Origin: Hyphomonas polymorpha PS728
Lineage (GTDB): Bacteria; Pseudomonadota; Alphaproteobacteria; Caulobacterales; Hyphomonadaceae
Length of the DNA: 64,000 bases
NCBI RefSeq assembly: GCF_000685315.1
Contig: NZ_ARYM01000003.1
Coordinates: 1-64,000, forward strand
Reading direction: 5' to 3'
Made by a program: the position numbers and the translations under genes. Shown here piece after piece: positions 1 to 64,000 of the stretch; position 1 is the stretch's first letter, and each line of letters begins with the position of its first letter. Under the pieces are notes generated by a model. It was not told the DNA's origin. It was given only the letters and a program-made list of their open reading frames with translations, and searched no databases.

Positions 1-273
1 TGGGAGGCGTTCCTGGCGCCGGTGGACTGCTGCTGGGCGGCGGTGCGCAATCTCAAGGAAGCGTTCGATGATCCGTTTACGGCAGAGCGCGGTATGGTGT
101 TCACCGACGCCGATGGCAACCGCCATGTTGGCCCCCCGATCCGCTTTGCGAAGGAGCCGCCGCAACCCAATCCGAAGCTGGCGAGCTTTGGCGAGCATTC
201 GATGGAGATTGCACGCGAGGCCGGGCTGAGCGCGGAGGAGATTGAAGCCCTGAGGGCGAAAGGAACCATCTGA
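1..273 (+). CDS. CaiB/BaiF family CoA-transferase, C-terminal fragment
   Basis: The reading frame is open from base 1, so only the last ~90 residues are in the window and the true start lies upstream. The tail shows the usual ending of class III CoA-transferases: a GPPIRF segment, a proline-rich linker, then a GEHSMEIAREAGLS-type helix and an EEIEALRAKG end. Family members move CoA between an acyl-CoA and a free acid without a covalent enzyme-CoA chain. The next gene starts on its stop codon (TGATG), so the two are probably co-transcribed. Substrate unknown. Family call good from the tail alone. Confidence 0.75.
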   Translation, partial: WEAFLAPVDCCWAAVRNLKEAFDDPFTAERGMVFTDADGNRHVGPPIRFAKEPPQPNPKLASFGEHSMEIAREAGLSAEEIEALRAKGTI

Positions 274-707
274 TGACACGCTTTCCAGCCCATTTCGCGC
301 ATGAAGGTATCTGGGAGGGGAAGTATCGGCATCTGGCCGTGGACGGCACGGAAGAGGGCCGCTTCCGCTCCCGCGTCACCTGCGAGTTCCCGCAGAAGGA
401 TGGGGTCATTTACCGGCAGACCACGGAGCTCTGGACGCCGGAAGGCGCTTACAGCAAAGCGGGTTTCGATGGCCTTGATCGGGGTGACCATCTTTTTTAT
501 GATTCCCCGACATTCCATGGCCGCAGCTGGGAGACTGAGGGCGGTCACCTGATGCTGAACCTGATCCGCAAGGATGAACCGGGCGCCTATTTTGTCGAAC
601 TCATCATCATGGGCGAAGGGGGCAAGCACCGGGCCCGCACATGGCACTGGTTCAAGGACGGCCAGATCTATCGCCGCACGCTCTGCGAAGAATCGCGTGT
701 GGTCTGA
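273..707 (+). CDS. Hypothetical protein, lipocalin-like/DUF3598-type
   Basis: 144 residues, no signal peptide or membrane segment, rich in aromatic residues and alternating strand-like segments (WEGKYRHLAVDG, DHLFYDSPTFHG, ARTWHWFKDGQIYRRTLCEE). This resembles small beta-barrel DUF3598/lipocalin-like proteins, but the fold call is inference. The start ATG overlaps the stop of the CoA-transferase, so it is translationally coupled to it. It converges on the GntR gene with a 3-base gap. No catalytic motif seen. Confidence 0.6.
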   Translation: MTRFPAHFAHEGIWEGKYRHLAVDGTEEGRFRSRVTCEFPQKDGVIYRQTTELWTPEGAYSKAGFDGLDRGDHLFYDSPTFHGRSWETEGGHLMLNLIRKDEPGAYFVELIIMGEGGKHRARTWHWFKDGQIYRRTLCEESRVV

Positions 708-710
708 CGC

Positions 711-1424
711 CTATTTTCTCTGCCGAGTCAGCTTCATTTCATAGGCGAAGCGGCCTGCAGGATGTAGACTTTCGGAGACGAGGATCGTGCGGCCGGCCGT
801 ATCGGCATAGCGGCGCAGCGTGCGCAGGGCCGGAGAGCCGGCAGCGACACCGAGGCGGGCGGCATCGCCCTTGCCGAGGGCGACCGCTTCCATCCGTTGA
901 ATGACATTTGACACCGAGGCGCCATGCGCGCCCTCGATCCATTCGGAGATGGAGCCCTGTAACTGGTTCACTTCTTCCAGCGGCGGGGCAAGCTGACGGA
1001 GCACGAGGATCGTGGTGATGGCCAGCGGGGCTTCGCCGGTGGCCCGGCGCAGGCCCGTATAGACGATATAGTCTCCCTCGACACCCATGCGCTTGAGATC
1101 GGCAGCGCTCGCCGGGCGGGTGCGCTCGGGAATGAAAACGGCGTCGCGGGCATATTGGAGGATCGACTCGAAATCGCCAATCGGTTGGGCAAAGGCCGGG
1201 GCAGGCGGCGCGGTGACCACCGTACCGGCGCCGCGGCGGCGGGCGATCAGGCCATCTTCGGTCAGGATGCGCAGCGCTTCGCGTGCTGTATGCCGGGAGA
1301 TGTCCTTGACCTCGCACAACTCCATTTCCGTCGGCAGGGCATCCCCGGGTTTGAGCGTGCCTGATGCAATGAGCAGGCGAAGTTCATCGGCGATCTGTCT
1401 GTAACGGGGCTGTATCGTGTTCAA
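711..1424 (-). CDS. GntR family (HutC/UTRA) transcriptional regulator
   Basis: N-terminal winged helix (residues ~5-70: RYRQIADELRLLI, LPTEMELCEV, SRHTAREALRILTEDGLIARRRGAGT) followed by a UTRA ligand-binding domain. The open frame extends to 1493, but I chose TTG at 1424 because a strong Shine-Dalgarno (AGGAGAGGG) sits just upstream and family proteins start a few residues before the HTH. That gives 237 residues. It is divergent from the MmgE/PrpD operon, its likely target. Effector unknown. The weak GATATATC palindrome at 1590 lies between the two and could be its site or that of the GntR gene at 11538. Confidence 0.85.
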   Translation of the reverse strand: MNTIQPRYRQIADELRLLIASGTLKPGDALPTEMELCEVKDISRHTAREALRILTEDGLIARRRGAGTVVTAPPAPAFAQPIGDFESILQYARDAVFIPERTRPASAADLKRMGVEGDYIVYTGLRRATGEAPLAITTILVLRQLAPPLEEVNQLQGSISEWIEGAHGASVSNVIQRMEAVALGKGDAARLGVAAGSPALRTLRRYADTAGRTILVSESLHPAGRFAYEMKLTRQRK

Positions 1425-1589
1425 CGCCCTCTCCTTGTCTTCAACGTCAACCAGTAATGGCCAGTCCACTGCAGGACGGCAATCCCGTAACAATCAGTAA
1501 ATTTGGACAGAACGCGCCCAATGCGAGACCGCAAGCCGCGAAAATCAGTGGCTGACCGCATCCGATCTGTGCACAACAGGCGAGAATGC

Positions 1590-1605
1590 AATAGATATAT
1601 CAAAT
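1590..1605. promoter_or_regulatory. Degenerate GATATATC operator-like palindrome
   Basis: AATAGATATATCAAAT lies 62 bp upstream of the MmgE/PrpD start, in the 242-bp divergent region after the GntR gene. It keeps the GATATATC core of the four strong sites at 11493, 12472, 17444 and 17648 but differs from AAAAGATATATCATTT at three flanking bases. Possible fifth site of the same regulon; weak evidence. Confidence 0.35.
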
Positions 1606-1666
1606 AAATTCCGCGAGGATACCAAAAGCAGTTTTCGTTTGCGAAAGGCTCATGTAGACAATCCAT

Positions 1667-2974
1667 ATGTCCGGACAAACTTTTCCCGATTTTCAGGCTT
1701 CCCTGACCCTCGTGGAGGCGCTTGCCGGCCTGCTTGACGCGCCTGTCGGAGAGGAAGACCGGGCGCGCACATGCCTGCACCTGCTCGATTGGGTGGGATG
1801 TGCGGTTGCCGGGCGCGCTGAAGTGGCGGGCAGGATACTCCTGTCGCAGATGGAGGCCGGCGCAGGCGCACGGGCTTTTGCCTGGGGCGGGCTTGGCAAC
1901 ATTCTCGAGATGGATGATGTCGACAAACGCGCGCTTCTCCATCCCGGTCCGAGCATCATTCCGGCGGCATTGTCGCTTGCCATCGAGAAAAACCTTTCCG
2001 GCGGCGCGCTGCTGGATGCCATCGTGCGGGGCTATGAGGCGACGATCCGGCTCGGCCGGGCGGTGGGGCCGGGACATTACGCGCTGTGGCATAATACGGG
2101 CACCTGCGGAGCTGTCGGGGCGGCCGCAGCGTGCGCAAGCCTGCTGGGCCTTGACCGGGCAACCACGGCCCACGCGCTCGCGCTGGCGATCAGTCAATCG
2201 GCGGGGCTTTGGCAGACACGGCATGAGCCAGCCAGTATGGGCAAGCAATTGCACACGGCGGTTTCAGCGCGGGCCGGGCTGGATGCGGCGCGGCTGGCGG
2301 CGGCGGGATTCAAGGGGCCGCTGACAATCCTGGAAGGGCCGCAGGGCTTCTTTGCGGCGATGTGCCCCGGCGCTGATCCAGCCGCTGTTATTGCAGGAGA
2401 CGCTGGCTGGCGCATTCATGATGTGAGCTTCAAGCCCTGGCCGGCCTGCCGCCATGCCCATGCCACCATTGATGCGGCGCTGAGGCTGCGTGAGCGTGTG
2501 GATGTGCTGGAGAAGGGCGGCGATATCCTCGTTGAAACCTATCGCGATGCGCTGACATTCTGCGACAAGCCGGAACCGGGAACGGTGATCGAGGCGAAAT
2601 TTTCGCTGCAGCATTCGGTGGCGGTCGTGATGGCGCGTGGACGCCCGAAGCTGGAGGATTTCAGCCTGGAGGCGGTGGCTGACCCGGTGCTCGCGGCGCT
2701 GCGCAAACGTGTCAAAGTTGGACAAAATCGGACATTTCAGGACAATTACCCGTCACGGTTCGGCGCCTCGGTGACCTTTGCCGGACAGACCGAGACAGTT
2801 CCGGACGCCCTGGGCGACCCGGAGAACCCGGTCGGATTGGATCAGCTGCGGGACAAGGCTCGGGCGCTGTTCGTGGCCGGTGGCCTTGGCGAGGATGAGG
2901 CCGAGGCGCTAAGGGTGGCAGCGGAGACGGCCTCGCCCGGGCTTGCGGGCCTGATTGGCAAGGTGCTGTCATGA
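1667..2974 (+). CDS. MmgE/PrpD family protein (first of two)
   Basis: 435 residues, a normal length for the MmgE/PrpD family (2-methylcitrate dehydratase, cis-aconitate decarboxylase and iminodisuccinate epimerase relatives). Family features include LLDWVGCAVAG near the N-terminus, HPGPSIIPAALSLA, the GYEATIRLGRAVGPGHY segment and FKPWPACRHAHATIDAAL around residue 260. It overlaps the next gene by 4 bases (ATGA) and starts a four-gene operon. The 3' part holds three GGACA copies at 10-bp spacing (2720-2744). Family certain; substrate unknown. Confidence 0.85.
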   Translation: MSGQTFPDFQASLTLVEALAGLLDAPVGEEDRARTCLHLLDWVGCAVAGRAEVAGRILLSQMEAGAGARAFAWGGLGNILEMDDVDKRALLHPGPSIIPAALSLAIEKNLSGGALLDAIVRGYEATIRLGRAVGPGHYALWHNTGTCGAVGAAAACASLLGLDRATTAHALALAISQSAGLWQTRHEPASMGKQLHTAVSARAGLDAARLAAAGFKGPLTILEGPQGFFAAMCPGADPAAVIAGDAGWRIHDVSFKPWPACRHAHATIDAALRLRERVDVLEKGGDILVETYRDALTFCDKPEPGTVIEAKFSLQHSVAVVMARGRPKLEDFSLEAVADPVLAALRKRVKVGQNRTFQDNYPSRFGASVTFAGQTETVPDALGDPENPVGLDQLRDKARALFVAGGLGEDEAEALRVAAETASPGLAGLIGKVLS

Positions 2975-4341
2975 GCGGCGCAGCAGATGCCTTTGTGAGC
3001 CATGCCCTTGGGCTGCGCTGGGATGCCATCCCGGGAGAGGCGCAAGAGGCGGTGAAGACCTTTCTGCTCGACAGCCTGGGCGTGGGTATCGCCGGCGCTG
3101 GAGCGCCGCTGACGGCGCAGGTGCGCCAGGCTGCGCTGGCCTGGGCGGGGGCCGGCGACGCGAATGTGTGGGGCCAGGGCAGCTACCGGACGAGCGCGGC
3201 GAATGCGGCCTTCATCAACGGGTTCCAGATCCACTGCCAGGAATTCGACTGCGTGCACGAACCCGCCGTGGTTCACCCGATGGCGACCATTCTTGCCGCG
3301 CTGATGGCCACCTGCGACCGGGAAGGCGATGTGACGGGCGCCGAACTGGGCGCGGCGATTGCTGCGGCGGTTGATGTGGCCACGGGGCTGGGCATGGCCG
3401 CGAAGACGCCGCTGAAATTCTTCCGCCCCGCCACGGCGGGGGTCTTTGGCGCGACGCTGGGAGTTGCCCGGTTGCGGGGGCTTTCGGAAGGCGAGGCGCG
3501 CAACGCGCTCGGCTACGCGCTCTCTTTCGCGTCAGGCACGATGCAGGCGCATACGGAGGGCAAGCCAGCCCTGCCGGTGCAGATTGCCAATGCAGCCCGT
3601 AGCGCGGTGATGGCATGCGACCTGGCCGCCGCCGGCATGGAAGCGGCGCAGGACAGTATTGAGGGGCCGTTCGGATACCTGACTTTGTTCGAAGACGGAT
3701 TTGACGCAGCGCCGGTGGTGGCCGCGCTTGGCAGTGTGTTTCGGATCGCGGAAGTCAGCCACAAGCCCTTTCCAACGGGACGCGCCGCGCAGGGCGGGAT
3801 CGTGCTGGCCAAGCAGGCGAAGGCCGCAGGCATCTGGCCTGAGGAGATTGCATCAATTGTCCTGACCGCGCCGCCGCTGATCAAGCGCCTGGTGGGCCGC
3901 CCGGCGCAGGCGGGCATGACGGCCAGCTATGCCCGCCTCTGCTATCAGTATTCCGGCGCGCTGACCCTGATCGACGGGCATGTGGGCCTGAAGGATTTTT
4001 CCTCAGAGGCGCTGGCGCGGGCAGATGTGGCAGCGCTTGGCGCGAAGATCGAGGTTATCGATGATGGCCAGCTCAACCCGGCGGCCTTCACCCCGCAGGT
4101 TCTCCGCATACGGCTGATGACGGGCGAAGCGCGCGAGTTCACGATCAATTCCCTTTTCGGAGCGCCCGCCGATCCCCTGACCCCTGCGCAGAATGAGGCG
4201 AAGTTCCGCGAATGCTGTGCCTTTGGCTTCGGAACGGCCCGTGAGGATATAGAGGCGGCGATCATCGCCGCCGTGAACGGTCTTGAAAATCTGGATGATG
4301 CCGGACGGCTTTCCCGCCTCGCATCTGGTATAATGGAGTGA
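2971..4341 (+). CDS. MmgE/PrpD family protein (second of two)
   Basis: 456 residues, same fold family as the gene before it but clearly divergent. Seen: LLDSLGVGIAGAG, QEFDCVHEPAVVHPMATILAAL, KTPLKFFRPATAGVFGATLG and SHKPFPTGRAAQGGIVLA. Start ATG overlaps the upstream stop. Tandem MmgE/PrpD pairs suggest a heteromeric enzyme or two successive steps; that is inference. The ligase and amidase follow within 5 bases or with overlap, so all four act in one pathway. Confidence 0.85.
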   Translation: MSGAADAFVSHALGLRWDAIPGEAQEAVKTFLLDSLGVGIAGAGAPLTAQVRQAALAWAGAGDANVWGQGSYRTSAANAAFINGFQIHCQEFDCVHEPAVVHPMATILAALMATCDREGDVTGAELGAAIAAAVDVATGLGMAAKTPLKFFRPATAGVFGATLGVARLRGLSEGEARNALGYALSFASGTMQAHTEGKPALPVQIANAARSAVMACDLAAAGMEAAQDSIEGPFGYLTLFEDGFDAAPVVAALGSVFRIAEVSHKPFPTGRAAQGGIVLAKQAKAAGIWPEEIASIVLTAPPLIKRLVGRPAQAGMTASYARLCYQYSGALTLIDGHVGLKDFSSEALARADVAALGAKIEVIDDGQLNPAAFTPQVLRIRLMTGEAREFTINSLFGAPADPLTPAQNEAKFRECCAFGFGTAREDIEAAIIAAVNGLENLDDAGRLSRLASGIME

Positions 4342-4345
4342 TCCG

Positions 4346-5743
4346 ATGACGGATGGACACAATACTTACTTCAATGCGGTCGACTGGACGAAGATGCAGG
4401 AAGAGCATCCCACCGGCGACGCCTTCATCGCCTTTGCCAAGAAAAGCCGCGACGAAATCCGCGCGCATCAGGAAAAACTGTTCAAGCGTCTGGTGGACCG
4501 GGCCTGGAAGACGAAATTCTATCAGCATCACTGGGGCAAAGCCGGCATCCAACCGGGTGATATCAAGGGGCTGGAATCGCTTCCGTTGATTCCAAGCTTC
4601 GACAAGAGCGACATCATGGAGTCGATTGCGCGCAATCCTCCGCTGGGTGATTTTGCCGGGTTTGAAGCCTATGGGCTGGGCGAGCGCCCGCCGACCATCA
4701 TGCACACAACCTCTGGCACGACCGGCACGCCGCAGGTGCTGCTGTTCGGTGCTAAGTCGCGCGAAGTGCAGAACCTCCTGCTGGGCCGCCTCTATCGCTT
4801 TCAGGGCCTGCGTCCGGATGATGTGGTTCACTCCGTTTACGGGCATGGCATGATCAATGGCGGTCACTATGTCCGCGAGGCGGTGACGCACTGGACGAGC
4901 GCGCTGTTCATGTCTGCCGGCACGGGCGTTGAGACGCCTTCGATCAAGCAGGTGCAGCTAATGAAGGATTTCGGCGCGACCGTGATCGTGGGCTTCGCCG
5001 ACTATATCAAGAAGCTTGCGCGCGTGGCCGCAGAGCAAGGCATTGATCCGGTGAAGGATCTCAAGATTCGCATGATTTCCGGCCACCTTGGCCGCGAGGA
5101 CAAGGATACGCTGTCGCAGGCATGGGGCGGCGCGGCGTGTTTTGACTGGTATGGTGTGGGCGACACCGGCTGTATTGCCGGGGAAGGTCCGGACCGGGAC
5201 GGTCTCTATGTGATGGAGGACGCGCAGTTCCTGGAGATCGGCGATATCGATACGGGAAAACCTGTGGCCGAGGGCGCTGAAGGCGACATGATCTGCACCT
5301 GTCTGTTCAAGGATGATATCTATCCGATCATCCGCTTCAATACGCATGACGTGACGCGCCTGCGCATGGGCCAGTCGAGCCTGGGGATCAACTTCCAGCG
5401 GATTGAGGGCTTCCTCGGCCGCTCCGACAATATGGTGAAGATCCGCGGCATCAACATCTTCCCGCAGGCGATGGGGCCTATACTCGAAGAGGACAAGGCA
5501 TTTGCCGGCGAGTTCATCTGCAAGGCAAAGCGCGACGACAGCGGCCGGGACGAGTTCATCGTGGCGGCGGAAGTCAGCGGGGATGCGGGCGAAGCGGTTG
5601 CCGAGCGTTTCCGGGCACTTCTGAAACAGAAGATCGGCATTGATGTCGGCGTGGAACTCAGCGCGCCGGGAACACTGGCGTCGCTGACGCAGACGGAAGT
5701 TCGCCAGAAGCCGATCCGCCTGATCGACGAGCGTTTCAAATGA
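4346..5743 (+). CDS. Phenylacetate-CoA ligase-like adenylate-forming enzyme
   Basis: 465 residues, ANL superfamily, PaaK-like branch. The phosphate-binding loop is HTTSGTTGTPQ at ~118-128, the aromatic-acid binding region follows, and the C-terminal hinge motif GRSDNMVKIRGINIFP is at ~357-372. It should activate a carboxylic acid with ATP and CoA. It lies 4 bases after the second MmgE/PrpD gene and overlaps the amidase by ATGA. The substrate is not identifiable from sequence; PaaK-like enzymes often take aryl acids. Confidence 0.85.
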   Translation: MTDGHNTYFNAVDWTKMQEEHPTGDAFIAFAKKSRDEIRAHQEKLFKRLVDRAWKTKFYQHHWGKAGIQPGDIKGLESLPLIPSFDKSDIMESIARNPPLGDFAGFEAYGLGERPPTIMHTTSGTTGTPQVLLFGAKSREVQNLLLGRLYRFQGLRPDDVVHSVYGHGMINGGHYVREAVTHWTSALFMSAGTGVETPSIKQVQLMKDFGATVIVGFADYIKKLARVAAEQGIDPVKDLKIRMISGHLGREDKDTLSQAWGGAACFDWYGVGDTGCIAGEGPDRDGLYVMEDAQFLEIGDIDTGKPVAEGAEGDMICTCLFKDDIYPIIRFNTHDVTRLRMGQSSLGINFQRIEGFLGRSDNMVKIRGINIFPQAMGPILEEDKAFAGEFICKAKRDDSGRDEFIVAAEVSGDAGEAVAERFRALLKQKIGIDVGVELSAPGTLASLTQTEVRQKPIRLIDERFK

Positions 5744-7026
5744 CGCCGATCGAGCGGTTCGAGTATTATGCCGGGCGGATTGCCCGGCATGACGGCGCGA
5801 TCCATGCCTATCTTCACCTCCGTCTTGACGAGGCGGAGACAGAAGCGCGCGCGGCGCAGGCCCGCCATGAGGCCGGAAAGCCCCTGTCGCCGATTGATGG
5901 CTGGTGTTTCGCGGTGAAGGCAAACATCGCCGTGAAGGGCTTGCCCCATCATGCCGGCATTGGCGCTTACCGGGATGTGATCGCCCCGGAGGATGCCGAA
6001 GTCATCCGCCGCCTGCGGGCCGGCGGGGCGGTTATCCTCGGCATCGTGAACATGCATGAGGGCGCTCTTGGGGCGACCACAGACAATGAAGCCTTCGGGC
6101 GGACACAAAATCCGTGGAAGGAAGGCTACACGCCGGGTGGATCGTCTGGCGGATCAGGCGCGGCGGTATCCGCAGCGCTGTGCGATGTGGCGCTGGGCTC
6201 CGATACGATGGGGTCTGTGCGCATTCCTTCGGCTTATTGCGGGGCGCAAGGCATCAAGCCCGGCGCCGGGCTCGTCCCGAACGAAGGCGTGCTGGCGCTC
6301 TCGCACACGCTCGACACCGTTGGCCCGCATGCGCGGGAGGTGGCGAGCCTCCGGGCCGCGCTGAGCGTGATGACGGGGCAGAAATATCCCGCCGGGCGGG
6401 GCGCGCTGAATGGCCTGCGCGTCGCCATCTGGGACGGGGAGGGCCGCGACGGCATGGACCCGGTTGTAGCGGAGGCATTCGCGGCGGCGGCTGGCAGGAT
6501 CGCGGCGGCCGGCGCCGTGCTGGGCCGGATCGAGCCGCCCGGCTATGAATATGGCAAGTCCCGCCGCGCGGGGCTGCTTATCTCCGAAGTGGAAGCGAGC
6601 GAAATTCATGCAGCGAAGCTCGCGGATAATCCGGAAAGGTTTTCAAAACTTTTCCGTAAACTGATGGCATGGGGCGCAGCGCGGCCCGAGGCGGAGATTG
6701 AAGCGGCGTATGAGCATATCCGCAGCGTTGAGGCAGCCGCGGGCGCGGTGTTTGCCGCGCAGGATCTGGTAATCGCGCCGGTGGCGGCGCAGACCGCGTT
6801 TCCCTTCGGCGCGCCCGTGCCGGAGAATCAGGCGGACTTTACCGCATGGGCAAACTTTGCGGGCTTGCCCGCAGCGGCCGTGTTCACAGGGCTCAGCGCG
6901 CAGGGGCTGCCGCTGTCATTGCAGGTGATCGGGCCGAAGGGCGCCGAGGCCCGCGTGCTGGACGTGGCCGAGACGTTGGAGCGTTTGTTTGGGGCCCCGC
7001 CCGTGCCGCTGGCGCTTCAACGATAG
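5740..7026 (+). CDS. Amidase (amidase signature family)
   Basis: 428 residues with a complete Ser-cisSer-Lys triad: Lys60 in CFAVKANIAVKG, Ser135 in TPGGSSGGSGAA and nucleophile Ser159 in GSDTMGSVRIPSAYCG. No signal peptide, so cytoplasmic. The canonical GSDTGGS has Met for the first Gly. Members hydrolyse amides or carbamoyl groups (GatA and AtzF are relatives). Last gene of the operon; its final 10 bases overlap the 3' end of the opposite-strand crotonase gene. Confidence 0.88.
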   Translation: MTPIERFEYYAGRIARHDGAIHAYLHLRLDEAETEARAAQARHEAGKPLSPIDGWCFAVKANIAVKGLPHHAGIGAYRDVIAPEDAEVIRRLRAGGAVILGIVNMHEGALGATTDNEAFGRTQNPWKEGYTPGGSSGGSGAAVSAALCDVALGSDTMGSVRIPSAYCGAQGIKPGAGLVPNEGVLALSHTLDTVGPHAREVASLRAALSVMTGQKYPAGRGALNGLRVAIWDGEGRDGMDPVVAEAFAAAAGRIAAAGAVLGRIEPPGYEYGKSRRAGLLISEVEASEIHAAKLADNPERFSKLFRKLMAWGAARPEAEIEAAYEHIRSVEAAAGAVFAAQDLVIAPVAAQTAFPFGAPVPENQADFTAWANFAGLPAAAVFTGLSAQGLPLSLQVIGPKGAEARVLDVAETLERLFGAPPVPLALQR

Positions 7027-7799
7027 GTGAATTTGGCGGGACGTTTCTCGAGGAAGGCTTTGTAGCCTTCCTTGAAGTCCTCGTTCGAGAAGCCGTTCAA
7101 GAACAGGCTTTCCGCTTCCGGAGTTTCCTCCGTCCAGCCATTCTGCAGACCACGGATCATGCGCTTGGTGGCGCGGACCGACCATTGCGAGATGGCGGCG
7201 ATCTCGCCGGCCCAGGTGCGGGCGGCTTCAAGGGCAGTGCCGGTTTCCACGAGGCGATCAATCAGGCCAAGGGATTTTGCTTCCTCGGCGGCGAAGATGC
7301 GGCCGGTAAAGAGAATGTCTTTCGTGGCGCCGGGGCCAACGGCGGAGAGAAGGCGGCGCGTGTCGCCGGCGGGATAGACCAGACCGAGCTTGCCGGGTGT
7401 GACGCCGAACTTCGCGCCCGCGCCCGCCACGCGCAGGTCTGCGGCCATGGCGAGGCTGACGCCCCCGCCGACACAGGCGCCTTCAATCGCGGCGATCACC
7501 GGCTTTTCGCTGTTCTCGATGGCGTCGAGCGCATCGGCGATGCGCTGTCCGGACGCTTTGGCGGAGTCAGTGGTTGCGTAGATGGTTTCGAATTCGGAGA
7601 TGTCTGCGCCGGCGGCGAAAGCGCCGGCTGTGCCGCCGTGCAGGAGGATCAGCTTCACATCCGGGGTCGCATTCGCCTCTGCCACCAGGCTGGGGATGGC
7701 GGCCCACATATCGACCGACAGGGCATTGCGGCGCTCAGGCTTGTTGAGCACGATTTCGGCAAGCGGGGCGGCAATGTCGAGGCGGATCGGAAGGGTCAT
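7017..7799 (-). CDS. Enoyl-CoA hydratase/isomerase (crotonase) family protein
   Basis: 260 residues, crotonase fold. The oxyanion-hole segments are present (GAFAAGADISEF at ~70 and GACVGGGVSLAMAADLRVAG at ~105-124). The usual FGxPE motif reads FGVTPGKLGLVYPAG, so the first catalytic Glu of hydratases is Gly. The enzyme may therefore be an isomerase, lyase or dehalogenase-like member rather than a hydratase. Last gene of a minus-strand operon; start overlaps the aldehyde dehydrogenase stop by 4 bases. Confidence 0.85.
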   Translation of the reverse strand: MTLPIRLDIAAPLAEIVLNKPERRNALSVDMWAAIPSLVAEANATPDVKLILLHGGTAGAFAAGADISEFETIYATTDSAKASGQRIADALDAIENSEKPVIAAIEGACVGGGVSLAMAADLRVAGAGAKFGVTPGKLGLVYPAGDTRRLLSAVGPGATKDILFTGRIFAAEEAKSLGLIDRLVETGTALEAARTWAGEIAAISQWSVRATKRMIRGLQNGWTEETPEAESLFLNGFSNEDFKEGYKAFLEKRPAKFTYR

Positions 7800-9223
7800 T
7801 GGGCATCCTCAGCGAAGGCGGAAAGCGGGGCAGGCGCGCCGGTGTTAGCGATCAGCGCCTTACGCCGCAAGAAGCGCTGAAAACCGGCAGGGCCCATGCG
7901 GCTGCCGCCGAGGCCGGAGAGCTTGAAGGAATGCTTCTCCGCTTCGTGGAATAGGCCGGTCAGGGCGGCATCGTTGAGACTGATCGCGCCCGCCTCGATT
8001 TGCACGGCGATGGCTTCGGCTTCCTCCAGCGTGCCGGCAAACACGGCGGCGGAGAGGCCGTATTCGCTGTTATTGGCCGCCTCGATGGCGTCTTCTGTTG
8101 CCGCATAGGGGATGACCGGCAGGAGAGGGCCGAAGGTTTCCTCGGTCATCACCTTCATCTGCTGGCTGACATTCGTGAGGACGGTGGGGCGCAGCCACAG
8201 TCCGCCGCCATGGGTTTCGATCTCGCCGCCGGTGAGGATGCGGGCGCCTTTGGATTTTGCGTCCTCAATCTGGTCTGCGAGAATGGCGGCCTGTTTGTCG
8301 AAGATGATGGGGCCGAGGTCGCCGCTGGTGATGTCCGGCCAGTTGAGGCGGACGGCGGCGGCTTTTTCGGTGAGGCGTTTCAGGAACACGTCGTGGATCT
8401 CTGTGGCGACGTATATGCGTTCGATGGACTGGCAGGCCTGGCCAGTGGAAAGAACGGAGCCGCGCAGGGCCGCGTCTGTTGCCTTTTCAATATCCGCGCT
8501 GGCGGTGACGATGAGGGGGTCCTTGCCGCCAAGTTCCAGGAAGGCGGGGATCATCTTTGCGGCCGCCGCAGCGGCAACCTTGCGGCCAGTGGCAACCGAG
8601 CCGGTGAAGCAGATCACATCGACGGCCTCGATCAGCGCAGCGCCGGTCGCGCCATCGCCGGTGACGAAGGTGAGGACATCTTCCAGGCCTGCATCCACGA
8701 TGGCGGCCATCATCGGGGCTTCAAAGCGGGGGGTGACTTCCGAGGGCTTGATGATGACAGCCGAGCCTGCAAGCAGAGCTGGTATGGTGTCGATCATCGA
8801 GAGGGTAAGGGGGAAGTTCCAGGGCGAGATGACGCCCGTCAGCGCATACGGAACGAATTGCGGCGCGTGGCGAATGTGGGTCATGGCGCGGCCCTGCGTC
8901 CAGCCGTCTGGCAGTAGGTAGGGCGCCTGGGCAACCCAGCCGCGCAGCGCGGCGACGGCGCCGTCAAGCTCCATGCCCGCGATCCGGCGGCGGCCGGTGT
9001 CGATCTCAAGGGCGGCCGTGATGGCGGCGCGGTGCTTTACCAGCGTGTCGGCAAGACGCAGCAGCGCGGCGCCCCGATCGGCGAGCGGGAGGGCGGCCCA
9101 TGCCTTCTGCGCCGTCCGCAGGCGCGCGGCCGTGGCGGCGATTTCCGCCGTGCCGGCAGCGGAGATCTCATAATCTTGCGCGCCGGTTCTGGGGTTGCGG
9201 ACGGGGAGTGTAAGAGAGGTCAC
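7796..9223 (-). CDS. Aldehyde dehydrogenase, coniferyl-aldehyde dehydrogenase-like
   Basis: 475 residues, NAD(P)-dependent ALDH superfamily. Seen: GVISPWNFPLTL (~130-141), cofactor loop FTGSVATGRKV (~206-216), general base Glu230 in LELGGKDP and nucleophile Cys264 in GQACQSIERIYV. The PWNFP type and GQACQS motif fit the CALDH branch. Downstream of a VAO-type oxidase it probably oxidises the aldehyde that oxidase makes. It overlaps both neighbours by 4 bases. Confidence 0.88.
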   Translation of the reverse strand: MTSLTLPVRNPRTGAQDYEISAAGTAEIAATAARLRTAQKAWAALPLADRGAALLRLADTLVKHRAAITAALEIDTGRRRIAGMELDGAVAALRGWVAQAPYLLPDGWTQGRAMTHIRHAPQFVPYALTGVISPWNFPLTLSMIDTIPALLAGSAVIIKPSEVTPRFEAPMMAAIVDAGLEDVLTFVTGDGATGAALIEAVDVICFTGSVATGRKVAAAAAAKMIPAFLELGGKDPLIVTASADIEKATDAALRGSVLSTGQACQSIERIYVATEIHDVFLKRLTEKAAAVRLNWPDITSGDLGPIIFDKQAAILADQIEDAKSKGARILTGGEIETHGGGLWLRPTVLTNVSQQMKVMTEETFGPLLPVIPYAATEDAIEAANNSEYGLSAAVFAGTLEEAEAIAVQIEAGAISLNDAALTGLFHEAEKHSFKLSGLGGSRMGPAGFQRFLRRKALIANTGAPAPLSAFAEDAQ

Positions 9224-10800
9224 AGGCCAAGGGCTCCAGGGTTCACATTGCCTTTGGGATCAACAACCGCCTTAACAGCTTTGAGCAGGTTCAGTGAGGC
9301 GTCGCTGAGAACTTCCGAATACGGATAGCAGCGGCCAATCTGGAAGTGGGCGGCGCCATAGGAATCGAAAAGGTCCACCACGCCGCGGCGCGCTTTTGCG
9401 ACGGCGGCGGTTGCCGCCGGGTTTGCCGGGAAGCGTTTCAGCTTCTTGAGGTGGGCGGGGTCGACAGTGTCTTCATGAATGGCGAGCAGTTCTTCGGGCC
9501 ACATGAAAACCGGCTCGATCAGATAGGCTGTTGTGCCCAGGGAGCTGATGAGGAAGCCGGTCTGGATTTCGAATTTTTCAAACTCGGCGGAAAGCGAGGC
9601 GAAATAGTCTTCCAGAGCTTTCCAGACTTTCGGCCCGTCAGAAAGAGACACAATCCCGTGCACCGGCACCCAGCGTTCGCCTTCGGCGCCGAGGATGGTG
9701 TTTGGCGGCGTGAAGGGGTTTGCACGGACGATTTTCGGAATGGAGTTTTCAGACTCCTTTCCGCCCACAGCTGCGCAAGCCGCCTTCAGGCGTTTCATAT
9801 CTTCGGTGACGCCAGCTTTCGAGCGGCCCTCAACGACGAAATGCAGGCTCCAGCTATCGGCCTCCATGAAGTTGCGTCCGGCCATGGCAATCTTGGCGCC
9901 TTCCTGAAGGCCCTTAAGCAGATTGCCTTGCGCCTTCACCACATTGGCGAGCGTCTTCGTGTCTGCGGCGAGCGAGGCGCGTTTCAGGCGCACGCGGGTG
10001 AGGGCGGGGTCAAAGCCGAAAACTTCGCAGGCGAGGTTCTGCCGCGCGACAGCGGCCATCGCCTCAGCGCAGGCATCGCGGGTGACAAATTCGAAGGTTG
10101 CCCACTCTTCATGCTCCGGCCACGGAATGAGGCGGAAAGTGATTTCGGCCTTGAAGCCGAGCGCGCCGGAATCGCCGCAGAAAAGCCCGGTCAGGTCCGG
10201 GCCGTAATAGCGCCAGAAGGGCTTGCCGACCTTCGTGGCACCAGTGCCCGTGCGCACGGGCGTTCCATCCGCCAGAACGACCAGCAGGCCGGTTACGCTG
10301 TCAGCGGTGGTGCCATAGATGCCGGCGCCGAAGATTGCATTGCCCTGGGAAAGGCCGCCGCCAATGGTGGAATTCAGGCCCGAGAGCGGCCCCCAGAAAG
10401 GCGTGCGCAGGCCCAGTGGCTTCAGCGCGTCATAGAGCTGTTTCCAGGTAGCGCCTGCCTGCGCGGTGACATACATGTCGTCCTTGTTGATCTCCACGAT
10501 CTTGTCGAGACGGGAGAGATCCAGAATGCCGACGCCCTGACGATCCGGTGTTGTGCTGCTGGTGTAGGACATGCCGCCGCCGCGCGGGTTGAGCGCAATA
10601 TTGTGCTGGTGGCAGGCAGCAACCGTCTGCTGAAGCTGTTCAACGGTGTCCGGGGTGGCGATGAAATCGGCGGTGACGCCCGTGGCCCAGATGTCCTGGC
10701 TGAACAGTTCGCGGGCGGCGAGATCCTCGCTGTAGCCGGACGCGCCCAGGATCTGTTTCAGGACGGCGGCGATGGTCTGCGGGACGGTGGCGGTATCCAT
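9220..10800 (-). CDS. FAD-linked oxidase, vanillyl-alcohol oxidase/4-cresol dehydrogenase type
   Basis: 526 residues. The N-terminal PP-type FAD domain is clear (NPRGGGMSYTSS, VTAQAGATWKQLYDAL, GPLSGLNSTIGGGLSQGNAIFGAGIYGTTADSV at ~85-195), followed by a cap domain. The C-terminus HFQIGRCYPYSEVL...DPKGNVNPGALGL is typical of VAO-family oxidases for para-substituted phenols and alcohols. The product would be an aldehyde or ketone fed to the following ALDH. It follows the membrane-protein gene by 18 bp. The exact phenolic substrate is inference. Confidence 0.82.
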   Translation of the reverse strand: MDTATVPQTIAAVLKQILGASGYSEDLAARELFSQDIWATGVTADFIATPDTVEQLQQTVAACHQHNIALNPRGGGMSYTSSTTPDRQGVGILDLSRLDKIVEINKDDMYVTAQAGATWKQLYDALKPLGLRTPFWGPLSGLNSTIGGGLSQGNAIFGAGIYGTTADSVTGLLVVLADGTPVRTGTGATKVGKPFWRYYGPDLTGLFCGDSGALGFKAEITFRLIPWPEHEEWATFEFVTRDACAEAMAAVARQNLACEVFGFDPALTRVRLKRASLAADTKTLANVVKAQGNLLKGLQEGAKIAMAGRNFMEADSWSLHFVVEGRSKAGVTEDMKRLKAACAAVGGKESENSIPKIVRANPFTPPNTILGAEGERWVPVHGIVSLSDGPKVWKALEDYFASLSAEFEKFEIQTGFLISSLGTTAYLIEPVFMWPEELLAIHEDTVDPAHLKKLKRFPANPAATAAVAKARRGVVDLFDSYGAAHFQIGRCYPYSEVLSDASLNLLKAVKAVVDPKGNVNPGALGL

Positions 10801-10818
10801 GGCGGTTCTCCGGGAGGA

Positions 10819-11475
10819 TCAGACGGGTTTGAAGAGGGCGAGCAGGGCAGCGATGACAAGCAGCGCCCAGATGCCGGTGACGAGTGGGCGGGCGCGGTTC
10901 AGGGTTGCGGCGAGGCTGGCTTCGGCAGCTGGCGCGTCCGGGCCGGAAAGCCCCATCAGGGCCGGACCGAGCGGCTTCAGCACCGAGCGGATGAAGAGGC
11001 CGAAGCCAGTGCAACCCGCCAGCGCCAGCAGCTTCAGCGACAGGAAGAGGGGCAGGCTGCCCTCGCCGGCCATGTTCCACAGCGCGGCGGCGACAAGACC
11101 GGTGATCAGTGCCCAGCGGATGGCAAGGTCTGTCTTGCGCCAGAGCGCCGGGGCGGCGCCATGTTTCATATGGATGGTCCAGGCAAGGGCCAGCCAGCCG
11201 AGCGCGGCGAGCCAGACAATGACCAGCACTGGCAGGGGCAGGCTGATCCAGCCTTTGACATGGGCAAGCGTCAGACCTGTGGGGAAAGCGAGAATGAGCG
11301 CCGTGCGCGGCGCCATATCGACATCATTGACCACTTTGGCGGCAAGCATGCGCCGGTCGGTGCTGATGCCCGGCTTGATGAGGAAGCGGCTGGTGTAAAA
11401 GGCGCCGAGATCGCCGCCCAGCCAGTAAACGAACACCAGAAGGTGCAGCAGCGTGAAGATCGCTATTTCGGTCAT
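10819..11475 (-). CDS. Six-helix integral membrane protein
   Basis: 218 residues with about six hydrophobic helices (for example FTLLHLLVFVYWLGGDLGAF, VLVIVWLAALGWLALAW, LVTGIWALLVIAALLAL). No recognised catalytic motif. The layout resembles small CopD/DUF2269-like membrane proteins but I cannot assign it. First gene of the oxidase operon, with a perfect operator palindrome 17 bp before its start. It may pass electrons from, or transport substrate for, the flavoprotein; that is inference. Confidence 0.7.
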   Translation of the reverse strand: MTEIAIFTLLHLLVFVYWLGGDLGAFYTSRFLIKPGISTDRRMLAAKVVNDVDMAPRTALILAFPTGLTLAHVKGWISLPLPVLVIVWLAALGWLALAWTIHMKHGAAPALWRKTDLAIRWALITGLVAAALWNMAGEGSLPLFLSLKLLALAGCTGFGLFIRSVLKPLGPALMGLSGPDAPAAEASLAATLNRARPLVTGIWALLVIAALLALFKPV

Positions 11476-11492
11476 CGGCGTATCCGGAGATC

Positions 11493-11508
11493 AAAAGATA
11501 TATCTTTT
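11493..11508. promoter_or_regulatory. GntR-type operator, perfect palindrome
   Basis: AAAAGATATATCTTTT is a perfect 16-bp palindrome between the stop of the GntR gene and the start of the oxidase operon. It is so close to the start (17 bp) that bound protein should block transcription or initiation. The best of four matching sites in 6 kb. Confidence 0.75.
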
Positions 11509-11537
11509 AATCGCGCGAAGTTTCGCCGGACGCAAGC

Positions 11538-12374
11538 TCAGCTGTCTGTTTTCCAGTCTTTCTGGCGTGCGGTGTTACGTGTGAGGCGCATATGATACTG
11601 AAAACGGTCAGCGCGGTAGTGGGCCGTGATGTCCTGAACCGGGCGGCCGCTCTTGTCGCGCATGACGCGGTGGATGCGCAGCAGCGGCGAGCCGGGCGCA
11701 ACGCCCAGATTTGCCGCAACTGCCGCTTCGGCAGCCTCGGCCATGATTGTCTGCTCCGCCTCGACCGGGGCATGGCCGGCCTTTTCCAGCAGCTTGATCA
11801 GGGATTCGGTGGCCAGCTCGTCCTCAGAATAACCCTCGGCCACATCTTCGGGAATGTAGGTGATGAGGTACGAGAAGGGCTCTCCGCCCAGGCGGCGCAG
11901 GCGCACGATGCGCTGCACGGATGAGCCGTGAGGTAATTCCAGCGCGTCACAGATAGCAGGGCTGGCCGAGGCCATGGTGCAGTCCAGCAGCTGGACCTGC
12001 GTTTCAACGCCCATGCGCGTCAGGCCGTCGATGAGGTTTTCGAAGCTGCCCTTCACGGTGGGGGCGGCGGCGTCGAAGGTGATGACTGTGCCGATGCCGC
12101 GCTGGCGGCGGACAAAACCAGCGACCGCCAGTTCGTTGAGCGCGCGCTTCACCGTGATGCGGGAGACGCCGAGCATCTCGGTAAGCTCCTGCTCGGCGGG
12201 CAGGCGGGTGTTGAGGCCCAACTCGCCGCTGACGATCTTGGCGCGCAGAAGGTCATAAATCTGTTGGTAGAGCGGGGGGCCGGCCGTCTCGTCGATGAGA
12301 TCGGCAGTCAGGCTGAGGGTCGAGTCGGCCGCCATGGAGCGAGTATCCGTTACAAGTTGAATGATTTGCTCCAC
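11538..12374 (-). CDS. GntR family (HutC/UTRA) regulator, probable master of the AAAAGATATATCTTTT regulon
   Basis: 278 residues from GTG 12374; ATG 12335 is an alternative and neither has a clear Shine-Dalgarno. Winged helix at ~33-100 (PLYQQIYDLLRAKIV, LPAEQELTEMLGVSRITVKRALNELAVAGFVRRQRGIGT) then a UTRA domain (SSVQRIVRLRRLGGEPFSYLITYIPED). It sits in the middle of four identical-type palindromes, one downstream of its gene and one in its own upstream region, so it is the best candidate binder and probably represses itself. Ligand unknown. Confidence 0.85.
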   Translation of the reverse strand: MEQIIQLVTDTRSMAADSTLSLTADLIDETAGPPLYQQIYDLLRAKIVSGELGLNTRLPAEQELTEMLGVSRITVKRALNELAVAGFVRRQRGIGTVITFDAAAPTVKGSFENLIDGLTRMGVETQVQLLDCTMASASPAICDALELPHGSSVQRIVRLRRLGGEPFSYLITYIPEDVAEGYSEDELATESLIKLLEKAGHAPVEAEQTIMAEAAEAAVAANLGVAPGSPLLRIHRVMRDKSGRPVQDITAHYRADRFQYHMRLTRNTARQKDWKTDS

Positions 12375-12471
12375 TTATCGGCTGAGCGTTCCGTGTTTGC
12401 AATGCACCATAGGGTTTTCGGGGGAATCAAAAGGTTTGAGTTGCATGGCGGTACATTTCCGCTAGCCTCAC

Positions 12472-12487
12472 AAAAGATATATCATTT
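12472..12487. promoter_or_regulatory. GntR-type operator
   Basis: AAAAGATATATCATTT, one mismatch from the perfect palindrome at 11493 and identical to 17648-17663. It lies between the divergent GntR gene and the DUF1838 gene, 9 bp before the latter's ATG, so it could control both. Confidence 0.7.
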
Positions 12488-12496
12488 GGGGTGCTC

Positions 12497-13330
12497 ATGC
12501 TTCGATATCTGGTTTCCGGCGCCATGCTTTTCCTGGTGGCTTGTGCTTCGGCGGGTGAACCGCCGGAAGTGGTGAGCGTAGCCGAGGCCTCGGCAGAGGA
12601 CGACATCTTCCGCCTCTGGATCGCGGCGCGGGCAGGCAATGGCACGCCGGTCCACTGGGTGTCACAGGGAGCGGTCTATGCCTATCCCTCGGGCGAGAAG
12701 ATCCTCGGCATGACGGGCTTTGACAGCTCGCGCGTGATCTGGCCGGAGGGAGGCGAGGGCGAGGTGATCCACCTGACGCGCAAGACCTTCACCTATACAG
12801 ACCCGGTGACTGGAGAGTTCCTGACAGAGTTCAACGGGCAGAAGGTGGTGCCGATTGCCTATCCCTATCAGGTGATCCGTTACCGGATGAAAGACGGGCT
12901 GATCTTTGCCGATGTGGAGCAGGGCGTGGAGCCGCGCGTGCAGAAGATCGAATCGAAAGACGGGATCATCGCGCGCAAGGTCGGCGACAGCTGGGCGTTC
13001 ACCGCGCCGCTTTTCCTGAATTTCCCGCTGCCCAGCGGCGGCCAGTATGAAGCCTGGGAGAACTACGACTTCTTCATCCATCCCGAAGGCAGCGTCAGCG
13101 AGCCCCATCAGATGAGCTGGCAGCGCCTGGGTGATCTGCCGCCCTGGGCCGGGGGCGGCAAAGGCATCTATCATCTGCTGAGCTGGCGCGTGGATTCGGC
13201 GGAGGAGTTTCCGCCGGAACTTCTGGAATGGGCGAAGGCAGAGAAGCCCCTGTGGCTGGCGCCGCCGGAAAGCCTTGAGGAAGTCCGCAGGCTGCAGAAG
13301 GGCGAAGGCGGGCCGGGCTGGGGCCAGTAG
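12497..13330 (+). CDS. DUF1838 family lipoprotein
   Basis: 278 residues. N-terminal lipoprotein signal peptide with lipobox LVAC (Cys about residue 16), then a DUF1838-type body (TPVHWVSQGAVYAYPSGEK, ILGMTGFDSSRVI, GQYEAWENYDFFIHPEG, HLLSWRVDSAEEFPPEL). ATG 12497 follows a GGGG run; GTG 12491 in frame is possible. No enzyme activity is established for this family to my knowledge. Its operator puts it in the GntR regulon, so it probably acts on the outer membrane or periplasmic side of this pathway. Confidence 0.8.
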   Translation: MLRYLVSGAMLFLVACASAGEPPEVVSVAEASAEDDIFRLWIAARAGNGTPVHWVSQGAVYAYPSGEKILGMTGFDSSRVIWPEGGEGEVIHLTRKTFTYTDPVTGEFLTEFNGQKVVPIAYPYQVIRYRMKDGLIFADVEQGVEPRVQKIESKDGIIARKVGDSWAFTAPLFLNFPLPSGGQYEAWENYDFFIHPEGSVSEPHQMSWQRLGDLPPWAGGGKGIYHLLSWRVDSAEEFPPELLEWAKAEKPLWLAPPESLEEVRRLQKGEGGPGWGQ

Positions 13331-13332
13331 CG

Positions 13333-13746
13333 TCAGCTGAGGCCCTTCGAGACATCATCCGGAGGGCCGCCGGCGGCGCGGTGGCGGATGGCTTCGCGGC
13401 TTTCCCATATCTTGCCGCCGATGAACTGGCCGATGGAGTTGGTGAACTCCTTGTACTCGACTGAGGCATACATGCCGCAGGTGATGTAGGGATCAGCCTG
13501 CATCAGCGATTTCACTTCCTCCAGCGCGGTGCCCATCACGAGGAAGAGGGAGCCGATAAGGGCGTCGCCGCCCGGTTCACGGAACGGGCCTGCGGTGATG
13601 TAGCGGGTCCAGTGGCGCTCTACATGTTCGAGGTGACCGTCGAGATGCCGCGCGCGCAACGTGGCAGCGCCGGGGCCGTCGCGGCAGATGACGAGATAAC
13701 AGGTGCCATCGGGTTTCTTGACGAAGGGGGGTGCTGTGCCGGTCAT
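13333..13746 (-). CDS. YciI-like protein
   Basis: 137 residues resembling the YciI/YCII dimeric ferredoxin-like fold: HLDGHLEHVERHWTRYITAGPFREPGGDALIGSLFLVMGTALEEVKSLMQADPY is the characteristic run (conserved His, GP, and ADPY end). Some family members are hydrolytic dehalogenases or lactonase-like; the function here is unknown. Last gene of the minus-strand hydrolase operon, overlapping the nitrilase-like gene by 4 bases. It ends 2 bases past the DUF1838 stop. Confidence 0.75.
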   Translation of the reverse strand: MTGTAPPFVKKPDGTCYLVICRDGPGAATLRARHLDGHLEHVERHWTRYITAGPFREPGGDALIGSLFLVMGTALEEVKSLMQADPYITCGMYASVEYKEFTNSIGQFIGGKIWESREAIRHRAAGGPPDDVSKGLS

Positions 13747-14873
13747 TTCAGGACACCGGCGGACACGAGACGGTCAATCACGGCCTGCTGCTGGGCAAGC
13801 GCGTCGGCGCGCTGGACCATCTTGCCATCCGGCGTGCGATTGGCCGGGGCCATCTCGTTTCCGGCATAGGCCGGAGCGAAGGCGGCCAGCGGCAGGCGAG
13901 AGAGTGTGTTGGTCATGCCGGTCTTGCGGCGCGTTTCGCGCAGGGCGGTGAGATCAAGCACGGCGTTGGCGTTCATCGTCTCGCCCGTGCCGGCTTCGGC
14001 CAGGGTGCGGCCATACCAGTCGAGCACGATGGACATGCCATCGGTGGAGGCGGCGGGGACAGGCGTGCCCGTGATGCCGGCAGAGTTAGCCGAGACGACA
14101 TAGGCAATGTTCTCGATGGCGCGCGCCTTTTTGGCGATATGCTTGGGCGTGAGGCCGGGGCTGCCGACTTCCGAGGTCGGGTGCAACAGGATTTCGGCGC
14201 CCTTGAACGCGCTCATGCGGGCGATCTCGGGGTAGAGGATTTCCTCGCTGGCAATGGTGGCCAGCGCGCCGATCTCGGTTTCGACCACAGGGAACACGGC
14301 GTCGGCGCCGTAGATATCCAGATACTTCTCCCAGACATCATAGGGAGAAGGCGAGTAAAGCGAGATCATGCGGCGATAGCGCAGGAGCGTTTCGCCGGTT
14401 GGTCCATAGATGACGTTGGACTGGAAATAGAGCTCAGGAAAGTTCGGATCGGTCTCGTAATGGTTCGAGCACAGATAGACGCCTGCCGTCTGCGCCATTT
14501 TTGCCAGCGCTTCGGGAAAGGCGCCGTCCATGGGGATGGCCGCCTTCGCTTGCCAGCTTTCGCGCGTTTCGCCCATCGGGAAACCGGTCATCCAGTATTC
14601 CGGCAGCACGACGAGTTTCAGATCATAGCCATTGAAGCCCTTGAGGAAGTTTTTCGAGGCCATGATCTGGCCGGTGACGCGGGCAATGGCGCCCTTCATC
14701 CGGGCGTGAGAGGCTTCGGGCGTCTTGTCCTGATTGACGGCCTCGCAGACGGTTTGCAGCGCGAGCGCGGTATAGCGCATGGATTTAGCCTCCCCGGCAT
14801 TGGCATTTGATCCGCCGGCGAACGGCAGGAGCGACGTGGCAGCAGCGCCCATCAGCAGGCCGCGGCGCGTCAT
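13743..14873 (-). CDS. Nitrilase-fold protein with replaced catalytic residues, Tat signal
   Basis: 376 residues. Starts with a twin-arginine signal (MTRRGLLMGAAATSLLPFAG), so it is probably periplasmic. Carbon-nitrogen hydrolase fold: Glu92 in VVLPEYWMTGFP matches the catalytic Glu. The usual Lys of YRK is Arg168 (YRRM) and the usual Cys six residues before PE is Ser209 (ASEEILYPE). It may be an inactive or Ser-based branch, or a family with a known Ser variant. It overlaps both neighbours by ATGA-type junctions, so it is stably kept in the operon. Confidence 0.8.
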   Translation of the reverse strand: MTRRGLLMGAAATSLLPFAGGSNANAGEAKSMRYTALALQTVCEAVNQDKTPEASHARMKGAIARVTGQIMASKNFLKGFNGYDLKLVVLPEYWMTGFPMGETRESWQAKAAIPMDGAFPEALAKMAQTAGVYLCSNHYETDPNFPELYFQSNVIYGPTGETLLRYRRMISLYSPSPYDVWEKYLDIYGADAVFPVVETEIGALATIASEEILYPEIARMSAFKGAEILLHPTSEVGSPGLTPKHIAKKARAIENIAYVVSANSAGITGTPVPAASTDGMSIVLDWYGRTLAEAGTGETMNANAVLDLTALRETRRKTGMTNTLSRLPLAAFAPAYAGNEMAPANRTPDGKMVQRADALAQQQAVIDRLVSAGVLK

Positions 14874-15781
14874 GAGCTGGTCTCGGCAAATGCGGCAGAA
14901 ACCTCGGAAGCCGTTGCGACCTCCAGCCCTTCCATAGCCGCCAGTCCCGTCAGTGCACGGGCAACCGCTTCAATCCGGAAGGGCAGGCCGGTGATATAGG
15001 GCGTCAGCGTGAAGCCGAAACATTGCGCCCCGCGCGCGCCATGCTCTGCCACGGTTTGGGCGGCCGCTTCGAGGATCTGATCGGCCCATTCTTCCTCGCT
15101 CTGGGAGCGGGTGGACAGCATCAGGAAATCCGACAGCTCATAATGGTTGGGCAGGCAGGTCAGCGGGCCGTGAGCAGTGCGCATGTCGAGCGGGCGCTGG
15201 TCGCTTTCCCAGTCAAGGCAAATGGTGAAGCCGGCTTCGCGAACAAGGTCCGGCGTGCGGAAGGACTGATTGCGCGCGGGGCTCAACCAGGTGATGGCTT
15301 CGGGCAGGACGGCGCGTGTCTGCGTCACCAGCGCACGCTCTTCATCTTCGCTGAGGCCCGCATGATGGATGTGCGCGGTTGATATGCCGTGTGCGGCAAT
15401 CTCGTGGCCCGCAGTGCGGATGGTCTCGATCAGCGGTGCATAGCGCTCCGCCACGGAGGCGTTGACCGCGAAGGTGGCCTTCACACCGGCTGCGCCGAGT
15501 TCTCTCAGCAGACGGTAGACGCCGACACGGTTGCCATAGTCGCGCGTCGTATAATGGCGCAGGTCCGGGTAGGGCGTAACCATGGCGCCTGGATGCTTGA
15601 AGGGCTTGGCCGGCGGGTCCAGCGGAAAGAATTCCAGCGGAATGGTGATGAAAGCCATCGCCTTTGCGCCGGACTTGAGATGCAGCGGCGCGCGCCGGTC
15701 GGCGGGCTGCCAGTCATACCGGTCCTGATCCATGCCATAGGCACGGTGGGGATATTCAAGAAATTCAGCGGGCAGGGGCAA
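14870..15781 (-). CDS. Polysaccharide deacetylase-fold (PuuE/cyclic-imidase-like) hydrolase
   Basis: 303 residues from TTG 15781, chosen because ACAGGAGGAA lies just upstream; the open frame runs to 15895 but that would overlap the previous gene by 131 bp. NodB-like fold: YGNRVGVYRLLRELGAAGVKATFAVNASV, HEIAAHGISTAHIHHAG and WLSPARNQSFRTPDLVREAGFTICLDW. The DYGNRVG signature is shared with PuuE allantoinases and cyclic imide hydrolases rather than chitin deacetylases. More divergent than its neighbour at 15765. The substrate is inference. Confidence 0.8.
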   Translation of the reverse strand: MPLPAEFLEYPHRAYGMDQDRYDWQPADRRAPLHLKSGAKAMAFITIPLEFFPLDPPAKPFKHPGAMVTPYPDLRHYTTRDYGNRVGVYRLLRELGAAGVKATFAVNASVAERYAPLIETIRTAGHEIAAHGISTAHIHHAGLSEDEERALVTQTRAVLPEAITWLSPARNQSFRTPDLVREAGFTICLDWESDQRPLDMRTAHGPLTCLPNHYELSDFLMLSTRSQSEEEWADQILEAAAQTVAEHGARGAQCFGFTLTPYITGLPFRIEAVARALTGLAAMEGLEVATASEVSAAFAETSS

Positions 15782-16712
15782 AGCCGGTTCCTCCTGTAGC
15801 GGCGCCGCGGGCGGCGATGTCGGCAATACTCTGGTCCCAGTAATGTGTGCGGAAATGGTCGGCGATTTCGGCGCCGGTGGTGATCCACACATCATCGGAG
15901 TGGGCGGCGATGTGTTTCAGGGCTTCTTCGAAGATGCGGATGCGGTGGGGCTGGCCGACCAGATAGGCATGCAGCGGAATGCACATCACCGTGCCGGATT
16001 GTTCCCCCTCTTTCAGCAATTGATCAAAATGCCGTTTCAGCAGGTCAGTGTAACGTTGCGGGCTCCATCCCTGTACGGAATAGGTGATTACGTCATTCAC
16101 TTCCAGAGAATAGGGCATCGAGACGAGCTTGCCGGTTTTCGTCTTCAGCGGCTGGGGCTGGTCATCCTGGAAGAGATCACAGGAATACCAGAAATCATGC
16201 TCGGCGATCAGGTCCAGCGTGCGTTCGGTATGGGTGAGGGCCGGGGCGAGATAGCCGCGGATGCGCTGGCCGGTGGCCTTCTCCACAGAGCGGATTGAAT
16301 CTTCCAGCACCGCGCGCTCCTGGGCTTCGTCCATGCCGTAGGAATAGCGGGTATTATAGATGCCGTGGCTGAAGAACTCCCAGTTCCGCGCAACACAGGC
16401 TTCAATGATTTCCGGGTGATGGTCGATGAGCCCGATCGACAGCGAGATCGAGCCGCGCATGCCATATTTGTCCAACAGGTCCATCAGGCGCCAATGGCCG
16501 ATCCGGTTTCCCCAATCGCGTTGAGAGTACCCGATAATGTCCGGGTTCGGACGTGGCCAGGGTGCCCGTGAAGGATTCGCGGGTGGATCGAACTCGTAAT
16601 ACTCTATGTTCGGCGCAATCCAGAAGGCGAGTTTCTTTCCGCCCGGCCACCGGATCTGCGGCCTGCCCTCATAGGGCCAGAAATCATAGAGATTGGGATC
16701 GGAATGCGTCAT
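15765..16712 (-). CDS. Polysaccharide deacetylase-fold (PuuE/cyclic-imidase-like) hydrolase
   Basis: 315 residues, metal-dependent NodB-like fold. Seen: SQRDWGNRIGHWRLMDLLDKYGMRGSISLSIG (split core strand and helix), WEFFSHGIYNTRYSYGMDEAQER (His ligand region), RGYLAPALTHTERTLDL and a late CIPLHAYLVGQPHRI His motif. These fit PuuE-type amidohydrolases opening cyclic amides or imides. Paralogue of the next gene; two together may form a heteromer or act on related rings. Starts 3 bases inside the isochorismatase-like gene's end. Confidence 0.83.
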   Translation of the reverse strand: MTHSDPNLYDFWPYEGRPQIRWPGGKKLAFWIAPNIEYYEFDPPANPSRAPWPRPNPDIIGYSQRDWGNRIGHWRLMDLLDKYGMRGSISLSIGLIDHHPEIIEACVARNWEFFSHGIYNTRYSYGMDEAQERAVLEDSIRSVEKATGQRIRGYLAPALTHTERTLDLIAEHDFWYSCDLFQDDQPQPLKTKTGKLVSMPYSLEVNDVITYSVQGWSPQRYTDLLKRHFDQLLKEGEQSGTVMCIPLHAYLVGQPHRIRIFEEALKHIAAHSDDVWITTGAEIADHFRTHYWDQSIADIAARGAATGGTGFAPAR

Positions 16713-17407
16713 CCCTTGTATCCTTCAATCCAGGCTTTCACTTCGGCGACGGGAACCACATCGGCATATTTGATGAGCAGGTCGGTGAGGTTTGCGAAGT
16801 GGTAGCTTTCATGCTTGTCGGCCACGCATTCGATGGGAACAATGGCGCGGTAGCCCCGGCTGAGCGCGTCTACGGCTGTGGCGCGGATGCAGCCGGATGT
16901 GGAGCCGCCCGTCACGATGACCGTATCCACCTTGTGCCAGGTAAGGAAGCTCTGAAGCGGCGTTTCGAAGAAGGCGCTCGGCATGCGCTTGGTGTAAACG
17001 GCATCGACCTTCTCATCGATGGTCAGCCGGTCGTCAAACGCATGGCGGTCGGATCCATATTTAATGTTCTGCAGCGAATCGGGCGTGTTCGTCCGTGTGC
17101 CCCAGACGCCGGCATCGGCGGCATTTTCCATATAGGCAACATGTGTCCACACGACCGGCAGACCCTTGGCCCGCGCGGCGCTGGAGATGTCATTTATATA
17201 AGTCACCTGGTTGGGATCGGTGATGTAGGCCGTTTTCGGGAAAAGGTCCGGTCGCGTATAGGCCTTCTGCGGATCAACGTTCACGATGGCGATCTTTTCG
17301 CCGAAGCCGAATTTTGCGCGCGCCGGATTTGCCAGCGTTTCCTCGAAGATCTCTCGGGCGGTCTTGTCCGACCGGATCATGGTGGGTTCGGTGGGATAGC
17401 CGCTCAT
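16709..17407 (-). CDS. Isochorismatase-like cysteine hydrolase (N-carbamoylsarcosine amidase-like)
   Basis: 232 residues from ATG 17407, preceded by GAGGA; the longer frame to 17506 would run through the operator. Complete triad: Asp45 (IVNVDPQKAY), Lys140 (YTKRMPSAF) and Cys173 (GGSTSGCIRATAVDALSRGY). The STSGCIRATAVDA motif is that of N-carbamoylsarcosine and ureidoacrylate-type amidohydrolases that cleave linear carbamoyl or half-amide products. First gene of a five-gene minus-strand operon, 36 bp after an operator. It probably acts after ring opening by the deacetylase-fold enzymes. Confidence 0.87.
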   Translation of the reverse strand: MSGYPTEPTMIRSDKTAREIFEETLANPARAKFGFGEKIAIVNVDPQKAYTRPDLFPKTAYITDPNQVTYINDISSAARAKGLPVVWTHVAYMENAADAGVWGTRTNTPDSLQNIKYGSDRHAFDDRLTIDEKVDAVYTKRMPSAFFETPLQSFLTWHKVDTVIVTGGSTSGCIRATAVDALSRGYRAIVPIECVADKHESYHFANLTDLLIKYADVVPVAEVKAWIEGYKG

Positions 17408-17443
17408 GGACAAGGATCCTCGCTGGGAAAATGGGTGATCTTC

Positions 17444-17459
17444 AAATGATATATCCTTT
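17444..17459. promoter_or_regulatory. GntR-type operator
   Basis: AAATGATATATCCTTT, sharing the GATATATC core and A/T-rich flanks of the perfect site. It precedes the five-gene hydrolase operon by 36 bp. With the site at 17648 it brackets the 300-bp divergent region between that operon and the TonB receptor. I see nothing else recognisable between them. Confidence 0.68.
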
Positions 17460-17647
17460 TCTTTGCGTCGAGCGCCAGACCGGATTTTCCTGTGGGAGGC
17501 TGGCATGCGCGCGGAGATTTTTAAACCTGCCCTGACAACTGCCAGACCTAAAGCGCTTCAGGAATGGGCACACGCGCCTCAAGACCGTGCAATTTCTGTC
17601 ATGAAGGAAATTGACTTTGACCGGACATATTGTAATCAGAGTGCCGC

Positions 17648-17663
17648 AAAAGATATATCATTT
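17648..17663. promoter_or_regulatory. GntR-type operator
   Basis: AAAAGATATATCATTT, identical to the site at 12472, and 44 bp before the TonB receptor start. Places the outer-membrane receptor under the same regulator as the oxidase and hydrolase operons. Confidence 0.7.
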
Positions 17664-17707
17664 GCGGAGGCGGAGGTTGGCTCTGCCTGTAGCTCGGGAG
17701 GACCCCT

Positions 17708-19891
17708 ATGCGTTTCAGATCTTCACTTTCGGTGAGCGCGAGCCTTGCGGTTCTGCTCTCGGGGGCCAGCCTGCTGCCGGCAGTGGCACAGGAAGCAGAC
17801 TCGGCTGATGCCGACACGCGCCGTCTCGGCGCTATCACCGTCACCGCGCAGCGGGTCGAGGAAAACCTGCAGGATGTGCCTGTCGCCGTCACGGCGCTCG
17901 ATTCGGCAATGCTTGAGGACAAGCAGATCGGCGATCTCCTCGACCTGCAATCCGTTGTGCCCAACATCAACATGGCCACAAACACCGGCACCGCCAATGC
18001 CGCGCGCATCTTCCTGCGCGGCGTGGGCGAAGACGAGAGCCGCGGCGCGGTTGACCAGGCAGTCGGTGTGTATGTCGACGGCGTATATGTCGGCCGCTCG
18101 GTTGGCTCGCTGTTCGACGTGGTTGATCTTTCCAGCATTGAGGTGCTGCGCGGTCCCCAGGGCACGCTCTATGGCCGCAACACCATTGGCGGCGCTGTCA
18201 AACTGACTTCGGTAAAACCGCAGTTCAACAATTCCGGCGATGTCCGCACGACCGTTGGCAACAATGGCCGCTTTGATGTGCGCGGCACCGCGAACCTTCA
18301 GGTGGGTGAAAATTCCGCTTTCCGCCTGACGGGTCTTCTGCGGGAGCGTGACGGTTTCCATGACGTGATTCCGAACGGCCCGCTCGCCGATCAGCGCCGC
18401 GACGGCGTCGGCCGCACGCATATCATGGCGATGCGCGGCAGCTTCTACACGGAGTTTTCGCCCGAATGGTCGCTGCTCGTGGCGGCTGACCAGACGCTTG
18501 ACCGTTCGGACCCGATCCCGGATTCTGCTGCGCCTGGCTTTGACGCTGATGGCGACCTGTTCACCATCGAGCCGCTGCCAGGTGTCACCTGTACGCCGAC
18601 CTCAACGGCCATCGGCTGTTTCGTCGGCTACGATCAGCGCTCCAAATCGTCAGGCATTTCGGCAACGGTGAAGGGCGATCTCGCCGGTCTCGATTTCACC
18701 TCGATCTCCGCCTATCGCGAGCTGGATGATAATCTCGTCACCCGCATCGGCTCTCCCTACAGCCAGCAGACGAGCCAGTCTCAGACCAGCCAGGAATTCA
18801 CCCTGGGCAAGTCTGGCGATACGCTCGATTGGTTGCTCGGCGCCTTCTACTTCAATGAAGATCTGAACCTTGAATCGATCTTCGTGTTCCCGCACTCGGT
18901 CACTGCGGAAACCACCTCCTACGCCGTGTTCGGCCAGGGCACTTACGCGCTTACCGACGCGCTCAGCCTGACGGGCGGCGTGCGTGTAACGTCGGAATCG
19001 AAAGACTTCTACGGCATCAACCGGACGCTGGGCTTCAACCGGACTGACAGCGCGGACTTCGACAATGTCAGCTACACCATCGGCGCTGACTATCGCTTCA
19101 ATGACTCGGTGCTCGGCTACGCCAAATACTCCACCGGCTTCAAATCCGGCGGCTGGTCTCCGGATGCGTTCAGTGCAACGGCGATCTTCCTGCGCGTTGA
19201 CGAAGAAACCCTCGACTCCTTCGAGGCAGGTCTGAAGACCGACCTCTTCGACAATAAGGTTCGCCTCAACACGGCTGCCTTCTTCAACAAGTATGAAGGC
19301 CTCCAGATCGGCGCGACCGTTCCGGGCCTTGGCTTCACCCGCTTCAATGTCGACGAAACCGAGATCATGGGTCTTGAGGTTGAAGGCGTGTGGCAGGTTA
19401 CCGACAGCTTCCAGCTGAACGGCAACCTCGGCCTGCTCAGCGCGGAATACACCGACATGACCGGTGATCAGGCACGCGGCCTCACAAACAACGGGGCAGG
19501 TTGCCCGGCTGGCACGGTGGCATCCGACAACGCCCAGATCATTGCCTGCGCTCTCGGCCTCCAGCTGAAGAACGCGCCGGAATACAAGGCAACGATTGGC
19601 GCGCTCTACACGATGCCGTTCTACAACGGCGAACTCATCTTCTCGGGCGATGTCGCCTTCGAGGATGATTCCTGGAGCCTCGTGGCGAACCATCCGGCGC
19701 ATGCCCTGAGTGAAATCCCGACCCTGATGAACGCCCGCGTGAAGTATGAGTCGGCTCAAGGTTGGTCTGTTGCGCTCTGGGGCAAGAACCTGGGCGACGA
19801 GAAATACTACCGTGCCACCACCGCAGGTTCTTTCTCGGCCTATGCGTCCGAGCCGCTTACCTATGGCATCGATCTCGGCTGGAAATTCTAA
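17708..19891 (+). CDS. TonB-dependent outer membrane receptor
   Basis: 727 residues. Signal peptide with an AVA-type cleavage site near residue 27, a TonB-box-like LGAITVTAQR (~38-47), a plug domain with RIFLRGVGEDESRGAVDQAVGVYVDGVYVGR, VLRGPQGTLYGRNTIGGAV, then a 22-strand barrel ending in aromatic Phe (GIDLGWKF). Its plug type is that of many substrate-specific alphaproteobacterial receptors. A GntR operator and a GGGAGGA ribosome site precede the ATG. It is likely to import the compound degraded by the flanking operons; the ligand itself cannot be read. Confidence 0.92.
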   Translation: MRFRSSLSVSASLAVLLSGASLLPAVAQEADSADADTRRLGAITVTAQRVEENLQDVPVAVTALDSAMLEDKQIGDLLDLQSVVPNINMATNTGTANAARIFLRGVGEDESRGAVDQAVGVYVDGVYVGRSVGSLFDVVDLSSIEVLRGPQGTLYGRNTIGGAVKLTSVKPQFNNSGDVRTTVGNNGRFDVRGTANLQVGENSAFRLTGLLRERDGFHDVIPNGPLADQRRDGVGRTHIMAMRGSFYTEFSPEWSLLVAADQTLDRSDPIPDSAAPGFDADGDLFTIEPLPGVTCTPTSTAIGCFVGYDQRSKSSGISATVKGDLAGLDFTSISAYRELDDNLVTRIGSPYSQQTSQSQTSQEFTLGKSGDTLDWLLGAFYFNEDLNLESIFVFPHSVTAETTSYAVFGQGTYALTDALSLTGGVRVTSESKDFYGINRTLGFNRTDSADFDNVSYTIGADYRFNDSVLGYAKYSTGFKSGGWSPDAFSATAIFLRVDEETLDSFEAGLKTDLFDNKVRLNTAAFFNKYEGLQIGATVPGLGFTRFNVDETEIMGLEVEGVWQVTDSFQLNGNLGLLSAEYTDMTGDQARGLTNNGAGCPAGTVASDNAQIIACALGLQLKNAPEYKATIGALYTMPFYNGELIFSGDVAFEDDSWSLVANHPAHALSEIPTLMNARVKYESAQGWSVALWGKNLGDEKYYRATTAGSFSAYASEPLTYGIDLGWKF

Positions 19892-19919
19892 GTTCGATAA
19901 TCCGGTTTCCCGGAAAACA

Positions 19920-19954
19920 AACAGCCCCGGCATCGCTGCCGGGGCTGTTTTTTA
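19920..19954 (+). terminator. Rho-independent terminator after the TonB receptor
   Basis: AACAGCCCCGGCA / TGCCGGGGCTGTT stem of 13 bp with a TCGC loop followed by a T run (TTTTTTATTT). Strong for the plus strand. The A-rich left flank is weaker for the opposite helicase gene. Confidence 0.88.
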
Positions 19955-19988
19955 TTTCTGCCGGATCAATTCTGATCGGCGAAGGCGA

Positions 19989-21359
19989 TCAGGCGTCTGC
20001 GCGTTCCTTGAAACGGCGGGGACGGGCCGCGCCCTTGGAGGAGCGCTGGGATTGCTGGCCGGAAGCGTTGGCGCCGCCGCCGGGCGGGCCTTTGCGATGA
20101 GGCCGGCCGCCACCTGATTGCGAACCAGACGACTGGCCGCCCTGATGTCCGCCGCTGCGGGCGCCACCACGGCCCCCACCATTGCCGGAACGATTGCCCT
20201 GCGGCTTGCCCGGCTTGCGAAGCGGCTCGTCCGGCAGGCTCATGCCGCCGGGGGCAAGCTTCAGGCCGGTCAGCTTCTCGATGGCCCGCAGCGTCGGGCG
20301 CTCATCCTTCGAACAGAAAGAAATGGCCACACCGGAATTGCCGGCGCGGGCCGTGCGGCCGATGCGGTGTACGAACTGTTCGGGTACATCCGGGAGGTCA
20401 TAGTTGATCACATGGGTGAGCCCGTCGACGTGAATGCCGCGGGCCGCAATGTCGGTTGCAATCAGGATCGGCACGCGACCGGCCTTGAATGCGTCCAGCG
20501 CTTTCTGGCGCTGCGCCTGGCTCTTGTTGCCGTGAATGGCGACGGAGTCGATATCTGCCTTGGCCAGGCGTTTCACCACGCCGTCTGCGCCATGCTTGGT
20601 GCGGGTAAAGACGATCGCCGAGCGCAGGGCCGGGTCACGGATCTTTTCGACCAGCAGGGAGAGCTTTTCAGCCTGCTCGACGAAGCAGATCTGCTGCTCG
20701 ATACGGCCAGCGGTCGTAGCCGGCGGGGTGACAGAAACCTCTGCCGGATTGCGCAGGAAGGTCGCGGCCAGCGATTCGACGGCTTTCGGCATGGTGGCCG
20801 AGAAGAATAGCGTCTGACGTTTGGAAGGCACGTTCTTGGCAATGGCGCGCAGAGCGTGGATGAAGCCGAGGTCCAGCATCTGGTCGGCTTCGTCGAGAAT
20901 CAGGGTGTCCACCTTGTCGAGCGATACAGCGCGCTGTTCCATCAGGTCGATCAGGCGGCCGGGGGTGGCCACCAGCACATGCGCGCCGCGCTCCAACTGG
21001 CGGATCTGGCCGCCGATCTTGGCGCCGCCGCAGACCATCACGATACGGAGGTTCAGCCCCGCACCATAGGTCTCGAAGGATTTGGCGATCTGGCCAGCCA
21101 GTTCGCGGGTGGGCGCCAGCACCAGAACGCGGGCACCGCGCACGGGCGCCGGGCCGGCATTGCGGCTGAGGCGGTCAAGGATCGGCGCGGCGAAGGCCAG
21201 TGTCTTGCCGGTGCCGGTCTGGGCAAGGCCGACAATGTCGCGGCCCTGAATGACGAGCGGGATGGATTGGGCTTGAATGGGGGTCGGCGCAGTATAGCCA
21301 GCTTTGGTCAGCGCCGTGAGGATTCGGCCGGTGAGGCCGAGAGATTGGAAATCGGACAT
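19989..21359 (-). CDS. DEAD-box RNA helicase, RhlE-like
   Basis: 456 residues from MSDFQSLGL; the frame extends 12 codons further but with no better ribosome site. All core motifs are present: Q motif (APTPIQAQSIP), AQTGTGKT, PTRELA, TPGRL, DEAD, SAT, and HRIGRTARAG. The ~80-residue C-terminal tail is Gly/Ser/Arg/Lys-rich (GNGGGRGGARSGGHQGGQ), typical of RNA-binding tails in RhlE proteins. Role in RNA remodelling and cold or ribosome assembly is family knowledge. Not linked to the flanking catabolic genes. Confidence 0.92.
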   Translation of the reverse strand: MSDFQSLGLTGRILTALTKAGYTAPTPIQAQSIPLVIQGRDIVGLAQTGTGKTLAFAAPILDRLSRNAGPAPVRGARVLVLAPTRELAGQIAKSFETYGAGLNLRIVMVCGGAKIGGQIRQLERGAHVLVATPGRLIDLMEQRAVSLDKVDTLILDEADQMLDLGFIHALRAIAKNVPSKRQTLFFSATMPKAVESLAATFLRNPAEVSVTPPATTAGRIEQQICFVEQAEKLSLLVEKIRDPALRSAIVFTRTKHGADGVVKRLAKADIDSVAIHGNKSQAQRQKALDAFKAGRVPILIATDIAARGIHVDGLTHVINYDLPDVPEQFVHRIGRTARAGNSGVAISFCSKDERPTLRAIEKLTGLKLAPGGMSLPDEPLRKPGKPQGNRSGNGGGRGGARSGGHQGGQSSGSQSGGGRPHRKGPPGGGANASGQQSQRSSKGAARPRRFKERADA

Positions 21360-21649
21360 GAAGTCTTTCGTCAGAAAGCCGCCGGAACTGCACATGCGGC
21401 AGCCAGCGTGGGGGGCAATTAACGGCCCGGCGTGATTCAGGACGTGGGGTGAATTGTCTCTAAGGAAGGGTCTGGAACGTTTCAGATTGCTCTGACTTGC
21501 TCGCTCACGCAGACCCGACCAGGCAGCTTTGCCACCTTAACAAGCGGCCCTATGCGCCTCTTGTGCCCGGAAGTCAAACGAAGTTCCCAGCGCCTAGTCG
21601 GTGCCTGCCTTGGAATGTCTCATGCTGGCACAGCCGGCGCCCCAGGTGT
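21360..21649. other. Intergenic region with no gene seen
   Basis: 290 bp between the helicase start and the PaaX-type gene's 3' end. I found no open frame with a ribosome site, tRNA, hairpin terminator or repeat. It must hold the helicase promoter. Confidence 0.5.
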
Positions 21650-22483
21650 TCAGGCCTCCGACGGCACCGCGGCATTGTAGGCCCGCCAGCATTTCTGCCC
21701 GCGCTCATTATAGACGCCCATCGCCTCCACCATCTCCAGGAACAGTTTCTGATTGCCGAGTTCGGGCGGTAGCAGCGGATCGAAGTTGATCGCCCGGATC
21801 ACCGCCTGGCCTGTCAGCAAGGTCTCCCGCGCCGCATCCGCCAGGCTGAGGCGGGGGAGGCGCTCAAGGCTTTCCGTCATGGCACGGAGGGCAGCCTGAT
21901 AGGATTGTTCCAGGTCTGCCGCAGACCAGAGCCCGGCCCAGTCCTGCAGGCCCGGCGCCGTCATTTCGGTAACCCGCAGAATCGGCATGGTTTCGTCGGC
22001 GCCGATGCCGGTCAGATCCTGCTGGTGATCGGGCAGGGCGCGGGCGAGGTTTGCCGGGCGCACCCAGAGGCCCGCCTCCGCCGCCTGATACCCGAACAGC
22101 GCAAGCGCCCGTTCGCGGTTGCGCAGCTGCTTGCGGTCCCGGCGGCCCAGCGGATGGGTCATCGCCACCAGCCAGTCGCCATTCCAGGGCACCATCTTGC
22201 CCGCCACGTCCCGCCATTGCTGCACCCGACGGGTCAGCGCCTGCGCCCTGGGGCCGGGCACGTAGAGGCCGCGCTCGGGGCTTTCCAGCAGGCCCTCTTT
22301 CAACAGCCGCGTGGCCGCGACCCGTATGGTGGCCGGTTCAATGCCGAACAACGCGCCAGCATGGATCAGCCCGGCAATCATCTGCCGGCCGGTGCCAATG
22401 CTGGCGATCAGCGACAGGATAAGCGCGCGGGCCGACAGGGCCTCCGGGGGCAGGGGCGCGAAATGATACGAGAATTGACTCAT
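21650..22483 (-). CDS. PaaX family transcriptional regulator
   Basis: 277 residues. N-terminal winged helix (SARALILSLIASIG, IEPATIRVAATRLLKEGLLESPERGLYVPGPRAQ at ~17-85), then the PaaX central and C-terminal domains (WNGDWLVAMTHPLGRRDRKQLRNRERALALFGYQAAEAGLWVRP, RLSLADAARETLLTGQAVIRAINFDPLLPPEL). PaaX represses phenylacetate catabolism using the CoA ester as ligand. Here no paa genes are adjacent; it is divergent from a fatty acid desaturase, so an acyl-CoA effector is plausible. Confidence 0.88.
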   Translation of the reverse strand: MSQFSYHFAPLPPEALSARALILSLIASIGTGRQMIAGLIHAGALFGIEPATIRVAATRLLKEGLLESPERGLYVPGPRAQALTRRVQQWRDVAGKMVPWNGDWLVAMTHPLGRRDRKQLRNRERALALFGYQAAEAGLWVRPANLARALPDHQQDLTGIGADETMPILRVTEMTAPGLQDWAGLWSAADLEQSYQAALRAMTESLERLPRLSLADAARETLLTGQAVIRAINFDPLLPPELGNQKLFLEMVEAMGVYNERGQKCWRAYNAAVPSEA

Positions 22484-22503
22484 TGCGTCATTTTAGGTAA
22501 TAA

Positions 22504-22517
22504 GTGTTTCAGAACAC
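22504..22517. promoter_or_regulatory. Inverted repeat between PaaX-type regulator and desaturase
   Basis: GTGTT-TCAG-AACAC lies in the 51-bp gap between the two divergent starts, just before the desaturase ribosome site (GGGAGG, 22523). A candidate operator for the PaaX-type protein; short and unreplicated, so weak. Confidence 0.35.
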
Positions 22518-22534
22518 ATAATGGGAGGCAGTGC

Positions 22535-23455
22535 ATGCAGTCTTTAGCCAAGATTTCCGACGTCCTGTCAAAAGACGACCTGAATGCGCTGCGCCAGAAA
22601 TCTGACCTGAAGGCAGCGGCCACGCTGGTGTGGAACTGGGGGCTGATCGTGGCGGCATTTGCCATCGCCATCGTCTGGCCAAACCCCTTCACGATCCTCC
22701 TGGGCATCCTCATCCTGGGCGGGCGCCAGCTGGGCCTCGGCATCATCAATCATGACTGTGCCCACCACGCCTTCTTCAAGAGCAAGGCTGTGGACGAGTT
22801 TGTCGGCCACTGGATCGTTGGCGCGCCGATGAACATTTCGCTGGCCGCTTACCGCGCCTACCATCTGAAGCATCACCAGCATGCGGGCACGCCGGAAGAT
22901 CCCGACATCATCTTTGTAAAGAACTATCCTGTGCCGGCCGAAAGCCTGCGCCGCAAATTCGTGCGCGATCTCACCGGTCAGACGGGATACCGCGATACGC
23001 TGCGCAAGATCCGCAGTTTCAAGCTGTCGCGGAACTGGCCGTGGCTTGCGTTTCATGTGCTGCTGCTCGGCACGCTGACACTGGCAGGGGCGCCCTGGGC
23101 GTATCTGATGTGGTGGGCGGCGGAGATTTTCGTTTATCCGGCCATCGTGCGCCTGCGCCAGATTGGCGAGCATGGCACCGCGCTGGACCGCACCAGCCGC
23201 GACGCGCGCTTGAATACCGGAACCACGCTCGCCCCCTTCTGGCAGCGTGTTTTCGTGGCGCCCAACAATGTGAACTTCCATCTGGAGCATCACCTCTTCG
23301 CGCACATCCCGCCCTATAATCTGCGCAAGCTGCACACGCTGCTGGCCGCGCGCGGCTATTATGAGGGCGTCGATTGCCTCTCGCGGGACTATTTCGACGT
23401 GATCCGCCGCGCCGTTCGCAAGGATGACGCGGGCGCGATGGTCGCCGCCGAATAG
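22535..23455 (+). CDS. Fatty acid desaturase family membrane di-iron enzyme
   Basis: 306 residues from ATG 22535 behind GGGAGG; the frame is open far upstream but that part is antisense to the regulator. Three histidine boxes: HDCAHH (73-78), HLKHHQH (110-116) and HLEHH (249-253), with hydrophobic segments at ~30-70 and ~168-205. It would bind two irons and insert a double bond or hydroxyl group into a lipid chain or carotenoid-like substrate. Divergent from, and probably regulated by, the PaaX-type gene. Confidence 0.88.
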   Translation: MQSLAKISDVLSKDDLNALRQKSDLKAAATLVWNWGLIVAAFAIAIVWPNPFTILLGILILGGRQLGLGIINHDCAHHAFFKSKAVDEFVGHWIVGAPMNISLAAYRAYHLKHHQHAGTPEDPDIIFVKNYPVPAESLRRKFVRDLTGQTGYRDTLRKIRSFKLSRNWPWLAFHVLLLGTLTLAGAPWAYLMWWAAEIFVYPAIVRLRQIGEHGTALDRTSRDARLNTGTTLAPFWQRVFVAPNNVNFHLEHHLFAHIPPYNLRKLHTLLAARGYYEGVDCLSRDYFDVIRRAVRKDDAGAMVAAE

Positions 23456-23513
23456 GGCGCAGGCCGGGGCGAGGGGCAGTTTTTCCGCAATCGCTTCTAA
23501 GCTTGACCCCATT

Positions 23514-23527
23514 TGATACCGGTGTCA
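23514..23527. promoter_or_regulatory. LacI-type operator before the esterase
   Basis: TGATACCGGTGTCA, one mismatch from a perfect palindrome and matching the LacI-family pattern TGNNANCGNTNNCA. It lies 48 bp before the esterase start and belongs to the set at 28156, 28180, 29202, 31934, 31946 and 34485. Confidence 0.72.
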
Positions 23528-23575
23528 TTTTTGCGCTCGACGCGGCACTTCAGACCGCGCTGAGGGAGACGGCGG

Positions 23576-25162
23576 ATGGCGGACCGGAACATATATTTGA
23601 ACCGCCGCAGCGTACTCGCGGCCATGGGCAGTACCGGGCTGGCGCTGGCGGCGCGGGCCGGCGGCGGGGAAGATCCGGTCGTACTGACTTCCAATGGCCC
23701 CGTTTCAGGTACTCATGAAGGCGGCGTGGCCGTGTTTCGCGGGATCCGGTATGGCGCCGATACGGCCCTCACACGGTTTGCAAAGCCCCGGCGGCCTGAG
23801 CCCTGGAAAGAGGTCCTGCGTACCGTTGCCTATGGCGCCGCTTCGCCTCAACGCGGCAATGAACCAAATCAGTCTGAGGACTGTCTTTTCCTGAATGTGT
23901 GGACACCGGAAGCCCGCAGAGGGGCGCAGCGGCCGGTGATGGTCTACATTCATGGGGGCGCGTATAACGCCGGTTCGGGCTCCGATGCGCTTTATGATGG
24001 CGCCCGGTTGGCGGCCCACGGGGATGTCGTGGTTATCACGATCAATCATCGCCTGAACGCTTTCGGCTATCTTTCTCTCGGAAAGCTGATGCCCGAGGCC
24101 TTTCCGGATTCCGGGAATGCCGGGCAGTGGGATATAATTGCGGCGCTGGAATGGGTGCGCGACAATGCCGAGGCGTTTGGAGGCGATCCAGCCCGGATCA
24201 TGGTGTTCGGTCAATCCGGAGGCGGAGCAAAAATTGCTACCCTCATGGCCGCGCCGGCCGCCAAGGAATTATTCCATTCCGCTGCCACAATGAGCGGGCA
24301 ACAGGTCACCGCTTCCGGCCCGATCAATGCCAGGAAGCGCGCCGAAGCCTTTCTTGCGCGGCTGGGCATTGCTCCGGGTGATGTGGCCGCATTGCGCGCG
24401 ATGGCTCCGGAAAAGCTTGTGGAAGCGCTCGACACGGAAGATCCGGTCAACAGAGAGTTCTCGGTGTATTTTGGTCCCGTTCTGGATGGGCGTCTGCTGA
24501 CACGCCATCCCTTCTGGCCGGATGCGCCAGCCCAATCGGCCGCCATTCCCATAATCCTTGGTAACACTCATGACGAAACACGCAACCTGATCGGACGGAG
24601 CCAGCCGGAATATTTTGAGCTGGGCTGGGAAGATCTGCCCGCCGCCCTCACCCGTCACATGCGATGCGATATCGATGCTGATGAGGTGGTGCAAGCGTAT
24701 CGGGGGTTTTATCCGGAGCATACGCCTACGGATATTTTCTTTGCTGCGACGACCGCTGCGCGTTCCTGGCGCGGGCAGGTAGAGGAGGCAGATGCCAGGG
24801 CGCGTGAAGGCAGCCCAACCTGGGTTTACCGGTTTGACCTGCCCTGGACGGCGGATGACGAAAGATGGGGCGCGCCGCATGCCGTGGATATCGGCTATGC
24901 TTTCCTCAATCTGGACCGGCAAGGCGCCATGCCCGGAAAAGCGCCGTCCGCTCAAGCGATTTCCCGGCAGCTGGCCGGCGCGTTCATCTCTCTCGCCCGC
25001 CATGGAAACCCCAATCACTCGGGCCTGCCGCACTGGCCGGCACATGCCCTGCCAGACCGCGCCACACTGATCTTCAGCGACACTGTTCGCGTTGAGGAGG
25101 ATCCTCGGGGGCAGGAAAGAGCTCTTTTTGCCAAGGTGCCCTTTATCCAGTGGGGCACCTGA
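23576..25162 (+). CDS. Type-B carboxylesterase, exported
   Basis: 528 residues. Tat-like signal (LNRRSVLAAMGSTGLALAARA). Alpha/beta hydrolase of the carboxylesterase type: EDCLFLNVW (101-109), oxyanion loop YIHGGAYNAGS, nucleophile Ser214 in FGQSGGGAK, the NTHDETR acid region, and a late His in the RHGNPN segment. The LacI-type operator ties it to the pectin locus, so it may remove ester groups (acetyl, methyl or feruloyl) from pectic polymers; the substrate is inference. Ends at a terminator shared with the converging receptor gene. Confidence 0.87.
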   Translation: MADRNIYLNRRSVLAAMGSTGLALAARAGGGEDPVVLTSNGPVSGTHEGGVAVFRGIRYGADTALTRFAKPRRPEPWKEVLRTVAYGAASPQRGNEPNQSEDCLFLNVWTPEARRGAQRPVMVYIHGGAYNAGSGSDALYDGARLAAHGDVVVITINHRLNAFGYLSLGKLMPEAFPDSGNAGQWDIIAALEWVRDNAEAFGGDPARIMVFGQSGGGAKIATLMAAPAAKELFHSAATMSGQQVTASGPINARKRAEAFLARLGIAPGDVAALRAMAPEKLVEALDTEDPVNREFSVYFGPVLDGRLLTRHPFWPDAPAQSAAIPIILGNTHDETRNLIGRSQPEYFELGWEDLPAALTRHMRCDIDADEVVQAYRGFYPEHTPTDIFFAATTAARSWRGQVEEADARAREGSPTWVYRFDLPWTADDERWGAPHAVDIGYAFLNLDRQGAMPGKAPSAQAISRQLAGAFISLARHGNPNHSGLPHWPAHALPDRATLIFSDTVRVEEDPRGQERALFAKVPFIQWGT

Positions 25163-25219
25163 GCCCAACCACCCAGCACGGGCGCGCGGCACATCTTCCC
25201 TGACGTCTTCAAAAATGGA

Positions 25220-25258
25220 AAACGCCGGCAGCCCTGAGAGCTGCCGGCGTTTCTTTTT
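25220..25258. terminator. Bidirectional Rho-independent terminator
   Basis: AAACGCCGGCAGC / GCTGCCGGCGTTT 13-bp stem with a 7-base loop, T-rich tail (TTTCTTTTT) on the plus strand and A-run giving T's on the minus strand. It lies between the converging esterase and TonB receptor. Confidence 0.88.
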
Positions 25259-25265
25259 CAGGCCC

Positions 25266-25303
25266 GGATGATGTGACGAAAGGGAGGAAACATCACATCA
25301 TCC
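25266..25303. repeat. Inverted repeat after the TonB receptor
   Basis: GGATGATGTGA and TCACATCATCC are perfect 11-bp arms around a 16-base purine-rich spacer, 12 bases after the receptor stop. No T tail, so it may protect the receptor mRNA 3' end or pair with the terminator next to it. Confidence 0.6.
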
Positions 25304-25315
25304 AGAGCCTGCCGA

Positions 25316-28084
25316 TCAGTACCGGTAGCGGAACCCGATGAGGTATTCCGTACCCGTATGATGGTAGACGTTGACGAGATCACCGGCATCGAAGACCTGC
25401 TGCTCGAATTCGTCCGTAAGGTTGATGGCTTCGAACGTGATATCGAAATTGTCGTTCAGCTTGTAGGAAGACGAGAAATCGATGTTCGTGGTCGAACTGT
25501 ACCCTTGCTCGTCACGGCCCGCTGCCGTGGGCGCCACGGTTTGATACGCATCCCGATAGGCGGCGGAGATACGCGCCGACAACCGGTCCTTTTCGTAGTA
25601 AATAGTGGCGTTGTAGGCGTTGGGTGAGAAGCCCCGGATTTCATCGGAGTCGACATAGGTGTAGTTGCCCTGGAAGCCGAACCCGTCGAAGGGCGCGGGC
25701 AGGAAGGAGAAGGGCTGCTGATAGGTCAGCTCAAATCCCTTGACGCTTGCCGAGCCGCCATTTTCCACAGCACGGATTTCCACAAGGGGATCCTGCCCCG
25801 CATCAAGCAGGTTGCGCAGCGGGCTGGAGGCCGGCGGCAAGCTGGTCGGAAGACCGGACTGGCTGTAGGGCACTTCGACCGTCGATGCGCGCGTGAAGAA
25901 GCTGTCAACGTCCTTGTAGAACAAGCTCAGCGCTATCAGCGATTCTTCCCGGAAATACCATTCGAAGGAGGCGTCATAGGTCGTCGCCCGGAACGGGTCG
26001 AGGGCAGGGTTCCCGGAGTTGTAACGGAACGAAGGCCCATTGAAGCTGTCCAGTGCGCCGCCGGGTGTCAGGTTGCCCAGGGACGGGCGCGCCATCACCT
26101 TTGCGGCCGCAAGACGAATGAAGAAGTCGTCCCGCATTTCAAATGTGACGTTTGCCGAAGGCAGCGTGTCTTCATAGCTGCGCTCGACGGTCACGCTTGT
26201 GCCGCTGACCTGACCCGTGGATGTCGTGGTGGTTTCAACATACCGCACACCAACATTTCCGCGAACCGGGATGCGGCCAAGCTGCGTATTGAAATCCAGC
26301 TGAAGGAAGCCGCCAAGATCTTCTTCCTCAACCCGGCGGTCGTTGCCAGCCTGCAGAACGCCCGGAATACCATAGGCGTCGATCAGAGCAGCGGCGGCAT
26401 GTACGTCTGCGGTAATCCAGCGGGTATCGATTCCGCCGGGCGCACCCAGCCCGCTGCCGAATCCGCTGACATATTTGAGAATGTCTGCCGTGACCGGAAG
26501 GCCTGTTGCCCCAGCTGGGCAGCTAACGCCTGGAAGGGGGCAGACGAGGGATCCGAACGTGGACTCCCGTCTGTATTCCGTAGTCCGGAATTCAAACTGC
26601 TTGAGGCTGGCGCCGCCGCTGACCGTCAGCGAGTCGTTGAGATCATAGGCGAGCGATCCGGCAACCGTCTGGAAGGTGTTGTCGACATATTGAGGCCGGT
26701 CCCGGAACTCCGTGAACGCAAATTGCGATGGGTCGGTAACGTCCAGAGATCCGTAATCGATGAAGGGTGTGTTTCCATTGCCCCTGAAGTCATAGGTGAA
26801 GCCCGTCACCGGCCCAACCGCATCCAGCAAAATGGTTGTCTGCACCGGGTTGTCGAACTCCGATACAACGCGGCCTGCCAGAAGGTTGCCGCGCAGGCGG
26901 TCTGTGAATTCATGATCCACATCAACCGTATACTGCGTAAGCGTCGTCTGAAGTTCGTCGAAACGGTTTTCCGATCGGATCGGGTGTGTTCCATTCGGCA
27001 GGGGGCTGACATTGAACAGGCCATATTCAATGGTGTTGTTATCCGGGTTGATCGAGTAGTCGATCACCTGGAACCTGTTCTCCTGGCTGCGCATGAAGGT
27101 TTCGAGATAGGATTCCTCCCGTGTGCCCTCGAAGTCTGAGTGCAGCACATCCAGAGATACCGTCGTGGCATCCGTGGGGCGGAACTGAACCGATCCCGTA
27201 AGGCCGAGGCGTTCCTGTTCGTGCGTGAGACGTCCATAGCGCGGAATGCGGGGATAGTAGACGCCGGAGTTTGTGTCGATCAGGGAGCATTCCGGCCCCG
27301 CCGGGCAGGCCGCGCCCCCAACCGAGGCAAAGTTGCCATCCTGCCAGCGAACGGTCGAGAAGCCTTCTTCCAGAATTGTGCGATCCGAATAGGCCATAGA
27401 GACAAGCGCGCCGAACGTGCCGCTTTCATTCTGCCAGGAAAGCAGGCCGGCATAGCGCGGGCTGGTTTCTTCTGACAGATCATTGAAGCCCAGCTGGGCG
27501 GAGGCAGCAGCAGTCAGGCCTGCATCATAGTCAAATGGGCGTGCCGTCCGCAGATCAACTGTGGCACCCAGGGAGCCTTCTTCGATAGAGGCGGAGGTCG
27601 TCTTGGTAACCCGCAGCTCATTGAACAGGTCTGATGCGAAGGTGTTGAAGTCAAAGCCCCGGCCACGGTTTGAGCCGCCCGAGGAGTCGGACGCGCCGCT
27701 GGTCGCGAGCGCTTCCATTCCATTGATCCGTATCCGTGTGAAATCGGCGCCGAGACCACGAACCGTGATCTGCCGGCCCTCGCCCCCCACGCGGTCGATC
27801 GAGACGCCCGGAATGCGTTGCAGGGATTCTGCAAGGTTCAGATCCGGAAAGTCGGCGATGTCCTCAGCGGCAATGATGTCGACGATGTTCGTCTCATTCT
27901 TCTTGACCGCAAGCGACTTCTGAAGGCTGTCGCGGAAACCCGTGACGACAACGGTTGCCTGCCGGCTCTCGCTCTCATCGGCGTCCTGTTCCTGCGCAAG
28001 GGCAGGGGCGTTGCCTGCCAGAAAGCCGACAGCCGCCGCCCCCATGAGCAGCCGGAAATTAAAACTGTTCTGTTTGAAACGCAT
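25316..28084 (-). CDS. TonB-dependent receptor, large (Caulobacter-type), for pectic oligosaccharides
   Basis: 922 residues. Signal peptide ending in ALAQ, then TVVVTGFRDSLQKSLAVKK (TonB-box and extended start of the large Caulobacter-type receptor class), plug with DFPDLNLAESLQRIPGVSIDRVGGEGRQITVRGLGADFTRIRINGMEA, and a barrel ending GFRYRY. Two LacI-type operators 72-109 bp upstream and the pectate lyase next door argue for uptake of oligogalacturonides. Ligand is inference from context. Confidence 0.9.
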   Translation of the reverse strand: MRFKQNSFNFRLLMGAAAVGFLAGNAPALAQEQDADESESRQATVVVTGFRDSLQKSLAVKKNETNIVDIIAAEDIADFPDLNLAESLQRIPGVSIDRVGGEGRQITVRGLGADFTRIRINGMEALATSGASDSSGGSNRGRGFDFNTFASDLFNELRVTKTTSASIEEGSLGATVDLRTARPFDYDAGLTAAASAQLGFNDLSEETSPRYAGLLSWQNESGTFGALVSMAYSDRTILEEGFSTVRWQDGNFASVGGAACPAGPECSLIDTNSGVYYPRIPRYGRLTHEQERLGLTGSVQFRPTDATTVSLDVLHSDFEGTREESYLETFMRSQENRFQVIDYSINPDNNTIEYGLFNVSPLPNGTHPIRSENRFDELQTTLTQYTVDVDHEFTDRLRGNLLAGRVVSEFDNPVQTTILLDAVGPVTGFTYDFRGNGNTPFIDYGSLDVTDPSQFAFTEFRDRPQYVDNTFQTVAGSLAYDLNDSLTVSGGASLKQFEFRTTEYRRESTFGSLVCPLPGVSCPAGATGLPVTADILKYVSGFGSGLGAPGGIDTRWITADVHAAAALIDAYGIPGVLQAGNDRRVEEEDLGGFLQLDFNTQLGRIPVRGNVGVRYVETTTTSTGQVSGTSVTVERSYEDTLPSANVTFEMRDDFFIRLAAAKVMARPSLGNLTPGGALDSFNGPSFRYNSGNPALDPFRATTYDASFEWYFREESLIALSLFYKDVDSFFTRASTVEVPYSQSGLPTSLPPASSPLRNLLDAGQDPLVEIRAVENGGSASVKGFELTYQQPFSFLPAPFDGFGFQGNYTYVDSDEIRGFSPNAYNATIYYEKDRLSARISAAYRDAYQTVAPTAAGRDEQGYSSTTNIDFSSSYKLNDNFDITFEAINLTDEFEQQVFDAGDLVNVYHHTGTEYLIGFRYRY

Positions 28085-28155
28085 GTCTGGTCTCCTCCCC
28101 AGGATATCGTCGTTTCGATTGGCCTCTCCCTTCTTCGAGGGAGGTTCACGAATAA

Positions 28156-28169
28156 TGCCACCGGTATCA
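28156..28169. promoter_or_regulatory. LacI-type operator (receptor, proximal)
   Basis: TGCCACCGGTATCA, matching TGNNANCGNTNNCA. It lies 72 bp before the receptor start and 24 bp centre-to-centre from the second copy at 28180, a little over two helical turns. Confidence 0.7.
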
Positions 28170-28179
28170 TTATATGTTT

Positions 28180-28193
28180 TGCTACCGGTGGCA
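28180..28193. promoter_or_regulatory. LacI-type operator (receptor, distal)
   Basis: TGCTACCGGTGGCA, inside a longer near-palindrome TTGCTACCGGTGGCAA. Paired with the copy at 28156 upstream of the TonB receptor, suggesting tight control by two dimers. Confidence 0.7.
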
Positions 28194-28251
28194 ATTTAAA
28201 AATTGGTCTTTAGTCCATGTTTTTGCCTGCTTTCCTGAGATTTCGGGAAAC

Positions 28252-29112
28252 TCAACGCTTGACTGGTTGCGACGTCGGCAGTGTGGCCATGGGCCGGGAG
28301 GGTAGCAATCTAAGATGGATTGTTTCCATGCCGTCGGCCTCTATAGAGGCGCCCTGCCCGGGGGTTGCGGCGTGAACGCCGGTCACGGCCCCCGTGGAAA
28401 TAAACATTCCCTTGCGAAGGGGAAGTCCTCTGGCCGCGGAGATTTCCAGCAGCTGGCGGAGCGATTCGATCGGCCCTCCAGGGATAGAGGAGGCGTCAGC
28501 CCTGCCAGCTTCCCTGCCATCGATCAGTGTCCGCATCTTCCAATCGGCAGGCGATGCGCTCTTCCATCCTGGGATTTCCTGACCCACCACCAGGCCATTA
28601 TTGTTGCCGAAATCGGATATCGTCACCAGGGGGCCGTGATCGTTTATGCCGGCATAGCAGCTTGAGGCGATTTCGGCGCCCAGATGAAGAGAGCCCGCAA
28701 TTTCAAAGGCTTCTTCGAGCGTCCAGTCGAGCTTTTCAGCCGGGGCGTCGTGCCCCATGGTGATAATGATCTCGCTTTCCACGGCGCCGAATCCGCCCTC
28801 AAAGACATAGCAGTCCACCGGGGCGCCCTGGGCATGGGAAATCTGCGAGCTGAAGATCGGGCCGGCGAGCCGGTCCATGCCATAGGTTTTGTCCCAAGGG
28901 GGATTGATACGCCCCACTTTCCAGCCAGCCAGAATGTCGGGCCAGAGGCTGATGGCGCGGCTTTGAATTGCGTAGGCCTCGGCCAATGTTTCAGGCATGT
29001 TGCCTGGATAGTCAGCGAGCGGCTGCGCCTGCAGGCGGGCGCGCACAAAGGAAATGGCGCGGGTGTCTGCCGCAGCTAGATTGCTCACCTCGGTTGTATC
29101 TCCGTGCGCCAT
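28252..29112 (-). CDS. 2-keto-4-pentenoate hydratase-like (MhpD/FAH superfamily) protein
   Basis: 286 residues, fumarylacetoacetate hydrolase fold, MhpD-like branch. Seen: AEAYAIQSRAISLWPDILAGWKVGRINPP, GAVESEIIITMGHDAP (metal-binding E-x-E region GAVESEI), HLGAEIASSCYAGINDHGPLVTISDFGNNNGLVVG and GAVTGVHAATPGQ. Cytoplasmic. MhpD-type enzymes hydrate or dehydrate 2-keto acids. Divergent from the pectate lyase with a shared LacI-type operator, so it may act on a 2-keto-3-deoxy sugar acid instead of an aromatic product; that is inference. Confidence 0.82.
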   Translation of the reverse strand: MAHGDTTEVSNLAAADTRAISFVRARLQAQPLADYPGNMPETLAEAYAIQSRAISLWPDILAGWKVGRINPPWDKTYGMDRLAGPIFSSQISHAQGAPVDCYVFEGGFGAVESEIIITMGHDAPAEKLDWTLEEAFEIAGSLHLGAEIASSCYAGINDHGPLVTISDFGNNNGLVVGQEIPGWKSASPADWKMRTLIDGREAGRADASSIPGGPIESLRQLLEISAARGLPLRKGMFISTGAVTGVHAATPGQGASIEADGMETIHLRLLPSRPMATLPTSQPVKR

Positions 29113-29201
29113 TCCCTTGACCCATATTATTTCCGGCGGCGCATTCCGCGCTTGCGGGTTTGTTTATTCATCCTTGCTCGCCCAGCTTACTGGACAGATA
29201 A

Positions 29202-29215
29202 GGAAACCGGTGTCA
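29202..29215. promoter_or_regulatory. LacI-type operator between hydratase and pectate lyase
   Basis: GGAAACCGGTGTCA: the right half matches the consensus exactly and the left half is degenerate. It is central in the 204-bp divergent region, 89 bp from the hydratase start and 101 bp from the lyase start. Confidence 0.6.
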
Positions 29216-29316
29216 TACTTGCTTTAAAGTTCGTTCTGTCAACTGGTTTTCTCAATCGGGTTGGTGGGCAATATTGGGAAGGCGCCGGTTCAGAGCGCCG
29301 TCTGGAGGAGGATTTC

Positions 29317-30708
29317 ATGGCATTTCATTCTCGCAAGTCTGTGCGCCGCGGCGCAGTGCTTTTCGCGGTCGTTCTGGGCGGCTGCGCCGGATTGGGCATC
29401 GTGTCGCCGGTAAGCGCGGCCCCCACGCAGACGGCAGCCGCCACCGCGCCGGCGCAGGCCTGGTTCCTCCCTGAGATCGACTGGTCGGCTTATACCGATG
29501 GCGGGCGCGGCGGGGAGATCGTGCGAGTCACCACGCTGGCCAGCGATGGCCCCGGCAGTCTTCGTGAGGCCATCGAAAGGCAAGGGGCACGTATCATTGT
29601 GTTTGAGGTGGGCGGCGTCATCGACCTTGAAAAGGAAACGATCGCCATCACGAATCCGGACATCACCATTGCCGGCCAGACGGCTCCCTCGCCGGGGATC
29701 ACCCTCATCCGGGGCGGGTTTGATGTTAAGACGCATGATGTCATTATTCAGCACCTCCGTATACGGCCGGGCGACAATGGTGAGCCGCGCGGCTCAGGAT
29801 TTGCCGAAGACTCAATCTCCACGCTCAGCGCGCATAATCTTATTGTCGACCATTGCTCGCTGACCTGGGCTGTCGATGAAAACCTTTCCGCATCCGGGCC
29901 CCGTTTCACCGGTGAAACTCCAGATGAATGGCGGGCGGGAACCTCCCGCAATATCCTCTACAGCCACAACCTGATCGCCGAAGGCCTTGCCGATGCCACC
30001 CATCCCAAGTTCGAACATTCGAAAGGGTCTCTGATCCATGACAATGTCAACGGCATCCTGATCTATGGAAATCTGTATGCGCACAATTATGAGCGCAGCC
30101 CGCTATTCAAAGGCGGCGTACACGGACAGATCGTCAACAACTTCATCTATGATCCCGGCCAGCGCGCCGTGCATTACAATCTGCAGGCGCTGGAATGGGG
30201 CAAGGTGCCCTTCGAAACCGGCAAGATGGATCTGATCGGCAATGTGATGCGGGCAGGACAGTCTACCGCAGAGGGGCTGCCGCTGGTGATGATCGGCGGA
30301 GATGGCGATCTGGCGCTTCACGCGCGCGACAACATTGCCGTCGACCGCTGGGGCAATCCGTTGCCGGAGCGGGGACGCTACACAACAGGTGCGGCAAAGT
30401 TCGTGGATGCGCCCGAGGCCATGCCCCTGCCAGCGGGATTGCCGGTGATGCCCGCTGCGGCGGTCGAGCGGTTCGTGCTCGCCAATGCCGGCGCGCGCCC
30501 CTGGGACCGCGACGGTCATGATGTGCGCGTGTTTGCAAACGCAGCCGAAGGGCGCGGCGAGATCATCGACAGCCAGTCGGAAGTTGGTGGCTATCCATCT
30601 GTTGAGCCGAGCTATCGGGCCTTCGATCCGGCCCTCTGGGATCTCGACACCATGCTCCCCAAGTCTCCGGAGACCCTCGATTCGGGCGCCCGCAGCCGGG
30701 GGACCTGA
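29317..30708 (+). CDS. Exported pectate lyase-like protein (parallel beta-helix)
   Basis: 463 residues from ATG 29317, right behind GGAGGAGG; the frame upstream to 29104 is an extension. Signal peptide with an SAA-type end. Beta-helix lyase features: VTTLASDGPGSLREAIERQGARIIVFEVGGVIDLE, TIAGQTAPSPGITLIRGGF, HDVIIQHLRIRPGDNG (a typical pectate lyase core with vWiDHcs-like IVDHCSLTWAVDENLS) and SRNILYSHNLIAEGL. It should cleave polygalacturonate by beta-elimination to unsaturated oligomers, in the periplasm or outside. Supplies the KduD/KdgK route encoded downstream. Confidence 0.88.
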   Translation: MAFHSRKSVRRGAVLFAVVLGGCAGLGIVSPVSAAPTQTAAATAPAQAWFLPEIDWSAYTDGGRGGEIVRVTTLASDGPGSLREAIERQGARIIVFEVGGVIDLEKETIAITNPDITIAGQTAPSPGITLIRGGFDVKTHDVIIQHLRIRPGDNGEPRGSGFAEDSISTLSAHNLIVDHCSLTWAVDENLSASGPRFTGETPDEWRAGTSRNILYSHNLIAEGLADATHPKFEHSKGSLIHDNVNGILIYGNLYAHNYERSPLFKGGVHGQIVNNFIYDPGQRAVHYNLQALEWGKVPFETGKMDLIGNVMRAGQSTAEGLPLVMIGGDGDLALHARDNIAVDRWGNPLPERGRYTTGAAKFVDAPEAMPLPAGLPVMPAAAVERFVLANAGARPWDRDGHDVRVFANAAEGRGEIIDSQSEVGGYPSVEPSYRAFDPALWDLDTMLPKSPETLDSGARSRGT

Positions 30709-30788
30709 GCGGCCGAAAGTGCGTGCCGCTTGCAAAATGTCCCCTGCCGGGCAAAAGAGGACATTCCATCCTCCAACAAGGGTTTCCG

Positions 30789-31886
30789 GTGAGCGATAAA
30801 TCAAGACCTGACCTCGATGCTGAAATTGCGGCCGCAGTTCAGGAGGCCGCTGAATTCAAGCAGCAGGGACGGGCGACGATCAACGACATCGCGCGCATCG
30901 CGAAGGTGTCGAAGAAGACCGTGTCGCGCGTCATCAATGACAGCCCGCTCGTCAAGCCGCGTACCCGCGAGGTGGTCAAGGCCATCATTGCGGAGCTCGG
31001 CTACACGCCGGACCCGCAGGCCCGCGCGCTGGCCCTGCGCCGGTCTTTCCTGGTCGGTCTGGTCTATGACAATCCGAGCCCGCAATATGTCGTGAACATG
31101 CAGCGCGGGATTCTCGATGCGCTGGAGGAAACCGATTTCCAGCTGGTCCTGCGCCCGGTCAGCCGGGCAGACGCGCATTATCCTGGCCGCCTTCAGCAGT
31201 TCATCCAGCAGCACAAGCCCTTCGGTCTGATCCTGCCGCCGTCGGTGTCAGAGGATGAAGATCTGGCGCAGATGTTCCGAGACAATGATGTGGACTATGT
31301 GCGCATCGCATCGGGCATGCTGGATGAGCCATCACGGATGATCCTGACCCATGACAGCGAGGGCGCCGCGCAGGCCGCGCGCCATCTCTGCGCGCTGGGG
31401 CATACGGATATTGCGCATATCCATGGCCCGGAATCTTTCCGTTCTGCCCACGAACGTCGCGGCGGCTTTCAGCGCGGCCTGGCGGAAGCCGGCATCACGC
31501 TCAACCCGGAGCTCACCATTGAGGCGGGCTACACCTTCGACTCCGGCCTGCAGGCCATGGAGCGCCTGCTCTATGGAAAGCGCCGCCCCACGGCTGTGTT
31601 CGCTGGCAATGACGAAATGGCGACCGGCGCCTATGTGGCCGTTCGCAAGGCCGGGCTTCGCATTCCCGAGGATGTCTCCATCGTCGGCTTCGATGACACC
31701 CCCATCGCCGGCCGCCTCTGGCCAGCGCTCACGACCGTGCGTCTGCCAATCCGCGAAATGGGGCAGGCCGCCGCGCGGTTGCTGCTCAACCAGGCAGCCG
31801 GGATCGAGCCGAAAGAGGTGATCAGCTTCACGCCGGAAATTGTGGTGCGCGACTCCACTGCGGCCCCGCCGCGCCGGGCGGGCTGA
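30789..31886 (+). CDS. LacI family regulator of the pectin locus (KdgR-like role)
   Basis: 365 residues from GTG 30789, with AAGGG nearby; the frame opens upstream at 30723. HTH at ~29-50 (ATINDIARIAKVSKKTVSRVINDSP) and hinge helix NPQ-type (DPQARALALRR), then a periplasmic-binding-protein-like sensor domain (SFLVGLVYDNPSPQYV, HIHGPESFRSAHERRGGF, TAVFAGNDEMATGAY, SIVGFDDTPIAGRLWP). It lies in the middle of seven TGNNANCGNTNNCA sites and is their likely binder. The inducer is probably a KDG-type sugar acid; inferred. Confidence 0.9.
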   Translation: MSDKSRPDLDAEIAAAVQEAAEFKQQGRATINDIARIAKVSKKTVSRVINDSPLVKPRTREVVKAIIAELGYTPDPQARALALRRSFLVGLVYDNPSPQYVVNMQRGILDALEETDFQLVLRPVSRADAHYPGRLQQFIQQHKPFGLILPPSVSEDEDLAQMFRDNDVDYVRIASGMLDEPSRMILTHDSEGAAQAARHLCALGHTDIAHIHGPESFRSAHERRGGFQRGLAEAGITLNPELTIEAGYTFDSGLQAMERLLYGKRRPTAVFAGNDEMATGAYVAVRKAGLRIPEDVSIVGFDDTPIAGRLWPALTTVRLPIREMGQAAARLLLNQAAGIEPKEVISFTPEIVVRDSTAAPPRRAG

Positions 31887-31933
31887 CAGGGCGTTTCGGG
31901 AATTTCGAGACGATAACGGCTTGCAGCCAAGGG

Positions 31934-31959
31934 TGTCACCGGTTATGACACCGGTTACC
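31934..31959. promoter_or_regulatory. Two overlapping LacI-type operators and promoter
   Basis: Two ACCGGT cores at 31938 and 31950 (TGTCACCGGTTATG and TGACACCGGTTACC) only 12 bp apart. They sit on a weak promoter (TTGCAG, 17 bp, TATGAC at 31944) before the isomerase gene, so binding should occlude RNA polymerase. Confidence 0.7.
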
Positions 31960-31987
31960 AAATGATACGCCGCTAAGGAAACACCTC

Positions 31988-32629
31988 ATGAAAATCGCGC
32001 TCATCATTGAAAACAGCCAGGCAGCAAAAAGCAGCATCGTTCACGACGCTCTGAAAACGGTCGCAGAGCCGCTGGGCAATGAAGTGTTCCACTACGGCAT
32101 GTATACGCCCGAAGACAAAGCCCACCTGACCTATCCGATGATCGGCATCCTCGCCGGCATCCTGATCAACTCGAAAGCGGCTGACTTCATTGTCACCGGC
32201 TGCGGCACGGGTATGGGCTCCAACCTCGCCTGCAATTCCATGCCGGGGATCTTCTGTGGCCTGATCGTTGACCCGACCGACGCCTTCCTGTTCGGCCAGA
32301 TCAATGATGGCAACGCCATCTCCATGCCCTACGCCAAGGGCTTCGGCTGGGCCGCTGAACTCAACCTGCAGGATTGTTACCGCAAGCTGTTCGAGGTCAA
32401 GCGCGGCGAAGGCTATCCGAAGGAGCGCGCTGCCGTAATGGCGAAGAATCGCGGCATCCTCAGTGATCTGAAGAAGGCTTCCTGCCACGATATGCTCACC
32501 GTGCTGAAGACGATTGATCAGGACCTCCTGAAAACCGCCATCTCGGGCGAAAAGTTCCAGGAATACTTCTTCGCCAACTCGCAGGACGCGGCAATGTCCG
32601 ACTATCTGAAGGGTGTGCTCGCGTCCTGA
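31988..32629 (+). CDS. dhuI: RpiB/LacA/LacB-family isomerase, DhuI-type (DHU isomerase)
   Basis: 213 residues; ribosome site AAGGA. RpiB-fold features: MKIALIIENSQAAKSS and FIVTGCGTGMGSNLACNSMPGIFCGLIVD. The length and extended C-terminus match the RpiB-related DHU isomerase DhuI described with DhuD in Sphingomonas sp. A1. It would turn 4-deoxy-L-threo-5-hexosulose uronate into 3-deoxy-D-glycero-2,5-hexodiulosonate, the job KduI does in enterobacteria; no kduI is present here. Position directly before a KduD-type dehydrogenase supports this. The specific function is inference from memory of that family. Confidence 0.78.
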   Translation: MKIALIIENSQAAKSSIVHDALKTVAEPLGNEVFHYGMYTPEDKAHLTYPMIGILAGILINSKAADFIVTGCGTGMGSNLACNSMPGIFCGLIVDPTDAFLFGQINDGNAISMPYAKGFGWAAELNLQDCYRKLFEVKRGEGYPKERAAVMAKNRGILSDLKKASCHDMLTVLKTIDQDLLKTAISGEKFQEYFFANSQDAAMSDYLKGVLAS

Positions 32630-32678
32630 TCGCAGGCTTCCGGCGCACATAAACATAGAAACTTTAGGGGAGGCTTTC

Positions 32679-33440
32679 GTGAACCTCAGCATGTTCAGCC
32701 TTGAAGGCAAGACCGCCATCGTTACCGGCGCCAATACCGGCCTCGGTCAGGGCATTGCCGTGGCGCTGGCGGAGGCGGGGGCCAACCTCGCCCTGGTCGG
32801 CCGCTCCTCGCCGGATGAAACGGTTGAGCGGGTGCAGAAGGCCGGTGGCAAAACGCATGTCATCATGGCTGACCTTGGTAGCATCGACCCGGTCGATACC
32901 ATCGTCCGCGAGACCGTAGAGACGTTTGGCGGCGTTGATATTCTCGTCAACAATGCCGGCATCATCAAACGCAATGACGCCCTCAATTTTACCGTCGAGG
33001 AGTGGGACAGCGTGATGAACGTCAACCTGCGCAGCCTCTTCTTCCTCAGCCAGAAGGCCGCCCGCGCGATGATCGATGCGGGCACGGGCGGCAAGATCAT
33101 CAATATTGCCTCCATGCTGTCTTATCAGGGCGGCGTCCGCGTGCCCTCCTACACCGCCTCCAAGAGCGGTGTGCTGGGGCTCACGCGCCTTCTGGCGAAT
33201 GAATGGGCAGGCCGCGGCATCAACGTGAATGGCATTGCGCCGGGCTATTTTGCCACCAATAACACTGATGCCCTGCGCGCCGATGAAAAGCGCAACAGCG
33301 AGATTCTCGGGCGTATTCCGGCCGGGCGTTGGGGTCAGCCATCGGATCTTGCCGGCGCGGCCGTATTCCTTTCCTCGCGCGCATCTGATTATGTGCACGG
33401 AACAATCGTCGCCGTGGATGGCGGCTGGCTCGCGCGCTAG
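32679..33440 (+). CDS. kduD: KduD/DhuD-type SDR, 2-dehydro-3-deoxy-D-gluconate dehydrogenase
   Basis: 253 residues from GTG 32679, chosen because AGGGGAGG lies five bases upstream; 253 is the usual KduD length. SDR motifs: TGANTGLGQG cofactor loop, NNAG, Ser-Tyr-Lys with SYTASKSGVLGLTRLLANEW, and IAPGYFATNNTDALR typical of KduD. It reduces the diketo sugar acid to 2-keto-3-deoxygluconate with NAD(P)H. Lies between the isomerase and KDG kinase genes in order of the pathway. Confidence 0.88.
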   Translation: MNLSMFSLEGKTAIVTGANTGLGQGIAVALAEAGANLALVGRSSPDETVERVQKAGGKTHVIMADLGSIDPVDTIVRETVETFGGVDILVNNAGIIKRNDALNFTVEEWDSVMNVNLRSLFFLSQKAARAMIDAGTGGKIINIASMLSYQGGVRVPSYTASKSGVLGLTRLLANEWAGRGINVNGIAPGYFATNNTDALRADEKRNSEILGRIPAGRWGQPSDLAGAAVFLSSRASDYVHGTIVAVDGGWLAR

Positions 33441-33464
33441 GCCGGGCCGGGGAGGAAAACAGCC

Positions 33465-34463
33465 ATGGCTGCGCGCATCGTCTGTTTCGGTGAGCTTTTG
33501 CTGCGCCTGACAGCGCCGGGGGCGGAGCGCCTGCTTCAGTCCTGGTCGCTGGATGTGTGTGTCGGCGGAGCCGAGGCCAATGTCGGTGTCTCCCTCGCGG
33601 CGTTCGGGCATGTTGTGCGCTTTGCCAGCGTCGTGGCGGACAATCCGCTTGGCGCGGCGGCCCTGGGCGAACTGCGCCGGCACGGCGTTCACACCGATAC
33701 TGTTCTTTCCGCGCCGGGCCGGATGGGGCTTTATTTCCTGGAGCCGGGCGCCGTGCGCCGCCCCTCCCGCATCACCTATGACCGGGCCGGGTCAGCCTTT
33801 GCGGCCGCCGCTCCGGAAAGCCTGGATTGGTCTGGCATTCTTCCGGGGGCGGCGCTGTTACATATCTCCGGCGTCACGCCGGCCATCGGTGCGAATGGCG
33901 CCGCTGCGGCAGTCCGCGCTGTAAAGGCCGCCGCCGCTGCGGGGGTGCCCGTTTCCTTTGATGGCAACTATCGCGCGCTGCTCTGGGAGGCCTGGGATGG
34001 GGACGGCCCGGCGATTCTCAAGGAGATTCTCTCCTGCGCCACCTACGCCTTCATCAACGAGAGGGACATCGCGCTGATCCTGAAATCACGCTTCGAAGAT
34101 CGCCAATCGGCATTTGAGGCGGCCTTCGAGGCATTCCCGCGCCTTCAGGCGATTGCGGCCACCACCCGCCAGCAATCCTCCGTAGACGATCAGTCGATTG
34201 CCGGTGAACTCGTCACGCGGGCGGGCCGCTGGACGTCTCCTGTGCATGAACTGCCGGGCGTCATTGACCGGATCGGGGGCGGCGACGCCTTTGCTGCTGG
34301 CGCACTGCACGGCCTGATCGAGGGCAGGGACGGGCAGTACACAATCGATTTTGCCGTGGCGGCGGGGGCGCTGAAACATTCTATCCCCGGCGATTTCGGC
34401 CGCATGACGGTCGCCGAAGTCGAAGCCGCGATGGCGGGCGAAAACCTTGATGTAAAACGCTGA
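33465..34463 (+). CDS. kdgK: 2-keto-3-deoxygluconate kinase (PfkB family)
   Basis: 332 residues, ribokinase/PfkB fold. N-terminal signature IVCFGELLLRLTAPG, substrate region CVGGAEANVGVSLAAFG, DGNYRALLW, and the catalytic GGGDAFAAGALHGL near residue 270. Order after KduD makes KDG phosphorylation to KDPG the natural role. No KDPG aldolase gene is seen in the window, so the last step must be encoded elsewhere. Confidence 0.88.
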   Translation: MAARIVCFGELLLRLTAPGAERLLQSWSLDVCVGGAEANVGVSLAAFGHVVRFASVVADNPLGAAALGELRRHGVHTDTVLSAPGRMGLYFLEPGAVRRPSRITYDRAGSAFAAAAPESLDWSGILPGAALLHISGVTPAIGANGAAAAVRAVKAAAAAGVPVSFDGNYRALLWEAWDGDGPAILKEILSCATYAFINERDIALILKSRFEDRQSAFEAAFEAFPRLQAIAATTRQQSSVDDQSIAGELVTRAGRWTSPVHELPGVIDRIGGGDAFAAGALHGLIEGRDGQYTIDFAVAAGALKHSIPGDFGRMTVAEVEAAMAGENLDVKR

Positions 34464-34484
34464 GAAGCAGCGTCGAAACAGTGT

Positions 34485-34498
34485 TGACACCGGTTACC
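34485..34498. promoter_or_regulatory. LacI-type operator before the TRAP genes
   Basis: TGACACCGGTTACC, identical to the second site at 31946. It overlaps a TTGACA -35-like hexamer (34484) and so could block a TRAP operon promoter inside the sugar-acid cluster. Confidence 0.72.
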
Positions 34499-34575
34499 AT
34501 AACGCCAGTATGGAGCCACAAACAAAACAGGCCGGCTGCAAAAGCCCGGCGCCCAACGGGGGCATGGAAACAGGC

Positions 34576-35613
34576 ATGAGGAAGCCAGCTTCAGCGGATG
34601 TGCCAGCTTCGGCGGCTGCAAAAGGCATCAGCCGCCGGCTTGTGCTGGTGGCTGGCGCGGCTGGGGCCGGTCTCAGCGCTTGCGGCGTCCGGTCGGGCCG
34701 GGATTTCCTTTCAACTGATACGCACCCGGAAGAATATCCCACTGTTCAGGCGGTCAAGGAAATGGGCCGTCTTCTCAATGTGGGCACAGACGGGCGGCTC
34801 GGCATCAAGATCTATGCCGGCGGCCAGCTTGGTTCGGAGCAGGATACGCTCGAGATCACCGTCTTCGGCGGCCTCGATCTTAACCGCGTGAACCTTGCCC
34901 CGCTCAACTCCATAGAGCCGCTGACGACGCTGCCTGCGCTGCCCTTCCTGTTCAAGTCCAACGCCCATATGCGCCGCGCGCTCGACAGTGCCATCGGCGA
35001 CGAAATCCTTGCCTCGCTGGAGCCCCATGGCCTCATCGGCCTCTGCTTCTATGACAGCGGCGACCGCAACTTCTACAACACCCGCCGCCCCATTCGCACA
35101 CCGGCAGACATGCGCGGCCTGAAGATACGTGTGCCAGGATCAGACCTCTACGTCTCGATGATCCGCGCGCTCGGCGCTGACGCGACACCGATGAGCATCG
35201 CCGAAGTCTATCAGGCGCTCGTGCAGGGCGTCATCGATGGCGCGGAGAACAACTGGCCCTCCTATGAAAGCGGCCGCCATTTCGAGGCCGCCAGATATTA
35301 CAGCCTTACCCAGCATGTCATTGCGCCGGAAGTTCTCGTCATGTCGAAATCCCGCTGGGACAAGCTGGACGAGGCAGACCGCGCACTTGTGCGCCAAGCC
35401 GCCAAGGCGTCCGTGCCCTATATGCGCACGCTGTGGGATCAGCGCGTGGAGGAGTCCCGCGCGCGCCTGATGGCCTCGGGCATCGAGGTCAACGAGGTCG
35501 AGGACAAGGACGCCTTTGCTGCGGTCATGCGCCCGGTCTGGGATCGCTACATCGTGTCGGATCAGGCCCAGCGCCTCGTCTCCCAGATCGAAGCGATGGG
35601 GGAGGGCGAATGA
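34576..35613 (+). CDS. dctP: TRAP transporter solute-binding subunit DctP
   Basis: 345 residues from ATG 34576, which has a weak GGA upstream; ATGs at 34510 and 34564 are in frame but the first is too close to the promoter and the second too close to its G run. The N-terminus has GISRRLVLVAGAAGAGLSAC, a twin-arginine lipoprotein-like signal. DctP family body: IKIYAGGQLGSEQDTLE, LPALPFLFKSNAHMRRAL, FYNTRRPIRTPADMRGLKIRVPGSDLYV, EVYQALVQGVIDGAENNWPSYESGRH. It binds the sugar acid in the periplasm for DctQM. Confidence 0.9.
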   Translation: MRKPASADVPASAAAKGISRRLVLVAGAAGAGLSACGVRSGRDFLSTDTHPEEYPTVQAVKEMGRLLNVGTDGRLGIKIYAGGQLGSEQDTLEITVFGGLDLNRVNLAPLNSIEPLTTLPALPFLFKSNAHMRRALDSAIGDEILASLEPHGLIGLCFYDSGDRNFYNTRRPIRTPADMRGLKIRVPGSDLYVSMIRALGADATPMSIAEVYQALVQGVIDGAENNWPSYESGRHFEAARYYSLTQHVIAPEVLVMSKSRWDKLDEADRALVRQAAKASVPYMRTLWDQRVEESRARLMASGIEVNEVEDKDAFAAVMRPVWDRYIVSDQAQRLVSQIEAMGEGE

Positions 35614-36119
35614 TCCGCATACTGTCAACCGTCACACGCATCGCCGCAGACATGCTCCTCAAGGCCGCCGCATTCGGCCTCGTGCTGATGACGGTCATCG
35701 TCGGCTGGCAGGTTTTCGGCCGCTATGTGCTCAACTCCACGCCTTCCTGGTCAGAGCAGGCCGCGCTCACCCTGATGATCTGGTATGTCTCCCTCGCTGC
35801 GGCAGCCGGCGTCCGCCAGGGCTTTCACATCCGCATCGTGGCGCTCGAAGATGCCGTCTCGCCCGGCCTGCGCAGGGGGATGCAGGTCGTCTCCAACTCG
35901 CTTATCGGCCTCTGCGGCGTGGCCATGTTCGTCTGGGGCGGAGAGCTTGTCCTGCGCACCTGGAGCCATGTCGTCCCCTCCCTCGGTATCCCGCGCGGCC
36001 TCACCTATCTCGCCCTCCCGATCTCCGGCGCGCTGATGGCCCTGTTCGCTTTCGAGCAAGTGCTCGAGCGCCTCGGATTTCGCGCGCCAGAAACAATTTC
36101 GGACAAGGACGCCCCCTGA
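35610..36119 (+). CDS. dctQ: TRAP transporter small membrane subunit DctQ
   Basis: 169 residues; ATG overlaps the DctP stop by 4 bases. Four membrane helices (for example AAAFGLVLMTVIVGWQVFGRYVLN, ALTLMIWYVSLAAAAGV, LIGLCGVAMFVWGGELVL, LPISGALMALFAFEQVLERL) and the VFGRYVLNSTPSWSEQ motif of DctQ. Works with DctM as the membrane pair driven by a Na+ or H+ gradient. Confidence 0.9.
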   Translation: MIRILSTVTRIAADMLLKAAAFGLVLMTVIVGWQVFGRYVLNSTPSWSEQAALTLMIWYVSLAAAAGVRQGFHIRIVALEDAVSPGLRRGMQVVSNSLIGLCGVAMFVWGGELVLRTWSHVVPSLGIPRGLTYLALPISGALMALFAFEQVLERLGFRAPETISDKDAP

Positions 36120-37399
36120 TGGAACTGCTCATTCTCATGGGTGTGCTCGTCCTCCTGCTTGCCCTTGGCGTGCCGGTGGCCTTTTCGCTGCTGGGCGCGT
36201 CGATCGCGACATTCCTGGTGATGGATATTCCGCTCGTGGTCGTGTTCCAGCGCCTGGCGGGGGGCATCAGCGTCTTTTCCCTGATGGCCATTCCCTTTTT
36301 CATCTTTGCGGGGGATCTGATGTATCGCTCCGGCATAGCCCAGCGCCTCGTTGAAGTCGCCGAGGCCATGCTCGGGCGCACGCGCGGGGGCCTCGGTCTC
36401 GTCAATGTCGGCGCCTCCACCATGTTCGGCGCGGTATCCGGCTCGGCCATCGCCAGCGCCTCGGCGATGGGATCAACGCTCATGCCGCTGATGAAGCAGA
36501 AGGGCTATGGCGCAGACTACGCCGTCAACGTCACCGTTTCAGCCGCCATCGTTGGCCTGCTTATTCCGCCGTCGCACAATATGATCATCTACTCGGCCGC
36601 TTCCGGTATCGGCGTGCCGATCGGAGACCTGTTCCTGGCCGGCGTCGTGCCGGGCATCGTCACGGCGGTAATCCTGATGGCGGTCACCTGGCTCGTGGCT
36701 GTCCGCCGGGGCTATCCCAGCGGCCAGTTTCCCGGCTGGGCCAGCTTCGTGCGCGCTATCCTGATTGCGGTGCCGGGCCTGATGGCCGCCGTCATCATCA
36801 TGGGCGGCATCCTCTCGGGCATTTTCACCGCCACTGAATCTTCCGCCATTGCGGTCATCTACACGGTGCTCGTCGGGGCTTTTGTCTATCGCTCGCTGGG
36901 CTGGTCCCGCTTCGTGGACGCTGCCCAGCAATCGGTGAAGGTTACCGCCATGGTGCTGCTCATCATCGGCGCGGCCACCGCCTTCGGCTATGCGCTCGCC
37001 GTGCTGGAGGCGCCCGCCCAACTCGCTGAACTCATCACGTCCATCACGCGCAATCCCCTCGCCATCCTGCTCATCATCAACATAACGCTGCTGGTTCTGG
37101 GCACGTTCATGGATATGTCACCGCTGATCGTCATCACCACGCCGATCCTCTTGCCTGTGGTGATGGAGGTGGGGGTCGATCCGGTCCATTTCGGTATCAT
37201 CATGATGCTGAACCTCGGCATCGGGCTCGTCACGCCCCCGGTCGGCTCGGTGCTGTTCGTCGGTGCTGCGGTGGGCGGCATCAAGGTGGAAGATGCGGTC
37301 AAAACGATATGGCCGTTCTATCTGGCGCTCATCGTGTCGCTGGTGCTCATCACCTATATCCCGGCGCTGTCGCTCTCTCTGCCACAGATGTTCAAATAG
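36119..37399 (+). CDS. dctM: TRAP transporter large membrane subunit DctM
   Basis: 426 residues, about 12 helices. Start ATG shares one base with the DctQ stop (TGATG). Family features: IPFFIFAGDLMYRSGIAQRLV, GLGLVNVGASTMFGAVSGSAIASASAMGS, LIPPSHNMIIYS, GIFTATESSAIAVIY, LGTFMDMSPLIVITTPILLPV, LNLGIGLVTPPVGSVLFVGAAVG. Completes a DctPQM importer that, by context, carries pectin-derived (un)saturated galacturonates. Twelve bases separate it from the cupin gene. Confidence 0.92.
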   Translation: MELLILMGVLVLLLALGVPVAFSLLGASIATFLVMDIPLVVVFQRLAGGISVFSLMAIPFFIFAGDLMYRSGIAQRLVEVAEAMLGRTRGGLGLVNVGASTMFGAVSGSAIASASAMGSTLMPLMKQKGYGADYAVNVTVSAAIVGLLIPPSHNMIIYSAASGIGVPIGDLFLAGVVPGIVTAVILMAVTWLVAVRRGYPSGQFPGWASFVRAILIAVPGLMAAVIIMGGILSGIFTATESSAIAVIYTVLVGAFVYRSLGWSRFVDAAQQSVKVTAMVLLIIGAATAFGYALAVLEAPAQLAELITSITRNPLAILLIINITLLVLGTFMDMSPLIVITTPILLPVVMEVGVDPVHFGIIMMLNLGIGLVTPPVGSVLFVGAAVGGIKVEDAVKTIWPFYLALIVSLVLITYIPALSLSLPQMFK

Positions 37400-37411
37400 G
37401 AGGTCAGGCGC

Positions 37412-37846
37412 ATGATCCGGCTACTGACAGGATTGCCTCTCCTTGCCTTTCTGTCTGCCTGTGCAACGCCCGCGCCGGCACCGCAGCCCGCCCCAGCGCC
37501 GGCCATGGTCATCATCTCGGAAGAAGATGTGAAGGTGGACGAACCCCCGCCGCATGGCCGCATCGGCATGAGCACCGCCTGGCGTATATCCGACGCCGTG
37601 CCCGTCCGCGCCTTCGAGTTCCGCAAACGGGCGCTCCACCCTGGCAGCGCGATCGGCATCCACCCGATCATTCATGACGAGATCTATTACGTCCTCTCCG
37701 GCGAGGGCGTTGTCCATTCCGGCGGCGAGGAACAAACACTCACGGCAGGCATGGCCGCTTATCTCTATACCGGCGCGCAGGTTGGCATCCGCCAGACCGG
37801 GCCAGAGCCTCTCGTTCTGATCATCGCCTATCCTCCGGGAGGCTAG
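37412..37846 (+). CDS. Cupin-domain lipoprotein
   Basis: 144 residues. Lipoprotein signal with lipobox LSAC (Cys17), a Pro/Ala-rich linker (~20-32), then one cupin barrel (ALHPGSAIGIHPIIHDEIYYVLSGEGVVHSGGEEQTLTAGMAAYLYTGAQVGIRQ). Two His and one Glu of the first cupin motif are present; the late His of motif 2 is missing. KdgF, a cupin that opens the ring of unsaturated uronates, is the attractive parallel in a pectin locus, but this one is exported and lacks a ligand, so the role is uncertain. Confidence 0.78.
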   Translation: MIRLLTGLPLLAFLSACATPAPAPQPAPAPAMVIISEEDVKVDEPPPHGRIGMSTAWRISDAVPVRAFEFRKRALHPGSAIGIHPIIHDEIYYVLSGEGVVHSGGEEQTLTAGMAAYLYTGAQVGIRQTGPEPLVLIIAYPPGG

Positions 37847-37848
37847 CC

Positions 37849-38832
37849 ATGCTTTCCCGGCGCATCCTGCTGGCGGCCTTTGCGGCGCTTGCTGTCGCGG
37901 CCGGCGTCTCTGCAGCGCCCGCCGCGCGCCCTGCCACGATTGAAGCTGACGAAACCATCCTTCTGTGGCCGGAAGGTCCCCCGGGCGGTCTGCCGGAAGG
38001 CCTGCAGGAGCAGATCGTCCACCGCGACAACCCCTTCGGCCTCACAGACCGCGCGGCCCATGATGTCACCGCGCCCAGCCTCTCTGTGTTCCGCCCGGTT
38101 CGCGCGGATGGCTCGGCCATCCTCATCATCCCCGGAGGCGGCTACAAATGGGTGGTGATCGACAAGGAAGGCTTTGAGGGCGCACGCCATTTCGCCGGGC
38201 AGGGCGCCACCGTCTATGTTCTGCGATACCGCCTCCCGCATCAGGGCTGGCAGGCCGGGCCGCAGGCGCCGCTTCAGGATGCCCAGCGCGCCATCCGCCT
38301 TATCCGCGCCCGCGCCGCCACAGACGGTATCGACCCGGCCCGCGTGATGGTCATGGGATTCTCCGCGGGCGGACATCTCGCCGGCACGCTGGCGATGAAG
38401 TTCGACCCGGTTTACGTCCCGCTGGACGCCGCAGACGCTCTCTCGGCGCGGCCGGATGCGGCCGCGCTGATCTATCCGGTCGCGACGATGGCAGACCCTT
38501 TCGCTCATGCCGGGTCGCGGCAGAACCTGTTGGGCCCGCATCCCCCCGAAGACGCGGCCGCCGCCTGGTCACTCGAGACGATGGCGCGGCCAGACATGCC
38601 CCCGGTCTTCCTGATGCATGCTGCCGATGACGCCGCCGTGCCTGTGGAAAACGCCCTGATCCTCCATGCCGCTCTCCGCCGGGCGGGCGTGCCGGTCGCC
38701 CTGCATATCTTCGAGGCAGGTGGCCACGGCTTCGGCCTGCGCGGCATCGAGGATACGCCGCTGCGGTCTTGGCCCTCGCTTCTGCGCGACTGGGGCGTTA
38801 ACAAGGGCATATTCCCAAAGGTCAATCCCTGA
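37849..38832 (+). CDS. Exported alpha/beta hydrolase (acetyl-esterase-like)
   Basis: 327 residues. Signal peptide (SRRILLAAFAALAVAAGVSAAPA). BD-FAE/xylan-acetylesterase-like body: DETILLWPEGPPGG, AILIIPGGGYKWVVIDKEGFEGARHFAGQGATVYVLRYRLP, nucleophile in MGFSAGGHLAGTLA, acid in HAADDAAVP and final His in FEAGGHGFGLRG. All triad elements visible. In this operon it probably deacetylates pectic fragments; inferred. Follows the cupin gene after 2 bases. Confidence 0.85.
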   Translation: MLSRRILLAAFAALAVAAGVSAAPAARPATIEADETILLWPEGPPGGLPEGLQEQIVHRDNPFGLTDRAAHDVTAPSLSVFRPVRADGSAILIIPGGGYKWVVIDKEGFEGARHFAGQGATVYVLRYRLPHQGWQAGPQAPLQDAQRAIRLIRARAATDGIDPARVMVMGFSAGGHLAGTLAMKFDPVYVPLDAADALSARPDAAALIYPVATMADPFAHAGSRQNLLGPHPPEDAAAAWSLETMARPDMPPVFLMHAADDAAVPVENALILHAALRRAGVPVALHIFEAGGHGFGLRGIEDTPLRSWPSLLRDWGVNKGIFPKVNP

Positions 38833-38848
38833 AGGCTGGACCAGAGAC

Positions 38849-41683
38849 ATGAAGACGACACGTATCGAGCCGACCCTCTCGGCCGCCGGAGAATACCTGC
38901 GCCTGCAGGCAGAGCGGATTGCCGAAGATCCGATGACTAATTCGGTCTTCGCCCTTGCGCAGACCTTGTTTCAAAACATCGAGCAGGGCGAAACCAGCCT
39001 GGACGAGGTTGGCGGCCTGATTGATGAAACGCATCTTCTCCTGGTCAGCCAACGTGCCGAGCGTCTGCGGGAACGTCACGCGGGCGCCCGGCCCGAGAAA
39101 GCCTGGGCGCCGGTCAGGTCGAGACTGGACGCTCTTGCGGGTCAGGGCTTTGAAGCATTTCGGGCAGAGATCGAACAGGCGCGTGGGGGCATTGTCTTCA
39201 CCGCCCATCCGACTTTCGCGCTCTCGCCAGAGCTTCGGGCCGCGATTGCCGGAGAGGCGGTCAAGCCTGGCAAGCGTGCGCGCGCGGCGCTGGACAAGGC
39301 ACTGCAGGCCGATGCGCGCGGCTGGAACCGGTCAATCACCCTGGCCAGCGAGCATGACGAGGTGCAGATGGCTCTTCTCAACGCGGCGGACGCGCAGCAG
39401 CGGTTTGCCGCGCTCGTCTACGATGTCGCGCGGGCGCATTTCCCCGAAAGCTGGAAACAGCTCCGGCCGGTCCTGCCAACCATCGCAAGCTGGGTCGGGT
39501 ATGATCTTGATGGCCGGACCGATATCCATTGGTCGCATTCGATTACTTTTCGTCTGAACGAAAAGGCCGATCAGATCCGGCGCTACCACGCCCGCGTGCA
39601 GGCGATCCTGGAGGCCCATCCCGCCGCCACTGGTCTCGCCGCCTTGCTGGAGCGGCTTGATCTTGCCGCAAGTGAAACCGCGCTTCAGGCGGCCATGTTC
39701 AGCGGAGACCTTCAGAACCCGGAACATCTGGTTGCCGCGGCCAATCGTCTGACTGCCGAAGGCCCTGGCCGGCTCACGGATGCGGCCGAGATCGTCGCGG
39801 CGCTGGATGACGCCCTGGCGGCATCGGACGGGGCAGGCGATCTGGCCCGGGACCTTCTGATCCTGCGTGCCCAGGTCGAGAGCCAGCAGCTTGGGACGGG
39901 CCGCATCCATCTGCGGGTCAATGCTGCCCAGATTGCCACGGTCATCAGCCGCGAACTCAATCTTGATGCGGACGAACGCAGCCTCGGCCGGCTGGCGCTG
40001 GCAGAGCTTTCGCGCCGCGCCGCTGCGCCCAGGCCGGTGGACGTCAACTTCGCAGATCTGTTCCTTGAACAGTCCACCGCGCGTCGCCAGTTCATGATGT
40101 GCGCGCAGATCCTCAAGCATATTGATGCGGGTTCGCCGATCCGCTTCCTCATTGCGGAGAGCGAGAACCCTGCCACCGTCATGGCGGCCCTCTATCTCGC
40201 CCGTCATTACGGCGTGAACGGAAAACTCGACATTTCACCTCTGTTTGAGACGCCCGAAGCGCTGGAAACCGGCGGTCGTTTCATTGAGCGGCTGCTCGAT
40301 GAGCCTGAATTTGCCGCCTATGTCCGCCGCCGGGGGCATCTTGCGATCCAGCTTGGCTTTTCCGATTCCGGGCGCTTCATCGGCCAGATTGCCGGCAATA
40401 TGGCAATTGAGCGTATCCACAATCTGATCCTGCGCGCCCTTGCGCCGCGTGTGCCCGGCGCGGGTCTTCTCATCTTCAACACGCATGGGGAGTCCATGGG
40501 CCGCGGGGCCTGGCCGGGCAGCTTCGAGCAGCGCTTCGATCACCTGCTCACCCCCTGGACACGCACCAGAGCGCACATGCTGGGTGTACGGATCATCCAC
40601 GAGTCAAGTTTCCAGGGCGGCGATGGATACCTCCATTTCGCAACCCCCGAACTTGCCGAAACGACACTTGCGCACTGGTGCGCCCATCTGCTCGCGCCGC
40701 CGCCGGAAAGTGCTGCAGCCGATCCGTTCTATACCCGGACAGATCTGGTCTGGGATTTTTACCGCGCCCTGCGTGCCTGGCATGAGCGTTTCTTTGCCAA
40801 TCCCGATTATGGCCGTCTGCTGACTGATTTCGCGCCCGGCTTTGTCGTCACCGCCGGTTCGCGCCAGACGCGGCGTCCATCGGGGGCCGCCGGGCCGCGC
40901 GCCCTGCGTGCGATCTCTCACAATGCAGAGCTCCAGCAGCTTGGTATCCCCGTGAATACAGCCTCCGGTATCGGCTCCTCCCTGCAGCGGGAAACAGACC
41001 GGCTGGTCGATCTCGTCAATACCAGCCCCCGGATGCGCAGCCTTGTCCAACTGGCATGGCGCGCCCGGCTGCTCAGCAGCCTGCCCGTGCTGCGCGGCTA
41101 TGCGTCGGTCTATAATCCCGATGTCTGGATTGCCCATGCCCGCGCCTCCACGCCGGAAACCACATCGGCCTATCGCGGCGTCTATTATGCCCTGCGCGAC
41201 GGGGAGACCGCCCTGTCGGTCAACCGGACCGCAAACCTCCTCGCCATCGATCTTGACCGGTTTGATCGTCTGCTCGCCCGCCTCGATGAAGCCCCCTCAA
41301 CGGTCACGCGCCATGAAGACCGTATCAATCTGCATGTCGTCCATGGCATCCGTCAGGCGCTGATGATGCATGCGTTTTCTCTCGTCGGGCGCCTGCCGCG
41401 TATCTCGGAGCGTCACGACACCAGCCTGCGCGACATCATCCGCCTCGTCACCAGCCTGCGGATTGGCGAATGCGTCGATCTGCTGGGGCGTATCTTTCCC
41501 CCCTCGCAGGACCAGCTGACACGCCTGTCGTCCGTCACTGAAGCAGGCGGGGCCGAGGCCGGATCGGCGCAGTATGGCTATGATCACATCCATGCCAGCA
41601 TCATTGCACCGTTGGACCGGATCGATCAGTTGCTTCATCGCATCAGCTTGTCCCTCAACCATCCCTATGACGCCTTCGGCTAA
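38849..41683 (+). CDS. Divergent phosphoenolpyruvate carboxylase-like protein
   Basis: 944 residues from ATG 38849, about the usual PEPC length. Homology anchors: FTAHPTF (catalytic His kept; usual TAHPTE), SPLFETPEAL (metal Glu kept), LGFSDSGRFIGQIAGN (metal Asp kept, the Lys of SDSxK is Arg), and NTHGESMGRGAWPG in place of HGRGGSIGRGG, so one Arg and two residues of the mobile loop are missing. GSRQTRRPSG fits the GSRPxKR region. The C-terminus lacks the NTG end. It may no longer carboxylate PEP. It follows the hydrolase after 16 bp. Confidence 0.85.
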   Translation: MKTTRIEPTLSAAGEYLRLQAERIAEDPMTNSVFALAQTLFQNIEQGETSLDEVGGLIDETHLLLVSQRAERLRERHAGARPEKAWAPVRSRLDALAGQGFEAFRAEIEQARGGIVFTAHPTFALSPELRAAIAGEAVKPGKRARAALDKALQADARGWNRSITLASEHDEVQMALLNAADAQQRFAALVYDVARAHFPESWKQLRPVLPTIASWVGYDLDGRTDIHWSHSITFRLNEKADQIRRYHARVQAILEAHPAATGLAALLERLDLAASETALQAAMFSGDLQNPEHLVAAANRLTAEGPGRLTDAAEIVAALDDALAASDGAGDLARDLLILRAQVESQQLGTGRIHLRVNAAQIATVISRELNLDADERSLGRLALAELSRRAAAPRPVDVNFADLFLEQSTARRQFMMCAQILKHIDAGSPIRFLIAESENPATVMAALYLARHYGVNGKLDISPLFETPEALETGGRFIERLLDEPEFAAYVRRRGHLAIQLGFSDSGRFIGQIAGNMAIERIHNLILRALAPRVPGAGLLIFNTHGESMGRGAWPGSFEQRFDHLLTPWTRTRAHMLGVRIIHESSFQGGDGYLHFATPELAETTLAHWCAHLLAPPPESAAADPFYTRTDLVWDFYRALRAWHERFFANPDYGRLLTDFAPGFVVTAGSRQTRRPSGAAGPRALRAISHNAELQQLGIPVNTASGIGSSLQRETDRLVDLVNTSPRMRSLVQLAWRARLLSSLPVLRGYASVYNPDVWIAHARASTPETTSAYRGVYYALRDGETALSVNRTANLLAIDLDRFDRLLARLDEAPSTVTRHEDRINLHVVHGIRQALMMHAFSLVGRLPRISERHDTSLRDIIRLVTSLRIGECVDLLGRIFPPSQDQLTRLSSVTEAGGAEAGSAQYGYDHIHASIIAPLDRIDQLLHRISLSLNHPYDAFG

Positions 41684-41875
41684 ACCGGCGCCCAGAGGCC
41701 TTACCCTGCGCCAGGGGCAGCCGCCCTGTAACGCCCTCGGAAGAGGCGAGTTCCGGTACTCGTTAATCAACCAGAGGTCATGTGGGCGCGCTGCTTCAAT
41801 CAATTGCAGGGAGATTACAGGCAGGCTATCGGCTATGATTATTCTCGGGCTCTGCGATTGGCTAGGTGGCTGCGT

Positions 41876-42853
41876 ATGAATACTGAACGGCTGGATTGGG
41901 ATACTTTGCGGGTATTTCGCGTCGTGGCGGAACTCTGCAGCATGAGCGGTGCTGCGGCGCGGCTCGGGGAGTCCCCGCCCACCATCAGCCGCAAGATCGA
42001 TGATCTGGAAACCACCCTCGGCACGCAGCTTTTCATCCGCTCCACGCGGGGGGTGGAGCTGACCGAGGCCGGGAAGGTGGTGCTGCGCTACGCCCACCAG
42101 ATGGCCGAAGCGGCCAACACGCTCAAGGATCAGGCGGGTGCCCAGCGCGCGCCGGTCGAGGGGCGGATCGTCCTGTCAACGGGTGACGGCATCGGGCCCT
42201 ACTGGCTGGCCCCGCGCCTCCACGAGTTTCAGAACGACAACCCGCGGGTCCAGATCCGGATGCTGGTCAATGACGAGCCGGCAGACGTCACCAATGGTGA
42301 GGCGGACATCGCCCTGCACTTTGCCGAGCCGAAAAGCCATGAACTGCTCCACCATAAGCTGGGCGTGCAGCATTATATCGGCTTTGCCTCCCGCGATTAC
42401 TTCCGGGAGCGCAAACCGCCGGAAAGCCTGTTTGAATATTACAAGTATCGCTGCCTGATGCACTCTTCCTATGTGAACCAGGTGGAGCGCTGGGCGCCTA
42501 AGGTGTCCGAACTGCGGCGGATGATCGATTATGCCTTCGTCTCCAATTCCGGCACCGCGCTGATCCAGTCCTGCGCGGCCGGTGGCGGCGTGGCCATCCT
42601 GCCGTCCTTCGTTGCCGCCATCGACAACCGGATCATTCCGCTCGACCTGCCGGAGATCGCGCCCATCCAGTTCTGGGTAGCTTATACTGAGCGCTTCCGC
42701 CGGCGTCCGGAGGGCCAGTTGTTCGTCGACTGGATCCGCAAACGGTTCGAGCAGGATGATGCGATGTGGTTCCGCGAACAGTTCGTCCATCCGCGCGATG
42801 TGTTCTCGAATGTGCATATTTTCCCGGCTGCGGCTGCCCGCCGCGAACCGTGA
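41876..42853 (+). CDS. LysR family transcriptional regulator
   Basis: 325 residues from ATG 41876, with AGGTGG six bases upstream. LysR HTH at ~8-65 (LDWDTLRVFRVVAELCSMSGAAARLGESPPTISRKIDDLE, FIRSTRGVELTEAG) and a substrate-binding domain. It follows the PEPC-like gene by 192 bp (no hairpin or gene seen there) and points away from it, so its target is unclear. Confidence 0.88.
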   Translation: MNTERLDWDTLRVFRVVAELCSMSGAAARLGESPPTISRKIDDLETTLGTQLFIRSTRGVELTEAGKVVLRYAHQMAEAANTLKDQAGAQRAPVEGRIVLSTGDGIGPYWLAPRLHEFQNDNPRVQIRMLVNDEPADVTNGEADIALHFAEPKSHELLHHKLGVQHYIGFASRDYFRERKPPESLFEYYKYRCLMHSSYVNQVERWAPKVSELRRMIDYAFVSNSGTALIQSCAAGGGVAILPSFVAAIDNRIIPLDLPEIAPIQFWVAYTERFRRRPEGQLFVDWIRKRFEQDDAMWFREQFVHPRDVFSNVHIFPAAAARREP

Positions 42854-42918
42854 TTGTCGCGCCTGCCGTTGCTGCCATTGCGCGAGGGTCAGCTCGCGTC
42901 CTATGATCCCCGGCAGCA

Positions 42919-43968
42919 TTGATCTGGCAACGGCATCGGGCCGAGGGGGATACCATAGACACAAGTGACCGGCGCCCTGCGACCATCGTTGATGTCGCCC
43001 GCGAAGCAGGTGTTTCCTTCAAGACGGTGAGCCGCGTTCTGAATGGTGAGCCGAACGTGCGCGGGGAAACGCGCGCGCGGGTCATGGAGGCGGTGGCAAG
43101 GCTTGGCTATCGCACCAACCAGCACGCCCGCAGCCTGCGCGCCGGTCAGAGCCGCCTGATCGGCGTGTTCTATTCAAACCCGTCGCGGAACTATATCGGT
43201 GAAATCCAGATAGGCGCGCTGGAGCGCGGCAATGCCGAAGGCTTCAGCATTGCTTTCGAGCATCTGGAGGAAGGCCCGGATGGCACCATCCCGCCAAGAG
43301 GCGGTGCGGCGCTGGCCGGTGTGGTCCTTACGCCGCCCCTCACCGAAGACCGCGCGCTCATCGACAGCCTGATTGCCTCTGACACACCTTTTGTGCGCCT
43401 CTCCCATACCGAAGCGGAAGGGGAGGTTGGCCACATCACCATGGATGACGAGGCCGCTGCGCGCGAAGTGATGGAGCATCTGTTTGCGCTGGGTCACCGG
43501 CGCATCGGCTTCATTGCCGGCACGCAGAGCCATCCCCAGGCCCAGCTACGCGAAGCCGGTTACCGCGCCAGCCTTGCTACAGCCGGCATTCCGGTTGACG
43601 AGTCCCTCATCGCGCGCGGCACCTTTGATTACGAATCCGGCCTGTGGGCCGCCGCAGAAATTCTCGCGCGCACGCCCCGGCCTACGGCCGTCTTCGCCAG
43701 CAACGACGATATGGCCGCTGCCGTGCTGGCGGTGGCGTTTCGCTCTGGCCTGCGTGTGCCCGAGCAGCTGTCGGTCGTCGGCTTTGACGACACCCCGCTC
43801 GCCTCCATCGTCTATCCGGCGCTGACCACAATCTATCAGCCGAGCCGGGAAATGGCCTCGGTCGCCGTGGGGATGCTGCTGGAGAAACGGGCGTCCGACG
43901 CGCCGCAAAGGGCGTGCCTGCCTTACCGGCTGGTGGTGCGCGAAACCACCGCAGCGCCCGGGGCCTGA
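42919..43968 (+). CDS. LacI family regulator (second)
   Basis: HTH ATIVDVAREAGVSFKTVSRVLNGEP, hinge NQHARSLRAGQS, then the LacI sensor domain (IGVFYSNPSRNYIGEIQIGALERGN, GVVLTPPL, HRRIGFIAGTQSHPQA, AVFASNDDMAAAVL, VVGFDDTPLASIVYP). No in-frame ATG or GTG precedes the HTH: TTG 42919 is the only ordinary start after a stop at 42904. A GAGGGGGA tract lies before an ATA codon at 42955, leaving a rare ATA start possible. Its own operator is not evident. Confidence 0.83.
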   Translation: MIWQRHRAEGDTIDTSDRRPATIVDVAREAGVSFKTVSRVLNGEPNVRGETRARVMEAVARLGYRTNQHARSLRAGQSRLIGVFYSNPSRNYIGEIQIGALERGNAEGFSIAFEHLEEGPDGTIPPRGGAALAGVVLTPPLTEDRALIDSLIASDTPFVRLSHTEAEGEVGHITMDDEAAAREVMEHLFALGHRRIGFIAGTQSHPQAQLREAGYRASLATAGIPVDESLIARGTFDYESGLWAAAEILARTPRPTAVFASNDDMAAAVLAVAFRSGLRVPEQLSVVGFDDTPLASIVYPALTTIYQPSREMASVAVGMLLEKRASDAPQRACLPYRLVVRETTAAPGA

Positions 43969-44013
43969 GCCCCCCATTCCCCGGGCCCCGGCTTTCGTGT
44001 AAGCGCCGTGCCC

Positions 44014-45117
44014 ATGAACAAGCCCATCAGCCAGATCGCGCCCCTCCCGCACATTGCTGCCACCAAACCCTATGTTCCGGGCGGCAAGCTGCATGGCGCC
44101 AAGGGGCCGGTGGCCATGCTCGCCTCCAATGAAAATCCTTTCGGGCCAAGCCCGAAAGCCATCGAGGCGGCCAAGGCCGTTGTCGGCGGGTCGCATGTTT
44201 ACCCCGATCCTGACTATGGCGCGCTGCGTGCTGCGATCGCCGCGGCCAAGGGCATTGGCGATGTCTCCCGTGTCGTCACGGCGGCCGGATCAGACGAGAT
44301 CATCCACCTGCTGACCCAGTGCTATGCCGGGCCGGGGGACGAAGTTCTGTTCACCGAGCATGCTTTCTCGATGTACCGCGTCTCTGCCGGCGCCCACGGG
44401 GCCACCTCCGTCACGGTGCCGGAAACGGACATGACCGCCGGCGTCAACGCCATCCTCGGCGCCGTCAGCCCCCGCACGAAAATCCTGTTCCTCGCCAATC
44501 CGAATAACCCGACCGGCACGATGCTCTCGGTGGACGAGTTGAAAGCGTTGCAGGACGCGCTGCCCCCGCATGTCCTCTTCGTGGTTGACGGGGCCTATTC
44601 GGAATATCTCGGCCCCGAGTATGAAGCGCAGCTGCGAGACCTCGTGGACCGGCGCGACACCACGGTGATGATGCGCACCTTCTCCAAGATCTATGGCCTG
44701 GCCGCCATGCGTCTTGGCTGGGCCTATATGCCCGCCGCCATCGCCGCGATCTACCAGCGCATCCGGGGGCCGTTCAACGTCAACGCCATGGCTGCCGCCG
44801 CTGGCATCGCCTCCGTCGGCGACGAGGATTTCCTCAAGATGTCCCGCGACCACAACACGAAATGGCGCGCCATCATGACCGATGCGCTCAATGCCATGGG
44901 CCTGCCCACGCCGCCCTCGCACGCCAACTTCATCGTCACGGAGTTTGGCTCTGCCGAGCGTGCCGCCGCCGCCAACCAGCACCTCAAGGATAACGACATC
45001 CTCGTTCGCGCCATCAGCGGCTACGGCCTGCCGACCAAGCTGCGTATCTCGGTTGGCAGCGCAGAAGACAATCAGCGCTTCCTGGACGCAATGAACGCCT
45101 TCACCGCGTCACGCTGA
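44014..45117 (+). CDS. hisC: Histidinol-phosphate aminotransferase
   Basis: 367 residues from ATG 44014 (GTG 44008 also in frame). PLP aminotransferase class I/II, HisC branch: MLASNENPFGPSPKA, NPNNPTGTMLSVDEL, FVVDGAYSEYLG, the PLP-Lys segment MMRTFSKIYGLAAMRLGWAY, and an Arg at the C-terminal LRISVGSAEDNQRFLDAM. Makes L-histidinol phosphate in histidine synthesis; HisC-like enzymes can also serve aromatic amino acids. Its 3' end overlaps the convergent panC by 17 bp. Confidence 0.85.
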   Translation: MNKPISQIAPLPHIAATKPYVPGGKLHGAKGPVAMLASNENPFGPSPKAIEAAKAVVGGSHVYPDPDYGALRAAIAAAKGIGDVSRVVTAAGSDEIIHLLTQCYAGPGDEVLFTEHAFSMYRVSAGAHGATSVTVPETDMTAGVNAILGAVSPRTKILFLANPNNPTGTMLSVDELKALQDALPPHVLFVVDGAYSEYLGPEYEAQLRDLVDRRDTTVMMRTFSKIYGLAAMRLGWAYMPAAIAAIYQRIRGPFNVNAMAAAAGIASVGDEDFLKMSRDHNTKWRAIMTDALNAMGLPTPPSHANFIVTEFGSAERAAAANQHLKDNDILVRAISGYGLPTKLRISVGSAEDNQRFLDAMNAFTASR

Positions 45118-45982
45118 TATTGTCGATCAGGCGCGTCTTGCCCAGCCAGGCCGCTGCCAGCAGGCGTACAACTGCGCCTTCCTTCATCGGCTCATCGGCA
45201 GGAAGCGCCTGCAGCGTCGCCGGGTCCACCAGCGTCACATAATCGATCTTCCGGAAACCGGCGGTGACAATATGGCCTTCGGCTTCCTTCAAGGCTTCTG
45301 AGGGCAGGGCGCCGAGCGCCAGGCGGACGGAGGCCCGGTGCATCGCGGCAAAGATCGCGCCGGCGGCGCGCCGTTCCTCAGGGGAAAGATACAGATTGCG
45401 GGATGACTGGGCGAGGCCATCGGCATCGCGCTTTGTCTCGCCGCCGATGATCTCGATAGGGAAGCCAAGATCACGCACCATCCGGCGGATCACCTGCAGC
45501 TGCTGGTAATCTTTCTCCCCGAACACGGCCACATCCGGCTGCGCGTGCAGGAAAAGGCGCGCCACCACCGTGGCCACCCCGTAGAAGAAATGCGGCCGGT
45601 AAATCCCGTCCAGAAGGTCCGAAAGCGATTCGACGCGCACATTCGTCACCGAGCCTTCGGGATACATTTCTGCAACACTGGGCAGATAAACGGCCGTGCA
45701 GTTAACGCTCGCCAGCTTGGCAATATCCTCGGCCTCGCGGCGCGGATAGGTGTCGAAATCCTCGCCTGGGGCGAACTGCGCCGGGTTGACGAAAATGCTC
45801 GCTACCGTGCGCGTCACCTTTTCCTTAGCCTTTTCAATGAGCGACAGATGCCCCTCATGCAGGGCGCCCATGGTGGGCACGAAACCAACGGTTTCGCCCG
45901 CCTGTTTCCATGCCCTGACGCGCGCCTGCAGCTCGCTGCGTGTGCGGATGATCTCTACCGAGTTTTCTTTCGTGGAATTCAC
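45101..45982 (-). CDS. panC: Pantoate--beta-alanine ligase
   Basis: 293 residues from GTG 45982; the open frame begins at TTG 46003 without a ribosome site. Canonical PanC: FVPTMGALHEGHLSLIEKA (HIGH-type nucleotide motif), SIFVNPAQFAPGEDFDTYPR, VATVVARLFLHAQPDVAVFGEKDYQQLQVIRRM, and RDADGLAQSSRNLYLSPEER. Joins pantoate and beta-alanine with ATP in coenzyme A synthesis. Divergent from the mipZ unit with a CtrA box between. Confidence 0.93.
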   Translation of the reverse strand: MNSTKENSVEIIRTRSELQARVRAWKQAGETVGFVPTMGALHEGHLSLIEKAKEKVTRTVASIFVNPAQFAPGEDFDTYPRREAEDIAKLASVNCTAVYLPSVAEMYPEGSVTNVRVESLSDLLDGIYRPHFFYGVATVVARLFLHAQPDVAVFGEKDYQQLQVIRRMVRDLGFPIEIIGGETKRDADGLAQSSRNLYLSPEERRAAGAIFAAMHRASVRLALGALPSEALKEAEGHIVTAGFRKIDYVTLVDPATLQALPADEPMKEGAVVRLLAAAWLGKTRLIDNISVTR

Positions 45983-46009
45983 TTTCCAGATGCCCTGCTT
46001 CAAGATGAA

Positions 46010-46026
46010 GTTAATGCGTTGTTAAC
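46010..46026. promoter_or_regulatory. Perfect CtrA-type binding site
   Basis: GTTAATGCGTTGTTAAC contains TTAA-N7-TTAA, the full CtrA consensus, and is symmetric at its ends (GTTAA/TTAAC). It lies 23 bp before the small gene at 46050 that leads into mipZ, and 27 bp before panC. Site type from the Caulobacter literature; function here inferred. Confidence 0.72.
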
Positions 46027-46049
46027 CCATACGCGGGAATTTTACAGAC

Positions 46050-46526
46050 ATGACCCAGCGCATCGTAACCACTCTCCGCTCGCTCGCACTTCTCGGTGCT
46101 GTTTCGCTTGGCCTTCGCAAGGGAAACATCGCAGAAAGGCACCCCGAACCCATTCTGGGCAGCCTGCGCCCGGATGACGAGAACGATGCCTGGATGTTCG
46201 AGAGGTCTGAGACCAACCTTGCCTCCGGTGCCTACATGCTGGAGCAGGAGTATTCCCGCGTCTCCGGTGCTCTTTCGGCGCTTCGCGGTGTGCTGTCCAG
46301 CCTCGCTCGCGTTCCCGAAGCTGCCGAAATGGCTTACAGCGCCCCGGCCGATGCTCCGCTCGCCATCGATCCAATGCTCTTCGACGAAGAGCGTGCGGCG
46401 ATCCCGGTGCTCACCAACGTTGTTCCTTTCGAGGACGACGACCTCTTTGTCGAACATACATTCGCTCTGCCGCGGACCGGTGCCAGCCATGGGCTGCCCG
46501 TCGAAGTCCTGCAGCGCGTAGCCTAA
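46050..46526 (+). CDS. Hypothetical protein upstream of mipZ
   Basis: 158 residues. The N-terminus has a hydrophobic stretch (LRSLALLGAVSLGL) that could be a weak membrane anchor, then a mainly acidic, helical body (SRVSGALSALRGVLSSLA, LFVEHTFALPRTG). No family recognised. It is preceded by a perfect CtrA box and followed 60 bp later by mipZ in the same direction, so a cell-cycle link is plausible. Confidence 0.65.
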   Translation: MTQRIVTTLRSLALLGAVSLGLRKGNIAERHPEPILGSLRPDDENDAWMFERSETNLASGAYMLEQEYSRVSGALSALRGVLSSLARVPEAAEMAYSAPADAPLAIDPMLFDEERAAIPVLTNVVPFEDDDLFVEHTFALPRTGASHGLPVEVLQRVA

Positions 46527-46547
46527 GCACGCCTGACGTACGTTTGA

Positions 46548-46565
46548 CCGGCGGATATCCGCCGG
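46548..46565. repeat. Perfect 18-bp palindrome before mipZ
   Basis: CCGGCGGATATCCGCCGG is fully self-complementary and ends 21 bp before the mipZ ATG, overlapping the likely 5' end or ribosome region (GGAGGAG follows). Operator, hairpin or both. Confidence 0.55.
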
Positions 46566-46586
46566 AGGAGTTGTGGAGTTCCCCGG

Positions 46587-47474
46587 ATGCCCGCCGACGG
46601 CGTCGCTCATATCAGTCGCGTTCCGGGTATGGGTCTTGAGGCTCCTGCGCGGGACGCGCGTGTCATTGTGATTGGCAATGAGAAAGGCGGGGCGGGCAAG
46701 TCCACCGTCTCCATCCACCTGTCCATCTCCCTGCTGCGCACCGGCAAGAAGGTCGGCGTCATCGATCTCGATGTCCGCCAGCGCTCGCTCACCCGCTATC
46801 TCGAAAACCGCGTCCGCTGGGCCCAGAACACCGGCGCCACACTCGTCATGCCGGAAATCGTCCGCGTCGAGGCCAGCCAGGAGCGCGACCTTGACCGCGC
46901 CGAGGCCGAGGAGCGCGAACGCTTCGAATTCGGCCTCGCCCGCCTGAAACAGACCTGCGACTTCATCCTGATCGACGCGCCGGGCGGCGACACCTTCCTC
47001 TCCCGCATCGCCCATCGCAGCGCCGATACGCTGATCACGCCCCTCAACGACAGCTTCGTCGATTTTGACCTGCTGGGCGACGTGAACCCGCAGACGCTCG
47101 AGGTCCTGCGCCCCAGCTTCTATTCCGAAATGGTGTGGGACTGCCGCAAGCGCAAAGCCCAGACCAGCCGCCGCCCGATTGATTGGGTAGTGATGCGTAA
47201 CCGGATGTCGCCGCTGGCGGCCCGCAACAAGGAACGCGTCGGCGGCGCGCTGGAAAACCTCTCCAAGCGCATCGGCTTCCGTCTCGCGCCGGGCCTCTCC
47301 GAGCGCGTGATCTACCGTGAGCTTTTCCCGGCCGGTCTCACGCTTTTGGACCTCACAGAAGCTGGCTCCAACGTCGCCTTCACGATGAGCCACAAGGCCG
47401 CCCGCCAGGAATTGCGCGATCTCGTCATCGTGCTTCAGCTGCCCGAACTCGCCGGCGCCAGCATCGACTTCTGA
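46587..47474 (+). CDS. mipZ: MipZ division-plane ATPase
   Basis: 295 residues. ParA/MinD ATPase with deviant Walker A GNEKGGAGKST (30-40), VIDLDVRQRSLTRYLENR, the switch region LIDAPGGDTFLSRIAHRSADTLITPLNDSFVDFDLLG, and VVMRNRMSPLAARNKERVGGAL. The DSFVDFDLLG and RNRMSP segments are MipZ signatures. It forms a gradient from ParB at the poles and inhibits FtsZ polymerisation away from midcell. An ATG at 46629 would trim the N-terminus by 14 residues. Confidence 0.95.
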   Translation: MPADGVAHISRVPGMGLEAPARDARVIVIGNEKGGAGKSTVSIHLSISLLRTGKKVGVIDLDVRQRSLTRYLENRVRWAQNTGATLVMPEIVRVEASQERDLDRAEAEERERFEFGLARLKQTCDFILIDAPGGDTFLSRIAHRSADTLITPLNDSFVDFDLLGDVNPQTLEVLRPSFYSEMVWDCRKRKAQTSRRPIDWVVMRNRMSPLAARNKERVGGALENLSKRIGFRLAPGLSERVIYRELFPAGLTLLDLTEAGSNVAFTMSHKAARQELRDLVIVLQLPELAGASIDF

Positions 47475-47578
47475 CGGTCTCCCCGCGTCACGCTTGCGAC
47501 TTATCCACAGCTGGCCTACCCAAACCGGAATAATCGGACCCGCCAGAAGGCCGGGCCAAATCCTTTTGGGGGAAACCA

Positions 47579-48721
47579 ATGAGCCAGACCGAAATCCACG
47601 GGCATGTGGAGCCGCGCTTCGCCGCCGTCCGGGATGCTTTCGCGCAGAACTTCACCAATGGCGCCGAGAACGGCGCCGCCTTCTGCATGACGCTGGAAGG
47701 CAAGCCTGTGGTAGACATCTGGGGCGGCTATGCGGACGAAGCCCAAACCAGGCCCTGGCAGAAGGACACGATCGTCAACGTCTACTCGACCACCAAGACG
47801 ATGACCGCGCTCACCGCGCTTTACCTGGCGGACAAGGGCGCGCTGAAGTTTGAAGACCCCGTCGCGAAATACTGGCCCGAATTTGCCGCCGCCGGAAAGG
47901 CAGATGTCACCGTCGCCCATCTGATGAGCCACTCGGCCGGCCTCTCGGGCTGGAAAGAGCCGCTGGTGCGCGAAGACCTCTACGACTGGGAAAAGGCCAC
48001 CAGCCTCCTGGCTGCGCAGGCCCCTTACTGGACGCCCGGCACCGCGCCCGGCTATCACGCCATGACGCAGGGCTATCTCGTCGGCGAAGTCATCCGCCGC
48101 GTGGCGGGCGAAACGGTCGGCACCGTTTTCCGCAAGGAAATCGCCGAACCTCTCGGCGCGGACTTCCATATCGGCCTTCCGGCTACGGAGGATCACCGCG
48201 TCGCCGATCTCACGCCTCCGCCAGCCTCCGGCACGTTGGGGCAAGGCACGGCAGATCCGCTCATCGCCAACATGGCCAGCAACCCGCCGATCAACCCGCT
48301 GGACACGCGCACCCGCGCCTGGCGCGCCGCCGAAATCCCCGCCGCCGGCGGCACGGGCAACGCCCGCTCGGTCGCCCTCGTCCACACCATCCTCGCCAAT
48401 GGCGGCTTTGCGGGAGGCAAGCAGATCATGTCCGAAGCCGGATGCCGCAAGGCGCTGGAACTCCAGATCGAAGGCAATGACAAGATCCTCGGCATCCCGG
48501 TGCGTTACGGCCTCGGCTTTGGCCTGCCCGGCGGGGTCGCGAATTTCCCCAACCCCAACACCATCTTCTGGGGCGGCTATGGCGGCTCCCTCGCCGTCAT
48601 CGACATGGACCAACACGCCACCTACGCCTACGTGATGAACAAGATGGCCCCCACCACCACCGGCGACCTGCGCGCCTTCGGCATGCTGATGGCCGCCTGG
48701 CAGGTGTTCATGACGGGGTGA
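47579..48721 (+). CDS. Beta-lactamase-fold serine hydrolase (EstB-like)
   Basis: 380 residues, no signal peptide. Class C beta-lactamase fold: nucleophile motif YSTTKTMTALTALYLAD (SxxK as STTK), the Tyr motif YHAMTQGYLVGEVIRR, and the late WGGYGGSLAVIDMD in place of KTG, as in EstB-type esterases. Acts on ester or lactone rather than on beta-lactams, by analogy. The start follows a GGGGGA ribosome site. Confidence 0.87.
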   Translation: MSQTEIHGHVEPRFAAVRDAFAQNFTNGAENGAAFCMTLEGKPVVDIWGGYADEAQTRPWQKDTIVNVYSTTKTMTALTALYLADKGALKFEDPVAKYWPEFAAAGKADVTVAHLMSHSAGLSGWKEPLVREDLYDWEKATSLLAAQAPYWTPGTAPGYHAMTQGYLVGEVIRRVAGETVGTVFRKEIAEPLGADFHIGLPATEDHRVADLTPPPASGTLGQGTADPLIANMASNPPINPLDTRTRAWRAAEIPAAGGTGNARSVALVHTILANGGFAGGKQIMSEAGCRKALELQIEGNDKILGIPVRYGLGFGLPGGVANFPNPNTIFWGGYGGSLAVIDMDQHATYAYVMNKMAPTTTGDLRAFGMLMAAWQVFMTG

Positions 48722-48761
48722 GGTGCGCGGTTGGAACTTCCGGAACAAACGCCAACGCGCA

Positions 48762-48899
48762 GCCCTCACCTCCCACGCCCTTCGGGCGCGGGCCCCTCCT
48801 CTCCCAGAGGGAGAGGGGTTAAGGGGAGCGCAACGCCAAACCCCTCTCCCGCGAAGTGGGAGAGGAGGGGCCCATCGCAAAGCGATAGGAGGTGAGGGC
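48762..48899. repeat. Nested inverted-repeat element
   Basis: The 303-bp gap between the serine hydrolase and tgt is filled by a hairpin with three matched arm pairs: GCCCTCACCTCC (48762) with GGAGGTGAGGGC (48888); GGGCCCCTCCTCTCCC (48790) with its complement (48858); GAGAGGGGTT (48811) with AACCCCTCTC (48839). A TGAGCGAAGTCGAAAGA tract follows at ~48921. This is typical of small dispersed intergenic elements in this class of bacteria; the family name is not determined. Confidence 0.8.
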
Positions 48900-49024
48900 A
48901 GCACCCTCCAGAAGCTCATCTTGAGCGAAGTCGAAAGATAGAGCGGGCTTGCTCCCTCTCCCCCAAACCTGCCGCGCAGCCTCCCCACTTGGCTTCCCGC
49001 CCCCGCGCGCCTATACGCCCGCCC

Positions 49025-50164
49025 ATGACCACGTTCCCCTTTGAAATCAGCGTCCGCGAGGGCAAGGCGCGCACCGGGCGCCTGAAAACCCCGCGCGGCG
49101 ACATCCGCACGCCCGCCTTCATGCCCGTCGGCACCGCTGGCACGGTCAAGGCGCTCTATATGGATCAGGTCAAAGGCGCAGGGGCCGACATCATCCTCGG
49201 GAACACCTACCACCTGATGCTCCGCCCCGGCGCCGAGCGTGTGAAAAGCTTGGGCGGCCTGCACAAATTCTCCGGCTGGCGCGGTCCGATGCTGACCGAC
49301 TCCGGTGGCTTCCAGGTCTGGAGCCTCGCCCAGCTCCGCAAGATGGACGGCGACGGCGTCACCTTCCAGAGCCATATCGACGGCTCCACCCACCGGCTCA
49401 CCCCCGCCCGCTCCATCGAGATCCAGGCAGACCTCCTCGGCGCTGATATCTCCATGCAGCTTGATGAGTGCACGAATTTTCCGTGTACGCATGAAGAAGC
49501 CGCTCGCAGCCTTGAGCTTTCCCTCCGCTGGGGCGAGCGCAGCCTCGACGCCTTCGGTGCCCGCGACAGCCAAACCCTCTTCGGCATCATCCAGGGCTCA
49601 AACTTCCCGGACCTGCGCGAACGCTCTGCCAAAGGCGTTGCGGCTCAGGGCTTCGGCGGCATCGCGCTGGGCGGCCTCGCCGTCGGCGAAGGCCACGCCC
49701 AGATGTGCGCCACCATCGACATGACCGTGCCGCATCTTCCCGATCACATGCCCCGCTATGTCATGGGCGTCGGCAAACCCATCGACCTCGTGGAAAGCGT
49801 TGCCCGTGGCATCGACATGTTCGACTGCGTACTGCCCACCCGCTCCGGCCGCCACGGCCAAGCCTGGACCTGGGATGGCCCGCTCAACCTCAACAACGCC
49901 AAATTCGCCGAAGACATGGGGCCCCTCGACGAAGCCGTCGATTGCCCGGCGAGCCGCGATTACACCCGCGCCTATCTCCACCACCTCTTCAAGGCCGGCG
50001 AATATCTCGGCCCCATGCTGCTCTCCTGGCACAACACCGCCTTCTTCCAGGCGCTGATGGCAGAGATGCGCGCGGCCATCGCCGAGGGCCGCTTCGAAGC
50101 CTTGCGCGCAGAGCTCAGCGCCCGCTGGGAAAGCACAAAGTCAAAACCGAAAGCGGAGGGTTAG
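49025..50164 (+). CDS. tgt: tRNA-guanine transglycosylase (queuine tRNA-ribosyltransferase)
   Basis: 379 residues from ATG 49025 (frame opens at 48989). TGT family: TPAFMPVGTAGTVKAL, GNTYHLMLRPG, MLTDSGGFQVWSL (catalytic Asp region), QLDECTNFP, LFGIIQGSNFPDLRERSA, GVGKPIDLVESVARGIDMFDCVLPTRSGRHGQAWTWDG with zinc-binding Cys and His residues toward the end. Swaps guanine 34 for preQ1 in GUN-anticodon tRNAs. Confidence 0.95.
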   Translation: MTTFPFEISVREGKARTGRLKTPRGDIRTPAFMPVGTAGTVKALYMDQVKGAGADIILGNTYHLMLRPGAERVKSLGGLHKFSGWRGPMLTDSGGFQVWSLAQLRKMDGDGVTFQSHIDGSTHRLTPARSIEIQADLLGADISMQLDECTNFPCTHEEAARSLELSLRWGERSLDAFGARDSQTLFGIIQGSNFPDLRERSAKGVAAQGFGGIALGGLAVGEGHAQMCATIDMTVPHLPDHMPRYVMGVGKPIDLVESVARGIDMFDCVLPTRSGRHGQAWTWDGPLNLNNAKFAEDMGPLDEAVDCPASRDYTRAYLHHLFKAGEYLGPMLLSWHNTAFFQALMAEMRAAIAEGRFEALRAELSARWESTKSKPKAEG

Positions 50165-50184
50165 GGGAAGCCCATTGGCGCCCC

Positions 50185-50796
50185 CTACTTGTACTGAATC
50201 TTGCTGTCTTTCTCGAGCAGCTGCAGCGCGCCGAAATCCGGCTGCGCTGGCGGCGGGCAGCCCAGCGCCTGGCCATAGCCCTTCAGATAGGCCCGCCGCT
50301 GCGCGCCGATCTTGAAGGCCTGATTGTATTTCTTCTCATGGCTCTGCGCCCCGGTTGCCTGGCGCAGCAGGCCCCGGAAGGGGATCCACCCGGTCGATAC
50401 ATTGCGCACCGTATCCAGTGCGGCATCGGCCGCCTCATCGGCCAGGATCTCGCTGTTCAGCCGCGCGTCCGGCGCGCCGCTGTCCCAATCCCGGCCCAGC
50501 ACGGCGTCCAGTTCGATGATGTCCATGGCGATTCCGGCGCAGGTCATTTCTTCTTCCGGGCCATAGGGTGAGGCCATGCCCGCCAGAAGCTGTGGAATTT
50601 CGCGGCGGCGCAGGTTGAAGTCATCCAGCGGGGCGGAGGCGGCTCCCGCAAGACCATCGCGGGTCTGGCTGGCAGCATCCCCGGCGGCGGTGCTGAGGGT
50701 GCGGCTCATCGAGCCGCTTTCGGAGGTATTTTGCGCCCCGCTCGCGCAGGCGGAGAGCATCAGGGCGGCCAGAAAAGGCAGTGCAATGTGTCGCAT
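50185..50796 (-). CDS. Hypothetical lipoprotein
   Basis: 203 residues from ATG 50796 (frame opens 10 codons earlier). Signal with lipobox LSAC (MRHIALPFLAALMLSACASG). Body has an alpha-helical pattern (LRRREIPQLLAGMASPYG, NQAFKIGAQRRAYLKGYGQALGCPP) and three Cys-containing segments. No known family recognised. Converges on tgt. Confidence 0.75.
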   Translation of the reverse strand: MRHIALPFLAALMLSACASGAQNTSESGSMSRTLSTAAGDAASQTRDGLAGAASAPLDDFNLRRREIPQLLAGMASPYGPEEEMTCAGIAMDIIELDAVLGRDWDSGAPDARLNSEILADEAADAALDTVRNVSTGWIPFRGLLRQATGAQSHEKKYNQAFKIGAQRRAYLKGYGQALGCPPPAQPDFGALQLLEKDSKIQYK

Positions 50797-50852
50797 CCGG
50801 CAATCAGATGTGAAAAATATGGCCACATCAAGCCTCTGCGTGCAGGGAAGTG

Positions 50853-50881
50853 TTGACCGGCCCCGACTCCCGGCCTAAATG
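50853..50881 (+). promoter_or_regulatory. Sigma70-like promoter for tRNA-Lys
   Basis: TTGACC (50853), 17 bp, TAAATG (50876), with the tRNA starting 30 bp after the -10 box. Good spacing; the -10 box is only fair. Confidence 0.5.
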
Positions 50882-50910
50882 GCCGCTTCGGTCTTTCGAG
50901 GCCGTCGGTC

Positions 50911-50986
50911 GTGCCCATAGCTCAGCTGGTAGAGCAACTGACTTTTAATCAGTAGGTCACAGGTTCGAACCCTGTTGGGCACACCA
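50911..50986 (+). tRNA. tRNA-Lys (anticodon UUU)
   Basis: 76 nt with all arms: acceptor GTGCCCA / TGGGCAC, D arm with AGCTCAGCTGGTAGAGC, anticodon stem ACTGA / TCAGT around CTTTTAA (anticodon TTT at 50944-50946), T arm ACAGG-TTCGAAC-CCTGT, and encoded CCA. No integrase or duplicated 3' end nearby, so no sign of use as an integration site. Confidence 0.97.
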
Positions 50987-51235
50987 TCTTCTCCAGAAAT
51001 TCAAGGCTTTGATCGGCGCAAAGACGCGCGCCGGAAATCTCCCCTTGCGGTGAGCAAGCTTGCGCGTGATCGCCTCACAATGGGTTGAGCAGTGAGGTTA
51101 ATCCCGGTCTGCCGGTTGTCAGCCAGGGGAATCCCTGTTCCCTTACCGCACCCGCCGCCGCCAACCGGCGCCCTGATGACGCGGTCTCAACTGGCCTTGC
51201 CCGTCGCGTCGCCCCAGAGAAAGGATCGCCCCGAC

Positions 51236-52582
51236 ATGCTCCGCTCGCTTGTTCTGAAATCCGTCCTTGCCGTCATGGCGCCCCTGGCGGCGCTGGCCGC
51301 CTGTGTTGCGCCTCAGCAGACCGATGTGCTGGTGGTGGATGCCAGCGCCATATTTGATGGTCGCGATGTGATCCGTGATGCCCGCCTCGTGGTGCGGGAA
51401 GGGCGCGTCGAGGCGGTTGGTCCGCAGTCGGAGATCGCGGCACCGGCCGGGGCTGAGATACTGGACTATGGTGACCGCTTCCTCATGCCCGGCATGATTG
51501 CGTCCCATTCCCATGTTGGCACCGTTTCTGGCACCGAACATGGCGGGCGCTTCTATAGCCGCGAAACCGTGGAGCGCGATCTTGCGCAATTCCAGCGCTA
51601 TGGCGTGGTGGCTGTGAATGCCCTGGGGCTCAATCGCCCGCTGTTCCATGAGCTGCGCAAGGAGTTGCGCGGGCCGGGTCATGACGGCGCAGACCTTTTC
51701 GGCGCCGGCGCCGGTGTCGGCGCGGTGGACGGCGCCCCGCCGATGGACCGGATGGGCGTGATGCCCGATCAGGCGATGCGGCCCGCCACCCCGGAAGAGG
51801 CCCGCGCGGCCGTCAGGGAAACGGCGGAAGCCGGGGTCGACATCATCAAGATCTGGGTAGACCCGATGGGGGGCCAGGTGCCGAAAATGCCGGAGGCGAT
51901 CTACGCCGCCGCCATTTCAGAGGCCCATGCCCAGGGTCTGCGCGCCGCCGCCCACATCCATGATCTGGAAGATGCCAAGGGCGTCATCCGCGCCGGTGTG
52001 GACATTGTCGGCCATGGTGTGCGGGATGCACCGGTTGATCAGGAACTCATCGCGCTGATGCTGGAACAGGATGTCTGGTACGTCCCCACGATCAACATAG
52101 ACGAAGCCAACTATATCTATGCCGAACACCCCGAATGGCTGGAAGATCCGTTCTTCCTCGCCGCGCTCAGCCCAGAGCTGGAGGCCCAGCTGCGCGATGA
52201 GGCCTGGCGCCAGCGCGCGCTGGACGGCGCCGGAAGCGCCCGGATGGCGGTGATGAACAATCTGCGCAATCTGCAGCGTCTGCATGCTGCAGGGGTGAAG
52301 GTCGCCCTTGGCACTGATTCCGGCGCTACGGCGCTGCGCATCCCGGGCTTTGCCGAACACCGGGAGCTTGAGCTGCTCGTACTGGCCGGCATGACACCAA
52401 CAGAAGCGCTGGCGGCGGCCACCGCAAACGGCGCGGCCCTGATGGGGCTTTCTGATCGCGGCCAGCTTGCGCCTGGCTTCGTGGCAGACTTCCTGGTGCT
52501 GGAGGCCGATCCAACGGTAGACATCCGCGCCACCCGCTCCCTCGCCGAAGTCTGGCGCGGGGGGTATCGCGTCGATCAATAG
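51236..52582 (+). CDS. Amidohydrolase family lipoprotein (imidazolonepropionase/prolidase-like)
   Basis: 448 residues from ATG 51236, with AAGGA upstream; the frame opens at 51092. Lipoprotein signal with LAAC lipobox (SVLAVMAPLAALAAC). Amidohydrolase features: LMPGMIASHSHVGT (HxH metal motif), VDIIKIWVDPM (metal Lys), AAHIHDLEDAKG, ADIVGHGVRD-type His, and LGTDSGATALRIPGFAEHRELELLVLAGMTP (final Asp). Metal-dependent hydrolase, periplasmic or outer-membrane anchored; substrate unknown. Converges on the acyl-CoA dehydrogenase. Confidence 0.85.
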   Translation: MLRSLVLKSVLAVMAPLAALAACVAPQQTDVLVVDASAIFDGRDVIRDARLVVREGRVEAVGPQSEIAAPAGAEILDYGDRFLMPGMIASHSHVGTVSGTEHGGRFYSRETVERDLAQFQRYGVVAVNALGLNRPLFHELRKELRGPGHDGADLFGAGAGVGAVDGAPPMDRMGVMPDQAMRPATPEEARAAVRETAEAGVDIIKIWVDPMGGQVPKMPEAIYAAAISEAHAQGLRAAAHIHDLEDAKGVIRAGVDIVGHGVRDAPVDQELIALMLEQDVWYVPTINIDEANYIYAEHPEWLEDPFFLAALSPELEAQLRDEAWRQRALDGAGSARMAVMNNLRNLQRLHAAGVKVALGTDSGATALRIPGFAEHRELELLVLAGMTPTEALAAATANGAALMGLSDRGQLAPGFVADFLVLEADPTVDIRATRSLAEVWRGGYRVDQ

Positions 52583-52613
52583 GCGCCCTGTCTGTCACGG
52601 GGGTGGCCGAAGC

Positions 52614-52670
52614 TGTCCGGATTTGTCCGAAAATGTCCGGAAGTGTCCGCCCGTGTCCGCGTCCTGTCCG
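52614..52670. repeat. Array of six TGTCCG copies at 10-bp pitch
   Basis: TGTCCG occurs at 52614, 52624, 52634, 52644, 52654 and 52665, with different 4-base spacers, in the 188-bp gap between the 3' ends of two convergent genes. Partial copies TGTCAC (52593) and TGTCGC (52686) lie about two periods outside each edge. The same word reversed (GGACA) recurs three times at 10-bp pitch inside the MmgE gene (2720-2744). Function unknown. Confidence 0.8.
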
Positions 52671-52770
52671 CTGGATAACCGGAATTGTCGCAAAAACTCC
52701 TTGTTTTTACAAGGTTTTGTGGCGTACCAGCCCCTTCGTAGCCTTCCAGCAAAAAAATTACGCCACCCTC

Positions 52771-53946
52771 CTAAAGTCCGAGCACCCCCTTGGCGATGAT
52801 CCCCCGCTGCACCTCATTGGACCCGCCATAGATCGAGCCGGCCCGGTTATTGAGATAGCGGGGCATGGCCGTCACCAGCTCCGCAGGCCCAACCGGCGGC
52901 GTGTTGGAAAGGGGGTGGACCGCCTCCAGCTGGTGAACGCCCGCATAGAGGCCATTGGCCATCACGGCCACCTCATCCACTGCCTGCATCAGCTCAGTGC
53001 GTTGAATCTTAAGCATTGATGCGGCCGGCCCCGGCGGCTTGCCACTGGAAACGGCGGAGAGAATGCGCTGCTCTGTGCCCTTGATCGCCTCCAGCCCGGT
53101 GGACAGCTCCGCCACCCGCCGCATCAGGTCTGCCTCGCCCAGCCCCGTCACATAGCGTTGCAGCCGCGCGATCCCGGCCTCCAGCCCTGCGGAGGAGCCG
53201 CCCGAACGCTCGAATTCCAAAAGATATTTTGCGACCGACCAGCCATCATTCTCCTCGCCCAGACGGCCGGATTTGGGCACCCGCACATCATCGAAGAACA
53301 CCTGGTTCAGCTCATGCTCCCCCGCCAGCGTGATGATCGGAGCGACCTTGATTCCCGGCGTGTTCATGTCCAGCAGCAGGAAGGTGATGCCCTTCTGTTG
53401 CTTGGCCTCAGGATCAGTCCGCACCAGACAGAACATCTTGTTGGCGTGATGGGCATGGGTGGTCCAGATCTTGGTGCCATTCAGCACGTAATCGTCGCCA
53501 TCACTCACCGCCCGCAGCTGCAACGACGCCAGATCAGAGCCCGAGCCCGGCTCCGAATAGCCCTGGCACCAATAGTCCTCGCCCGAGAGAATCCGCGGCA
53601 GGTAATGGGCTTTCTGTTCCGGCGTGCCGTAACCGATGATGCACGGCCCCACCATGCCCAGCCCCATCGGCGCCAGCCCCGGCGCGCCCGCGCGGGCGCA
53701 CTCGCTGGCGAAGATATAGCGCTGCATCTCGCTCCAGCCGGGGCCGCCATATTCCTTCGGCCAATGCGGCGCCACCCAGCCGCGTTCATGCAGAATGCGC
53801 TGCCAGGGCAGGGTGAATTCCGGCTCGATGAAAACGCTGGTGGCCAAGCGCCCGGCAGCGGCCAGTTCCGGGGTCAGCTTGTCCTTGAGGAAGGCTCGCA
53901 CTTCTTGCTGAAATTCGATATCCTGCGGTGACAGATCTAGGTTCAT
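52771..53946 (-). CDS. Acyl-CoA dehydrogenase
   Basis: 391 residues. ACAD fold: helical N domain, WCQGYSEPGSGSDLASLQLRAVSDGDDYVLNGTKIWTTHAHHANKMFCLVRTD (FAD-side strand region, ~128-180), FFDDVRVPKSGRLGEENDGW, and the C-terminal NRAGSIYGGSNEVQRGIIAKGVLGL. The GSNEVQR end is typical of steroid/long-chain-type ACADs. Oxidises an acyl-CoA thioester; electron acceptor ETF. The start ATG precedes the LuxR-type gene in opposite orientation. Confidence 0.9.
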   Translation of the reverse strand: MNLDLSPQDIEFQQEVRAFLKDKLTPELAAAGRLATSVFIEPEFTLPWQRILHERGWVAPHWPKEYGGPGWSEMQRYIFASECARAGAPGLAPMGLGMVGPCIIGYGTPEQKAHYLPRILSGEDYWCQGYSEPGSGSDLASLQLRAVSDGDDYVLNGTKIWTTHAHHANKMFCLVRTDPEAKQQKGITFLLLDMNTPGIKVAPIITLAGEHELNQVFFDDVRVPKSGRLGEENDGWSVAKYLLEFERSGGSSAGLEAGIARLQRYVTGLGEADLMRRVAELSTGLEAIKGTEQRILSAVSSGKPPGPAASMLKIQRTELMQAVDEVAVMANGLYAGVHQLEAVHPLSNTPPVGPAELVTAMPRYLNNRAGSIYGGSNEVQRGIIAKGVLGL

Positions 53947-54039
53947 TGCGTCGCCTCCCGGCTTTTTCTCTGGCTTTCTGAAGTTGGAGCAAGCGGGTCA
54001 GCGCGAGGCAAGCTGACGGAATTGATAGGGCCCCTTTTG

Positions 54040-54804
54040 ATGGACAGCGACGGCCGCGAACCGGCATTCGGCGAGGTCATGCGCCTGGCGCGGGAGATCG
54101 ACCAGGCCGGGCGGGACATCGGCCTGCCCTATATTGCTGTCAGCGCCGACCTTTCAGACCCCTCGCCGGTGGTGGGCGATGATGGCCGGCCGCTGGCCGA
54201 GACGGTGTTCCGCTGGGTGGACCCGAACCTCGCCTATTGGAAAGACCGGGCCTTTGCCCTGCGCGCGGGCATCATCCGTGTGGTGCGCGTCTGCGGAGAA
54301 CCCTTTTATTATCATCAGGGCAAGATGCACAGCTGGCGGCAGGTGCGTGCGCTGGAGGGGGTGAACCAGCGCATCGATCCGGAGGCCTATGGCTCTTATG
54401 GGGTGCAGGGGGCGATCATTGCGCCGATCCATTCGCCGATGGGGGTGATTGGCGCCGTCGTCTGGGCGACGGATGACGCATCAGCCGATATTCCCAGTAT
54501 TTTCAAGGCACATGGGCCAAGGCTTTACCTGCTGGCGCTGCGCTTCCTGTCCGCTTATCGCGACGCGGCGTTGCCCGCGGCGGCGACGGAACTGGTGGAG
54601 TTTACCCGCCGGGAAGCCCAGTGCCTGAAATGGGCGGCGGCGGGGAAAACGGACGCTGAAATCGCCACCATCATGGGCGTTTCGGCCCCCACGGTGCGCT
54701 TCCACATGACCAATGCCAGCCGCAAGCTGGGCGTTTCAGGGCGCTCGCAGACCATCCGCCTGGCAACGACGCTCGGCTATATCGGGCAGGGCGGCGGGGG
54801 CTGA
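54040..54804 (+). CDS. LuxR-type regulator with N-terminal sensor domain
   Basis: 254 residues from ATG 54040 (AGGG 9 bases upstream; TTG 54022 also in frame). The N-terminal ~170 residues look like an autoinducer-binding-type alpha/beta sensor (WRQVRALEGVNQRIDPEAYGSYGVQGAIIAPIHSPMGVIGAVVWATD). C-terminal HTH: LVEFTRREAQCLKWAAAGKTDAEIATIMGVSAPTVRFHMTNASRKLGVSGRSQTI. No luxI gene is nearby, so it would be an orphan receptor. Divergent from the acyl-CoA dehydrogenase, a possible target. Confidence 0.83.
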   Translation: MDSDGREPAFGEVMRLAREIDQAGRDIGLPYIAVSADLSDPSPVVGDDGRPLAETVFRWVDPNLAYWKDRAFALRAGIIRVVRVCGEPFYYHQGKMHSWRQVRALEGVNQRIDPEAYGSYGVQGAIIAPIHSPMGVIGAVVWATDDASADIPSIFKAHGPRLYLLALRFLSAYRDAALPAAATELVEFTRREAQCLKWAAAGKTDAEIATIMGVSAPTVRFHMTNASRKLGVSGRSQTIRLATTLGYIGQGGGG

Positions 54805-54885
54805 AAACGCCCTCGAAAGCTCCCCAAAAAAACTCCAACCATTCCTCCAACGGAGGGGCAAAAGCTCCAACGGCGTTGGAGTTTT

Positions 54886-56295
54886 TCACCCCTTCGGCCG
54901 CGCCTTGAGGCTGGCCAGAAGCTCCTGCGCGAAGAGGGTGAGGGTGTCATCGCGCGCGCCCATGACGAGGATACGGTCGCCGGGTTCAGCCAGCTCCAGA
55001 AGGCGGGCGCCGCAGGCGGCGCGGTCGCCCAGTGCTTCGGCCTGGCGGCCAAGGGCGCGGATGTCTGCGGCGAGATCCTGACTGCCGACCGAGCGGTCTA
55101 CCGTGCCGCCAAAGTAAGCCGGCTCCGGCATCAGGAGGATGTCTTCAGCGTCCAGATTCTCCGCAAAGCATTCGGCAAATTCGCGGCGCATGTTGCGCAG
55201 GGGGCCAAAGCCGTGGGGCTGGAACATCACGAGGACGCGGCCTGGGAACTGGTTCACGGTGCGCAGGGTGGCGGTGATCTTGTCCGGGTTGTGGCCGAAA
55301 TCATCAATCACGGTGACGCCGCTTGTCGTGCCGATCACATCGAAGCGGCGGGAGATGCCGGCGAAGCTGCCGAGCGCTTCGGCAGCCTCTGCCAGCGTGA
55401 CGCCGCAGGCCAGGGTGGCGGCAATGGCGGCGAGGGCATTGGAGGCGTTGTGGCGCCCCGGCGTGGCGAGGCGGATGGAAGCGGTCTCGCCGCTTTGTTG
55501 GTCGTGTACGGAGAAAGTGATATGGGTGGGCGCGGGCGCAATGTCGCGCGCCGTGAGGCGGGCGGCGGGGTTCTCGAGGCTGTAGGTGATCGCTTCGGGG
55601 AAATCCGCTGCCATGCGGGCGGTTTCGTCATTGTCGAGGTTCAGCACGACCGTTTCGGCGCGGGATGCAAAGCCGCCAAAGAGCGCGCGCAGCTCGTCCA
55701 TCGATTTATGGTCGAGCGAGATGTTCGAGATGACGGCGACGCGCGGATTATAGCCGGCGATGGAGCCATCGCTTTCATCGACCTCGGAAACGAAGATGCC
55801 ACTGTTGCCGACGAGGGAGCTGGCGAAGAGGGCGTCCGGTGTCTGGAAATTCTTCATCACGGCGCCGTTCATCACGGTGGGGCTTTTGCGCAGCGTGTGG
55901 AGTATCCAGGCGATCATGCCGGTGGTGGTGGATTTGCCGCTCGTGCCCGCCACGCCAATGGCTGTGGGCGCGGCGTTGAAGAGGGCCGAGAGCATCTGCG
56001 CCCGGCTCATCCGCTTCGCGCCGACACGCAGGGCGGCGGCAATATCGGGCACGGTGTCTTCCACGGCGGCCGAGGCGACGACGACCTGCTCGGCCCGCGT
56101 CACCCCGCTGCCATCCTGCGGATAGAGGCGGATGCCGCGAGACCGCAGATAGTCAAACTTCGCAGGTGTGCGTCCCTGATCCAGCGAGCGGTCAGAGCCC
56201 TCGATGATATGGCCCTGATCGAGCAGGATCAGGGCCAAAGGCAACATGCCGGAGCCGCCAATGCCGCAGAAGAAGTAGGAGGTGGGGTGAGTCAT
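54886..56295 (-). CDS. mpl: Mur ligase family, Mpl-type muropeptide ligase
   Basis: 469 residues with all three Mur ligase domains: N-terminal Rossmann (FFCGIGGSGMLPLALILLDQGHIIEGSD), central ATPase with P-loop GTSGKSTTTG (117-126; usual GTHGKTTT) and C-terminal ligase domain (VIDDFGHNPDKITATLRTVNQFPGRVLVMFQPHGFGP). MurC versus Mpl is uncertain from sequence; the nearby LD-carboxypeptidase favours Mpl, which joins tripeptide to UDP-MurNAc in wall recycling. Cytoplasmic. Confidence 0.8.
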   Translation of the reverse strand: MTHPTSYFFCGIGGSGMLPLALILLDQGHIIEGSDRSLDQGRTPAKFDYLRSRGIRLYPQDGSGVTRAEQVVVASAAVEDTVPDIAAALRVGAKRMSRAQMLSALFNAAPTAIGVAGTSGKSTTTGMIAWILHTLRKSPTVMNGAVMKNFQTPDALFASSLVGNSGIFVSEVDESDGSIAGYNPRVAVISNISLDHKSMDELRALFGGFASRAETVVLNLDNDETARMAADFPEAITYSLENPAARLTARDIAPAPTHITFSVHDQQSGETASIRLATPGRHNASNALAAIAATLACGVTLAEAAEALGSFAGISRRFDVIGTTSGVTVIDDFGHNPDKITATLRTVNQFPGRVLVMFQPHGFGPLRNMRREFAECFAENLDAEDILLMPEPAYFGGTVDRSVGSQDLAADIRALGRQAEALGDRAACGARLLELAEPGDRILVMGARDDTLTLFAQELLASLKARPKG

Positions 56296-56402
56296 GCAGG
56301 CTCAGTCATAACTATGAAATCTGAAACTCAATGTAGTGGATTGTGCAGCTTTGTATATTCATCAGAACTGTGGGAGTTGCGCGCCTATTGGGAACGTCCG
56401 AT

Positions 56403-56915
56403 ATGATTGAAGTGCGAGACATAGATGAGCTTTTAAGCACCCTTCGAGCTGTTGTGGCACGGACGTGCATTGTCACCATCGATGGATGGCATGGCTCTGG
56501 TAAGTCCACATTGGCAAGTAATTTGGCCAATAGAATTGGGGCTAAACACTTAGACCTCGACTCGTTTTTGATTCCGGATCAGCGGGTATTTGTTGAAGCA
56601 ATCCGGTACGAACAGCTTCAGCCCGCGATAGACAAAGCGAGTGACTCTTTAATTGTTTCCGGCGTGTGTATGTTGGAAGTATTGAGGCGTGTTGATGTGG
56701 TCCCCGACTGCAAAATCTACCTCAAAAGAATGGCTGATTGGGGGTGGGCGGATCAAGATGAAATTGAAGGTCAAAAGCTAGAGATAGTTGCTGAGGCTCT
56801 TGGAAAGCAGGTCTCCGAATTCGCCTTATCACTTGAGGTGCGCACCTATCACAGAAATCACATGCCACATGAAAATGCTGATATAGCATTCCTGCGATAT
56901 GAGCGTTCTGATTGA
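56403..56915 (+). CDS. P-loop NTPase, uridine-kinase-like, atypical low-GC
   Basis: 170 residues from ATG 56403; the frame opens 20 codons earlier. P-loop TIDGWHGSGKSTLASNLANRIG (split Walker A GWHGSGKST at ~26-34) and LDLDSFLIPD as a Walker-B-like strand, as in uridine-kinase-type proteins. Base composition (56.3-56.9 kb) is visibly AT-richer than its neighbours and codon choice differs, suggesting recent acquisition. It splits mpl and ldcA and runs in the direction of ldcA, 14 bp before it. Substrate unknown. Confidence 0.72.
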   Translation: MIEVRDIDELLSTLRAVVARTCIVTIDGWHGSGKSTLASNLANRIGAKHLDLDSFLIPDQRVFVEAIRYEQLQPAIDKASDSLIVSGVCMLEVLRRVDVVPDCKIYLKRMADWGWADQDEIEGQKLEIVAEALGKQVSEFALSLEVRTYHRNHMPHENADIAFLRYERSD

Positions 56916-56929
56916 CCCAAGAGAATTAG

Positions 56930-57769
56930 ATGACAAGCAAAGAAATACGCATCGGCATAGTCGCCCCCGGGAGGGCTCTCGATCAGTCCATTGCGGATCG
57001 CGTGACCGCTCTTGCGGGAGACGCGGCGGAGCTCATCTTCCATCCCCAATGTTTCCTCCGCGGCGGCCATTTCGCCGGGCCGGATAGCGCGCGCGCCGAT
57101 GCCTTCGTGGAGTTTGCGAACGACCCCAGCCTTGATGCGATCTGGTTTGCGCGGGGGGGGTATGGGGCTTGCCGGCTCTTGGAGACCGCATTTGAGCGGC
57201 TGGGGGAGGCGGCGCGGCGCAAGACGTATATGGGGTATAGCGATACTGGGTTCCTGCTGGCGCGGCTGGCGCGGGAGGGGATTGGCCGGGTGGCGCATGG
57301 GCCGATGCTGGCGGATATTCTGCGCGAGGGCGGCGAGGCGGCCGTGCGCCGGGCGATCGGGTTTCTGAGCGGGGCGGACGGCGAGGCGGGCGTGGAGCCG
57401 GGCACGCGCGCGCCGGGGAAATATGCCGCCTATAATATCAGTGTGCTGGCAAGTTTGATCGGGACGGTGCATGCGCCCGACCTTTCGGGCGTGACGCTGC
57501 TGATCGAGGATGTGGGCGAGTATCATTACCGGCTGGACCGGCTGATGTTCACGCTGACCTCCAGCGAGACGGTGCGCGCGGCGGCGGGCATCCGGCTGGG
57601 CCGGTGCGGGCCTATTCCGGTGAACGATGTCGATTTCGGGCAGGACGAGGAAGAGATTGCGCGGCATTGGTGTGCGCGCAGTGGCATTGCGTATCTTGGC
57701 CGGGCGGATATTGGCCATGATGTGGAGAACAAGATCGTGGTGTTTGGGGCACGCTCGGCGAGCGTTTGA
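56930..57769 (+). CDS. ldcA: LD-carboxypeptidase (muropeptide, S66 family)
   Basis: 279 residues. S66 features: IGIVAPGRALDQSI, DAIWFARGGYGACRLL (Ser nucleophile neighbourhood in a G-Y-G motif), YMGYSDTGFLLARLAREG, HGPMLADI, YNISVLASLIGT, LIEDVGEYHYRLDRLMFTL and a late His DIGHDVENKIVVFGARS. Removes D-Ala from tetrapeptide muropeptides in the cytoplasm, giving the tripeptide used by Mpl. No signal peptide, as expected. Confidence 0.9.
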   Translation: MTSKEIRIGIVAPGRALDQSIADRVTALAGDAAELIFHPQCFLRGGHFAGPDSARADAFVEFANDPSLDAIWFARGGYGACRLLETAFERLGEAARRKTYMGYSDTGFLLARLAREGIGRVAHGPMLADILREGGEAAVRRAIGFLSGADGEAGVEPGTRAPGKYAAYNISVLASLIGTVHAPDLSGVTLLIEDVGEYHYRLDRLMFTLTSSETVRAAAGIRLGRCGPIPVNDVDFGQDEEEIARHWCARSGIAYLGRADIGHDVENKIVVFGARSASV

Positions 57770-57780
57770 AATTCTCTGCG

Positions 57781-58025
57781 TTTCGTCACCCTCGACCGGC
57801 GCAGCCGGTCTGAGGGCCCATCTCCTCAACTTTCCGCATGCGTAACATTTATGGGTCGTCATCCCGGTTTCGCCAAAGGCGAAGACCGGGACCCAGTCTT
57901 TCTTTGCGCTGGGTCCCGGACGTTTGCTGCGCAAATTCCGGGATGACGACACACTGATATCGCCGGGTTCGACGGGTCAGGAAATGGGCCCTCAGATGCG
58001 CTTGCGCGCATCGAGGGTGACGAAA
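57781..58025. repeat. Nested inverted-repeat element between ldcA and pntB
   Basis: Most of the 278-bp gap. Arms: TTTCGTCACCCTCGA (57781) with TCGAGGGTGACGAAA (58011), perfect 15 bp; TCTGAGGGCCCAT (57809) with ATGGGCCCTCAGA (57984); inner GTCGTCATCCCGG (57855) with CCGGGATGACGAC (57938), itself holding an ACCGGGACCCAG/CTGGGTCCCGG hairpin. Two element types appear to be inserted one inside the other. Both neighbouring genes converge here, so it may also end transcription. Confidence 0.85.
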
Positions 58026-58047
58026 GCAACAACCGGCATTAACCGGA

Positions 58048-59466
58048 TCACAGCGCCTTGACGATATCCTCGACCATCTTCTTGGCGTCGGCCAGGAGCA
58101 TCATCGTGTTGTCGTGGAAGAACAGCTCGTTCTCGATGCCGGCATAGCCCGAGCCCATCGAGCGCTTGATGAACAGCACCGTGCGGGCGTTTTCCACGTC
58201 GAGGATGGGCATGCCATAGATCGGCGAGGTCTTGTCGGTCTTTGCCGCCGGGTTGGTCACGTCGTTCGCGCCGATGACGAAGGCCACGTCCGAGGCGGAG
58301 AATTCCGAGTTGATGTCTTCGAGTTCGAAAACCTCATCATACGGAACCTGAGCTTCGGCCAGCAGCACGTTCATGTGACCCGGCATCCGGCCCGCGACGG
58401 GGTGGATGGCGTATTTCACTTCGACGCCTTCGGCTTTCAGCTTTTCGGCCATTTCCTTCAGCGCGTGCTGGGCCTGGGCGACCGCCATGCCATAGCCCGG
58501 CACGATGATGACCTTGGAGGCGTTCTTCATGATGAAGGCGGCGTCGTCTGCCGAGCCCTTCTTGTACGGACGGTCCACACGGGCGCCGCCTGCGGCAGCG
58601 GCCGCATCCTCGCCGCCGAAGCCGCCGAGGATGACCGAGATGAAGGAGCGGTTCATGCCCTTACACATGATGTAAGAGAGGATCGCGCCGGAGGAGCCGA
58701 CGAGGGCGCCGGTGATGATGAGCGCGAAGTTGCCGAGCGTGAAGCCCAGCGCCGCCGCGGCCCAGCCGGAATAGGAGTTCAGCATCGAGACGACGACGGG
58801 CATGTCTGCCCCGCCAATCGGGATGATCAGCGTGATGCCGAGGATCAGCGCCAGAGCCGTCAGCCCCCAGAAGGCCCAATGGGCGGTGCCGCCGGACTGG
58901 ATGAGTATCACCGTCAGGGCGATGATGCCGACGGCGAGCGCGATGTTCAGCACGTGGCGGGCGGGCAGCAGGATCGGCGCGCCGCTCATATTGCCGTTGA
59001 GTTTGGCGAAGGCGATGACCGAGCCGGTGAAGGTCAGCGCGCCGATGGCCGAGCCGAGGCCGAGTTCGATCAGCGAGACGGGATTGATGCCGGTAACGCC
59101 GAGGATGCCGAAGCTGCCGGGGGCGTACAGCGCAGCGGACGCCACGAGCACGGCGGCGAGGCCGACGAGCGAGTGGAAGGCCGCGACGAGCTGGGGCATG
59201 TCCGTCATCGGAATTTTACGCGCGATGATGGCGCCGATGGTGCCGCCGATGGCGACCGCGCCGATCATCAGGGCCCAGGTGGCCGGATCCAGCGAATCCC
59301 AGAGCAGGATGATGGTGGTGGCAACGGCAATGGTCATGCCGATCATGCCGTTGCGGTTGCCCTTCTGGCTGGTGGCCGGGCTGGAGAGGCCGCGCAGGGC
59401 GAGGATGAAAAGGATGCCCGAGACGAGATAGAGCAGGGGCGCGTAGGTGGAATGGAACTGGTCCAT
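58048..59466 (-). CDS. pntB: Proton-translocating NAD(P) transhydrogenase beta subunit
   Basis: 472 residues. Membrane half (~9 helices: ALMIGAVAIGGTIGAIIA, LVAAFHSLVGLAAVLVASA, LALILGITLIIPIGG) then the NADP-binding dIII domain (VIIVPGYGMAVAQAQHALKEMAEKL, AIHPVAGRMPGHMNVLLAEAQVPYDEVFELEDINSEF, GANDVTNPAAKT). Works with the two alpha parts to drive hydride from NADH to NADP+ with the proton gradient. Last gene of a three-gene operon. Confidence 0.95.
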   Translation of the reverse strand: MDQFHSTYAPLLYLVSGILFILALRGLSSPATSQKGNRNGMIGMTIAVATTIILLWDSLDPATWALMIGAVAIGGTIGAIIARKIPMTDMPQLVAAFHSLVGLAAVLVASAALYAPGSFGILGVTGINPVSLIELGLGSAIGALTFTGSVIAFAKLNGNMSGAPILLPARHVLNIALAVGIIALTVILIQSGGTAHWAFWGLTALALILGITLIIPIGGADMPVVVSMLNSYSGWAAAALGFTLGNFALIITGALVGSSGAILSYIMCKGMNRSFISVILGGFGGEDAAAAAGGARVDRPYKKGSADDAAFIMKNASKVIIVPGYGMAVAQAQHALKEMAEKLKAEGVEVKYAIHPVAGRMPGHMNVLLAEAQVPYDEVFELEDINSEFSASDVAFVIGANDVTNPAAKTDKTSPIYGMPILDVENARTVLFIKRSMGSGYAGIENELFFHDNTMMLLADAKKMVEDIVKAL

Positions 59467-59469
59467 AGG

Positions 59470-59841
59470 TCAGCTCCCCTTCTTCTTGTACATGGCGAGC
59501 ATGCGCTGGGTGACCAGGAAGCCGCCGAAGATGTTGACGCTGGCAAGGGCGACGGCGATGGCGCCGAGGATCTTGGCGACCCAGCCTTCCGAGGAGAGGC
59601 CATGGGCGGCCGCAGCGACGAGCGCGCCGACGACGATCACGGACGAAATCGCGTTCGTCACGGCCATCAGCGGCGTGTGCAGCGCGGGGGTAACCGACCA
59701 GACGACGTAATAGCCGACGAAACAGGCGAGCGCGAAGATCGCCGCCAGGAACACGGTGGAGTTGATGCCGCCAGCATCGGCAAAGGCCGGGAGCGCGAAG
59801 GCGGCGAGGGCGAGGGAGCTGGCAAGAGCGCGTTTCATCAC
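59470..59841 (-). CDS. pntAB: NAD(P) transhydrogenase alpha subunit, membrane part
   Basis: 123 residues with ~3-4 helices ([92 protein letters not shown]). This is the separate membrane alpha2 chain of split alpha subunits found in alphaproteobacteria. Overlaps the NAD-binding chain by ATGA and lies 3 bases before pntB. Confidence 0.93.
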
Positions 59842-60965
59842 TTCAGCCTTTCGCTAACGGTTGCGCCGTTCCGGGTGAGCAGCATGGCGACGACGACTTC
59901 ATCCTCGGTGTCGAGGGTGAGGGCGCCGCCTTCGGCTGTGATCAGCGGAAGGAAGGCGAGCAGGTTTTTGGCGTAGAGAGACGAGGCGTCGGCCGGCAGG
60001 CGGGCGGGCAGGTTTGAGAAACCGGCCACTTTCACGCCGCCGACATCGACGATCTCATCGGCCTTCGAGAGCGGGCAGTTGCCACCCTGGGAGACGGCCA
60101 TGTCGACGATGACCGAGCCGGGCTTCATCGAGCGCACCATTTCTTCGGTGATCAGCACCGGCGCGGGGCGGCCGGGGATCAGCGCCGTGGTGACGACGAT
60201 ATCCTGCTTGGCGATGTGGCTGGCGGTCAGTGCGGCCTGCTTCGCCTGGTATTCCGGCGACATTTCCTTGGCGTAGCCGCCGGAGGTTTCGGCCGCCTTG
60301 AACTCGTCATCCTCTACCGCGATGAACTTGGCGCCGAGCGAGGCGACCTGTTCCTTGGCGGCGGGGCGGACATCGTTTGCCGTGACGACCGCGCCGAGGC
60401 GGCGGGCGGTGGCGATGGCCTGGAGGCCGGCCACACCGGCGCCCATGATGAAGACTTTCGCCGGGGCAACCGTGCCGGCCGCCGTCATCATCATCGGCAT
60501 GGCGCGGCCATAGATCTGCGCCCCTTCGATGACGGCGCGGTAGCCAGCCAGGTTTGACTGGGATGACAGCGCATCCATCGACTGGGCGCGCGTGATTCGG
60601 GGCGTGAATTCCATCGAGAGCGCCGCGATATTCTTCGCGTTCAGCGCAGCGAGTTCCTCGGCCGGATAGGCAAAGGGCTCCATCAGCGCGATCAGCGCGG
60701 CGCCATCGGGCAGGGCGCCGATCTCGCCAGGCTCCGGGCGGCGGACCTTGAATACAATGTCTGCGCCCTTCGCCGCCTCAGCCGCCGAGCCAGCAATACT
60801 GGCGCCTGCTTCGGTAAAGGCTGCGTCCAGGAAACCGGCAACGGTTCCCGCTCCTCCCTCGACCGTGACCGTGTGGCCAAGGCCAATTAGCTTCTTGACT
60901 GTCTCCGGAGTTGCCGCCACGCGGGTCTCGCCGGGTCGCCGTTCTTTGAGCACTGATATCTTCAT
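59838..60965 (-). CDS. pntAA: NAD(P) transhydrogenase alpha subunit, NAD-binding part
   Basis: 375 residues from [17 protein letters not shown] (ATG 60965; frame opens 12 codons earlier). Alanine dehydrogenase/PNT domains: [86 protein letters not shown] (NAD loop), [16 protein letters not shown]. dI domain binding NAD(H). First gene of the operon; the 60965-61025 gap to the divergent SDR is only ~59 bp, so promoters are back to back. Confidence 0.94.
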
Positions 60966-61024
60966 GGCGCTCTGGATTAGGTTAAACTTTGCGCCGTGCA
61001 ATAGTTATTTTGAGGGTTTAGGGC

Positions 61025-61792
61025 ATGAGTATGTTTAGTCTGGCTAATCGCGTGGCTCTGGTTACCGGAGCGTCAAGCGGTCTGGGGCGCCATTTTGCGC
61101 ATGTTCTGTCCGATGCCGGGGCAACCGTTGTCCTTGCGGCACGCCGGATGGACCGTCTGGAAGAGGTTGCCGCCGCGATCAACCGCAAAGGCGGCAATGC
61201 GCTTTCGGTGGCGATGGACGTGACCGATGACGGCAGCATCGTGGCCGCCTTCGACTCGATCAAGGAAGCACTCGGCCGGCCCGCCGACATCATCGTCAAC
61301 AATTCTGGCATGTCCCGCGAGGGTTGGTTCCGCGACATGAGCGAGGAAGACTGGAACGCGGTGATCGACACCAACCTTACCGGCGTGTGGCGCGTGGCCA
61401 AGCATGGCGCCAATGCGATGGTGGCGGCCAAGGCGAAGGGCTCGATCATCAACATCGCCTCGATCACCGGCCTCCATCCGCAAGCGATGACCACGGCATA
61501 CTGTGTCTCCAAGGCGGGCGTTGACCACATGACCCGCCAGATGGCGCTGGAAATGGCCCGTTATGGGGTACGCGTGAACGCGATCGCGCCGGGCTATTTC
61601 AAGACCGAGATCAATGACGATTTCCTCGACAGCGAGCAGGGCATGCAGATGATCCGCCGGATCGCCATGCGCCGCATCGGCGACATCAACGAACTGGCCG
61701 GGCCGCTGCTTCTGCTGGCGTCGGACGCGGGCAGCTTCATTACCGGCTCGACGCTCGTTGTGGATGGCGGGCACCTGCTGAACAGTCTTTGA
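61025..61792 (+). CDS. Short-chain dehydrogenase/reductase
   Basis: 255 residues. Classical SDR: VALVTGASSGLGRHFAHVLSDAGATVVLAARR (TGxxxGxG), NNSG, Ser in INIASITGLHPQ, YCVSKAGVDHMTRQMALEMARYGVRVNAIAPGYFKTEIN (YxxxK), and a C-terminal GSTLVVDGGHLL. NAD(P)-dependent alcohol/ketone oxidoreductase; substrate unknown. Divergent from the transhydrogenase operon with a very short intergenic region, so possibly co-regulated with NADPH supply. Confidence 0.88.
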   Translation: MSMFSLANRVALVTGASSGLGRHFAHVLSDAGATVVLAARRMDRLEEVAAAINRKGGNALSVAMDVTDDGSIVAAFDSIKEALGRPADIIVNNSGMSREGWFRDMSEEDWNAVIDTNLTGVWRVAKHGANAMVAAKAKGSIINIASITGLHPQAMTTAYCVSKAGVDHMTRQMALEMARYGVRVNAIAPGYFKTEINDDFLDSEQGMQMIRRIAMRRIGDINELAGPLLLLASDAGSFITGSTLVVDGGHLLNSL

Positions 61793-61829
61793 GGCGCTTG
61801 CCGCCCCGCAAAATCCGCATTACAGCGCC

Positions 61830-62010
61830 TTCACGCGACAGGTGCCCGGTAAAGTCCGGGTGAAAAGGGAAGCCGGTGGGAATCCGGCGCTATGCCCGTA
61901 ACTGTGAGCGGGGAGCCGTGAGAGCCATACGCCACTGGGAAACCGGGAAGGCAGCTCTCTCCGGCGATGATCCGCAAAGTCAGGAGACCTGCCTGTTGCC
62001 GTCGTTGGCT
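61830..62010 (+). promoter_or_regulatory. Cobalamin (B12) riboswitch
   Basis: The 335-bp leader before btuB holds the conserved core: GGGAAGCCGGTGGGAATCCGG, GCCCGTAACTGTGAGCGG, GCCACTGGGAAACCGGGAAGGC and the B12 box AGTCAGGAGACCTGCC (61979-61994), with outer pairing between GACAGGTG near 61837 and the B12-box tail. Coenzyme B12 binding would shut down expression of the btuB-type receptor downstream. The expression platform is probably between 62000 and 62128. Confidence 0.95.
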
Positions 62011-62127
62011 CGCCGTCCGGGAACAGGCGTAGGGCCGCGGAAGGCACCTTCCGTTCATGCGACATGTCATGAACCCGCCGCGGGGAGGCAACGCACATCC
62101 TCCGGCCAAAGAAGGACCTGTGGACCC

Positions 62128-63978
62128 ATGTTCCTCAGACTTACCCTCATGGGCGCGTCTGCGCTTGTTCTCAATGCTTCTCTCGCGCAGGCTGAAGAAG
62201 CCCGCGTGCTTGATCCCATCGAAGTTTCCGGCCTGCGCCCGGTCGAACTCGACAGCGTGACATCTTCCGTATCCGTACTGACGGTGGACGATCTGGCCGT
62301 TCGCCTGTCACCCAACCCCGTAGACCAGCTGCGCGCTGTTCCGGGGGTGGCCGTTTCCCGTGCGGGAAGCGTTGGTGGCTTGACCCAGGTGCGGATGCGC
62401 GGGGCCGAGGCCAACCATACGCTCGTCCTGTTTGAAGGCATCGAGATTTCCGATCCGGTGAATGGTGAGACAGATTTCGGCCTGCTGACGGCGCTGCCGG
62501 TTGGGCGGATCGAAGTGTTGCGCGGGGCGGCGTCTTCGATCCACGGATCAGACGCGATCGGCGGCGTGGTGTCGCTTTCGGCGGCGCGGGAAGCAGGGTT
62601 CAACGCTTCTGCGGAGGCGGGCAGCTTTGGCACCGTGCGCGGCGCTGCGGGGTTTGGTGGGCCAAATTTTGGTGCAGCGGTTACCGGCTTTGCGACTGAT
62701 GGCGTGGACTCCTCTGGCACGGGCGGCGGCAAGGATGGCTCTGAAGCGTTCTCCGGCCTGCTGACCAGCAAGCTTGATCTGGGGGCGGACTGGGCGCTGT
62801 CTCTGGTTGGCCTGGCGCGGCAGACGGAGTCTGAATTCGATTCGGATACGGATTATGACGGGCTTCTCAACGACACTGACAATCGCACTGAGGCGGATCA
62901 GTGGTTGATCGGCGGCGCGCTGACGGGCGCCTTTGGGCCCCTGGATCATGTGATCCGTGCCAGCTTCAATCAGGTGGAGCGGGACAATTTCAGTGGCGGC
63001 GCAAAGACGGATGATGCCAAGGGCAAGCGCACGAAACTTGCCTGGTCGCCGAGCTATACCAGCGGTATCCACACGCTGACCGGTCTGGTGGACTATGAGC
63101 GCGAAACCTATGATCGCCGCGACGTTCAGTATGGTGGCGGGACCGATGCGTCCGAAGCGTTTGAATCTGTCGGGTTTGCCGGTGAATACCGCCTTGCGGC
63201 CGGCGCTTTCGACTTCTCCGCATCGGCGCGTCATGACGACAACAAGGGCCGGTTTGACGATGCCACCACCTGGCGTCTGGGCGCGGGGTATGCGTTCGAT
63301 CAGGTGAACGGGCGCATTCGCGGCTCTGTTGGCACGGGCGTGAAAAATCCAACGTTCACGGAACTGTTCGGCTTCTTCCCCGGCAGCTTCGTCGGCAATC
63401 CGGACCTGAAGCCGGAAGAGTCCACCAGCTGGGAAATCGGTTGGGAACAGACGGTCGGCACGTTCAGCTATTCGGCGGCCTATTTCAGTGCCGATCTGGA
63501 GAACGAGATCTACACCGCCTTCAATCCGGATTTTACCTCCACAGCGGCGAACCGCGCCACTGACAGCGAGCGCAGCGGTGTCGAGCTGGCGGCGCGCTGG
63601 CAGGCGCTGGCAAATCTGGCGGTCTCCGGCCAGGCGACCTTCTTTGACTCGCAGGACAATAACGGCGTGGATGAAATCCGCATTCCGGATGCCACCGCTT
63701 CGCTGGCGATTGACTGGACGGTGAGGCCGGATGGCCTGCGGCTGGGCGCGGCGCTCGATTATGTGGGCGATCAGGGCGACACGGATTTCGGACCGTTTCC
63801 GGCCCGCCCGGTGACGCTGGGTGCCTACACGCTGGCGTCCATCACGGCAGAATATCCGCTCACGGATCGCATTGCGGTGACCTTGCGCGGCGAGAACATC
63901 TTCGATGAAACCGCCACTGACATCTATGGCTATAATGGCCCCGGTGCCGGTGTATTCATCGGGCTGAAACTGAAGTGA
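62128..63978 (+). CDS. btuB: TonB-dependent vitamin B12 receptor
   Basis: 616 residues from ATG 62128 (AAGGA upstream). Signal peptide MFLRLTLMGASALVLNASLAQAE, TonB-box-like DPIEVSGLR, plug with LRAVPGVAVSRAGSVGGLTQVRMRGAEANHTLVLFEGIEISDPVNGETDFGLLTALPVGRIEVLRGAASSIHGSDAIGGVV, and a barrel ending VFIGLKLK. Length and plug fit BtuB. The cobalamin riboswitch in front makes B12 the ligand. The next 22 bases hold no gene I can see. Confidence 0.93.
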   Translation: MFLRLTLMGASALVLNASLAQAEEARVLDPIEVSGLRPVELDSVTSSVSVLTVDDLAVRLSPNPVDQLRAVPGVAVSRAGSVGGLTQVRMRGAEANHTLVLFEGIEISDPVNGETDFGLLTALPVGRIEVLRGAASSIHGSDAIGGVVSLSAAREAGFNASAEAGSFGTVRGAAGFGGPNFGAAVTGFATDGVDSSGTGGGKDGSEAFSGLLTSKLDLGADWALSLVGLARQTESEFDSDTDYDGLLNDTDNRTEADQWLIGGALTGAFGPLDHVIRASFNQVERDNFSGGAKTDDAKGKRTKLAWSPSYTSGIHTLTGLVDYERETYDRRDVQYGGGTDASEAFESVGFAGEYRLAAGAFDFSASARHDDNKGRFDDATTWRLGAGYAFDQVNGRIRGSVGTGVKNPTFTELFGFFPGSFVGNPDLKPEESTSWEIGWEQTVGTFSYSAAYFSADLENEIYTAFNPDFTSTAANRATDSERSGVELAARWQALANLAVSGQATFFDSQDNNGVDEIRIPDATASLAIDWTVRPDGLRLGAALDYVGDQGDTDFGPFPARPVTLGAYTLASITAEYPLTDRIAVTLRGENIFDETATDIYGYNGPGAGVFIGLKLK

Positions 63979-64000
63979 GACTGAGGCTTGCCGCCTTGCT

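Follow-up and report, generated by a model that had tools for sequence, protein, structure and literature searches.

The window, that is, the whole 64,000-nucleotide stretch of Hyphomonas polymorpha DNA that was analysed, carries two genes for GntR/UTRA regulators, here called GntR-A and GntR-B, among operons for uptake and catabolism (Table 1). An earlier note on this DNA had described four operator-like sites within 6 kb, each before a different transcription unit and with one GntR/UTRA gene in their midst. All four 16-mers are present at 11493, 12472, 17444 and 17648, the Pfam contents of the units behind them agree with that description, and the gene amid them (GntR-B) encodes both domains. 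The proposed extent was too small: the fifth site at 1590 and the second regulator gene, GntR-A, had been overlooked, and most of the system lies on other contigs rather than in the window.

Table 1. Genes and candidate operator sites in the window
Feature	Position	Strand	Evidence or context
GntR-A, second GntR + UTRA regulator	711..1493	-	Pfam GntR 2.5e-20, UTRA 1.3e-17
Fifth, weaker site AATAGATATATCAAAT	1590..1605		Between GntR-A and MmgE/PrpD operon
Probable GntR-A operator TATGTCCGGACAAA	1666..1679		Overlaps MmgE1 start codon
MmgE/PrpD, MmgE/PrpD, PaaK-like CoA ligase, amidase operon	1667..7026	+	Pfam; PaaK-like also from NCBIfam
Crotonase (enoyl-CoA hydratase family)	7017..7799	-	PF00378 6.3e-46
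Aldehyde dehydrogenase	7796..9223	-	PF00171 3.9e-109
VAO-type FAD-dependent oxidase/dehydrogenase	9220..10800	-	PF01565 6.4e-33
218-aa membrane protein heading the VAO operon	10819..11475	-	Position conserved
Candidate GntR-B operator AAAAGATATATCTTTT	11493..11508		17 bp before membrane protein/VAO/ALDH/crotonase operon
GntR-B, GntR + UTRA regulator	11538..12335	-	PF00392 2.3e-20, PF07702 2.4e-36, both over cut-off
Candidate GntR-B operator AAAAGATATATCATTT	12472..12487		136 bp from gntR-B, 9 bp from DUF1838
DUF1838 protein, lipoprotein-like N-terminus	12497..13330	+	PF08894 7.2e-10
YCII-related protein	13333..13746	-	PF03795 1.4e-8
Carbon-nitrogen hydrolase	13743..14873	-	PF00795 4.1e-25
PDA2, second PuuE-like protein	14870..15895	-	PF01522 3.8e-9
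PDA1, polysaccharide-deacetylase family, PuuE-like	15765..16712	-	PF01522 1.6e-9
Isochorismatase-family hydrolase (amidase-like)	16709..17407	-	PF00857 1e-25
Candidate GntR-B operator AAATGATATATCCTTT	17444..17459		36 bp before isochorismatase operon
Candidate GntR-B operator AAAAGATATATCATTT	17648..17663		44 bp before TonB receptor
TonB-dependent receptor (TonB1)	17708..19891	+	PF00593, PF07715

The closest PDB match of the VAO-type enzyme is D-lactate dehydrogenase, followed by p-cresol methylhydroxylase. The membrane protein encoded upstream of it matched no Pfam family at 0.1, and its membrane character was read from the sequence. Pfam gives the order isochorismatase/deacetylase/deacetylase/carbon-nitrogen hydrolase/YCII for the isochorismatase operon. 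Its first product has PDB matches that include N-carbamoylsarcosine amidohydrolases and 3ot4/3uao, with aligned Asp, Lys and Cys residues that we take to be catalytic. PDA1 matches the PuuE allantoinase 3cl6 at 7.2e-31; PDA2 matches the PuuE model at 2.4e-13, far under the model cut-off, and its true start is probably near 15799. The YCII-related protein has no counterpart in the G042 island (G numbers denote genomes of the family Hyphomonadaceae), and VOC294 has no PDB relative at 0.01. The first start of the GntR-A frame is TTG, and the real start may be further downstream.

GATATATC occurs at 5 places in the window against 0.21 expected, and 0 of 100 window shuffles reached five. Across the whole genome the bare 8-mer core is found at 28 places vs 12 for the reversed control, roughly a twofold excess, and in 16 of these places the A/T flanks are missing. 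The specificity is carried by these flanks, because none of the 16 flank-less places in this genome comes within 2 mismatches of the 16-mer. With up to 2 mismatches, the 16-mer itself has 15 places in 4.05 Mb (reversed control, 0), and the random genome-wide scatter that the earlier note had named as contrary evidence was not seen: all 15 fall into three clusters, namely the window, a single stretch of contig C12 and a lone place on C36. A start codon follows 9-62 bp downstream in 14 of 14 sites, a count that leaves out 20544, which adjoins 20529; the start codons are our choice from the open frames, and those of membrane238 and HMGL were adjusted by eye from the sequence. The four sites of the earlier note are real and not due to chance. 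Scores of a promoter/terminator scan were below the shuffle means, and no sigma-70-type promoter showed up at the sites; this speaks against the repressor reading and leaves overlap with a promoter a putative mode of repression.

In a relative whose genome is a single contig, the parts on C12 and in the window make up one island of ~43 kb. The island is contiguous in G042 and G045, where sites precede the matching units (unit matches in these two and in G034 were completed by tblastn). Exact counterparts of the 11493 site occupy the equivalent position in G042, G045, G012, G034, G078 and G087. Counterparts of 12472 lie at G042 1119627, G045 1702987 and, only with 2 mismatches, G012 793108; those of 17444 at G042 1124195, G045 1707954 and G012 799386; those of 17648 at G042 1124400 and G045 1708159; and those of 1590 at G042 1108748, G045 1692101 and, in exact form, G034 331266. 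Loss of the sites upstream of orthologous operons, also named beforehand as contrary evidence, was thus not the pattern observed, and they are kept before most such units in close relatives. The units of G012 are dispersed over four places, one of them 1.7 Mb from GntR-B, with their sites kept, including that of membrane238 at 2.4975 Mb. The C36 abhydrolase promoter stands apart from the island, ~110 kb away in G042. More distant GntR-B homologs (43-53% identity) also have inexact sites nearby, upstream of the gene in G016 and at most ~230 bp past its 3' end in G080, G081 and G085. No site (relaxed pattern, up to 2 mismatches) precedes the isochorismatase, LeuC, HMGL and CaiB2 genes in the compact modules of the latter three genomes, which counts against a GntR-B regulon.

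Among 105 genomes of the family, the exact motif is present in 17 of the 18 with a GntR-B ortholog (at least 60% identity) and in 2 of the 87 others (Fisher p 1.8e-16, with genomes treated as independent and shared ancestry ignored). The reversed motif at 0 mismatches is absent from 105 of 105; with 1 mismatch allowed, it appears once each in G087 and G003 (2 of 12 genomes). GntR-B is the best motif predictor among those compared over the 105 genomes. Several genomes have both the regulator and sites before orthologous units, with exceptions that include G002 (88% complete), where 5 exact sites occur but a UTRA protein is absent, G033 (1 site and only a 38% GntR-B homolog) and G047 (a ~60% ortholog, no exact site and two one-mismatch sites, GTTATATC), all of which count against the assignment.

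Sites, positions, conservation and co-occurrence with the regulator come directly from the sequence, and from them we infer that GntR-B binds the GATATATC sites and that the site-bearing genes serve one common pathway. GntR-B is likely a HutC-subfamily repressor that governs ~14 promoter regions through candidate binding to AAAWGATATATCWTTT-type operators. Its dimer would recognize such palindromes (core GRTATAYC) close to start codons at 13 promoter regions within a single catabolic island and at a further one outside it, that of the C36 abhydrolase. Given sites at 9-62 bp from start codons, one of them in its own divergent promoter, GntR-B would act as an autoregulated repressor. Binding of a substrate or pathway intermediate by the UTRA domain would release it and induce breakdown jointly with uptake (two TonB receptors, MFS, SSF symporter).

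GntR-B shares with the HutC subfamily (HutC, PhnF, YvoA/NagR, DasR) the domain order GntR-UTRA, a site in its own divergent promoter and catabolic targets, and its relatives in the PDB are YvoA and DasR. A study of the subfamily gives the consensus operator as NyGTMTAKACNy, with GT and AC 4 nt apart, and FarR, NagQ and SdhR as exceptions (PMC4494728). In our comparison, the G and C of the palindrome are equally far from the centre as in that consensus, whereas GRTATAYC differs from GTMTAKAC, which counts against the assignment (PMC4494728). According to the same study, Arg at HTH position 28 pairs with G/C at operator positions 8/17 (PMC4494728). With the position placed by eye from FadR numbering, GntR-B would carry Gln instead of the Arg that is usual in the subfamily; A/T flanks the core of its proposed sites, which would tentatively agree with that rule. 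The NCBIfam models for HutC (TIGR02018, 114 bits) and PhnF (TIGR02325, 130.6 bits) score GntR-B under their cut-offs of 220 and 156.8. PheR of Sphingobium is similar in placing uptake and catabolism of a substrate under one repressor, but it belongs to the IclR family and its operator is not that of GntR-B (PMC13273656). The proposed regulon is new; the regulator type, HutC subfamily, is already known. A search of published papers found no GntR regulon work on Hyphomonas, no GntR operator work on Hyphomonadaceae and, judged by title, nothing related linking GATATATC with GntR.

GntR-A fits the GATATATC sites less well and may own the operator TGTCCGGACA, in which GT and AC are 4 nt apart as in the HutC GT-N4-AC rule. 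The form WWTGTCCGGACAWW has exactly 2 exact places in the genome, one of them 1666..1679, and both carry TGTCCGGACA in G030. At the place of 1666..1679, TGTCCGGACA is found in G042, G045, G012, G034, G030, G062 and G078; other exact places are G012 289527, G045 1665097 (inside LeuC) and G002 10215, the last in a genome without a UTRA protein. GntR-A would probably control a subset through TGTCCGGACA, namely the MmgE/PrpD operon and, within the long unit, the HpcH part. A loose TTTGTCCGGACAAA search (up to 3 mismatches) gave no enrichment (141 places vs 143 for the control in this genome; at or under control in 6 of 7 others), and only the strict form of this second operator is specific.

That GntR-A instead of GntR-B binds the GATATATC sites is decidedly improbable, although the 1590 site falls in its divergent promoter, with an exact site at the equivalent place in G034, and the motif occurs in 14 of 15 genomes with GntR-A vs 5 of 90 others, a strong association because GntR-A sits in the same island. 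The motif is present without a GntR-A ortholog in G003, G037 and G087, which all have GntR-B and whose other UTRA proteins either have no match to GntR-A or are at most 28% identical to it over a long stretch (best short match, 41% over 71 residues). G030, conversely, has GntR-A (56%), many of the enzymes and a 39% GntR-B homolog but no exact site, and in G012, which also has GntR-A, the place matching 1590 in the GntR-A promoter holds no GATATATC site within 2 mismatches. The units linked to GntR-A, moreover, have the different, HutC-like palindrome.

Binding of both regulators to the same sites, with overlapping regulons, would fit the weaker 1590 site, which adjoins a TGTCCGGACA element in the same promoter, but is quite unlikely given the unlike recognition helices (SRITVKRAL vs SRHTAREAL) and G030, in which the second palindrome goes with GntR-A while the first is gone. 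The variable spacing to start codons and the sites of G002 without a UTRA gene could point to an activator site, or to the target of an unlinked regulator from another family; set against the co-occurrence of the motif with GntR-B and the sites near its homologs, this is very improbable. Chance or low-complexity A/T-rich promoter sequence, for which the mere twofold excess of the bare core might speak, has a negligible probability beside the empty 16-mer controls, in this genome and in the 105 at 0 mismatches, and the window shuffles.

The recurring enzyme core hints, by family resemblance only, that a cyclic imide or a ring like it is opened. Under GntR-B control, the island might tentatively be read, though this is rather doubtful, as an undescribed alkyl-maleimide/cyclic-imide pathway (e.g. 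for tetrapyrrole or other pyrrole breakdown products) with one HutC-type repressor and a re-tuned operator. Deacetylase-family imidases would open the ring and the isochorismatase-family amidase would then free ammonia; the alkyl-maleate would be hydrated by a LeuCD-type hydratase, and a CoA ester would be made by the CaiB-type transferase and cleaved by the HMG-CoA-lyase-like enzyme. Cyclic-imide catabolism is described for Aspergillus, with the cyclic imidase HxnM and the amide hydrolase HxnN, and for P. putida YZ-26, with its imidase; the likeness lies in a PuuE/deacetylase-related ring opener followed by an amidase (PMC9304392, PMC3084791). The Hyphomonas island differs in its three deacetylase-family paralogs and isochorismatase-family hydrolase, and in adding LeuCD, CoA-transferase and HMG-CoA-lyase-like enzymes. 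Our literature search found nothing for maleimide with LeuCD or for the island's enzyme set; the literature on methylvinylmaleimide/hematinic acid concerns chemical breakdown and plant/herbivore products. By our count, with operon extents inferred, ~44 genes, many without an assigned function, would be tied to one switch and therefore make a ready gene list for one-substrate tests.

How this family shifts its DNA target could be studied on a natural series of GntR/UTRA proteins whose operators are related (GATATATC, GGTATACC, perhaps GTTATATC), and an island with two regulators and separable operators may be of further use. GG half-sites make up 6 of 12 in Marinicaulis vs 2 of 28 in the Hyphomonas genome, and replacement of K by R in the recognition helix may accompany the change from GA to GG half-sites, a lead only, from one lineage. 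The GGTATACC operator was looked for in two stretches of G030 and not found there; the form GTTATACC at one orthologous promoter is no more than a hint.

Four operator-like sites in the window, described in the earlier note at 11493, 12472, 17444 and 17648, are all present. Their core, GATATATC, occurs five times in the window versus 0.21 expected (at least five in 0 of 100 shuffles), the fifth place being AATAGATATATCAAAT at 1590, flanked by the gene of a GntR/UTRA regulator, GntR-A, and the MmgE/PrpD operon. Across the whole genome the bare core is found at 28 places versus 12 for the reversed control, and A/T flanks are absent at 16 of these 28. The earlier note had proposed a genome-wide motif scan, and the 16-mer AAWWGATATATCWTTT with up to two mismatches is confined to 15 places, with none for the control. 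The distance from operator to nearest start codon is 9–62 bp in 14/14 cases (neighbour site 20544 left out), with start codons chosen by us from open frames and those of membrane238 and HMGL set by eye from the sequence.

Units behind proposed operators and other features (C12, C28 and C36, other contigs of the same genome)
Feature	Coordinates
LeuCD, site upstream	
CaiB2 and HMG-CoA-lyase-like (HMGL)/SSF transporter, divergent pair with site	
Second DUF1838 protein, site upstream	C12:19614-20516
TonB2 and 168-aa protein (sub-threshold DUF3598 match only), site upstream	
MFS transporter and amine oxidase, site upstream	
VOC/ADH/abhydrolase, site upstream	
238-aa membrane protein (membrane238), site upstream	
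Methyltransferase and HapK-like/SDR/PuuE-like/VOC/HpcH/MaoC/ACAD/CaiB unit, site upstream	HapK-like, C12:6292-6606
GntR-A and MmgE/PrpD-PaaK-amidase, site upstream	GntR-A, window 711-1493 (-)
VAO operon, site upstream	
GntR-B and DUF1838, site upstream	GntR-B, window 11538-12335 (-); DUF1838, window 12497-13330
Isochorismatase operon, site upstream	
TonB1 receptor, site upstream	window 17708-19891
Abhydrolase on C36, away from the rest, site upstream	
16-mer places	5 in window; 9 in C12:6640-26327; 1 at C36:9282
Assembly break	window 1-707; C12:1-1200
Third UTRA regulator	C28:18619-19023
TGACCGGACA	window 17618-17627

The C12 and window parts form a single island, from LeuC to TonB1, in two genomes of the family set (G042, a one-contig genome in which the island measures about 43 kb, and G045), and the window therefore holds only part of the system. 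C12 in reverse orientation joins the window start in the order of G042/G045; the window start is itself an assembly break, adjoined by the C12 contig start in the G042 order. Gene order is the same in all three genomes, except for genes that tblastn did not match within the island, namely amine oxidase, membrane238 and YCII for G042 and SSF for G045. G045 carries an additional one-mismatch site outside the island, directly before an MFS-like gene (C1:1753933). Two DUF1838 proteins stand behind operators; relatives of the second in G045 and G012 match DUF1838 at ~1e-67 and share 21–25% identity with the first, the own copy being assigned by kinship to these scanned relatives. The HapK-like protein, first in the SDR/PuuE-like unit, is a 104-aa REDY-like HapK (PF11639, 1.4e-10).

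Co-occurrence over the 105 family genomes points to GntR-B as the regulator, the family being assigned to Hyphomonadaceae on the basis of named records that carry these genes. GntR-B matches at 1e-30 were found in 25 genomes, 18 of them at 60% identity or more, and the exact 16-mer AAWWGATATATCWWTT in 19 (control 0 in all 105): in 17 of the 18, G047 being the sole exception, and in 2 of the 87 others (G002, G033; Fisher p 1.8e-16, genomes uncorrected for kinship). GntR-A occurs in 15 genomes at 1e-30, 14 of which have the motif. G003, G037 and G087 combine the motif with GntR-B, and none of their other UTRA proteins is a GntR-A ortholog; G030 has GntR-A (56%), a 39% GntR-B homolog and ACAD, MaoC, PuuE-like, SDR and PaaK genes at 78–89% identity, with no exact site. 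In G012 the units are spread over four places and retain their sites, one of them 1.7 Mb from GntR-B. Two points count against the GntR-B reading: G002 has five sites and no UTRA protein (assembly 88% complete), and when a single mismatch is permitted the control turns up once each in 2/12 genomes. On balance, GntR-B probably runs the regulon through the 16-mer operators. A third UTRA regulator lies on C28 beside a frame that we take to resemble a histidine-pathway deiminase, and is perhaps the true HutC.

A second palindrome, TGTCCGGACA, is shared by the own genome, G042, G045, G012, G034 and G030, where it overlaps the MmgE1 start and is found again at, or shortly ahead of, the HpcH start. 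By position and survival in G030 it is probably the operator of GntR-A. WWTGTCCGGACAWW, from a pattern found after the fact, occurs at exactly two places in the whole own genome, the MmgE1 and HpcH starts (control 0); a loose version of the pattern showed no enrichment. Further copies of the 10-mer lie at 289527 in G012 and in G002, a genome without any UTRA protein. Before the TonB receptor, TGACCGGACA, one mismatch from this probable operator and kept in G042, G045 and G012, could either belong to the promoter or serve as a third site for GntR-A.

GntR-B has both GntR and UTRA domains, and its relatives with solved structures include YvoA and DasR. Among its 18 orthologs of roughly 60% identity or higher, the recognition helix is SRIT[VI]KR, with Gln presumably at the position of the subfamily's usual Arg, as mapped by eye from FadR numbering. 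A/T, not G/C, stands beside the core of the proposed GntR-B operators. In the HutC subfamily, Arg at that HTH position goes with G/C beside the operator core, and operators have GT and AC 4 nt apart, like the candidate GntR-A operator (PMC4494728). The proposed GntR-B operator, GRTATAYC, departs from the published consensus.

Smaller modules (G041, G047, G080, G081, G085) retain the isochorismatase, its operon's PuuE-like deacetylase-family proteins PDA1 and PDA2, a GntR-B homolog, SSF, HMGL, LeuCD and CaiB2. Sites are scarce in these modules and none is exact, which slightly lowers confidence in the regulatory reading; the full regulon is therefore a feature of the larger islands. GTTATATC occurs twice in G047, between isochorismatase and LeuC, and G041 has one inexact site, between SSF and LeuC. 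In G080, G081 and G085 there is one inexact site each, at most ~230 bp downstream of the regulator gene's 3' end, whereas no site was seen upstream of isochorismatase, LeuC, HMGL or CaiB2. Another match, with two mismatches, lies at 556245 in G085.

The enzymes that recur in these smaller modules are the isochorismatase family, PuuE-like deacetylases, LeuCD, the HMG-CoA-lyase-like enzyme and CaiB2, a protein with succinate-hydroxymethylglutarate CoA-transferase among its PDB relatives. Relatives of PuuE that act as cyclic imidases have been described (PMC9304392, PMC3084791). The recurring set could conceivably open a small cyclic amide or imide with release of ammonia, followed by hydration, activation and C–C cleavage, a route that we regard as doubtful.

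One search brought in a named Marinicaulis record and 43 remote loci. The Marinicaulis record carries the regulator (60%) together with six sites, each no more than one mismatch away from a relaxed pattern, within 20.8 kb; the 43 remote loci (745,760 bases) have no site at 0 mismatches. This Marinicaulis locus is a compact version of the island, in which the GntR-B helix has VRR in place of VKR and half of the half-sites have GG in place of GA.
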